Below are positions 1-35,991 of a stretch of DNA of 35,991 nt, piece after piece. Within the stretch, counting starts at the first letter, position 1, and each line of letters opens with the position of its first letter. The notes under the pieces were generated by a model. It ran no database searches. It had not been told where the DNA came from and saw only the letters and a list, made by a program, of their open reading frames with translations. The position numbers were made by a program, and so were the translations under genes. The stretch is from a virus: positions 1-35,991 of the IMG/VR virus record IMGVR_UViG_3300030090_000803. One strand, written 5' to 3'.

Positions 1-2055
1 CAAATCGCATTGCCGCGCGTGCCCACCTCTAATGTGTTTAAACATAAAAAAGACAAGTGGGTAAAAGCTGAATATCCTAAAGAGCTTAAGCGCATAAAAA
101 ATATATTCGACTGGAGAGATTACCCAGACGAACAAAAAGAAAAGTGGTACGACTATATTGACGAAGAGTTCAAGCGTAGAGACGAAGGCTTTTGGTTTAC
201 TAATAAAGGCGTGCCGACGTACATAACAGGTACACATTATATGTATCTGCAATGGAGCAAGATTGACGTTGGAGCTCCAGACTTTAGAGAGGCAAACAGA
301 CTATTCTTTATATTCTGGGAAGCTTGTAAAGCTGATAAGAGATGCTATGGAATGTGCTACCTTAAAAACCGTCGTTCAGGTTTCTCGTTTATGTCATCAG
401 CTGAAACAGTTAACTTAGCCACTATATCGAGTGATAGTAGATATGGGATACTCTCTAAGTCTGGTGCCGATGCAAAGAAAATGTTTACGGATAAGGTTGT
501 ACCCATAAGTATTAACTATCCGTTTTTCTTTAAACCGATACAAGACGGTATGGATCGTCCGAAATCGGAGTTAGCTTATAGGGTTCCGGCTAGTAAGTTT
601 ACTCGTAAGAAAATACAGAGTAACGAACAGCTTGAAGAAATAGTAGGTCTTGACACCACGATTGACTGGAAGAACACTGGCGACAATAGCTACGACGGTG
701 AAAAGCTAACTTTACTAGTGCATGATGAGAGTGGTAAGTGGGAGAGGCCTGACAACATATTAAACAACTGGCGAGTTACTAAAACCTGTTTAAGGCTAGG
801 TAGTAGAATCGTTGGTAAGTGCATGATGGGTAGTACCAGCAATGCGCTTGATAAAGGCGGGGATAACTTTAAAAAACTATACAATGATTCTGATGTCACA
901 CGACGAAATCGTAATGGACAAACAAAGTCTGGCTTGTATTCTCTCTTTGTCCCAATGGAATGGAACTATGAAGGATTTATTGACGAGTACGGAATTCCAG
1001 TCTTTAATAGTGGAGGTAATGATGAACGACTGGGACCAGACGGTGAATTAATAGACGTAGGTGTTATAGATCACTGGGAAAATGAAGCTGAAGGATTAAA
1101 AGACGATCAAGACGCATTAAACGAGTTTTACAGGCAGTTTCCTCGTACTGAAGAACACGCGTTTAGAGATGAGACTAAAAATAGTATATTTAATCTAATT
1201 AAAATATACGAACAGATTGATTACAATGAAGGAAGCAGACACACAGCTCCGTTCACTGTAGGAAGTTTTGGCTGGGTCAAAGGGATTAAAGACACTAAAG
1301 TTGTATTTAACCCTGATCCAACAGGTAGGTTTAAAGTTAGCTGGGTGCCTCCAGTTCATTTACAAAATAGGCAAATAACAAAAAATGGAATTAAATATCC
1401 CGGTAATGACCATGTTGGCGCCTTTGGTTGTGATAGTTATGATATCAGCGGCACGGTTGATGGTCGCGGTTCTAAGGGAGCTTTACACGGGTTAACAAAA
1501 TTTTCTATGGAAGACGCGCCGCCAAGCACGTTCTTCCTAGAGTACATAGCAAGACCACAGACCGCAGAGATGTTTTTTGAGGACGTTCTAATGGCATTAG
1601 TATTCTACGGGATGCCTTTGCTTGCGGAGAACAATAAACCTCGTCTATTGTATTATTTACGCCGTAGAGGTTACAGAGGATACAGTATGAATAGACCTGA
1701 CAAATCGTGGAATAAACTGTCGACAGCTGAAAAGGAGGTTGGCGGTATACCAAACTCAAGCGAAGATATTAAACAAGCGCACGCCGCTGCTATTGAAATG
1801 TACATACAAGAATATGTAGGTCATATTGGCGACGGTAATTACGGCACAGTGTATTTTAACGATCTGTTAAATGATTGGGCTAAGTTTGATATTAACAAAA
1901 GAACTAAACACGATGCGTCAATAAGCTCAGGTCTCGCAATAATGGCTTGTAACAGGCACTTATACGCACCTAACGCTAAAGTAGAAAAACAACCTTTGAA
2001 CTTGAATATATCGAAATACGACAACAAGGGGTTTAACTCCCAATTAATAAAGTAA
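1..2055 (+). CDS. terL: Terminase large subunit (5' partial)
   Basis: DNA-packaging motor: an N-terminal ATPase pumps DNA through the portal and a C-terminal RNase H-like nuclease cuts the concatemer. The frame is open to base 1 (CAA ATC GCA TTG); the first possible start inside the window is a TTG at 10, so the true start probably lies upstream and the gene is cut. Numbering from that TTG, an early stretch FWFTNKGVPTYITGTHYMY (about 63-80) is typical of Bacteroidota phage terminases. A deviant Walker A, LKNRRSGFS, is at 118-126, and Walker B LTLLVHDE at 233-240. The nuclease shows GAFGCDSYD with D475, ENN at 540-542 and HDAS with D635, spaced like the three acidic metal ligands. About 681 residues is normal for this subtype. 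The gene ends 3 bases before the portal gene. No small terminase subunit is visible. The family call is firm; the start is not known. Confidence 0.93.
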   Translation, partial: QIALPRVPTSNVFKHKKDKWVKAEYPKELKRIKNIFDWRDYPDEQKEKWYDYIDEEFKRRDEGFWFTNKGVPTYITGTHYMYLQWSKIDVGAPDFREANRLFFIFWEACKADKRCYGMCYLKNRRSGFSFMSSAETVNLATISSDSRYGILSKSGADAKKMFTDKVVPISINYPFFFKPIQDGMDRPKSELAYRVPASKFTRKKIQSNEQLEEIVGLDTTIDWKNTGDNSYDGEKLTLLVHDESGKWERPDNILNNWRVTKTCLRLGSRIVGKCMMGSTSNALDKGGDNFKKLYNDSDVTRRNRNGQTKSGLYSLFVPMEWNYEGFIDEYGIPVFNSGGNDERLGPDGELIDVGVIDHWENEAEGLKDDQDALNEFYRQFPRTEEHAFRDETKNSIFNLIKIYEQIDYNEGSRHTAPFTVGSFGWVKGIKDTKVVFNPDPTGRFKVSWVPPVHLQNRQITKNGIKYPGNDHVGAFGCDSYDISGTVDGRGSKGALHGLTKFSMEDAPPSTFFLEYIARPQTAEMFFEDVLMALVFYGMPLLAENNKPRLLYYLRRRGYRGYSMNRPDKSWNKLSTAEKEVGGIPNSSEDIKQAHAAAIEMYIQEYVGHIGDGNYGTVYFNDLLNDWAKFDINKRTKHDASISSGLAIMACNRHLYAPNAKVEKQPLNLNISKYDNKGFNSQLIK

Positions 2056-2058
2056 AAT

Positions 2059-4479
2059 ATGGCTGAGTCAGTACATGTTAATTTTCCAAAGCAAAACGTT
2101 AGTGATGCAGAAAAAGCTTCCATGGAATATGGAGAGAAGATTGCTAAAGCTATCTGTGCCGAGTGGTTTCACTCTGATTTCATGACGAGCGATAGCAGGC
2201 ACGCAACTAACGTAAACAACTTTCATAGGCTGAGATTATATGCTAGAGGAGAGCAATCTATACAGAAATATAAAGATGAATTATCTATTAACGGTGATTT
2301 ATCTTATCTTAATTTAGACTGGACACCAGTACCTATTATACCTAAGTTTGTTGATATTGTTGTTAATGGTATATCAGAAAGATTATATGATATCAAAGCA
2401 TACTCACAGTCTCCTAATGGCGTAAGTAAAAGAACTGAGTATATGGAAAATATACTTGCTGATATGCAAATGAAGGAGTTTAACGAGGAAACTATGCAAG
2501 AGTTTGGTATGGATACTCGGTCTAGTGAAATTGAGACATTACCAGCTACAAACGAGGAGTTAGGTCTACATATGCAGCTTAACTACAAGCAAGCAGTTGA
2601 ACTTGCCGAAGAGCAAGCTATAAAAACAGTGTTAAGAGGTAATAAGTACGACTTAGTGCAAAAAAGATTTTACTACGATTTAACTACCATTGGTATAGGC
2701 GCTACAAAAACAGAGTTTAACACCAACGAAGGCGTTGTTGTTAATTATGTAGATCCCACAAATTTAGTTTACTCTTACACGGAATCTCCTTATTTCGACG
2801 ATATATACTATGTAGGTGAAATCAAGGAGTTGCCTATAAATGAACTTGTAAGGCAATTTCCTAATTTGTCTGAATCAGAAATAGATGAGATAATTAGTAA
2901 AAATAGTAAAACTAAAACAAGGAGTTATAACTCACGTAGAAGTCCACAAGACGACAATGTAGTTAGTGTTCTTTATTTTAATTACAAAACTTACAATAAC
3001 GACGTTTACAAAATCAAACAAACCGGTACTGGTGGCGAAAAAGCTATAAGGAAAGACGACTCTTTTAATCCTCCTGCTGATATGTCTGGTAATTTTACTA
3101 GAGAATCTAAAAAGATTGAGGTTTTATATGACGGCGTTATGGTTCTTGGTTGCGATAAACTGCTAAGATGGGAGTTAGCTAAAAATATGCTTCGCCCAAA
3201 GAGCGATTACAATAAGGTTAAGATGAATTACTCTATTGTAGCACCGCGTATGTATGAGGGCCGTATAGAGTCTATAGTAAGTAGAATTACTGGGTTTGCT
3301 GATATGATTCAGCTAACTCACTTAAAGTTACAGCAGGTCATGGCTAAGATGGTACCAGACGGTGTTTATCTTGATGCAGATGGACTTGCTGAAATAGATT
3401 TAGGCAACGGCACTAATTATAATCCACAAGAAGCGCTTAACATGTTCTTCCAAACGGGTAGTGTAATTGGTAGAAGCTTTACATCTGAAGGTGATATGAA
3501 TCCAGGTAAAGTACCGATTCAAGAAATACAATCAAGCGCTAAAGGTGGTAAACTACAGGCTTTAATAAGCACGTATAACTATTACTTGCAGATGATACGT
3601 GATGTAACTGGTCTTAACGAAGCAAGAGATGGTAGTATGCCTGATAAAAACGCGTTAGTAGGCGTTCAAAAACTAGCTGCTGCTAATTCCAATACCGCTA
3701 CTAGACACATATTACAGTCGGGCATGTTCTTAACCGTAGAGACAGCTGAAAAGCTTTCACTTAGAATATCAGACGTATTAGAGTACTCGCCAACGAAAGA
3801 CGCGTTTATACAAGCTATAGGTGCTCATAACGTCGCTACATTAGAAGAGATGAGCGAGTTATACTTATATGATTTTGGTATATTCATAGAACTCGCGCCT
3901 GATGAAGAAGAAAAAGCACAGCTCGAGAATAATATACAAATGGCTCTTCAACAGCAGAATATAGATCTGGAAGACGCCATTGATTTAAGAGAGATCAAAA
4001 GCGTTAAGTTAGCCAATCAGCTACTTAAGATACGTAGAAAAAGAAAGCTAGAAAAAGATCAGCAGCAACAGATGCAAAACATACAGGCGCAGGCTCAGTC
4101 CAATGCCCAAGCGGCTCAGCAAGCTGCTCAAGTAGAATTGCAGAAAAACCAAGCTGTGATGCAATCTCAAATGCAAATGGAGCAACTTAAGGCTCAGCTT
4201 GAAGGTCAAAGACTACAGCAAGAGATGTTAGCTAAAAAAGAGTTGATGGCTTTAGAGTTCCAATACAACATGCAGTTAAAAGGCATGGAGTCACGTGGCC
4301 TTCAAGAAAGAGAAAAAGTAAAAGAAGATCGTAAAGATAAAAGAACTAAAATACAAGCTTCACAACAAAGCGAAATGATTGAGCAAAGAAAAGGTAACAA
4401 ACCCGCTAAAAACTTTGAATCAGCAGGTAATGATACTATGGGAGAAGGCTTTAGTTTAGAAGCCTTTGGACCTAAATAA
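2059..4479 (+). CDS. Portal protein
   Basis: Dodecameric ring at the head vertex through which DNA enters and leaves. The 806-residue product sits directly behind the terminase and before scaffold and capsid genes, the standard position. The middle has the mixed alpha/beta portal pattern: a Trp/Pro-rich segment LDWTPVPIIPKFVDIVV near residue 90-107, and a long helical stem/wing region containing RITGFADMIQLTHLKLQQ and then YYLQMIRDVTGLNEARDG, which is characteristic of portals in crAss-like and related Bacteroidota phages. The last roughly 150 residues (from about 660) are a Gln/Lys/Glu-rich coiled coil, longer than in typical portals; this could form the barrel inside the head or contact scaffold. 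The start ATG lies 3 bases after the terminase stop, with no Shine-Dalgarno box. Recognition is by motif and position, not by search. Confidence 0.9.
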   Translation: MAESVHVNFPKQNVSDAEKASMEYGEKIAKAICAEWFHSDFMTSDSRHATNVNNFHRLRLYARGEQSIQKYKDELSINGDLSYLNLDWTPVPIIPKFVDIVVNGISERLYDIKAYSQSPNGVSKRTEYMENILADMQMKEFNEETMQEFGMDTRSSEIETLPATNEELGLHMQLNYKQAVELAEEQAIKTVLRGNKYDLVQKRFYYDLTTIGIGATKTEFNTNEGVVVNYVDPTNLVYSYTESPYFDDIYYVGEIKELPINELVRQFPNLSESEIDEIISKNSKTKTRSYNSRRSPQDDNVVSVLYFNYKTYNNDVYKIKQTGTGGEKAIRKDDSFNPPADMSGNFTRESKKIEVLYDGVMVLGCDKLLRWELAKNMLRPKSDYNKVKMNYSIVAPRMYEGRIESIVSRITGFADMIQLTHLKLQQVMAKMVPDGVYLDADGLAEIDLGNGTNYNPQEALNMFFQTGSVIGRSFTSEGDMNPGKVPIQEIQSSAKGGKLQALISTYNYYLQMIRDVTGLNEARDGSMPDKNALVGVQKLAAANSNTATRHILQSGMFLTVETAEKLSLRISDVLEYSPTKDAFIQAIGAHNVATLEEMSELYLYDFGIFIELAPDEEEKAQLENNIQMALQQQNIDLEDAIDLREIKSVKLANQLLKIRRKRKLEKDQQQQMQNIQAQAQSNAQAAQQAAQVELQKNQAVMQSQMQMEQLKAQLEGQRLQQEMLAKKELMALEFQYNMQLKGMESRGLQEREKVKEDRKDKRTKIQASQQSEMIEQRKGNKPAKNFESAGNDTMGEGFSLEAFGPK

Positions 4480-4504
4480 GGAATAACTTTTTATATTATA
4501 TATT

Positions 4505-5677
4505 ATGGAGAATGAAAATCAAACAGATCTTGAAGAAGTAATCAACGAGGTCGAAAACGAAACACCACAAGTAGAAGAGGTTGTAGAAGAAAAACCCGAA
4601 CTTGATTTAGAAAAATTTGAAAGCAAAGACGACGATAGCGTTGTCAAGGTAGATTTAAGTCAACCGGTAGAAACAGTAGATGACAACAAAACAGATACCG
4701 AAGAAGTTGCTGCAGAAACTGCACAAGAAGAAGTCGCTGATACAGAGGTACCAACCCTTGAGGAAATTACCGATGAGGAAGCTGCGGAAGAACAAATAAC
4801 TGAAGAAGAGGTTATAAAAGCCCTTGATGAAGAGGAAGCTACTGGAGAACCACTACCTGAAAATATTCAAAAGCTAGTGGACTTCATGCAAGATACTGGC
4901 GGTAGTTTAGAAGACTACGTACAGCTTAATCGAGACACTGAAAATATAAACGACGAAGAAGCGTTAAGAGAATACTACAAGCTCACGAAACCACATCTTG
5001 AGGTTGACGAAGTAAGTTTTCTTATAGAAGACAGATTTTCGTATAACGAAGATATGGATGACGAAAGAGATATTAAAAGAAAGAAACTGGCCAGAAAAGA
5101 GCAAGTTGCCGAGGCCAAAGCCTACTTAGACGGGCAAAAGTCTAAATACTACGAAGAAATTAAAGCTGGAAGTAAGTTAACTAAAGAACAGCAGAAAGCA
5201 ATTGATTTCTTCAATCGATACAATAAAGAGTCGGAACAGACTAAAGAAGCGGTAAAACGCAGTAGCGATATCTTTGAGAAAAAGACTAATAGTCTTTTTA
5301 ATGACAAATTCAAAGGTTTTGAATACAATGTCGGGGAAAAAAGATATCGATTCAATGTTAAAGACGTAGATGGTACAAAAGTAAAACAAAGCGATTTAAA
5401 TAATTTCATGTCAAAGTTTGTCAATGAAAAAAAAGAGCTTTCAGATGCTAGAGGATACCACAAAGCTCTATATACAGCAATGAATCCAGATGCTATTGCT
5501 CAACACTTCTACGAACAAGGTAAAGCCGACGCGCTTAAAGAAAGCGTAAAAGAGTCAAAGAATATTGACCTTAACCCAAGAGGATCTCATAAAGAGACTT
5601 CTGTCGGTGGTATTAAAGTTCGTGTTTTAGGTGACGATTCTGATTCTTTAAAGTTCAAAATGAAAAATAAAAAATAA
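4505..5677 (+). CDS. Probable capsid scaffolding protein
   Basis: Inferred to organise procapsid assembly and then leave or be degraded. The 390-residue product lies between portal and major capsid genes, the usual scaffold position. Residues 1-115 are extremely rich in Glu, Asp, Val and Thr with almost no hydrophobic core, so disordered. The rest is highly charged and mostly helical, and the C-terminus ends in a short basic segment (LKFKMKNKK), the kind of end that scaffolds use to dock on the inside of the shell. No protease active-site motif is visible. It follows a 25-base AT-rich gap ending TATATATT just before ATG. No strong sequence family is recognised, so the role rests on position, charge pattern and length; an internal head protein is the alternative. 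Confidence 0.7.
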   Translation: MENENQTDLEEVINEVENETPQVEEVVEEKPELDLEKFESKDDDSVVKVDLSQPVETVDDNKTDTEEVAAETAQEEVADTEVPTLEEITDEEAAEEQITEEEVIKALDEEEATGEPLPENIQKLVDFMQDTGGSLEDYVQLNRDTENINDEEALREYYKLTKPHLEVDEVSFLIEDRFSYNEDMDDERDIKRKKLARKEQVAEAKAYLDGQKSKYYEEIKAGSKLTKEQQKAIDFFNRYNKESEQTKEAVKRSSDIFEKKTNSLFNDKFKGFEYNVGEKRYRFNVKDVDGTKVKQSDLNNFMSKFVNEKKELSDARGYHKALYTAMNPDAIAQHFYEQGKADALKESVKESKNIDLNPRGSHKETSVGGIKVRVLGDDSDSLKFKMKNKK

Positions 5678-5696
5678 CAATTAAAATTCAAAAATC

Positions 5697-7232
5697 ATGG
5701 CTATTACAGCAGGATCAGCTTTGAATACAGTGCCAGCTCCAGTGCAGCAGGCATTAGCTTCAAACTATCTAGACCTATCAACCTCTGCTGGTTGGGGTCA
5801 ACAATACGTGCCAGATCTTATGGAGAAAGAAGTTGAGGTATTCGGACCACGAACAATCTCAGGATTCCTTTCGCAAGTAGGAGCTGAAGAATCTATGACA
5901 GCTGACCAAGTTATTTGGTCTGAGCAGGGTAGATTACACCTGTCTTACACAGGTAATGTATCTCACACATCAGACGGTACAGGTGCCGGCGCTGCAGGTA
6001 CTACATCGGGTTACGACACTATTACTATTACTAAAGATATCGACGGCAATGACGTTACGGCTGGAACACACGGTGTTCGAGTTAACGACACTATTATCGT
6101 TTCAAACTCTGATGGTATTTTCAAGTGTTTAGTAACTGCGGTTATTGAGGCGTCTAACGTTATTAGTGTTACACCTTACGGTACAGCTACACTAACAGCA
6201 AATACTACTGCGGATGCTACAACTATCTTAGTTTACGGTTCTGAGTACGGTAAAGGAGCTAGCTACATGAACGCTCTAGCTACTGGAACAACTGACCAAA
6301 GAGGAGGTAACGAGCCATCGTTCAAGACTTTCTCTAACAAGCCAATTATCCTTAAGGATTACTACGAAGTGTCTGGATCAGATGCATCTCGTGTTGGTTG
6401 GGTTGAAGTTGCTGCAGAAGATGGAACTTCTGGATACCTATGGTACCTAAAGGCTGCTTCTGACACTCGCGCTCGTTTTAACGACTACTTAGAAATGGCT
6501 ATGCTAGAAGGTGAAAAAGGTGGAGGCGCTACAGACCAAACTGACTCTGCGGCTGCTTTAGGCGCTGGAGGTGTAGGTACGGCTTTAGGCGAAAACAACT
6601 TTGAGACTGGTACTGAAGGTTTATTCGCAGCTATTGAAGCTCGTGGAAACTTAACTTCAGGTGTTACTGGTGTTAATGCTGCTACTGACTTAGCTGAGTT
6701 TGACGCTATTCTAGCAGAGTTTGATAAGCAAGGTGCTATTGAGGAAAATATGATGTTTGTTAATCGTGCAACTAGCTTAGCTATGGACGATATGCTTGCA
6801 TCTATGAATTCTTACGGTGCTGGCGGTACTTCTTACGGAGTATTCGATAACTCTGAAGACATGGCTTTAAACTTAGGTTTCTCAGGTTTCCGTCGCGGAT
6901 CTTACGACTTCTACAAGTCAGACTTCCGTTACTTAAACGATCTAGCTACACGTGGAGGTATTAACGCTGCTAGTTCTGCGAACGCAATTCGTGGGGTTAT
7001 TATTCCAGCAGGTACTTCAACAGTATACGACCAGATGTTAGGCAAGAATCTTAGACGTCCGTTCTTACACGTTCGTTACAGAGCTTCTCAAACTGATGAT
7101 CGTCGCTTGAAGACTTGGACTACTGGTTCAGTAGGTGCTGCTACATCAGCTCTTGATGCTATGCAGATTCACATGCTATCTGAGCGTTGTCTAATCACTC
7201 AAGGTGCTAACAACTTCATGTTGATGAAGTAA
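5697..7232 (+). CDS. Major capsid protein (HK97-like fold, inferred)
   Basis: Forms the icosahedral shell. The 511-residue product starts MAITAGSALNTVPAPVQQAL and continues into YVPDLMEKEVEVFGPRT, the N-terminal pattern seen in major capsid proteins of Bacteroidota phages. Residues about 78-185 form a Thr/Gly/Val-rich beta segment (HGVRVNDTIIVS, then VISVTPYG) that looks like an inserted surface subdomain. After that come the core helices and the C-terminal part around LHVRYRASQTDDRRLKTW. Codon choice differs from the neighbours: Arg is often CGT/CGC and Asn often AAC, as expected for the most abundant protein. The gene is followed immediately by a strong terminator-like hairpin. The HK97 fold is inferred from family knowledge; the capsid call itself is well supported by position and composition. 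Confidence 0.88.
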   Translation: MAITAGSALNTVPAPVQQALASNYLDLSTSAGWGQQYVPDLMEKEVEVFGPRTISGFLSQVGAEESMTADQVIWSEQGRLHLSYTGNVSHTSDGTGAGAAGTTSGYDTITITKDIDGNDVTAGTHGVRVNDTIIVSNSDGIFKCLVTAVIEASNVISVTPYGTATLTANTTADATTILVYGSEYGKGASYMNALATGTTDQRGGNEPSFKTFSNKPIILKDYYEVSGSDASRVGWVEVAAEDGTSGYLWYLKAASDTRARFNDYLEMAMLEGEKGGGATDQTDSAAALGAGGVGTALGENNFETGTEGLFAAIEARGNLTSGVTGVNAATDLAEFDAILAEFDKQGAIEENMMFVNRATSLAMDDMLASMNSYGAGGTSYGVFDNSEDMALNLGFSGFRRGSYDFYKSDFRYLNDLATRGGINAASSANAIRGVIIPAGTSTVYDQMLGKNLRRPFLHVRYRASQTDDRRLKTWTTGSVGAATSALDAMQIHMLSERCLITQGANNFMLMK

Positions 7233-7245
7233 ACTATATTTGGTG

Positions 7246-7275
7246 AAACTACCCTGCCTTCGGGTGGGGTAGTTT
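7246..7275 (+). terminator. Intrinsic terminator behind the capsid gene
   Basis: A nearly perfect 13-bp stem closes on a TTCG tetraloop: left arm AAACTACCCTGCC at 7246-7258, loop 7259-7262, right arm GGTGGGGTAGTTT at 7263-7275, with two adjacent T-G/G-T wobbles. It is followed by a T-rich run (TTATATTAATTTTTTATT). C(TTCG)G is an exceptionally stable RNA tetraloop. It begins 13 bases after the capsid stop, so it would end or attenuate the head transcript or protect its 3' end. Confidence 0.85.
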
Positions 7276-7302
7276 TATATTAATTTTTTATTATATTATA
7301 TT

Positions 7303-8166
7303 ATGGCAAAGAAAAAAGAAAAAGAGGTTATTGAAGAACCTCAAGTAGAAAAAGAAGTTGTTATGGAAACTCCAAAACCGGAACCAATTCCAGAGCCAGC
7401 TCCAATAGTAAAACCACGAGTTGAACAACGTGTGGCCAACACTAACAAGTGGGAAGTTAAAGATAGAATGTATCTGCTAAAAGGAAGTAAAAAGCCTCTT
7501 TCTAGATCATTAAAAGCAACAAATATATACTACTTTGACGAAGAAAAAGGTTACGAAAGAGAGCTTAAGTACTGTCAAAATCAAAGAACTTGCTTTGTAG
7601 ATGAAATGCAAGGTGATCAGAGACTAGAGCACATCGTGTTTAGATCTGGCTCTCTGTACGTGCCAAAAGAAAAAACGGTATTGCAGAAATTACTTTCTAT
7701 ATACCACCCTCATAAAGGTCAAATATATGAGGAGTTTATACCGTCTAGAATTGCTGAAACAGAGATTGATATTCTTAACGTTCAAGTTGATGCATTGATT
7801 GCGGCAAGATCTATGGATATAGATACTGCGGAGGCTATAATGCGTGCTGAACGAGGTTCTAGCGTTTCTAATTTAAGTTCAAAAGAACTTAAAAGGGACT
7901 TGTTAGTATTCGCTAGAAATAATCCTGAGTTATTTTTAGACTTAGCATACGATGACAATGTTGTTCTTAGAAACTTTGGTATCAAGGCAGTAGATGCAGG
8001 TATCATTATACTATCTCAAGACCAGCGCCACTTTACGTGGGGATCAACAGGTAGAAAACTTATGACTGTACCTTTTGATGAACATCCTTACACAGCCTTA
8101 GCCCATTGGTTTAAGACTGATGAAGGAATGGAGATTTATTCCAATATAGAAAAACGATTAAACTAA
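7303..8166 (+). CDS. Unknown late protein with Pro/Glu-rich N-terminus
   Basis: I do not recognise the family. The 287-residue product starts with a charged, disordered stretch (residues 1-45) containing PKPEPIPEPAPIVKPR, a proline-rich spacer. A folded region follows (about 48-287), with YYFDEEKGYERELKYC, an all-helical middle (IDILNVQVDALIAARSMD) and a C-terminal part with HFTWGSTGRKLMTVPF and DEHPYTALAHWFKTDEG. No signal peptide, membrane segment or catalytic motif is visible. It sits alone between two TTCG hairpins, behind the capsid gene and before the neck genes, so a head-associated role (decoration, head completion or morphogenesis) is plausible but not shown. The start ATG follows a purely A/T leader. 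Confidence 0.8.
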   Translation: MAKKKEKEVIEEPQVEKEVVMETPKPEPIPEPAPIVKPRVEQRVANTNKWEVKDRMYLLKGSKKPLSRSLKATNIYYFDEEKGYERELKYCQNQRTCFVDEMQGDQRLEHIVFRSGSLYVPKEKTVLQKLLSIYHPHKGQIYEEFIPSRIAETEIDILNVQVDALIAARSMDIDTAEAIMRAERGSSVSNLSSKELKRDLLVFARNNPELFLDLAYDDNVVLRNFGIKAVDAGIIILSQDQRHFTWGSTGRKLMTVPFDEHPYTALAHWFKTDEGMEIYSNIEKRLN

Positions 8167-8174
8167 TAATCACT

Positions 8175-8211
8175 TAGTTGGGTGGCCACCCTTCGGGGTG
8201 GTCACTAACTA
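8175..8211 (+). terminator. Second TTCG hairpin between unknown gene and neck genes
   Basis: Left arm TAGTT(G)GGTGGCCACCC at 8175-8191 pairs, with one bulged G and G-T wobbles, to GGGTGGTCACTAACTA at 8196-8211 around a TTCG loop (8192-8195). It begins 9 bases after the stop of the upstream gene and ends 13 bases before the next ATG. Unlike the first hairpin it lacks a clear T-run, so it may attenuate, pause or protect the mRNA rather than fully terminate. Confidence 0.65.
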
Positions 8212-8224
8212 TAAATAACGAATT

Positions 8225-8920
8225 ATGGCAATAAGTGTAGATAGAGTATATCAAACAGTGTTAGCAATAGCTAATAAAGAACAAAGAGGTTATATAACTC
8301 CGCAGGAGTTTAACTTATTTGCCAACCAGGCTCAAAACGAAATATTTGAGCAATACTTTTACGACCTCAATCAATTCCATAGAATTCCTGGTAATAGCAC
8401 GGTTTCTTCAGACACGAAAGATATGATTGAAGAAAAAATATCTATATTCCGTGTTACAGACGCAGCTAGCGGTCCAAATTTAAGTAATAACGTATATAGA
8501 CTAGAAAGCGTACAATTTGGACTTAGTGCTCAAGGTCCTTTCTACGTAGCTGAAGAGGTTACTAAAAGACAATATGAAGCATATCACATTTCTGCGTTAA
8601 CAACGCCTTCAGTCAATAGACCTATATTTTACAGGTCAGAAAATACTATCTATGGTTCTCCAAACGACTATACTAATACACGTATAGATTATATACGAAG
8701 ACCAGCTGCTCCTAACTGGACATATGTTATTATAAACGATAAAGCTATATGGAATCCTGCTCCAAATGCTGGATCACAAAATTTTGAGCTTCATGAGTCT
8801 GAGGAGAAAAATCTAGTGATAAAAATACTACAGTACGCTGGTGTTTCTCTGAAAGATCCAGCTATTACTCAATTAGCAGCTCAGAAAGAAGGTGCTTACG
8901 TACAACAAGAAAAAGCATAA
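8225..8920 (+). CDS. Neck/connector (ring) protein
   Basis: Likely a head-tail joining protein that sits beneath the portal. The 231-residue product begins ISVDRVYQTVLAIANKEQRG and continues YITPQEFNLFANQAQNEIF, a helical N-terminal pattern that I associate with conserved structural proteins of Bacteroidota and marine phages just upstream of the nozzle gene. The remainder is mixed beta/alpha with YRLESVQFGL and a segment IDYIRRPAAPNWTYVI, resembling adaptor proteins that clamp on the portal. It ends in a short helical tail (KEGAYVQQEKA). It is followed after one extra TAA codon by the next connector gene. Family recognition is from memory; the exact ring it forms cannot be told. Confidence 0.7.
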   Translation: MAISVDRVYQTVLAIANKEQRGYITPQEFNLFANQAQNEIFEQYFYDLNQFHRIPGNSTVSSDTKDMIEEKISIFRVTDAASGPNLSNNVYRLESVQFGLSAQGPFYVAEEVTKRQYEAYHISALTTPSVNRPIFYRSENTIYGSPNDYTNTRIDYIRRPAAPNWTYVIINDKAIWNPAPNAGSQNFELHESEEKNLVIKILQYAGVSLKDPAITQLAAQKEGAYVQQEKA

Positions 8921-8923
8921 TAA

Positions 8924-10387
8924 ATGGGATATTTAGACAACACATCAGATCAAGAATATTACCAGAGCGGAGACTATGGTGGTTATCAATTTATTTCGCT
9001 AGATGATATCATAAATCAATTCCAAATTATGTATGTTGGAGAAGAAAAGTTAATATCAAAAGCTAGACGCGCTGATATAGCTTTTCATGCTCAGCGAGCT
9101 CTTGCTGAACTTTCATTTGACACGTTTAAGTCGTTTAAATCACAACAAATTGACGTACCACCAAGTCTTACGATGATACTACCTCACGATTATGTAAATT
9201 ACACTAAGGTATCTTACGTAGATAGCGCTGGTATTAAACACCCAATATATCCTACTAAACATACGTCTAATCCTTTCCAAGTAGCTCAGGATTCAACTGG
9301 AAACTACATGTTTGAAGGAGATGGAGATCAAATACTACAGAACGGGGATTTTGAAGGTAACTTATTTGATCATTGGTATCCTGTAAAAGCCTTTGACTCA
9401 ACTACAACACCTCCAACACCTCTTGTCGCTATAAACAGCGGTGTTCTTGAGTTCACCCATATTTCACAGCAAGATATTGGAGATAATTATTACGGCGACG
9501 CTCTGCACGCTACTCAACAGCTTGATGTTAGCGGTATAGACTACTTAACTATATCTGCTGACGGCGTAGCAGCTACCGCGTCTGGGTCGCAAAGCACTGG
9601 TCAACTTAGATTTGGATTAAGCACTGGTAAAGGTGACAATAACACATACCCGCTTAATAACCCGCTTTTAAATCCAGCTGGAGCATCATTGAACGCTACA
9701 TCTGACGTAGACATATTCGATATAGCGTATTTAGAATGGATCGGGACAACTAGCACGCAGGAACAAGCGGCTATTGATGTGTCAGAATACGACACTATAT
9801 ATGCAATAGTTACTTCGTATATACCTTTAGGAGCTGCTAGTTTAGAAGCAAAAAACACTATAGATAATATTAAAGTGTTAAACACCATTGGCGGCGATGG
9901 AACTCTTATGGCAGAAAGCGGTAATGAAATATTTAGTTCAACTTGGAATAGTTACAAATCTACCACTATATCAGAAGACTCTATAGATGATTATAGATAC
10001 GAACAACACTGGTTAAATCCAAACGAAAGATATGGGCTTGATCCTACGTTTGCTAACATTAATGGTAATTTCTACATTGATGAAAGATTAGGTAGAATAC
10101 ACTTTTCGTCTAATATTAGCGGAAAAACTGTAATCTTAGATTATATAAGTGATAGTCTAGGTACAGACGCAGAAATGCAAGTACCAAAGCTTGCGGAAGA
10201 CGCCATGTATAAACATATGCTGTATGACATTATATCTACAAGGGCTAACGTAAACGGTGCGAGGCTTTCTTTCCATAAAAGAGAAAAGTTTGCAGCCGTA
10301 AGAAAAGCTAAACTAAGATTATCAAATATTAAGTTAGAAGAATTAACTCAAATTCTTAGAGGTCAATCTAAACACATAAAGCACTAA
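8924..10387 (+). CDS. Connector/tail-tubular-type protein with inserted jelly-roll domain
   Basis: Probable second neck protein joining head and nozzle (tail tubular protein A-like position). The core is split: residues 1-135 include the helical DIAFHAQRALAELSFDTFKS and LTMILPHDYVNYTKVSYVD, and residues about 324-487 include HWLNPNERYGLDP, FYIDERLGRIHFSS, TVILDYISDSLG and a helical basic end. Between them, about residues 136-322 form a separate beta-rich module beginning NGDFEGNLFDHW and ending TIDNIKVLN (I313-D-N), the opening and closing signatures of CBM4/9-like galactose-binding jelly rolls. The gene is 3 bases from the nozzle gene. The connector call rests on position and core pattern; the inserted module suggests that this neck carries a surface-exposed binding domain. 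Confidence 0.72.
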   Translation: MGYLDNTSDQEYYQSGDYGGYQFISLDDIINQFQIMYVGEEKLISKARRADIAFHAQRALAELSFDTFKSFKSQQIDVPPSLTMILPHDYVNYTKVSYVDSAGIKHPIYPTKHTSNPFQVAQDSTGNYMFEGDGDQILQNGDFEGNLFDHWYPVKAFDSTTTPPTPLVAINSGVLEFTHISQQDIGDNYYGDALHATQQLDVSGIDYLTISADGVAATASGSQSTGQLRFGLSTGKGDNNTYPLNNPLLNPAGASLNATSDVDIFDIAYLEWIGTTSTQEQAAIDVSEYDTIYAIVTSYIPLGAASLEAKNTIDNIKVLNTIGGDGTLMAESGNEIFSSTWNSYKSTTISEDSIDDYRYEQHWLNPNERYGLDPTFANINGNFYIDERLGRIHFSSNISGKTVILDYISDSLGTDAEMQVPKLAEDAMYKHMLYDIISTRANVNGARLSFHKREKFAAVRKAKLRLSNIKLEELTQILRGQSKHIKH

Positions 10388-10390
10388 TTC

Positions 10391-13300
10391 ATGCCGGAAA
10401 TTAAAAATACTTTTAGTCAAGGTAAAATGAATAAAGACCTTGACGAAAGGTTACTACCTAATGGACAATACCGTCACGCTCTCAACGTAGATATTACTTC
10501 GTCTGAAGATTCTAATGCTGGTGTTATAAAAAACATACCAGGCAATATACAGATGAGTGGAATAGCGTCTGCTACGAGTCAACGTTGCGTTGGTAGTATT
10601 TCCGACGAGCGTAATAATAAATTATATTGGTTTACACACTCTGACGCATATGATGGTATCTTTGAATTTAATCAAATTACAGAAGAGTCAAGGTGTGTAT
10701 TGGTAGATAAGCTTTTTACTGTGCTAAAGTTTAGCGGCGCGCAAATAACTGGTATAAATATTATAGATGACTTTTTGTTTTTTACTGACGGTTTTAACGA
10801 GCCTAAAAAAATAAACATATCAAAAAAATATCATGAAGACGACACTATTGATGCGGTGTCTCAAACTCACGCTAGATTATTTATTGACGATATAGATAAA
10901 GGTGAACTTCAAGAAAGGCACGTTACCGTTATTAAAATTAAACCAAGTAACGCACCTACTATAAAAACAAATAAAGCTGAAAATGAAAAGCAAGCTATAT
11001 TTGAAAAAGTATTTCCTAGGTTTTGCTTTAGATATAAATATGATGATGGGCAGTACTCGGCATTTGGACCTTTTACAGAAGTTGTTTTTAATGCTGATTA
11101 TCCCAATGAAATAAATAGTCAAAACTCTTATTTTACAGGGGAGCCTTATAATAAAGCGATGACAAACTTAATATCGTCGGTTGAAGTTTATGACTTTGTG
11201 CCGTCTGATATTCCTGAAGACGTAGTCCAAGTAGATATTCTATATAAGCAAGAGGACTCTAATGTAGTGTACTCTGTAAAAAATATTAAATACACTGATG
11301 ACGCTTGGTCAGAACCCGGGTCTAATCAATTTAATAATTTGTCAAACACAAATTTTAAGGGTAAGTATGTAATCTCTTCAGAAAATATACACGCAGCGCT
11401 CCCTGAAAATCAACTACTACGACCATTTGACACCGTCCCTAAAAGCGCTTTAGCTCAGGAAATTATAGGTAATAGACTTGTTTATGGAAACTATAAATTA
11501 GGTTATGACTTTGATGGATTAACACCAGGTGTAGACGCTAATTATGTTTTACGAAACTCTCAAAACTTTTTAGAAGGAGGTTTAAAATCTATAAAGTCAC
11601 TAAGAAGTTATCAACTAGGCGTAGTCTTAGGTGATAAGTATGGTAGAGAAACACCTGTTTTTACGTCTGATGAAGCTGGTATAAATATACGCTGGGATGG
11701 ACCTTACGGTAAGAATGCTAGTAAGTCATTTATGTTTGAGGCAAATATAAACCAAGATTTACCTTCATGGGCTGACTATTATAAATTCTATGTTAAGTCT
11801 GCATCAAGTGAGTATTATAATTTAATCATGGATAAATCGTACTTCCCGTTTACAAACACGGAGTATGAAAATCCTGAAAACCATATGTACGTTTCTTTCC
11901 CATCGTCAGATAGAAATAAGATTATGGAAGATGATTATATTATTGCTAAAAAAATATACGATGGATCAGGCTCTCAAGTATTGCTTAATAACAGATATAA
12001 AATTCTAGACATAAGCAATGAGGCTCCTGACGCTGTAAAGTATATATTCCAAAACTTAGGTACGGCTAGTAATAACACAGACAATTTACTTTGTAATTCA
12101 ACTCCAGCAACAACCCCGTCTTTATTTATAAATCCTAACAACGGCAGTAGTGGTAGTGCTGGTCTTAGAATTGATCAGGAAACAGACACGGTGCATTTTA
12201 ATAAAACAGTTTGGGAAGGCGCTGGAAATAATGGAGGTATTAATGGTGGCGTGCTAATAGATCCCGACGCAACTGAAGACGTTGAAAATTTATACATATC
12301 GTGGAACCGCGACAGCGCGTACTCTGAGCGCTATAAAGTTTCAAGCGCTAGACTTTCGAGTAGTAACGTATACGTATTAAAACTAGGTAAGAAAATATCT
12401 AATAAAGACGCAAAGCTAGCAGCTCTTGGTGGTACAATAGATACGGGTAATCCGCTTACAGAAACTCTACTGCATCCTAATCTTAATTTTAAGGTAGAAA
12501 AAAGAACAGAAAGAAACCAAGAAGATTTTAGCGGTAAGTTTTTTGTTAAAATACAATACGCACCTTATTTAACAGGGTTTAATATAGATGAAGACGCTAT
12601 ATACCCGACTTCAGTCCATAGCACTAATTGGTTGTTTGACGTTCACGAGGCATTCATGGCCAATGGAGGTGATCCGTCTGATGGTGCTGTAAACTCTCAA
12701 TCGGACGGGCAAGATATGAATGGTATGTCTACGGCCGCTAGTATTGCTGGCGTAACTGGATTTTGTACTACAGAACCGGAGTGGGAGGCCGTATTACAAG
12801 AAATTGGTCGTACATTCTTTATAGACGACATGTATCACGCTGGTTGCAATACTAAAACTACAAACGAAGAGTGGTTTGCTAAAGAATCAGGAGCAGGGCA
12901 GAGAGGCAACAGTTTTGCTCACAAGCCATTGGTTTGGAATTCATACACCCAGCAAGATAACTCTCAAGATGGTCCTATGGGTATTAATAGCTCAGTTAAC
13001 TGGGATGTGTCTGGCTGGGGACTTGTAGCACAAGATATAGATAGCAACTTGGACAGTGTGACGCCTAGACCCAGTATTGTAAACTTCAGCTACGAGCCGC
13101 CGGAATACGTCCACAACAATGCGGTTAACTCTATGGAGGGTATTATAACAACTACAAACTATCACACAGGTTACGAGACAGACTCCCTTCCAAACTACTT
13201 TAATTATGGTTATAGAGCTTGGAGAAACACTTTATATGCAACAGGTGCTTACAATGATGGACCAGAGATTTCTGTTCCTTCACACTACGACACAACATAC

Positions 13301-16300
13301 GGAAATCTTAACGAAACCGGCAAGTACTTTATACACATATCGTTTTTAGCGCCTGGTCAAGATCTTCACGATGGATCTGGCTTTCCCACTAACCTTAATA
13401 ACGTAGCGATACAAGGACCTAACGGTATAGGTAATTATTTGCAAGGAATTTATGGCGGCGGGGTGTTTAATAAAATATGGAATCGTCCAGCTGCGCCTAG
13501 CGGATCAGCATATGGGCAGTATGTTGCAGGTGAAAATAACTTAACTTTTGGTAATTCAGGTTTAAAGTACGTAGAATTTGAAGGCGCTTATCACAACGAT
13601 AACGTAGATAGCTTTGCTAGTACTCCACCTGGATTTTTTGAAGATAACGCTCTTTCTATAGGTTATGATCAAGAGTACCGCACTCGACATAGAACTCAAT
13701 GGGATCCTTGGATTGATGAAAATGGAATTGAAGACGAGTTGCTTCATGCTTTTTGTAATCAACTATCAACTCCTGGGCAAAAATTTAGGTTTTCTAATGA
13801 TTCAACTGGCACCGTATTTACCATATTAAAGTCAACCACAAAACACATATACAATCACACTACGTGGAGGATGAGATGGCGATGGGATCATGAAGAAAAT
13901 AGCTATGAAAGGCCTTTTACTAGCGTCGAGGAGCGTGCCAGCCAATGGGCTAATAACGCTAATCACTTAGGTATTCCAAACCATGGAGGTACAGCAAATA
14001 ACTTGATAAATAAAATAGTTGATTTTGGTAGAGCAAACAACAGAAGAACATGCTACATAATTGAGGTTGATATAGATCCACAGGCGGCAGGTGTGTATGA
14101 CCCTAGATCAAATCACGGAGCACTTTCAACAGAAGTTGGTGATATAGAATTTATATCAGAAGTAGCTCCGTCTATTATTGATTCTCAATTTAGTTATCCT
14201 ACTTTATGGGAAACAGAGCCTCAGCAACTGGCTGATTTAAATATATATTTTGAAGCTAGTAGCAATATTCCTACAATAATTACGGAGCAAAGTAAAGAAC
14301 TTTTCGCGCCCGCGGGTTGTAGTGTGTCTCTAGACTTAAACGTAAATATTAACGAATATCCAGAGTACGTTACTTTAGCTCAGTGGTCTGATTTAGCTAT
14401 AGAAATAACACCTGGTTTACCATTAGTCGATGTTGATGACAACGATATAGATTACACTGGCACTGTAGTTACGTTTACTAGAGCAGACGGTAGTTACACT
14501 AAAGCTAGAATCATTGATGACGTAGATCAAGAAGGAGATTTAAAGTATTTATTCCACATACAACTAGATCCATCTTTAAACACGGGGCTTAGTTGGTATA
14601 ATTGTTTTTCTTTTGGTGACGGAATAGAATCAAATAGAATACGCGACGGGTTTAATAAAATGCAAATAGCTAGTGGCGCTAGAGCTTCCGCTACGCTAGA
14701 AGAACCATTTAACGAAGAGCATAGAACTAATAGCCTTATATACTCTGGCTTATACAATTCTAATTCTGCGTTAAATAACCTTAATCAGTTTATTGCAGCT
14801 GAAAAAATTACTAAAGATTTAAATCCTACATATGGTGATATACAAAAACTATTTACACGAAGCACTGATCTTGTAGCGTTTTGTGAGGATAGAGTATTAA
14901 AAATATTAGGTAATAAAGACGCGTTATTTAATGCTGATGGTAATCCTCAGTTAGTTAGTACTAACGCAGTGCTAGGTCAAGCAGTTCCTTTTGTAGGTGA
15001 CTATGGTATATCTAAAAACCCAGAGTCTTTTGCAAAAGATGCTTATAGAGCTTATTTTACAGACAAGCAAAGAGGAGCTGTGTTGAGACTTTCTATGGAC
15101 GGTCTTACGCCTATATCTGACGCTGGCATGAGAGATTACTTTAGAGATAACTTAGTAGAAAACGCTGAGTTTATCGGTAGCTTTGACAACTATAATAAAC
15201 ATTATAATCTTACTATAAAACCAGGTGTTGATCCAGGGGAAGTTATCTTAGAAGAAGAATTTAACGAAGGCGTTGTTACAGAGGAGATAGTGACGGTAAC
15301 TGATGTGATAGAAAACGGTTCTTTTACTGAAGGTGAAGAGTCTGATGTATACCACACGATAGCAGAAATAAGCGACCCAAATCCTCTTCCACCAAATCCT
15401 CTTTACAATACAAACCTTGATTCTAGTACGAATTTAATTATTCACCCCGCAGTGCCTGTTGAGTCTATTCAAACAGCGATCACGGATCAACCTGGTCAAC
15501 AGGCTCTTGGTTTCTTTTATGGAGCTGGCGCGACTGTACCAGAAAAAACTCATTTTGCATTAGACAATAGCGTTTGGGGTGATACAGGTATGAACGTTTG
15601 GAGCGATGGTGCTGGTGGTGCCGTTGCTGGTACTACTAGATTTGTCACGTGGAGATATAGAAATAAAGCTATTGAAAATCAAACACTCAACACTGCTGTC
15701 TATACGCCAGCAGAAAATGACGACAACATAAATGGATCGTTAAATACAGCTTGGTACAATTACGCTGATGGTGTTTATCCAGGTCCTAAAGTACTAGATA
15801 ATGATGTAAGTTGTGCTCAGTTCTGGGACTTGGGAGCACAAGTATATGTTGAAACGGAAGGCAAAACAATTACGCCAACATCCGATACTTCACCATATGT
15901 TATGCACAACTCGTATCACGTCAGTACTACGCATAAAGGTATAACGTTTAGAGGAACTCCTAATAATGGCGTATTTGGAGGTATTAGATTTCCATGGAGT
16001 TTTTTAGAGCCACCAGAGCTGAATGATATACTTGGGTCTGGTATAAGTAGTAACGTACCTGACAATGTGCTTGAGGAGTATCCTAACGCAACTGATATGA
16101 CTGTTTTCAATGGAGAGGAGCTTCAGTTGACGATAAAGTTTAAAGCTAACGCTTATGGTTGGTATACTAAAAGTTACGCTAGTATTATACTGCGTGATGG
16201 TACTGCAAACATGGATGCTAGTTTGCTTCTTGATCCCGAGCCAGTAGAAGAGTATGGAGGCGGTAATCCTGCTTTGCAGCCGTTTACCCAGTTTTCAGGA

Positions 16301-18922
16301 AACCAAGACTCTGATGCAACACCGTGGCCAAACGGTGTACACCTTAATACTGATGATTTTGAAGAAGGCACTTGGGAAAATGACGATGAAGAGTTTGTTG
16401 TAAAACGTCATTTTAAAATAGTCGACACAAGTATTACTGATAGTAATGGAAACGTAACGACAGGTATTGCTATTAATAACTTTAATGTTGCAGTTAGTAT
16501 AAGATCAGGCGAACTACCTTATCAAGGTGATTTTGTAATTGGCGAAACTGGGTGGGTTACTGATGGAGGCCAAACCTACTGGACAGGTGAAACTTTAGGC
16601 GCACAAGGCGAAATTGTTATTACAGAAATACGTTTAGAGAAAATACATAAGATGTTCCACCCAGGTCAAGAGTTTATTGCTTCTGGAAATCAACCATCAA
16701 TACCTGAAGAAGCTATTGGTGCTTGGGTTGAGGTTCAGCATAACGCGCCTGAAAATGTGACTGGGCAAAATGTAAATTTAACATATGGAAACGAGTTGCT
16801 CTATGGCGCTGAAAACCCTGGAACAGTAGTCACCGGCGTGGACAATAGCGGTGTTGAGTATAGTTACGTTACCGGAACATCAAACACAAACGCTAACGGT
16901 GAATTAATACACCCTAGTAACGAAAATCTTGATATTGATTGGCCATCGGTACCCGTGTATCCAGAACCAGCAGCGTCAATTACAGAAACCGTTAACGGTG
17001 CTAATAGCTTGGTTAAGCTAAATCAAACCCCAAATGCTTACTTGAATCTTAGTATGAGCCAAGATTTTATATTAGATCATTGGTATTTAGTTGACGTAAC
17101 CACTACAGAGCCACTCCAAGGAACTTTGCGTATCCCTGCCGTCGCCTCGAATGTTGGTGTTACTGGATATGATACATACGGGTCAGGTGGACTTGGTACT
17201 ATTTACGAGATGTCCAATCATAAAGGATTTGAGTTTACTACTATTGACCCTGAACTACCGATGGAATATGATCCAGCTTTAATTAACGGTACTGGCGATT
17301 TAAATATCAGTAGAGTTTTATTTAGATACAGACAAGGCTCCTCGCACTATCAAGACAACTATACCAACATCATTATACAGCGTGTTGATTCTTCGCAGCA
17401 AGCAGAAATTAGAAGCGTAAATGTTCTTGACGTTACAGATAATAACTTTATTACAGCTACTGCTAGCGGATGGGCTCACAACGGAAACCAAGTTCCAGCG
17501 CCAAGAGCTATAGTTAATGGCGCACAAAACACGGGTTACACTTTACCTTACTCTTACAAGAAAGACGGTAAGGTACACTTGGATGTAAGAAGTACTAGTA
17601 TAGGGGAAGGCATTAAGGTCTGCCGTCAAAACGTAACTGAAATTTTTGAAGCCGTACCAAGTGATGGTACAAACTATCAAGTAAATTTTAGTTTGTCAGA
17701 AAACTGGCTAGGAGAGTACAATGTTAATCAAGGAAATGGTCTTAGCGTGCAATGGTATCACAACATAGATGGAGGAAACACGTTTGACCTGATGCAATAT
17801 GTTACTGGTGATCCTGGCGACTATAGCTTTACTCTTCCAGAAAGCCCCGAGCTATTTAATAGTTCTAATTTAAGATTTTTTGTGTCGAGTGGTGATGATA
17901 CTGTCTGCGCCATAGACAATGTTAGTCTAATGCAGACTGTAATAACGTTTGATCCTGGTAACGCTGGCGCCTGGGTAATAAGTGGTTTTAATCAAACGCT
18001 GTACGATTACGTAACTTGGAATGATGGTGCTATAGAGTTTAACGAAGCTCCAAATTTTTCTACGATTTCACAAGCTGTTGAACTAGAAGAAGGCGCCACA
18101 TACGAGATATCCTTCGACATGTCTGGAGATATTGACGGTACTTTAACTGTTTCATACTTTAATTTAGAAGGCGTAGGGTTTCATCATTATGTCAATAACA
18201 TATCTGAAGAAGGTCACGTAAGCTTTTTAGCAACAGTTGGTAGCCAAACAAGCACAAACGAAGAATATGGTATGTGGGGTTCTTTTAGATTACACTCAGG
18301 TTTTGCATTAGAAACTTTCACTGGAATTATAGATAACGTAGCAATAAGAAGAATATACCAGCTAAATGATATTGACACACATGAGCAAACAATAACGTTT
18401 AGCGAAGATGTTAAAGGTTGGGTAAGTTTTAAATCGTTTATACCAGAAAACGCACTTAGTCTTTCTAGCGATTATTACACTGTAAGAACCGGTAGGCTTT
18501 ATAAGCACAACATGCCTTTAGAGGATGTTGATAGAAACACTTTTTATGGCGCATACGAGTCTTCTGTAGTTACAGCAATATTAAATCAACAGCCATCTAG
18601 TATTAAAAACTTTAAAAATATAAGCTACGAGGGTTCTCAGTCTAGAATACTTGAGTATGACTCATACGACTCTATTGACGAAAATGGAAACCTATTGGTT
18701 TTATCTAATGCTTCAACTTATAATTTGACTGATAAACTCGGTTGGTACAATGAATCAATAATAACAGATCAACAAGAAGGTCGTATACTAGAGTTTCTTG
18801 AAAAAGAAGGAAAGTGGTTTAACTATATTTCTGGAGATGCGCAAAGTATTGTAGACTTAGATGTGTCTAAATTTAACCTGCAGGGCTTAGGTGTTGTATT
18901 AAACAGTATTGAAAATGGATAA
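10391..18922 (+). CDS. Giant tail nozzle-type protein with adhesin-like insertions
   Basis: The 2843-residue product is read as the tail nozzle, a role comparable to T7 gp12 or P22 gp10, which have a beta-propeller-like body. The N-terminus has GKMNKDLDERLLPNGQY and ALNVDITSSEDS, widespread in crAss-like and related phages. Core segments follow: FSGKFFVKIQYAPY near 715, PTLWETEPQQLADLNIYFEA near 1275-1295, LNQFIAAEKITKDLNPTYGD near 1460-1480, AYRAYFTDKQRGAVLRLSMD near 1553-1572 and GSFDNYNKHYNLTI ending near 1608. The core resumes at about 2664 with VKGWVSFKSFIPENALSL and continues to the end. The intervening roughly 1050 residues are beta-rich modules, at least two ending in the jelly-roll signature IDNV (I2508, I2647). 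No cleavage site or membrane segment is seen. It overlaps the next gene by 8 bases. The nozzle role is inferred; the conserved structural family is recognised with good confidence. Confidence 0.78.
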   Translation: MPEIKNTFSQGKMNKDLDERLLPNGQYRHALNVDITSSEDSNAGVIKNIPGNIQMSGIASATSQRCVGSISDERNNKLYWFTHSDAYDGIFEFNQITEESRCVLVDKLFTVLKFSGAQITGINIIDDFLFFTDGFNEPKKINISKKYHEDDTIDAVSQTHARLFIDDIDKGELQERHVTVIKIKPSNAPTIKTNKAENEKQAIFEKVFPRFCFRYKYDDGQYSAFGPFTEVVFNADYPNEINSQNSYFTGEPYNKAMTNLISSVEVYDFVPSDIPEDVVQVDILYKQEDSNVVYSVKNIKYTDDAWSEPGSNQFNNLSNTNFKGKYVISSENIHAALPENQLLRPFDTVPKSALAQEIIGNRLVYGNYKLGYDFDGLTPGVDANYVLRNSQNFLEGGLKSIKSLRSYQLGVVLGDKYGRETPVFTSDEAGINIRWDGPYGKNASKSFMFEANINQDLPSWADYYKFYVKSASSEYYNLIMDKSYFPFTNTEYENPENHMYVSFPSSDRNKIMEDDYIIAKKIYDGSGSQVLLNNRYKILDISNEAPDAVKYIFQNLGTASNNTDNLLCNSTPATTPSLFINPNNGSSGSAGLRIDQETDTVHFNKTVWEGAGNNGGINGGVLIDPDATEDVENLYISWNRDSAYSERYKVSSARLSSSNVYVLKLGKKISNKDAKLAALGGTIDTGNPLTETLLHPNLNFKVEKRTERNQEDFSGKFFVKIQYAPYLTGFNIDEDAIYPTSVHSTNWLFDVHEAFMANGGDPSDGAVNSQSDGQDMNGMSTAASIAGVTGFCTTEPEWEAVLQEIGRTFFIDDMYHAGCNTKTTNEEWFAKESGAGQRGNSFAHKPLVWNSYTQQDNSQDGPMGINSSVNWDVSGWGLVAQDIDSNLDSVTPRPSIVNFSYEPPEYVHNNAVNSMEGIITTTNYHTGYETDSLPNYFNYGYRAWRNTLYATGAYNDGPEISVPSHYDTTYGNLNETGKYFIHISFLAPGQDLHDGSGFPTNLNNVAIQGPNGIGNYLQGIYGGGVFNKIWNRPAAPSGSAYGQYVAGENNLTFGNSGLKYVEFEGAYHNDNVDSFASTPPGFFEDNALSIGYDQEYRTRHRTQWDPWIDENGIEDELLHAFCNQLSTPGQKFRFSNDSTGTVFTILKSTTKHIYNHTTWRMRWRWDHEENSYERPFTSVEERASQWANNANHLGIPNHGGTANNLINKIVDFGRANNRRTCYIIEVDIDPQAAGVYDPRSNHGALSTEVGDIEFISEVAPSIIDSQFSYPTLWETEPQQLADLNIYFEASSNIPTIITEQSKELFAPAGCSVSLDLNVNINEYPEYVTLAQWSDLAIEITPGLPLVDVDDNDIDYTGTVVTFTRADGSYTKARIIDDVDQEGDLKYLFHIQLDPSLNTGLSWYNCFSFGDGIESNRIRDGFNKMQIASGARASATLEEPFNEEHRTNSLIYSGLYNSNSALNNLNQFIAAEKITKDLNPTYGDIQKLFTRSTDLVAFCEDRVLKILGNKDALFNADGNPQLVSTNAVLGQAVPFVGDYGISKNPESFAKDAYRAYFTDKQRGAVLRLSMDGLTPISDAGMRDYFRDNLVENAEFIGSFDNYNKHYNLTIKPGVDPGEVILEEEFNEGVVTEEIVTVTDVIENGSFTEGEESDVYHTIAEISDPNPLPPNPLYNTNLDSSTNLIIHPAVPVESIQTAITDQPGQQALGFFYGAGATVPEKTHFALDNSVWGDTGMNVWSDGAGGAVAGTTRFVTWRYRNKAIENQTLNTAVYTPAENDDNINGSLNTAWYNYADGVYPGPKVLDNDVSCAQFWDLGAQVYVETEGKTITPTSDTSPYVMHNSYHVSTTHKGITFRGTPNNGVFGGIRFPWSFLEPPELNDILGSGISSNVPDNVLEEYPNATDMTVFNGEELQLTIKFKANAYGWYTKSYASIILRDGTANMDASLLLDPEPVEEYGGGNPALQPFTQFSGNQDSDATPWPNGVHLNTDDFEEGTWENDDEEFVVKRHFKIVDTSITDSNGNVTTGIAINNFNVAVSIRSGELPYQGDFVIGETGWVTDGGQTYWTGETLGAQGEIVITEIRLEKIHKMFHPGQEFIASGNQPSIPEEAIGAWVEVQHNAPENVTGQNVNLTYGNELLYGAENPGTVVTGVDNSGVEYSYVTGTSNTNANGELIHPSNENLDIDWPSVPVYPEPAASITETVNGANSLVKLNQTPNAYLNLSMSQDFILDHWYLVDVTTTEPLQGTLRIPAVASNVGVTGYDTYGSGGLGTIYEMSNHKGFEFTTIDPELPMEYDPALINGTGDLNISRVLFRYRQGSSHYQDNYTNIIIQRVDSSQQAEIRSVNVLDVTDNNFITATASGWAHNGNQVPAPRAIVNGAQNTGYTLPYSYKKDGKVHLDVRSTSIGEGIKVCRQNVTEIFEAVPSDGTNYQVNFSLSENWLGEYNVNQGNGLSVQWYHNIDGGNTFDLMQYVTGDPGDYSFTLPESPELFNSSNLRFFVSSGDDTVCAIDNVSLMQTVITFDPGNAGAWVISGFNQTLYDYVTWNDGAIEFNEAPNFSTISQAVELEEGATYEISFDMSGDIDGTLTVSYFNLEGVGFHHYVNNISEEGHVSFLATVGSQTSTNEEYGMWGSFRLHSGFALETFTGIIDNVAIRRIYQLNDIDTHEQTITFSEDVKGWVSFKSFIPENALSLSSDYYTVRTGRLYKHNMPLEDVDRNTFYGAYESSVVTAILNQQPSSIKNFKNISYEGSQSRILEYDSYDSIDENGNLLVLSNASTYNLTDKLGWYNESIITDQQEGRILEFLEKEGKWFNYISGDAQSIVDLDVSKFNLQGLGVVLNSIENG

Positions 18923-20120
18923 ATTTATTAATTCAGTTGGTGTTTCACGTGGCGATATATCAAAGCAGGGTGAAACTAGACCTTTAACAATATACGGTTC
19001 TAATAACGCTGATTTTATATTGCAAATAGTTAGTAGCGAGGGTAAATTTTATAACTTTACAACTAACGCTTTTACTGAAACAACGCACACTCCACAAAAT
19101 AAATTTTCAGCATCTTTAAATGGAGATACTTTTATAAAAACTATAAAATTTCCATCTGTTACATCAGAAACTACATACAATATAATTGTCATACCTGATC
19201 ATACGAAAGGAGTTAAAACAAGATTAACCGGTGGTGTTTCTAATATTTCTTTAACGCAAGTGGTAGATGTTACGTTAACTTTTGGTTTTATAACATCTTC
19301 GGCAAGCAACTACAATGCAACACCTCCAGCAGCGAACATAACTACAGTTGGCTCGCCTCTGCAGAAAGGTTCAACTACTGTTAGCGTATCTAAAACAGTA
19401 ACAAACGCAGCTACTGATAACAATGGTCATGGATTAAGATTAACGTCATTCCCCACTGATTCAAGTATTGTCTTTAGAAAAGATACTACGTTAAGTGGTA
19501 CTACTAGCTCGTCAACAATTTTAGAGGTTGCTAGCGCTGCTGATTTAGCTGTTGGAATGTATTTAATTGTTGGACCAAATTTATCTGGTACTCCTCAAAT
19601 ATCATCTATAAGTGGAACTAAGATCGAGCTTACGACGGCTCAAACTCTTAACTCAGATGGCGCAACATTAACTTTTGAGGCCAGAGGTGCTAAGTCTATA
19701 TACAGCGCAATAGGAGTCGGTATTAGCAGCGTAAAGCTTAAAGTCGAGATACCAAGCACAGGCGAAGTAACATCCACTGTTAGAGGCGCTATAAGTAATA
19801 GCACCACAATAACGCTTAATGGCACGTATGGTATAGCGGGAGGTAACTTTGTTACATATGACGGAGCTGGAGTAGATAGTAGTACGGCTAACGCGGTTAC
19901 TTCAGTAACAGATAGAGGCGGCGGTAATCCACCTACTACTCTAGGTGAAATTGTAGTTCAAAAAGCACAAACACTTTCTGATGGAACTCCTTTGACATTC
20001 AAAGGCTCTACTACAGCGGTTAATATAGTAGGAACTTTTGATATAAATTATTTTGGAACATCAGATAGAACGATTAGTTTAGACTTAGATAAATTTATAA
20101 CAGTAGGAGCTGCATCATGA
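18915..20120 (+). CDS. Tail fibre-like beta-rich structural protein
   Basis: Product of 401 residues from the ATG at 18915. An in-frame TTG two codons earlier is less likely, because the ATG overlaps the nozzle stop by 8 bases in the usual coupled way. Residues 1-110 (DKFINSVGVSRGDISKQG, then TFIKTIKFPSVT and TYNIIVIPD) look like a virion-attachment domain. The rest is Ser/Thr/Gly-rich beta structure with a repeated unit: ELTTAQTLNSDGATLTFEA near 238-256 and IVVQKAQTLSDGTPLTFKG near 346-364. This composition is typical of fibres, spikes or nozzle-decorating proteins. No lyase or chaperone motif is visible. It overlaps the next gene by ATGA, so the two are probably translated together. Exact role unknown. 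Confidence 0.7.
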   Translation: MDKFINSVGVSRGDISKQGETRPLTIYGSNNADFILQIVSSEGKFYNFTTNAFTETTHTPQNKFSASLNGDTFIKTIKFPSVTSETTYNIIVIPDHTKGVKTRLTGGVSNISLTQVVDVTLTFGFITSSASNYNATPPAANITTVGSPLQKGSTTVSVSKTVTNAATDNNGHGLRLTSFPTDSSIVFRKDTTLSGTTSSSTILEVASAADLAVGMYLIVGPNLSGTPQISSISGTKIELTTAQTLNSDGATLTFEARGAKSIYSAIGVGISSVKLKVEIPSTGEVTSTVRGAISNSTTITLNGTYGIAGGNFVTYDGAGVDSSTANAVTSVTDRGGGNPPTTLGEIVVQKAQTLSDGTPLTFKGSTTAVNIVGTFDINYFGTSDRTISLDLDKFITVGAAS

Positions 20121-20470
20121 TAATAAACTTAACATCAAACATAGACAATGCTTCATTACAGGTGGGAGACCAGGCTGTGTGGGTAAGCATATATGATCAA
20201 ACTTCTGATATATCTGGAAACGTAACGGGTGGCGGTGACTATACAAGTTTTGTTAGTGCGGGTACTATAACAGCTATAGGTTCTAACTACGTGGAAACAG
20301 ACGGTGGTAACTTACCACCTGCTAACTCTTTTTTAATGTTTCATAAACCTGATCAAGTTAATAACGTTGGTTTAAAGGGTTATTTTGCGGAAGTAACACT
20401 TAAAAATAACTCAAGAGAAGATGCTGAGCTATATGCTTTAAGCTCTGAAGTAGTTGAAAGTAGTAAATAA
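20117..20470 (+). CDS. Small beta-rich virion-type protein, unknown
   Basis: Product of 117 residues starting in an ATGA overlap with the fibre-like gene, so translationally coupled to it. The sequence is soluble and beta-rich: LQVGDQAVWVSIYD at the start, GTITAIGSNYVETDGGNLPP in the middle, and KGYFAEVTLKNNSREDAELYALS near the end. The last segment resembles the close of small phage structural proteins that stress strands exposed to solvent. No signal peptide, membrane segment or catalytic residues are apparent. Position between fibre-like and ejection genes suggests a minor tail component. I do not recognise a named family. Confidence 0.72.
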   Translation: MIINLTSNIDNASLQVGDQAVWVSIYDQTSDISGNVTGGGDYTSFVSAGTITAIGSNYVETDGGNLPPANSFLMFHKPDQVNNVGLKGYFAEVTLKNNSREDAELYALSSEVVESSK

Positions 20471-20515
20471 TCACTAAAAAATGTAACTATATATGAGTAT
20501 AATATGTAGTTTAAT

Positions 20516-20932
20516 ATGAGTGATTTAGTAAAGTTTAGAACATTTAAAGATGGAGACTATGATCTTTGTTGTGAATGGTGGAAATCTTGGTGGGGAAAAG
20601 CAGGTCCAGTACCAGAAGCATATCTACCGCCGAGAGGTAGATGTTATATGATTGAAATGAACGGCAAACCCGTTGCGGCAAGTTTTTTATATGCTGACGA
20701 GCTGATGGGTTATTTGACGTGGACAATATCAGATCCTGAATATAGAGAAACTAATAGAAAAAAATTAATAGAATTACTTATTACAAAAATACAAGAGGAC
20801 GCAAGAGATACTTGGGGAGTTAAGTTTATACTTACAGTATGCGGTAATAAGCACCTGGAGAAAATACATAGAAAATTAGACTGGTATGTAGAGGACTCGA
20901 GTCCTGCGTACGAGTGTTTTAAATACTTATAA
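20516..20932 (+). CDS. GNAT-like N-acetyltransferase
   Basis: Product of 138 residues with the layout of the GNAT fold: an N-terminal strand-helix (VKFRTFKDGDYDLCCEWWKS), a central strand pair CYMIEMNGKPVAASFLY, strand LTWTISDPEYR, a long helix (KKLIELLITKIQEDA), strand KFILTVCGN, and a final helix-strand HLEKIHRKLDWYVED ending YECFKYL. The acetyl-CoA pyrophosphate-loop consensus (Q/R-x-x-G-x-G/A) is not clear after the fourth strand; PEYRETNRK sits there instead, so the cofactor site may be degenerate. It lies alone behind a 45-base gap in the structural block, just before the ejection genes. A substrate cannot be read from the sequence; modification of a virion protein, a host protein or a small molecule are all possible. 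Fold confidence is moderate. Confidence 0.65.
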   Translation: MSDLVKFRTFKDGDYDLCCEWWKSWWGKAGPVPEAYLPPRGRCYMIEMNGKPVAASFLYADELMGYLTWTISDPEYRETNRKKLIELLITKIQEDARDTWGVKFILTVCGNKHLEKIHRKLDWYVEDSSPAYECFKYL

Positions 20933-20933
20933 A

Positions 20934-21800
20934 ATGGGTAAGAAAAAACAAAGGAGACAAGAAGCTGCAATAAGAGAGGCTACCGAGCAGCAATTAGACG
21001 CGGCTAAGGAACTGCAGGAGGCTCAGTCAGCAAAGCTTGAAGAGCAGCGCCAGGCTTATAGAGAGTTTGAGTTTGAAAACCCATTTGCTGATATGGAAAA
21101 CCCTTTTGAAGATCTAACAGTTAGTCAAGAAGCAGCTAGATTTCAAATGGAACAAGGGGCTCAACAAAGAGCTAACTTAATGGCTGGACTACAAGGCGCT
21201 GCTGGAGCCTCTGGCATAGCCGGGTTAGCGCAAGCGCTTGCTGGTCAAGGTGTAATGCAGGCGAGGCAGGTTTCCGCTGATATAGATAGGCAAGAAGCGG
21301 CTAATCGAATGGCGGCCGCTCAGGGTGCTCAACAAGTTGGAATGCTAGGCCGTCAAGGCGCTGCGGCTGTACAACAGGCTGAGTTTGGTAGAGAAAGCAC
21401 GTTACTTGCTTCTGAACTAGGCGAAATGGCTGGTGCAAGGCAAATGATGAGTGGAGCTCTTGGAAATCAAATGGCAGGATTTGGCTTAGGAGTTCAAATG
21501 CAAAACGCAAGAATGGGTATGATAGGAGATATTGTAGGCAGTGTAGCCGGCGTGGCTAGTTCAATGATGGGCGCGCCTGGGTCTGACAGAAAATTAAAGA
21601 AAAACATTAAGCTAGTGTCTAAATCACCAAGTGGATTACCAATATACGCGTTTGAATATATAGACAGTAAATTCGGTGAAGGTGTATACCAAGGTGTAAT
21701 GTCTGATGAAATACCGCAAGAAGCTGTTATTAAGCATCCCGACGGATACGATACAGTTGATTACAGCATGATTGACGTAGAGTTTAAAAAGTTAAAATAA
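20934..21800 (+). CDS. Ejection (internal virion) protein, gp14-like, with S74-type C-terminal domain
   Basis: First of three consecutive putative ejection proteins; 288 residues. Residues 1-45 are a charged helix rich in Gln/Glu/Ala. NPFADMENPFEDLTVSQEAA (about 50-69) leads into a long Ala/Gly/Gln/Met-rich helical region (70-205) with GASGIAGLAQALAGQGVMQA, typical of T7 gp14-type internal proteins that insert in the outer membrane during DNA entry. The last 72 residues from S217 (SDRKLKKNI, then GLPIYAFEYI, GVYQGVMSDE and DTVDYSMIDVEF) match the intramolecular-chaperone/peptidase S74 pattern, whose family cleaves itself before a Ser in an SD motif. It starts one base after the previous stop and ends one base before the next start, so it is read in one unit. 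The role is inferred from order and composition. Confidence 0.72.
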   Translation: MGKKKQRRQEAAIREATEQQLDAAKELQEAQSAKLEEQRQAYREFEFENPFADMENPFEDLTVSQEAARFQMEQGAQQRANLMAGLQGAAGASGIAGLAQALAGQGVMQARQVSADIDRQEAANRMAAAQGAQQVGMLGRQGAAAVQQAEFGRESTLLASELGEMAGARQMMSGALGNQMAGFGLGVQMQNARMGMIGDIVGSVAGVASSMMGAPGSDRKLKKNIKLVSKSPSGLPIYAFEYIDSKFGEGVYQGVMSDEIPQEAVIKHPDGYDTVDYSMIDVEFKKLK

Positions 21801-21801
21801 A

Positions 21802-24096
21802 ATGGCAGTAAATTTATATCAAGGAGCAGACCCAACAATAGCGACGGCAGCGGCGAGAGCTGGTATGGCGTTAGCTCCTGCTGACTATAGCACGACTTTC
21901 CAAAATATAGCTACATCATATGCTGAGGGTATGGAGAAACTTGGAACTGGTTTAGCTAAAGCAGCTGAGGTAGGAGCTACAGCAACAGCTCATTTAGTGC
22001 AAGACGCAAAGCTTGCTAAAGAAACATACGGTCAAAATTGGATGGATACAGTTTATGGCGATATGAAGGGTTTAATAAGAGGCGGTATAGATATTCTTAA
22101 AGGCCAAGTAACTGAAATAGCTGAAGATGGTACAAAAACAGTTACCAAACTAGTTGATGAGTCTGAAGCAGGTGGTCTTAGTATAGCTGACCAAAAAGCT
22201 CAAATGAAGCAAAACTGGAAAACCAAGAAGACTAGAGCGTTTAATACATTCAAAAAGATGAGGGATGGAACCCTTGGTATAGAGGAGTTATTAAATAATG
22301 GCAATGTAAATCTAAATGCTTTAAGCGCCGCAGATTCTCTTGTTGCCCAAGGTTTAATGGCAAAAGGTGATGCGATTAAAGGCGGTCCGTTTGATGGCTG
22401 TAGAGTGGAAATGGAGGTTGATGAAACAGGGGAAGGATATGTATTTAAGGTTTATGATAAAAACGGCAAAGCAGTTAGTGGAGTACACGCTGAGACCGGT
22501 AATTTAGAATACGTAGATGGCACAGATATTATACCTATTAAGCGAGAGCAAAGAACTGAAAATGCTAAAGTAAACAACGCTACAGTAAACAAGTATTTAG
22601 AAGCAGATGTCTCTAGTTTAAAGAACAACCTGCAAAGGGGAGAGCTAATTTATGATCAAAAGCAAGGCAATGCATGGAGCGCGGCTGAACTTCAAAACCC
22701 AAATCTGGTTAACCAACAAACCCGAGACACGTATGAAATCCAGTCTTTTTTAGAAAGCAGGGGATACGATATTGGTGCAACTGGTGCTGATGGGATATGG
22801 GGATCTAAAACTCAAGCTGCTTGGGATAAGTTTAAGCAAGAGTCTGGTCCAGCACCTGTTGGTACTAATGATCTACTGGGCGCTTTAGCTACGGCTGCTG
22901 ATAGATCTCAACTATCTATAACCGCTGATCAGGTTGACAATTTAGTTGTAACGCATGAGGCTGATAAAATAATAGCTTTAAATAAAATAGATATAGACAA
23001 CATTAACAACGGCGCTAAAGGGCTACAGTTTAGAGAAAACGAGGTTAGAAACCAGATTAGAGGTATAGTTGATACACCAAACGCTTTTCGTGATCTAACA
23101 CACTCAAATTTAGCTAACATGCAGTACACTTATGCTGAGCAGTTAGGTATGCCCAATCAGTGGAGTGCCGCGATGCTAACGCAAGTTCAGCGCATGGGTG
23201 AAGACGGTTTATTAAGAGATACTAATAATGACGGTAGTTTTGACGCTGGCGATTTTCAAGAAACGGATTACGAAAACTTTAAAGTGTTAAGAAACGAAAT
23301 GCTTAATCCACACAATCAAGCTGCAAAAGAAATATTTGTTAATTGGTTTACTAATGGAGTAAAACTATCTCATCAAGGTGGGTTAGATAGATTCAACGCC
23401 AAAAACACAGGTGGCGGCGGCGGCGGTGGTGGCGGCGGCGAAGAAGATAAATTCCGCTATCCTGCTACTCAAAACTACCAAGGAGGTGTTACTGGTAGCG
23501 TATTAAATAACTATCTAGCAATGCTTCAGGGTGGTAGCCTTACGCTTGAGGGTGAAAGATGGAATTTGAACGAAGCGATTAACGTTTGGCAAAATGATCT
23601 TGGCGAGACAATGACTGGTGGCGATCTCGTGCAGCGTATGCAAGATGATATATACACCAACTTTGGTGAAGATGCTTATAATATTCTTCTTGACGAAAAC
23701 TTTGCGCCATACGCTAAAGATATGTCATCTGCACCAACACCAGCGGCTGGAGGACCTATAGTTGTTAAAGATAATTATGGTGCAGAATATGAACTCGGTT
23801 TATTGAGTAACTGGTCAAGAACTGGAGGCAAAGATGGAAACTTTGTATATAATGGTCCAGATATAATGCGAGGTGGTGAGTTACTACTCCCTAAAGGCGC
23901 TATGATAACCGCAACTAAAGGCTCTTATAAGCACGATGGTAAAATAGTAACAGAGGATACGGACGCAGTGTGGGATTCAGGTGAAAAAGTAATGCCTCAA
24001 AGTGGTTGGACATCAAGTTACATTGGGCCTGGCTTGACTCAAAGATTAGTAGACGTGTTGATAAGAAACGAAGGCAGCGACGGAGAACTAGATTAA
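21802..24096 (+). CDS. Ejection protein, gp15-like position, with peptidoglycan-binding domain
   Basis: Product of 764 residues, close in length to T7 gp15 (about 747). The N-terminal 120 residues are Ala-rich helices (MEKLGTGLAKAAEVGATATA). Residues about 310-348 (YEIQSFLESRGYDIGATGAD, then GIWGSKTQAAWDKF) match the PG_binding_1 fold, a three-helix domain that binds peptidoglycan. A calcium-type loop DTNNDGSFDAGD is at 473-484, with acidic or Asn residues at positions 1, 3, 5, 9 and 12. A ten-glycine run lies at 537-546, encoded by GC-rich codons and probably a flexible hinge. The C-terminal part (GPDIMRGGELLLPKGAMITA) is beta-rich. There is no lysozyme or transglycosylase motif, so it would grip rather than cut the wall. 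An alternative is a tail-associated cell-wall adhesin. Confidence 0.72.
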   Translation: MAVNLYQGADPTIATAAARAGMALAPADYSTTFQNIATSYAEGMEKLGTGLAKAAEVGATATAHLVQDAKLAKETYGQNWMDTVYGDMKGLIRGGIDILKGQVTEIAEDGTKTVTKLVDESEAGGLSIADQKAQMKQNWKTKKTRAFNTFKKMRDGTLGIEELLNNGNVNLNALSAADSLVAQGLMAKGDAIKGGPFDGCRVEMEVDETGEGYVFKVYDKNGKAVSGVHAETGNLEYVDGTDIIPIKREQRTENAKVNNATVNKYLEADVSSLKNNLQRGELIYDQKQGNAWSAAELQNPNLVNQQTRDTYEIQSFLESRGYDIGATGADGIWGSKTQAAWDKFKQESGPAPVGTNDLLGALATAADRSQLSITADQVDNLVVTHEADKIIALNKIDIDNINNGAKGLQFRENEVRNQIRGIVDTPNAFRDLTHSNLANMQYTYAEQLGMPNQWSAAMLTQVQRMGEDGLLRDTNNDGSFDAGDFQETDYENFKVLRNEMLNPHNQAAKEIFVNWFTNGVKLSHQGGLDRFNAKNTGGGGGGGGGGEEDKFRYPATQNYQGGVTGSVLNNYLAMLQGGSLTLEGERWNLNEAINVWQNDLGETMTGGDLVQRMQDDIYTNFGEDAYNILLDENFAPYAKDMSSAPTPAAGGPIVVKDNYGAEYELGLLSNWSRTGGKDGNFVYNGPDIMRGGELLLPKGAMITATKGSYKHDGKIVTEDTDAVWDSGEKVMPQSGWTSSYIGPGLTQRLVDVLIRNEGSDGELD

Positions 24097-24105
24097 TAAT
24101 AAACT

Positions 24106-27100
24106 ATGGACGAATTAAAAAAACTATATGACGTTGTCGTTAGAGAAGGCAAGTATACAAAATCGTTTGAGGAGTTTCAACAACAATACCAAGATCCTAA
24201 TTATCAAAAAAAGGTTTTTGATGTTGTTAGTAGAGATGGTTTATACACTAAAGATTTTAACTCATTTACCGCTAAATACGCGGGAAAGCCACAAGGTGCT
24301 GCCGGGACCGATGCGACAGCAGCACCAGTTATGGGTTTACCATCGGAAAGTTCTTTTTCGGCATCGTCGCCAATCATTAGCCATATAAAAAACGAAGAGT
24401 TTGACGACATTCTAGGCTCAACCACGAGAGCGTTTGATGAATCAGGAGGACTTACGGGAGGTGTGCTTATGGGGAGCTGGAGTGAAAAAGACGTTAGAGA
24501 AAGACTTGCGAAACACTATGGCGAAGATAAGTTTAGCTTTGAAGAAGTTCAGGCGGGTACAGATGCTATAGAAATAAGAAATAAAAAAACTGGAGCTAAA
24601 AAGGTTTTTAACCTCAACTCTACTTGGAATATTAGTAACAATTTTGACACCCTTGATGAGATATATGGATCAGACATGGGTAATCTTGACAGGGTTGCTA
24701 AGTATAGAGAGGACGGTGGATTTCTTGGGGTAACTCTGCCTGAAATACAAAAGTGGATGGACGAGAGCTATGGTGCTGATGTAACTAAAACTGAAATACA
24801 AACTCAACAAATAGGACAGCTTTTTAAAAGCAAACTTGAGGATCCAGAGTTTATGAAAAACGCTTTAGGTTCAGACGCAGAAAACTTTAGATGGATATTA
24901 CCAACTGACTACGGCGGTAAAGGAGGTAGAGGTGATGAAGACGACTACAAAGAGTTAAGTAAAAAACTCAAGGACCTTGTTATGGAAAGAGGTTGGATTT
25001 GGAATGAGATGAATGAACAGTACGGTAACTTAGATGAAACAGATATTGAGTATATTATAGAAGATGCTGTAACAGAAAAGTTTTACGAGGCCAGTGCGGA
25101 GTACGCTCAAGAGCAAAAAGATCTTTTAGCTTTCAACATAGAAGATCAGGGCACTACTATTGACGAAGTTTACAAAAACCACGAAAACTTTAAAGTAGAG
25201 TCTTTAAGCGCTAAAGAGCGTAAGTACTATGACGCTATGAAGAAGTACGAGGCTATGCGTGACAAGGAAGGAGCTTACTCAGGAGGAGTATCTCAGGAAG
25301 AACTTGACGCACAGTTGGCAAGGGTTAAGGAAGCGAAGGAAGGTTATCAAAATTGGTGGAATCAAACTAAAGATCTTATAGATCTTGAGACGGGTAAACC
25401 AATAAGCGCCTTAACGGAATCTACCGCCGCTTTTGAGGTAAACTACGAAGATACAAAAGATTTACTAGAGGATCAAGTTGGAGCAGCCATGGACGCTGAC
25501 GAAAGCTTAACGTACGACGAGGCTTTAGAAAAAGTATTTAACGAAAACGGAGCTGCGCTATGGTCTCACGAATTGGAAGGTAAGAAAAAGTTTAAAGTTG
25601 TAATAAATTCTAATGACGTAATTGAGTGGCTAAGGGATGTAAAAGGCATCAAATCTGTAGGTGAAACTAAAAACGGGTATATTTACGACATGTCTCTTGC
25701 GGATCTAGCTGCTAACTATGACTACATGGTTAAGAGTGATGGCTGGGGTATTAGAGGTTGGCAAGATTTTAGATCTGGTCTTAAAGGTAGTCCCGTGGCT
25801 GGGGCGGTAGATTGGGGTGTGGCAATTCAGCGCGAAGGTGATTTTGTAGGACCGGATCGCTCTGGTGAATTTGATTCGCCAGAGGGGTATTTTGGTCTAT
25901 TAGAAGAAGACGAGAATACTGACTTTGGGTTTTCAGAAAACTGGATAGCAAAGCGAGCTCAACAATGGTGGTACGACGAGGAAGAGTTCGGTGACTTTGA
26001 CGATAGATCTCAAGGCTTTAAAAGAATGCTCAAAGATTACCGTGACGACCTGCGTGAGTTACAGAGACGTGATGTCACTTTATCTAGGATGCATTTACTT
26101 AACGAAGACGTTAGCACTGGCAATACTGCAAGAAAGTATTTAGGTAGAGGAGCTGAAATGATGTACGAAGGGTTTGGTGGTATTTTTGGTCTTGATACTT
26201 ACGTAGACGCAGAGTATATAAGCACGCGAACTCAAACAGACGTATTGCAAGGTATAGTAGATGAGGGGCTTTTAGAGGAGACAGAGCAGATGAAAGAAGG
26301 TTTTAAGCGTAGTGGCGCTCTGAAAACCTACGAAGGTGTAGTTGGGTTTGTGCCAGCAATAACTGAGTTTGCTTTAATTGAAGTTGCTGGTAAAAAAATA
26401 GGTATTGTTACTGGTATACCTAATCTTATAAAAAATCTAAACAAAGGTTACAAAACAGCAAAAGGCGTTAAATTAACTGGTCAAGCACTTAGATCTGAAA
26501 GAGTTGCTGGCGTAGGTATGCAATCTGGTAAGATGTTAAAATACGGAGATGAAGGTTTTGACGCGGCTTGGGTTGCTAGTGCTGGTGGTACGGTTACAAA
26601 GTCTAATTTAGCAAAAGGCTTACACTTTGCGTATATGTCCGCGTGGGAAGAGGCGAAAATGGCTAAAGCGTTTGATGAGGACTACCACATGGGAGGTGGT
26701 ACGGCTTTCTATGGCACTGGTATGCTATTGAACAAGTTGATCCCTTTAACGTCAAGATACGCTAGACTAAATGAAATTATAAAGATTGGTAGATCAGGTG
26801 TGGCAGGTGCTGTATCTACGCAGAGTGCAAAGGCTTTAGAAGCTCTTGTAGATGATTTAAGAGGAAACAAAACATTTGGTAAGTTTGTAGACGAAAACTA
26901 CTCTGAGTTAGGCGAGCTTGGGCAAGACGCACTAATAGACTTCTTTGTGTTTTCTCTTGTAGGTGCTAAAGGGCATGTTGGCAAGGGAATTGAGGGTGGA
27001 GCATATAAACTATCAGGCGGTAGAATAGGTAGAAGAAATCCACTGTGGATGAGCTATCAAAAACTACATAAACTAGAGCGTCAAATACCAGCTATACTTA

Positions 27101-30100
27101 GGAGAAAGAAGTCTCAAATGGAAGCGGATCCTGATAATAAAAAGCTACAACAAGAGTACGATACATATCTTGAGTTATATCAAGGCGTAAGCGGTAAGCT
27201 TAGAGAAATGGACAACTGGGCTGATTGGAACGATCCAGAAAGAGCTAAAGCTATGCTAGAGAGATCTGGCAGAAATATGGCTGAGGTATTTAACGAAATG
27301 GGTATTAAGGTTAATTACGAAGCTACTGGAGAAAGGAACAATGAAAACGGTTCGTCTAAATTTAAGTTTGAAGACTCTTCTGCCGAGTTTCAAAAACAAG
27401 CTGATGGATCTTATAAGGTTTTAGTAGACACTACTAGAATGAAGCCTGGTAAAATGCCTCACGAGGTATTCCACTTAGGTATGAAGACATTGTTCGACGC
27501 CAACCCCGCGGTTTTAAACAACTTTAAATCAACTATAGAAGGTGCTTTCAAAGGCGTTAAATTTTTTAAAGTCCCTGTAAAAGATAACAAAGGTGAGTTG
27601 ACTGGGGAGAAGAAAGACATGACACTAGAAGAGTTGGTTATGAACGAGCACGGCCGTCAAGCTAACTTTGATAATATTAAAGCTAATGAGTTTTTAGCTT
27701 ACGTTACCGAAGTGTTATCTAACACAAAGCACTATAATAAGTTTATTAAAAACGATACTTTTAATAGAATTAAGCAAGACGTAAACTTGTTTACACAAAG
27801 ACAGTTTGGTAAAACAGCTTTTGAAGGACCTACGTTTAAGCAAGAGGTTATTGATTTTATGGGTAACTTCTCTAGGTCAGTTAAAGCAGGTACACTTACT
27901 AGAAAGCAAGTGCAGGTATTTAAAACACTAGCTGAAAAGGGTAACTGGATGGAAGGTACTGAGGCTGACTTAAGAACAGAAGAGTCTAGAGATATGGCTG
28001 AGATGGAAACATTAAGCTCTAAAGATCTTAAAGAAGTTAACCAGACAGAAAAAGACAATAAAAGAATTGATACAGAGCTTGAAAACTACCACAGAAACAA
28101 TTTAGAAGGTAAAGAAAATATTACCTTAGACGATTTGAAAGAACTTCAGGGTCAAAAAAGAAGAGGTCCAGGTTATGATATTGACATGGAATCTCCATAT
28201 ACAGACTTTGAAAAATACCCAGTTCTTGGCAATGTTTTAGGTAGAGCTTTTGACCAAGCTGTAAACATGTATCAGCGTAATATACCTGAAAGATATAGGA
28301 TTAACTTAAATGACAGGGGTTACGAAAGCGAAAGAACTGAGTTAGCGAACGAGGTTTTATCTAATAAAAAGCGTGGACTACTTGACATCGTGCGTAGATA
28401 CGATCCTAACAACGAGCAGGGAGCTACTTTAAAAAGCTGGATAACAGGTCAACTGCGCACAAGAATGCAAGAGCTTAAAGGTGGAAGCGTAGATAAGAAG
28501 TACGAGTCTCGAGCTGCAGAAGCAGAGGGAGTAGTTGTGTCTGGAACAGACATATCTGAAATAAATATGGATCTGATCGATCCAACTAAAGGAGGTGGTA
28601 TAGATAAAACAGCTGATAGAGCTGGTGTAAACGAAAAAACAAAAGGCATAAAACTAAAAGATCATAAGTTTGAGTTTGAAGGTGGTGTTAAAAGAGCTAT
28701 AAATCCAGAGTCTGTAAAAAGAACTTCAGAAGCTGGTGAAAAAGTGTTTAACGAAACGCCTTTGAATGACTTAACGTTTATGGGTGTTGCTACTCGTATG
28801 CGTGAGTCGGCAATGAATGAGATGGATCTTTTGTTTAGAAACGGTAAAGAGCTTAGTAAACCTAAAGAAATACAAGAAGTTGAAAAACGTTTTACAGATA
28901 ATGTAAACAACGCCGCGGTGTTATACGACGCTATGCCAGAGTTTTCACACCCTAAGCATTATGAAAACACTCAGTGGGGTAAAACAGTGTTTAAAGTTTT
29001 CTATGAAAAAACCGGTGAGAAATTTAAGTCAACTGACTTACCAGTAGAGTTAACTAAGAAAACAAACGCTAGAACTGAGAAGTATAGGAAGCTACCGGCT
29101 ACACCAGAGCGTATACAGGAGTTTATAGAATTAATGAACACTGGTAGAGATGCTGGCGTAAAGAATAAAAAACGTGCAACGCTAAAGCAAGGTGTTGGTG
29201 ATATCTTTACTACGCAGACGTTTAGAGACATGCTTAATAATCCTGAGTTTATTGAAAGGGCGGAGTCAACGCCTGAAGGTAAAGCTAAACTAGAGGGATT
29301 AAAAGCTGAACTTGCAATGCGTAAACTTCGTGGAGCTACACCAGAAGCAATGGCGTCTAAAGATGTGGAATTAATAGAAGACTTTATTCCAGAGGTTAAA
29401 AACATTGATTGGGAAAGATCTAAAGATCCGGCGCTTGACATGATGCGCTTGCTAGATCGCAACCCTGAAATTGTTCGTATACTAGAGCAAAATGGAAGCA
29501 GTACTAAAGGCTTTATAGCGGATATGGGCCATAAGGTTACTCGTTTCACACAAAAAGCGTTTAACAAGTTTGCAGCAGGAGCTAGAAGATTAGGGCTTAC
29601 TACACTAGCGTCTTATACGCCAAAGATTTTTGACGGCGGCTTTAAGGGTACGAAAGGAAAGCTCGGTGTTAAGCAAGGTGTTTTAGATTTTTTCAAAGAA
29701 AACATGGAGCCCGAGGTGTTTGAACAATTTGAGAAGGAGCTAAACATCGATGTAGACATGGCGAAGCGAACAGCTGACCCTAAGTTTTCTCGGGAATTTG
29801 TAGAAGAATTTTTGCCGGACTTTTTCAGCACGTTTGATGCTGGGATGCTCGAGTTTCACAACGGGATATTCCGCTATACCACGGGTGAAGGAACTGAAAG
29901 ACCGGGTTTTAGAGAATTAGTTGATTACATTCCTAATAAAGCGCTCAACGGTATGAGCAATAAGGAGTTAATAAAGCTTGCTAATGAAATTTCTAAAGGT
30001 CCTAAAGGTGACAAACGAGTTAAAGAGCTAAGCGCAGAACTAAAGAAAGCTGGTAAAGAAAACGCTAAAATTAAAAGCAACTTAATTAAAGCCATAAAAA

Positions 30101-33100
30101 AAGCAACCACAGGAGCGGACTATCGTGAAAGCGTTAATAAAGCTCTTGGGAAAGAAGTTATAAAACAAAGACCCAAGATTTATGACGCTGAAATGGGTAA
30201 AAAGATTTTTAGCGAAATAAAAGGTGTTGAAGGCGAGTTAAAAGATGCGGAGTGGGTTAAAGATGTAAAAGTAAATGACAACAAAGTCGCTAAAGCTGAA
30301 AGAGACAAGTTAATAAAAAACAATCCTAAAGCAACTCCAAAAGAATTAGCTAAAAAGTTTAAGGAGTATCTGTCACCAGACGGAACTGTCGAGGGTTACG
30401 AGAGAATGAAGGTTGCTAATGAAAAAATGCTCGAGTATGTTGCTAATAAAATATTTGACTATATCAAAAGTAAAGAAACTTTAAGTGAAAAAGCTAAAGC
30501 TATAAACAACATCTTCCATATGCTTCAGATACAAACCAATCTGGGTAAGGGTATGTTTAGGGGTTTAGCAACTCATGACGTAATGAGTGTCATTAGCGGT
30601 AAAACACATAGCGAGCATAATCTACAACTTGGCAACTTTACAGGAAATGTATTACTGGAAGCATTAAAAAACCAAGGTAATAAAAAGAAGTTTACTGAAA
30701 ACGTAAAAGCTTTAACTAAAGCATATAAGCAAAGTATAATAGACGAAGTTATTCAAAAAGAATTTGACGCTACAGATAAAGGTGGTAGAAACGGTTTTGA
30801 TTTTGCGTACAATACAGCTACTGGTTTATTTATGTGGATGCGACGCAAAGCGGTTGCTGAACGACACGTTGATTTAAGTTCAGAAAAAACGTACGATCAG
30901 CTAATGTCTGACGTAGTATCCGGAGGTAAAGCAGTTGAAAAACTACAAACTATAAAAAGAAAGATTCTTGAAAAAAATGGCTTAGCTTCTAAAGACCTAG
31001 AGCTTACAGATAGTGATGTTGACATGGCTATTAGAATACGTGATGCCGCGCTAAGAAACGGCCGTATAAGAAACAAGAAGAAGAAAGGTATGTCAACGTT
31101 TGACTTTGATGAAACCTTAATTATAAAGGGTGAAAACTTTGTTACAGCAACTAAAGGTAAGGAATCTATTAGAATTAGCTCTGAAGAGTTTCCTTTAAAA
31201 GGACCTGAGCTTGCAGACGCTGGTTATAAGTTTGACTTTAAGGACTTTGTTAACGTTAAAGGCGGAGTTGAAGGTCCTTTATTTAAGAAACTTCAAAACC
31301 AAATAACTAAGTACGGTAATGAAAACGTATTTGTGCTTACTGCTAGAATGCAAGAATCTGCACCCGCGATACACCAATGGTTAAAATCTAAAGGTGTGGA
31401 ACTACCTATTGAAAATATAACTGGATTAGGTAATTCTAGCGGCGAAGCGAAGGCGTTGTGGATGCTTGAGAAGTTTGCCAGAGGTTATAACGATATGTAT
31501 TTTGTTGATGACGCTTTACCTAATGTAAAAGCAGTTAAGAAGGTGTTAGATCAGCTAGATGCTAAGTCTAATGTTCAGCAAGCGCTAGCTTCAATGAACG
31601 TTGATCTAATTGTTAATGACATGCTTGAGCATGCTATGGGCATCGAGTCTAGAAAAAGATTTTCAAAAGCAGAAGGCAAACTACGCGGTAAAAAAGAGCA
31701 GTCAGGTATCAAAGGCTTATTTGGTGGCCGTAGAAGATTATTCTTACCCGACACCGCTGCTGACTTAGACTTGTTGCTAGAACCGTTGTTTGGTAAAGGC
31801 GCAAAAGGTATTAAAAACAAAGAGTGGTATAGAGATAACTTGCAAAAACCTTTTGAAAGAGGTATCAACGAGTATAACACAGCAAAGCAAAGAGTCTCAG
31901 ATACTTATATGGATCTTAGAAAAAACAATAAAGATATCGTAAAAGATCTTAGTAAAGAAGTAGAAGGCACGAGCTTTACCCATGATATGGCTATGAGAGT
32001 TTGGATTTGGGATAAATCAGGGTTTCAAGTTCCTGATTTAGCTGAATCAACAAAAAATAAGTTAGTTGAGTATATTGAAAACAATCCTAAGTATAAAGCT
32101 TATGCGGAAAGAGTAGCTCAAATGACTGGGATAGAAACGGGATTAAAAGAACCAACTGAAAATTGGTGGTCCGAAACAATCGCTTCAGAGATTAGTAGTC
32201 CAGAGCGAGGTGTTAGTAGATCAGAATACTTACGTGATTTTGTAGAAATAAAGAACGAGATATTTTCTGAAGAAAACTTAAATAAAATGGAATCTAAACT
32301 TGGGTCGAAGTGGAGAGACTCAATGGAAGACATGCTTGATCGTATGGAAACTGGTAGAACGAGGTCAGAAAAGCTAAGTGGTATTACTGGCGATCTTGTG
32401 AATTACCTCAACGGATCTGTTGGCGCGATTATGAACTTCAATACAAGGTCAGCAGTACTCCAGCTTACATCTACTGTAAACTTTGTCAACGCAACGTTTA
32501 ATAATCCAGCTCGAGCAGCCCAGGCGTTTGCTAATCAAAAACAATACTGGGCAGACTTCATGATGATTATGAACTCTAGCATGCTAAAGCAAAGACGTCA
32601 AGGATTGCAGATAAATGTAACTGAAGCAGAGATTGCGGCAGCGGCTGCTGGTAGCAAAAATAAAGCAAGAGCGGTATTTAACAAGATGATAAAAGCTGGT
32701 TACATACCAACTAAGATCGCGGATAGCTTTGCAATTGCAGCTGGTGGAGCTACGTTCTATAGGAATTCTATTAAAAAGTATATGAAACAGGGTATGACGA
32801 AATCTCAAGCTGAAAAGCAAGCGTTTTTAGATTTCCAAGCTATAGCGGAAAGAACACAGCAATCAAGTAGACCTGATCTTATATCAAAAGAGCAGACGAC
32901 TCTAGGTGGTAGACTTATTCTTCCGTTCGCTAACACCCCTATGCAAATGAACAGATTAGCTATGAAGGAGATTCTTGATATTGCTAAAGGTAGATACGAG
33001 GGTAAAGCTAATCTTGCTGAAAAACTTGGTAAAATAGGTTATTACGGTTTTGTACAAACAGCTATATTTGCTGGTCTTTCGGCTAGCGCATTTGCGCTAA

Positions 33101-33669
33101 TGGCTAATAGCGACGACGAGGAGCAAATACAAAAAGCTAAATCACGAATGGGTGATACTATGATGGATTCTACTCTTAGAGGTATGGGTATAAAAGGAGC
33201 CGTGCTTAATGGCTTGAGAAATGCTTTTGGTACTTTCTTTGAACAAAGGGAAAAAGGTTACGGCGCTGATTACAGCGAAGTTGCTGAAGATTTATTGAAC
33301 ATATCACCTCCAATAGGATCAAAGTTTAGACAATTAGACGCCGCTGGTAATACTTATAAATACAACAAGGAGCAGATTGACGAAGAAGGAATACAATTAA
33401 GTTTAGACAGTCCTGGTTTAGAAGCTACGGCTAGAGTTGTTGAAGCTACTACTAACATCCCAACTCACCGATTTTTCAAAAAAGCAAATAACATTAAAAA
33501 TGCAACTGACTCAGACTTTGAAGTTTGGCAAAGAATATTAATGGGATTAGGCTGGAGTGAGTGGGATGTAGCACCTGACATGGCTAAAGAAAAAGCTGGC
33601 AAAAGTAAAAGTAGCAGCAAAAAAAATAAAAAGAAAAATAAAAAGAAAACACCAGCATTTGGATTATGA
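24106..33669 (+). CDS. Giant polyvalent ejection protein with zincin, sigma-like and HAD domains
   Basis: Single open frame of 3187 residues in the T7 gp16 position, read as the large ejected protein. Visible in order: a tandem 22-residue repeat at 7-28 and 37-58; a long charged helical region; hydrophobic stretches near 743-785 and 840-960; HEVFH at 1119-1123 with a candidate third ligand E1195 (NEFLAYVTE), a zincin-type site; a sigma region 2-like segment at about 1406-1465 (KRGLLDIVRRYDPNNEQG, then SWITGQLRTRM); a HAD phosphatase domain at about 2329-2490 (DFDET with D2333/D2335, T2412, K2449, DD 2468-2469); NGSVGAIMNFNTRSAVLQLT near 2770, typical of large polyvalent phage proteins; one membrane-type segment at 2976-3000; and a Lys/Ser-rich basic tail. 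No virion RNA polymerase or lytic transglycosylase motif was found. It overlaps the next gene by ATGA. Domain calls are by eye. Confidence 0.82.
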   Translation: MDELKKLYDVVVREGKYTKSFEEFQQQYQDPNYQKKVFDVVSRDGLYTKDFNSFTAKYAGKPQGAAGTDATAAPVMGLPSESSFSASSPIISHIKNEEFDDILGSTTRAFDESGGLTGGVLMGSWSEKDVRERLAKHYGEDKFSFEEVQAGTDAIEIRNKKTGAKKVFNLNSTWNISNNFDTLDEIYGSDMGNLDRVAKYREDGGFLGVTLPEIQKWMDESYGADVTKTEIQTQQIGQLFKSKLEDPEFMKNALGSDAENFRWILPTDYGGKGGRGDEDDYKELSKKLKDLVMERGWIWNEMNEQYGNLDETDIEYIIEDAVTEKFYEASAEYAQEQKDLLAFNIEDQGTTIDEVYKNHENFKVESLSAKERKYYDAMKKYEAMRDKEGAYSGGVSQEELDAQLARVKEAKEGYQNWWNQTKDLIDLETGKPISALTESTAAFEVNYEDTKDLLEDQVGAAMDADESLTYDEALEKVFNENGAALWSHELEGKKKFKVVINSNDVIEWLRDVKGIKSVGETKNGYIYDMSLADLAANYDYMVKSDGWGIRGWQDFRSGLKGSPVAGAVDWGVAIQREGDFVGPDRSGEFDSPEGYFGLLEEDENTDFGFSENWIAKRAQQWWYDEEEFGDFDDRSQGFKRMLKDYRDDLRELQRRDVTLSRMHLLNEDVSTGNTARKYLGRGAEMMYEGFGGIFGLDTYVDAEYISTRTQTDVLQGIVDEGLLEETEQMKEGFKRSGALKTYEGVVGFVPAITEFALIEVAGKKIGIVTGIPNLIKNLNKGYKTAKGVKLTGQALRSERVAGVGMQSGKMLKYGDEGFDAAWVASAGGTVTKSNLAKGLHFAYMSAWEEAKMAKAFDEDYHMGGGTAFYGTGMLLNKLIPLTSRYARLNEIIKIGRSGVAGAVSTQSAKALEALVDDLRGNKTFGKFVDENYSELGELGQDALIDFFVFSLVGAKGHVGKGIEGGAYKLSGGRIGRRNPLWMSYQKLHKLERQIPAILRRKKSQMEADPDNKKLQQEYDTYLELYQGVSGKLREMDNWADWNDPERAKAMLERSGRNMAEVFNEMGIKVNYEATGERNNENGSSKFKFEDSSAEFQKQADGSYKVLVDTTRMKPGKMPHEVFHLGMKTLFDANPAVLNNFKSTIEGAFKGVKFFKVPVKDNKGELTGEKKDMTLEELVMNEHGRQANFDNIKANEFLAYVTEVLSNTKHYNKFIKNDTFNRIKQDVNLFTQRQFGKTAFEGPTFKQEVIDFMGNFSRSVKAGTLTRKQVQVFKTLAEKGNWMEGTEADLRTEESRDMAEMETLSSKDLKEVNQTEKDNKRIDTELENYHRNNLEGKENITLDDLKELQGQKRRGPGYDIDMESPYTDFEKYPVLGNVLGRAFDQAVNMYQRNIPERYRINLNDRGYESERTELANEVLSNKKRGLLDIVRRYDPNNEQGATLKSWITGQLRTRMQELKGGSVDKKYESRAAEAEGVVVSGTDISEINMDLIDPTKGGGIDKTADRAGVNEKTKGIKLKDHKFEFEGGVKRAINPESVKRTSEAGEKVFNETPLNDLTFMGVATRMRESAMNEMDLLFRNGKELSKPKEIQEVEKRFTDNVNNAAVLYDAMPEFSHPKHYENTQWGKTVFKVFYEKTGEKFKSTDLPVELTKKTNARTEKYRKLPATPERIQEFIELMNTGRDAGVKNKKRATLKQGVGDIFTTQTFRDMLNNPEFIERAESTPEGKAKLEGLKAELAMRKLRGATPEAMASKDVELIEDFIPEVKNIDWERSKDPALDMMRLLDRNPEIVRILEQNGSSTKGFIADMGHKVTRFTQKAFNKFAAGARRLGLTTLASYTPKIFDGGFKGTKGKLGVKQGVLDFFKENMEPEVFEQFEKELNIDVDMAKRTADPKFSREFVEEFLPDFFSTFDAGMLEFHNGIFRYTTGEGTERPGFRELVDYIPNKALNGMSNKELIKLANEISKGPKGDKRVKELSAELKKAGKENAKIKSNLIKAIKKATTGADYRESVNKALGKEVIKQRPKIYDAEMGKKIFSEIKGVEGELKDAEWVKDVKVNDNKVAKAERDKLIKNNPKATPKELAKKFKEYLSPDGTVEGYERMKVANEKMLEYVANKIFDYIKSKETLSEKAKAINNIFHMLQIQTNLGKGMFRGLATHDVMSVISGKTHSEHNLQLGNFTGNVLLEALKNQGNKKKFTENVKALTKAYKQSIIDEVIQKEFDATDKGGRNGFDFAYNTATGLFMWMRRKAVAERHVDLSSEKTYDQLMSDVVSGGKAVEKLQTIKRKILEKNGLASKDLELTDSDVDMAIRIRDAALRNGRIRNKKKKGMSTFDFDETLIIKGENFVTATKGKESIRISSEEFPLKGPELADAGYKFDFKDFVNVKGGVEGPLFKKLQNQITKYGNENVFVLTARMQESAPAIHQWLKSKGVELPIENITGLGNSSGEAKALWMLEKFARGYNDMYFVDDALPNVKAVKKVLDQLDAKSNVQQALASMNVDLIVNDMLEHAMGIESRKRFSKAEGKLRGKKEQSGIKGLFGGRRRLFLPDTAADLDLLLEPLFGKGAKGIKNKEWYRDNLQKPFERGINEYNTAKQRVSDTYMDLRKNNKDIVKDLSKEVEGTSFTHDMAMRVWIWDKSGFQVPDLAESTKNKLVEYIENNPKYKAYAERVAQMTGIETGLKEPTENWWSETIASEISSPERGVSRSEYLRDFVEIKNEIFSEENLNKMESKLGSKWRDSMEDMLDRMETGRTRSEKLSGITGDLVNYLNGSVGAIMNFNTRSAVLQLTSTVNFVNATFNNPARAAQAFANQKQYWADFMMIMNSSMLKQRRQGLQINVTEAEIAAAAAGSKNKARAVFNKMIKAGYIPTKIADSFAIAAGGATFYRNSIKKYMKQGMTKSQAEKQAFLDFQAIAERTQQSSRPDLISKEQTTLGGRLILPFANTPMQMNRLAMKEILDIAKGRYEGKANLAEKLGKIGYYGFVQTAIFAGLSASAFALMANSDDEEQIQKAKSRMGDTMMDSTLRGMGIKGAVLNGLRNAFGTFFEQREKGYGADYSEVAEDLLNISPPIGSKFRQLDAAGNTYKYNKEQIDEEGIQLSLDSPGLEATARVVEATTNIPTHRFFKKANNIKNATDSDFEVWQRILMGLGWSEWDVAPDMAKEKAGKSKSSSKKNKKKNKKKTPAFGL

Positions 33670-34703
33670 TGAAAAAAATAATTTTATTACTAACTTTATT
33701 ATTTAGTATAACAGCTCAAGCTCAAGAACTAAAAAAAGCGTTTAAGTTTTCTACGTTTTATGCGGCTGTAAACGGAGGTAACTCTGTATCGGATCAGACT
33801 ATATACTCTGTTACTGATGGGTTAACTCAAGAAACTATAGCAACTCCATTTGACTACAGTTTATCTATGGGTGTACGTAAGATTGCTAGGTTCGGATACG
33901 AGAATAGAGCTAACGCGTTCTATGATGGAACCGAAACATCTTATTCTGCTGATGCTAATATAGGTAAGCGTAACGGTATAGAGTTTCTTGGAGAGGTTAC
34001 ATACGAAAGACAGCAAGGCCGGGAGTTTTTCAATCAACACCACTTTTTTCGTTACATCGGAGACAAAGTTATGGCGAAAGTTGAGTACCTTGAAGACGGG
34101 TTTGCAGACATCGAATACTTCGAAGCCTCGCAAAGATATAGACTTAAGCTTGGTAAGAAGTTTTCTCTGCACGCAGGAGTCGCTCAACGTATCTCAGAAC
34201 CCTATGGATATGATCCACTCGCTGAATGGAAACTTGCAAACGGAGATATTCACTACACTTACCTCGCACTTCAAGAAGGATATACTCACAACCTTACAAC
34301 TGGAGAATACATGGCTCCAGACGGAACAGTTGTCGCTTCAAACACTGAGGTCTGGGAGGCAGTCACTATCCCTGAAGTCTTATCTGAATACACTGCTAGA
34401 AAAAGAAATGAACTTGCTCGCCAGTGGAATTACTCGGTGGTTGCCGGGTTCGACTTCTATCACTTTACAGAGGACTTCTGGTTCCACACTTGGGGAAATG
34501 TTATGCCCTACCATTACGACACAGGTGGGGAATATATGTATCACAACACAGTGGACGGCCAGTGGCTTGACTACTCGGGCGGACTTATTTTCGGACACAG
34601 ATTCAACAAACACATTGGAGTTTTTCTTGAAGGTAGATATAACAAATACTGGAATAGGGAATGGTATAACTTTAAGTGTGGTGCAAACTATGTAATCTTC
34701 TAA
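33666..34703 (+). CDS. Secreted outer-membrane beta-barrel protein (predicted)
   Basis: Product of 345 residues. Two starts are possible, ATG at 33666 (ATGA overlap) or 33669 (MKK start); both give a clear Sec signal peptide: KK, then a hydrophobic stretch IILLLTLLFSITA, then the signal peptidase I site AQA|QE after residue 19. The mature part has alternating polar/hydrophobic aromatic strands (KVMAKVEYLEDGFADIEYF, QRYRLKLGKKFSLHAGVAQR, DYSGGLIFGHRFNKHIGVFL), and the chain ends YNFKCGANYVIF, with the C-terminal Phe and alternating pattern of the barrel-assembly signal. It would be exported to the host outer membrane. The function is unknown; receptor masking, superinfection exclusion or release are inferences. 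Leu codons shift from TTA in the signal region to CTT/CTC later. No lipoprotein Cys is present. Confidence 0.8.
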   Translation: MMKKIILLLTLLFSITAQAQELKKAFKFSTFYAAVNGGNSVSDQTIYSVTDGLTQETIATPFDYSLSMGVRKIARFGYENRANAFYDGTETSYSADANIGKRNGIEFLGEVTYERQQGREFFNQHHFFRYIGDKVMAKVEYLEDGFADIEYFEASQRYRLKLGKKFSLHAGVAQRISEPYGYDPLAEWKLANGDIHYTYLALQEGYTHNLTTGEYMAPDGTVVASNTEVWEAVTIPEVLSEYTARKRNELARQWNYSVVAGFDFYHFTEDFWFHTWGNVMPYHYDTGGEYMYHNTVDGQWLDYSGGLIFGHRFNKHIGVFLEGRYNKYWNREWYNFKCGANYVIF

Positions 34704-34705
34704 TC

Positions 34706-35071
34706 ATGGCTTATGTTCAAAAAAATAATCCATTTAAAAAAATAGAACCACCTATTATACGCGGTAGAAAAAAGCATGCTCGATCAATAAGAGAACATGC
34801 TCATCATGTAGAAGGTGAAAAACCAGGATCAAAGTCTACGCATTTAATGGCTACGTATGAAGCCGGAGGAAAACATTACGTAGCGCCAACAATATCTACA
34901 GACAAAAAAGGTTACAAGCCTCAAAGCTTTGAACAAGCAAAGAAAGCTGGAGAAGTATATGGGTTTAAAAATAAAAAAAGAGCAGAGAAGTTTGCTGCTG
35001 GATCATGGAAAACAGGTAAAGACAAGCGTCAAGCTATGAGAGATTATAGAAAAAGTAAGAGAAATAAATAA
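34706..35071 (+). CDS. Small basic phage protein, unknown
   Basis: Product of 121 residues. The ATG at 34706 lies 2 bases after the stop of the beta-barrel gene and is preferred over an in-frame GTG at 34676, which would run into the upstream gene. It is strongly basic with a His-rich N-terminal part (KKHARSIREHAHHVEGEK). A conserved core, HYVAPTISTDKKGY and then AKKAGEVYGFKNKKRAEKFA followed by GSWK, is a pattern I associate with small proteins of marine and T7-like phages in the late or lysis region. No catalytic residues, signal peptide or membrane segment. Its stop overlaps the next start (TAATG). Confidence 0.78.
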   Translation: MAYVQKNNPFKKIEPPIIRGRKKHARSIREHAHHVEGEKPGSKSTHLMATYEAGGKHYVAPTISTDKKGYKPQSFEQAKKAGEVYGFKNKKRAEKFAAGSWKTGKDKRQAMRDYRKSKRNK

Positions 35072-35352
35072 TGGCTACTGATCAATATAATAAAGGCCCA
35101 TTAAAAATAACAGAAGAGGCCTATGAAAGGCGCAATAAAAAAATGCGCAAGGACAATCCTGGTATGGGTAAAAGACTTACTAAAGGTAAAAACAAACGAA
35201 GAGTAAGCTTTGCCTGTAGATTCGGTGCTCAAAAACATCCTATGAAAAACAAAAAAGGAGAACCTACGGCTTACGCTAAAGCGTTAAAAAAGTGGGGTTT
35301 TAGCAGCGCCGCTGAGGCTATGAAATTTTGTAACGCAAATAAAGAAAAGTAA
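35071..35352 (+). CDS. Small basic protein, DUF6321-like
   Basis: Product of 93 residues, highly basic (many Lys and Arg). The second half, RRVSFACRFGAQKHPMKNKK and then GEPTAYAKALKKWGF, resembles the small phage domain listed as DUF6321, which has an invariant Cys/Arg/Gly motif and a terminal Trp; this match is from memory. One Cys lies in FACRFG and another near the end (FCNANKEK); a zinc site is possible but not clear. Translated by TAATG coupling to the gene before it. Function unknown; nucleic-acid binding would suit its charge. Confidence 0.72.
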   Translation: MATDQYNKGPLKITEEAYERRNKKMRKDNPGMGKRLTKGKNKRRVSFACRFGAQKHPMKNKKGEPTAYAKALKKWGFSSAAEAMKFCNANKEK

Positions 35353-35354
35353 TT

Positions 35355-35702
35355 ATGGCATTTAAAATGAAATACAAAAACCTCAAAGGAGTTGTTGAGG
35401 AATTACGAGGCGCAGTTAAAGCGCATGGCAAGCAAGCTGATACTATTGAAAAGCATATTGACGATATGGAAGATACTCCTATCAAAAAAATGCTTACCGA
35501 AAAACAGTCTAAACATATTGACACCAATAAAGACGGAAAAATAACTGGAGCAGACTTTCCTTTGAAGAAGCGTGGGCTGTGGGACAATATACATGCTAAA
35601 AGAAAAAGAATTAAAGCTGGCTCAGGAGAAAAAATGAGAAAGCCTGGTAGCAAAGGAGCTCCTTCAGCACAAGACTTAAAAGACTCTCAAACAGAAAAAT
35701 AA
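35355..35702 (+). CDS. Small EF-hand-containing basic phage protein
   Basis: Product of 115 residues. The first half is a helix (NLKGVVEELRGAVKAHGKQA). Residues 56-67 (DTNKDGKITGAD) form an EF-hand type calcium loop with acidic/Asn ligands at positions 1, 3, 5 and 12 and the central Gly. The C-terminal half, GLWDNIHAKRKRIKAGSGEK and then MRKPGSKGAP, is a motif I recognise from many small proteins of marine phages; its function is not known. Strongly basic outside the EF-hand. Its stop overlaps the start of the membrane-protein gene (TAATG), so its product is made with it. Confidence 0.78.
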   Translation: MAFKMKYKNLKGVVEELRGAVKAHGKQADTIEKHIDDMEDTPIKKMLTEKQSKHIDTNKDGKITGADFPLKKRGLWDNIHAKRKRIKAGSGEKMRKPGSKGAPSAQDLKDSQTEK

Positions 35703-35986
35703 TGGCTAAGCAAATAGGTGAGGATACTAAAGTAACATTTGACCTCAAAACAATAGGCATGGGCGTAGCAGGGTTAGCTGCTCTTATAGGCATGTGGTTT
35801 ACACTACAAGCGGATATAGCTGAAGCAAAAGAATTACCTGAACCACTACCACCAGATGTAACTCGTATGGAGTTTGATATGAAAGATAAACTAGTACGTC
35901 AGACTATTATGACTACACAAGAAGATGTATCTGAGCTCAAGGAAGATCTTGATCGTATTGAAGAAAAAATAGATAAGCTGAACTAA
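35702..35986 (+). CDS. One-pass membrane protein, possible holin
   Basis: Product of 94 residues with one hydrophobic segment at about 18-36 (IGMGVAGLAALIGMWFTLQ), followed by an acidic, Pro-containing linker (EPLPPD) and a C-terminal charged coiled coil (SELKEDLDRIEEKIDKLN). A short N-terminal tail, one membrane segment and a charged C-terminus fit class III-type holins or other small lysis membrane proteins, and the late position with coupled neighbours agrees. No lytic enzyme is in the window, but a new gene begins in the overlapping TAATG and could be one. A non-lytic membrane protein remains possible. Confidence 0.7.
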   Translation: MAKQIGEDTKVTFDLKTIGMGVAGLAALIGMWFTLQADIAEAKELPEPLPPDVTRMEFDMKDKLVRQTIMTTQEDVSELKEDLDRIEEKIDKLN

Positions 35987-35991
35987 TGAAA
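35986..35991 (+). CDS. Start of next gene, 3' partial
   Basis: The stop of the membrane-protein gene overlaps a new ATG (TAATG), followed by one Lys codon before the window ends. The same TAATG coupling joins two of the previous gene pairs, so a real gene start is likely, but nothing can be said of its product. Confidence 0.4.

Follow-up and report, generated by a model that had tools for sequence, protein, structure and literature searches.

Introduction

The head-tail region of crassviruses has been described for phi-crAss001, which has ring proteins R1–R5 and a muzzle, with 12 copies per ring and 6 per muzzle (PMC10172136). Its ring proteins are 225–238 aa in length and have two domains, with no inserted jelly roll in the part of that paper that describes them, and its muzzle varies in length through insertions (PMC10172136). 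An extra beta domain is carried by the dodecameric neck adaptor of roseophage R4C; it is N-terminal, Ig-like, and capsid-contacting, and exchange at a fixed site does not figure in the sections of that report drawn on here (PMC10276861). Lactococcal 936 phages have a variable neck decoration, the neck passage structure (NPS), with carbohydrate-binding domains and domain exchange (PMC10684548). It is present or absent in a hot spot, and its function is termed unknown in the portion of the study cited here (PMC4759559).

Domain mosaicism of phage adhesion proteins is known. What is unusual at the locus described here is the location, inside a conserved ring/connector-type protein, and a search of the literature that covered few subscription journals returned no description of such an insertion. 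The NPS is the closest functional counterpart, but it is a separate accessory gene of siphophages, whereas the domain here lies within the core ring ORF of a podophage-type virion. Like R4C, the locus adds a beta domain to a neck protein; unlike that of R4C, the domain is CBM-like.

Results

The source is an IMG/VR virus record of 35,991 bases, analysed at full length (the window). It contains a packaging and head-tail gene block with a large terminase, a portal, a structural protein, smaller proteins, a 487-aa ORF, and a 2843-aa muzzle (Table 1). We label a 511-aa ORF (5697–7229) the major capsid protein (MCP), judging by gene order and by its counterpart in named relatives, recorded there as "structural protein", and not by a family hit. 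The named relatives infect marine or brackish Flavobacteriia and include Cellulophaga phages phi38:1 (Pervagoviridae) and phi18:3 (Pachyviridae), the Flavobacterium elemo phages, and Maribacter phage Panino. Two phages of these families, Calle (Pervagoviridae) and Gundel (Pachyviridae), are reported to have podovirus-type morphology (PMC8776804). A small ORF between virion genes (20516–20932) matched a GNAT acetyltransferase family (PF13480, E 9.9e-5), and an ORF in the equivalent block of a relative from Manatee Spring is annotated as an N-terminal acetyltransferase. Two further ORFs are a 764-aa virion-block ORF (21802–24096), possibly a virion lysin, whose aa 244–353 weakly match an endolysin-type PHROG, and a 3187-aa ORF (24106–33669) without PHROG match that may, by position, be a cargo protein.

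Table 1. Positions of the ring ORF, its parts, and neighbouring head-tail features in the window
Feature	Position	Strand	Basis
Ring/adaptor-type virion structural protein (putative), 487 aa (core ~300 aa + insert)	8924..10387	+	PHROG 13977; core-profile match to phi18:3 gp113
Core, N-terminal half (helices + first part of beta domain)	8924..9328	+	Alignment, AlphaFold2
Inserted type A jelly-roll domain (predicted), aa 136–322	9329..9889	+	AlphaFold2, Foldseek, VIA-align, alignment
Core, C-terminal half (remaining beta domain + C-terminal helices)	9890..10384	+	Alignment, AlphaFold2
231-aa virion protein preceding ring ORF, possible second ring protein	8225..8920	+	PHROG 14543; hhalign to crAss001 gp34 prob 65.7%, E 5.8e-5
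Muzzle/nozzle protein, 2843 aa	10391..18922	+	Pfam PF25729 crAss_MUZ_C at aa 2714–2815, 35.1 bits vs cut-off 27
Muzzle mega-insert, ~1050 aa (aa 1610–2661)	15218..18373	+	Absent in L002 and others
Muzzle module m3 (aa 2354–2516), CBM4-like fold, low-confidence model	17450..17938	+	AlphaFold2; VIA-align 2y64 Z 11.0, 2.9 Å, 129 aligned
Muzzle module m4 (aa 2512–2659), CBM-like fold, homologous to relatives' type C ring inserts	17924..18367	+	AlphaFold2; VIA-align 4d0q Z 10.7; hhalign; HMM iteration

The ~300-aa core of the 487-aa ORF matched PHROG 13977 (virion structural protein) in two stretches flanking the insert, and named relatives of 269–307 aa, in which the insert is missing, align to the core across the site. 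The core is thus otherwise continuous, as a reading of the sequence alone (the sequence-only reading) had proposed. Core-profile matches included phi18:3 gp113 (E 6.8e-40) and phi38:1 gp096 (E 7.6e-62). The gp113 record is annotated with MS/MS proteomics detection in virions, and it is through homology to gp113 that the ring ORF product is predicted to be a virion component. The ORF is directly upstream of the muzzle gene within the head-tail block, the place that ring protein gp43 occupies directly before gp44 in phi-crAss001; ring-muzzle gene order and the crAss_MUZ_C domain are common to both phages (PMC10172136). Comparison of the core with crAss001 gp34, gp35, gp40, and gp43 gave no significant profile similarity (hhalign probabilities 0.2–0.6%); the basis for calling it a ring protein is therefore gene order, the PHROG label, and homologues. 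A profile search against solved structures gave no significant homology for the core. Assigning the 487-aa ORF to the ring or adaptor proteins is well grounded but conjectural. A head-tail joining family, PF24214, was too weak a match to be assigned to the core (best E 0.014, 2 of 25 members). Nine ring proteins without insert (L074, L075, L079, L081, L084, L091, L096, L097, and L098) have an N-terminal extension of ~90–110 aa.

Ring ORFs with both core halves were collected from two viral-contig scans, two named phages, and the window (n = 98). The length of the site between the halves is bimodal: 39 sites are empty (−13 to +4 aa relative to the empty site) and 59 are filled (90–442 aa). The 59 inserts fall by BLAST (1e-3) into type A (36, including the window), type B (14), type C (6), and three singletons. 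Types A, B, and C have no mutual profile similarity (hhalign), giving at least three unrelated occupants. Because relatives leave the site empty or fill it with other domains, it looks like an exchangeable attachment point. The longest insert (L047, 442 aa) has a second element nested inside its type A domain. A relative of this nested element (E 2.1e-7) is the structural ORF that follows the muzzle in the same phage (L047:18519–19751); window positions 18909–20120 lie at the equivalent place.

The first sample of relatives was ranked by similarity to the insert-bearing protein, and a second, MCP-based sample was therefore drawn. It yielded 46 ring ORFs with both halves among 80 loci, 28 empty and 18 filled, the latter by type A (7), type B (6), and occupants outside types A–C (5, including two of ~430 aa). 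The samples overlap, with at least 13 of the 46 on first-sample contigs (names compared by eye). The ~430-aa domain of L154 and L157 is unlike all other occupants; in L154 it starts with KVYVFYDGTSMG, and this copy is without Pfam match. A small occupant of ~135–160 aa (L122, L143, and L099) has no match to types A–C, and similarity among its three copies was judged by eye.

We searched for the insert apart from its core. With the insert alone as query, all 21 type A loci were ring ORFs by the N-terminal core profile and 20 of 21 by the C-terminal profile, the exception (L182) being cut off. The type A profile had no matches outside ring proteins in viral-contig loci and identified no GTDB genome locus. 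The 487-aa protein was matched by 85 phage records, each covering at most 56% of it among the matches listed, and the insert alone had no match at E ≤ 1 in 50,697 phage records. Since these phage records match only part of the protein among the matches listed, and none of the 50,697 matches the insert, the insert is not needed for such virions in general.

The insert occupies one exact in-frame site. The sequence-only reading had correctly placed it at residues 136–322 of the 487-residue ORF, but its nucleotide coordinates (9330–9893) were off by 1–4 bases; in frame, the insert is 9329–9889, and structural matches reach aa 130–326 (9311–9901). The start signature NGDFEGNLFDHW and the end TIDNIKVLN are both in the translation. 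AlphaFold2 (43-row alignment) gave a confident, all-beta, compact model of the insert, with ten-residue mean pLDDT of 81–97 for aa 161–320 and of 75, 91, and 73 for the blocks in 131–160; the surrounding core was much less confident and largely poorly predicted. Two outcomes would have told against an inserted module, namely a region that is not a compact domain or one conserved across all relatives; neither was found, as the domain is compact and missing in 39 of 98 ring ORFs.

The predicted domain is a beta-sandwich jelly roll of the ~140–180-residue kind typical of CBM4/9/16-type modules. Its best structural match by Foldseek and VIA-align was CBM16 (Z 13.8, 2.2 Å, 130 of 147 residues), and VIA-align also matched CBM61 (Z 12.8), a porphyran-binding CBM (12.1), and CBM4-2 (11.8). 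CBM16, CBM61, and CBM4 resemble it in fold (2.2–3.1 Å over 127–134 residues) but share 11%–17% identity with no Pfam or PDB sequence match; they are enzyme-borne, whereas the insert is borne by a phage ring protein and its ligand is putative. CBM-like domains of phage tailspikes were also among the matches (K2-2 TSP, 8iqe, Z 11.7; CBA120 TSP4, 5w6h, Z 11.1). These are similar in fold, belong to virion proteins, and act in a recognition context, but are part of an enzyme spike, whereas the insert belongs to a conserved ring/adaptor protein. The CBM-like fold is not confined to glycan-binding proteins: the EphA ligand-binding domain, MAM, reelin, and Stig cyclases were among the Foldseek and VIA matches. 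Matches to Cry and Vip3 insecticidal proteins point to a common lectin-like beta-sandwich, not to toxicity.

The sequence-only reading had called the insert a CBM4/9-like jelly roll, which agrees with the fold and not with the sequence. None of 28 type A members matched Pfam CBM families, including PF02018 (CBM4/9), at E ≤ 0.5; the type A profile matched no PDB chain at E ≤ 10 and nothing significant in PHROG (best E 0.07). With Pfam, PHROG, and PDB profiles all non-significant, CBM membership of type A is unsupported by sequence. PF02018 did match one of six type C inserts (E 0.0062) and, below its cut-off of 25.9, the insert of L110 (E 0.017, 16 bits). In CBM4/9/16-type modules, residues of a structural calcium site lie at the N- and C-terminal signatures. 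By residue counts, type A members conserve N140 (27/30), F143 (29/31), and D314 (28/31) at the signature positions. Conserved positions in the type A family are G231, Q198, D201, N257, and D314; W272 and R229 are conserved as well.

CBM-like modules are also present in the muzzle. The 1818-aa muzzle of L002 aligns on both sides of the mega-insert, which it lacks. The last two mega-insert modules (m3 and m4) were modelled with a mean pLDDT of 61, the m4 part mostly at 72–89, and matched CBM4-2 (Z 11.0), CBM70 (4d0q, 10.7), and CBM16 (10.2) by VIA-align. Because the same templates (4d0q, CBM16, 8xmz, and CBM4-2) match the ring insert and the muzzle modules, the two share a fold class. The closing motif of the insert had been noted in the next gene as well, and [IV]DN[IVL]x[ILV] does occur once in the insert, twice in the muzzle modules, and once in ORF 21802–24093. 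These four occurrences in plus-strand ORFs of at least 60 aa compare with 0.19 expected (200 shuffles, maximum 2), so the observation is well beyond chance.

A single module family spread over two virion proteins, as the sequence-only reading suggested, is true of the system, since the type C ring inserts found in relatives share homology with muzzle module m4 (hhalign 95.4%, E 1.9e-8). It is not supported for the window's own type A insert, which has no significant profile similarity to m3/m4 (hhalign 1.1%, E 0.05). The inserted domain itself is confirmed, and its earlier interpretation is partly supported. Modules m3 and m4 are homologous to each other (hhalign 95.3%, E 2.2e-8). The type C profile matched the muzzle of L019 (E 4e-16), a phage whose ring site is empty, and with one iteration it also reached the window's own muzzle at 2500–2667 (iE 3e-7); only iterations 0–1 and hhalign were used, iterations 2–3 being drift-prone. 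Of 65 complete muzzles, 57 had both anchors and 8 lacked one. A mega-insert (gap ≥900 aa) was present in 14 of the 57, all with ring type A (14/25 type A vs 0/32 others; Fisher, 6e-7). An association is not claimed, because there are only 3–5 independent pairs and kinship may account for it.

The core tree (97 rows, L076 left out) requires at least 10 changes of site state. L019 is empty within a 21-row set (SH-aLRT 95) that is otherwise all type A, and its insert was most likely lost. Inserts diverge faster than cores; at 80%–90% core identity, insert identity averages 53% (21 pairs). Core and insert trees of type A (31 rows, the 36 minus L047 and four near-copies) conflict, indicating that cassettes were exchanged between lineages. 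The cores of L013 and L014 group with the window (14 rows, 100/98) and their inserts with L034, L043, L035, and L046 (93/93); the core of L030 groups with L027 (96/88) and its insert with L029 and L031 (99/97). AU tests rejected forced agreement of core and insert (p = 0.0044, 0.0055, 1e-6, and 0.0004), values that are optimistic because the groups were named after the trees had been inspected.

Discussion

On balance, the insert is probably an exchangeable adhesin cassette that binds glycans and surrounds the tail in many copies; that it binds sugar, how often it is present, and where on the virion it lies are all inferred. A CBM-type beta-sandwich would sit in the beta domain of a ring/adaptor protein, close to where head and tail meet in a short-tailed marine phage of the crAss-like kind. 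By analogy with phi-crAss001, ring proteins of this type would form dodecamers, so that ~12 copies would surround the tail barrel. The copies may bind polysaccharide weakly but with high avidity, either flavobacterial capsule or exopolysaccharide or polysaccharide particles, and, once bound, would hold the virion near the cell. Cassettes would be swapped by recombination between the conserved flanks as surface glycans vary, and the CBM-like modules of the hexameric muzzle could do the same job at the tail tip. The closest folds, the variability and exchange, the same-type modules at the tail tip, and the flavobacterial hosts argue for this role. Counted against it are that fold is not function, that the site is often empty, and that named relatives manage with no insert.

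The leading rival is a structural attachment domain: in contact with the capsid vertex, a fibre hub, or the muzzle, it would stabilise the neck and bind no sugar. There are precedents, as the peripheral Ig-like attachment domain of the R4C adaptor is in contact with the capsid, and a part in adsorption is considered unlikely for it (PMC10276861), and fibre hubs of crAss001 are carried by ring proteins R1 and R2 (PMC10172136). Confinement of the mega-insert to ring type A (14/14, among 57 complete muzzles) could also mean contact, but 11 of 25 type A phages lack it, and with 3–5 independent pairs the association may be kinship. A site that is empty in 39 of 98 ring ORFs, has otherwise unrelated occupants, and shows strong divergence and swapping makes a purely structural role unlikely, at perhaps a lesser but real chance. 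An adhesin that uses a CBM-like scaffold to bind a protein, or another receptor that is not a glycan, would fit the protein-binding domains in the same fold class (EphA ligand-binding, reelin) and a sequence far from known CBMs; by Z, however, CBMs are the closest folds, and we consider this improbable. A neutral passenger or selfish element in a permissive loop, whether intein-like or a random domain insertion, is very improbable: one permissive site does take many domains, even the nested insert in L047 (442 aa), but the fold is all-beta and CBM-like, Pfam scans gave no intein or nuclease match, and conservation of G231, Q198, D201, N257, and D314 argues for selection on the type A fold.

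A broader reading can be put forward tentatively, and we hold it with less confidence than the role of the insert itself. One ring loop may be a general docking slot for unrelated cassettes of several kinds: two CBM-like families, a beta family resembling repeats, one or more further small types, and the 430-aa domain. Cassettes would be acquired, lost, nested in one another, and exchanged there, with one CBM family moving between ring and muzzle. Such a slot might provide a second, ring-borne, multi-copy recognition of host or particle beside the tail fibres.

In tailed phages, fibres and spikes are where host recognition is usually looked for. At this locus, a conserved ring/adaptor gene, commonly treated as an invariant core gene, has one site that bears an exchangeable cassette of CBM-like fold. 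Natural comparisons are available in the insert-free L019 and the exchanged L013/L014 and L030. If the cassette binds glycans, adhesins would have to be sought inside connector proteins when marine flavobacterial phages are annotated, and the ring gene would offer a prediction of host or particle range that can be put to the test.

Follow-up and report, generated by a model that had tools for sequence, protein, structure and literature searches.

The muzzle, a hexamer that combines a propeller with two Ig-like domains and a crass fold, is the proposed gate and contact point of crassvirus-type phages. Its propeller part is the one called nozzle in the T7 counterpart, its crass domain has been proposed as a surface sensor that triggers opening, and the length variation among muzzles has been described as insertions into the regions of the crass and IG2 domains, not into a propeller hairpin (PMC10172136). 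In the case of p-crAssphage, a separate tail or spike protein carries tandem repeats of BACON domains, fast-evolving domains of the carbohydrate-binding type for which attachment to the host surface has been proposed (PMC10136315).

The stretch of DNA analysed here (hereafter the window; 35,991 nucleotides, IMG/VR record IMGVR_UViG_3300030090_000803) belongs to an uncultured crAssphage-like virus and carries terminase, portal, capsid and ring genes, together with a muzzle gene that is split by a very long insertion. Nucleotide coordinates given below are window positions unless a contig is named; the genes of the muzzle, of the tail ring protein and of the 117-aa muzzle end are on the plus strand.

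Results

The open reading frame at 10391-18922 stays open over 2843 codons, and its product, P0001 (2843 aa), is by its sequence matches a muzzle (tail-tip) protein of the crassvirus type. It is matched by PHROG 14478, a family of virion proteins (E 4e-127), its residues 2714-2815 (18530-18835) match the Pfam domain crAss_MUZ_C (PF25729; 35.1 bits, with a cut-off of 27), and a profile of its insert-less relatives aligns with crAss001 gp44 over 216 columns (hhalign probability 95.0%, E 3.9e-8, gp44 residues 1054-1280). A plain phmmer search of the PDB gave no match, and sequence-profile searches of the PDB gave none beyond a histone H1 entry (E 0.72), which was dismissed as a chance hit.

One beta-hairpin of the P0001 propeller core is split by a segment of 1,056 residues (1610-2665; 15218-18385), which was located by aligning the core to related muzzle proteins. 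The core before it ends with GSFDNYNKHYNLTI at residue 1609 and the core after it starts with QTITFSEDVKGW at residue 2666, close to the limits that the initial annotation had read from the letters (1608 and 2672), the second of them moving because QTITFSEDVKGW begins about six residues before VKGW. The other landmarks of that reading are also in place, with the strand EIVITEIRLEKI at 2074-2085 and IDNV-type endings at CAIDNVSL (from 2506) and TGIIDNVAI (from 2644). In insert-less relatives, the empty site reads ..GSYDDRNDEYNITL-TVSFKEDVKGWVSF.., that is, the two strands of the hairpin, a plain example being EYNITL..TVSFKED, and in a profile alignment its equivalent in crAss001 gp44 (VYFTYKD-HCLCYSE, near residue 1200) is a short turn. 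Both structural models of the region predict strands at EFIGSFDN (1593-1600) and KHYNLTI (1603-1609), which directly precede the insert (15167-15217) and are kept in insert-less homologues, and at TITFSE after it, where QTITFSEDVKGW (2666-2677; 18386-18421) starts the next strand (model residues 1115-1120) and where separate reading frames start in phi18:3 and MW202828. On the basis of sequence and predicted strands, EFIGSFDN, KHYNLTI, TITFSE and then GWVSFKSF were taken for strands A to D of a single blade; judging by the homologues, one more propeller blade seems to follow it.

Homologues were gathered from IMG/VR by way of three parts of the protein (the N-terminal core, the C-terminal core and the conserved stretch just ahead of the insert), and each ORF was measured for the gap that separates the block with its end at 1608 from the one that resumes at 2667. 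Among 143 distinct related muzzle ORFs this gap is two-peaked: 64 of them have -2 to about 40 residues, 68 have 900-1403 and the other 11 have 50-900 (the boundaries are BLAST ends, and single values may err by some residues). The expectation that the two blocks lie close together in homologues is borne out by those 64 ORFs, and a gap that runs from -2 to 1403, with insert-less relatives on record, agrees with an insertion into one loop of a tail-body protein and not with a segment of the same length in all homologues. The insertion is therefore real, large and variable, and its site is new in a known tail-tip protein; no description of it was found in the open-licence papers searched.

Two close relatives, L003 and L006, with 60% identity over residues 1-403, lack the insert (gaps of 11 and 12 aa). 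In a tree of the flanking core, with the insert left out, 48 of the 49 long-insert rows fall in one clade of 54 (SH-aLRT 95), which also holds five insert-less rows (L003, L006, L023, L075 and L092) and L024. On an enlarged tree of 139 rows, the minimum is 9 changes for the long state and 14 overall, counts that do not separate gains from losses; the long insert has thus been gained or lost repeatedly, which implies that the phage can do without one. With the insert as query, tblastn gave no match among the cultured phages in the collection, and a short-peptide-pattern search of IMG/VR found no insert relatives, because the insert diverges too fast; the relatives came through the flanking core. 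The homology of the inserts rests on BLAST and HMM matches, and the overall identity of about 26% between the P0001 insert and its relatives was dropped as evidence, as shuffled sequences give 23-27%.

In other lineages the same muzzle site holds unrelated inserts (L154, L099, L157, L234 and L115). That of the cultured Cellulophaga phage phi18:3 carries a Big_9/cadherin-like domain (E 2.8e-20) in 501 aa; gp114 stops after it and gp115 begins with MPKTITYSEKNKGW, which is strand C, and GenBank records MS/MS detection for the products of both genes. The muzzle ORF of MW202828 ends 352 aa beyond the site and is followed by a 183-aa ORF annotated as a putative glycosidase and then by an ORF beginning MEHTLSYDDGVKGW. 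Since the chain is broken at the site in both cases, this loop tolerates even a chain break.

The N-terminal part of the muzzle varies too. In five contigs (L151, L112, L145, L158 and L095) the muzzle ORF begins no earlier than about query residue 1357, so that a separate ORF seems to hold the N-terminal part. The muzzle of Maribacter phage Panino (L168, 5838-5949) is broken in the conserved core, from about query residue 1490 to 1532, with some core missing, possibly by an intron or a frameshift. Several insert-less ORFs (L107, L160, L159, L041 and others) have 700-1250 extra residues after the C-terminal core instead.

The last part of the muzzle is also encoded apart in the window, where a 117-aa ORF (20117-20470) is homologous to the C-terminal end of one-piece muzzles by blastp (phi18:3 gp115, E 6e-7; phi38:1, 8e-5; and the fused muzzle ORFs L112, L063 and L140), and PHROG 18548 covers both muzzle pieces. 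This end is fused in phi38:1, elemoF and some contigs, and in the window the two pieces are separated by a 403-aa ORF of unknown function (18909-20120). Adjacent to the muzzle, on its upstream side, an R1-like tail ring protein (487 aa; 8924-10387; PHROG 13977) has an insert of its own of about 195 aa near residues 136-330, and the corresponding gap is -12 to 11 in about 50 homologues and 144-450 in the remainder, most of which have 144-293. This insert, with its motifs ILQNGDFEGNLFDHW and NTIDNIKVL, is like a single CBM-type jelly roll; it has no match in Pfam, and L003 and L006 keep it yet lack the muzzle insert. Further downstream, a 138-aa protein encoded among tail genes (20516-20932) has a weak acetyltransferase (GNAT) match, just above the cut-off (E 9.9e-5), and an ORF of MW202828 in a similar place is annotated as an acetyltransferase subunit. 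A 3187-aa ORF (24106-33669) has no PHROGs or Pfam match at useful E-values.

Structural models of the window insert (P0001 1552-2720, where model residue i is 1551+i) and of the shortened insert of L024 reached medium confidence, with mean pLDDT of 55.7 and 62.6. The best-modelled part of the former is the body of domain D5 (residues 2520-2655, ending TGIIDNVAIRRI; 17948-18355), where most 10-residue blocks have pLDDT of 72-86 and which matches the xylan-binding CBM 4mgs (Z 9.6, 119 aligned residues). The body of D4 precedes it (residues 2351-2515, ending CAIDNVSLMQ; 17441-17935) and is its paralogue (hhalign 98.1%, E 5e-13); the same test found no link of D2 or D3 with D4 or D5. With VIA-align, both models match CBM4, CBM16, CBM22, hyaluronan-binding and MAM domains over their whole extent, with Z of 10-12.7 over 125-150 residues and rmsd of 2.6-4.0; middling Z values are common with this tool (7 to 8 is given in its notes as the best value by chance), so that a jelly-roll fold is likely rather than certain. 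On these medium-confidence models, D4 and D5 have the beta-sandwich jelly roll of CBM4/16/22 and are likely domains of that type. The jelly-roll-like modules expected from the sequence, as opposed to continuous nozzle core, have thus been recovered by structure prediction and fold search for D4 and D5, the better-modelled domains; the first part of the innermost module (about 1694-1890) is modelled too poorly for a fold, and no fold is assigned to that module or to D3. A Pfam scan of the insert gave no CBM family, its best match being GalBD_like (E 0.011, 16.2 bits, with a cut-off of 26); five further inserts and the long-insert relatives had no Pfam match at cut-off except phi18:3, and BACON was not found among 25 inserts at E up to 1. 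The top Foldseek matches, to multi-domain toxins and enzymes, were set aside as domain-level likeness (TM-score about 0.1) and not kinship.

Nearly all long inserts open with three motifs of the jelly-roll first-strand type within about 80 residues, and the bodies of D3, D4 and D5 then come in the reverse order. Opener a (EVILEEEFNEG, 1617-1627; 15239-15271), the motif present in nearly all of them, is likely the first strand of the outermost domain, D5, opener b (VTDVIENGSFTEG, 1636-1648; 15296-15334) that of D4, and opener c (LYNTNLDSSTNLIIHPAVP, 1671-1689; 15401-15457) that of D3, whose body (residues 2104-2350; 16700-17440) bears the conserved motifs AWAEVxH and WYxVD. The innermost module, about residues 1694-2103 (15470-16699), lies between this opener and this body and contains a better-modelled beta domain near 1885-2085. 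Opener b together with D4 (82-86..965-969 of the window model) matches whole CBM4/16/22 domains; in the L024 model, opener a with D5 (63..634) matches whole CBM4 and CBM16 domains, and opener b with D4 (80..477) a whole CBM22. The strand pairing is read from these match ranges alone, and that of opener c with D3 from the order of the motifs, not from a model.

Natural variants fit such an arrangement. In L024, profile positions 89-571 are gone and 5-88 and 572-1039 are kept; in L182, L185 and L197, opener c leads almost straight into the D3 body and exactly the innermost module is missing; and L135 has two openers and two closing motifs. From the models, the domains of the insert appear to be nested one inside another, with an innermost module that is exchangeable and sometimes absent. 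What had been described as an adhesin array grown into one loop holds as regards the loop, and less so as regards a simple array, as the evidence favours nested domains.

Replacement of this module is seen in one group of relatives. L118 and L119 are mostly 77-98% identical elsewhere and drop to 26-48% in most 60-residue windows over L118 residues about 1680-2040, a block across which L118 and L124 are 81-95% identical. Within the block 1657-2091, 187 informative sites join L118 with L124 and 8 join it with L119, as compared with 81 and 263 outside it, and none of 10000 permutations reached the observed block score. Transferred to P0001, the ends of the exchanged block come to lie at residues 1688 and 2124, close to opener c and to where the D3 body begins, so that the block falls on the innermost module. 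As L118 and L124 agree throughout, L119, which is known from one contig only, is probably the lineage with the replaced module, and its block has its closest relatives in L028 and L088 (47-49%). In the pair L022 and L101 the greatest difference likewise lies inside the innermost part of the insert. In close pairs, the dN of the insert exceeds that of the neighbouring propeller several-fold (0.43 versus 0.02 for L086/L088, 0.05 versus 0.00 for L012/L013). In all pairs with measurable divergence, dN/dS is below 1, and dS varies too, so relaxed constraint is also possible for the insert.

Discussion

The best explanation overall, and one that we consider fairly probable, is that the insert is a nested jelly-roll adhesin module in the B-C hairpin of the muzzle. 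The muzzle, a hexameric gate at the tail tip, would have taken up an accessory module between strands B and C of its penultimate blade, in which D4 would interrupt D5 after the first strand of the latter, D3 would in turn interrupt D4, and the innermost module of about 400 residues would interrupt D3. In beta-propellers, the B-C loops and the connections between blades lie on the same face. As domain IG1 of crAss001, carried by one of these connections, sits distally, the insert should project distally too, probably with its innermost part at the tip, and the hexamer would surround the tail tip with six such modules. This module would most likely act as an adhesin for host-envelope glycans, which its distal domains would bind, docking the tip near the gate, with the innermost module carrying much of the specificity, and it may add reach and specificity to the sensing proposed for the crass domain. 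Some relatives lack the set, others have a part or the whole of it, and its innermost piece is swapped among them, a pattern to be expected if the module touches the host surface.

The jelly-roll fold, the predicted position, the fast divergence and the exchange of a cassette make recognition of the host surface the explanation that we prefer. The module could instead stabilise or cap the tail tip, mask the phage, or stick loosely to extracellular polysaccharide or particles: a jelly roll by itself is no proof of binding, the ring protein has an insert too, which suggests a general decoration of the tail, and relatives without the insert exist. Recognition accounts better than a mechanical function for the fast divergence and for an exchange limited to the innermost module, and we regard these other roles as rather unlikely. 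As for the architecture, the same adhesin-like module could be made of tandem jelly rolls, the three N-terminal motifs being linker strands that the models mis-assign. The bodies of D4 and D5 each start with a possible first strand of their own (NNFITATASGW and FDPGNAGAW), D5 is also matched without opener a (at 972..1104), and the models have only medium confidence; however, two models of different sequences agree on the far-apart first strands, and the natural deletions and replacements sit between opener c and the D3 body, as nesting predicts, which leaves the tandem arrangement unlikely. Finally, an artefact of metagenome assembly or recombinant contigs is very improbable: the long-insert sequences all come from uncultured contigs, and the cultured phages of the collection offer no match to the insert, but dozens of contigs, which come from many samples, have homologous inserts within long, unbroken ORFs, and the 81-95% likeness of L118 and L124 through the exchanged block argues that it is not a copied contig.

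Returning to a nested adhesin module, it may tentatively be proposed, though as somewhat less than an even prospect, that it grew by repeated insertion into a recognition mast, each new jelly roll having been inserted behind the first strand of the one before it, so that the array would extend outward from a loop of the tail gate while the cassette at its tip is exchanged or lost and the outer shells stay undisturbed. If this were the case, binding at the tip could couple directly to the gate. The nesting, if right, shows how a tail protein can exchange the domain that makes the outermost contact and keep its gate machinery fixed. In any case, the natural versions of the muzzle (lacking the insert, lacking the innermost module, or with the whole set) make the role of each layer testable.

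Among described systems, the closest is the crAss001 muzzle, gp44 (Bayfield et al. 2023, PMC10172136), a homologous tail-tip protein with the same Pfam C-terminal domain family as P0001 and a comparable neighbourhood of portal, capsid and ring genes; its hairpin has a turn of a few residues where P0001 has 1,056, and its domain IG1, on a between-blade connection, lies below the propeller towards the cell. Phage phi18:3 (Pachyviridae; gp114/gp115) also has a long insertion at the same muzzle site, whereas its content is unrelated to that of P0001 and the chain ends after the insert, with strand C in the next ORF. As regards the fold, CBM4, CBM16, CBM22, CBM29, the hyaluronan-binding domain 4d0q and MAM domains resemble the modelled D4 and D5, with sequence identities of 6-20% and no family match at cut-off, and differ from the domains of P0001 in that the latter are seemingly nested. 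The P0001 insert resembles the BACON-repeat protein of p-crAssphage in its fast-evolving domains, apparently of the carbohydrate-binding type.
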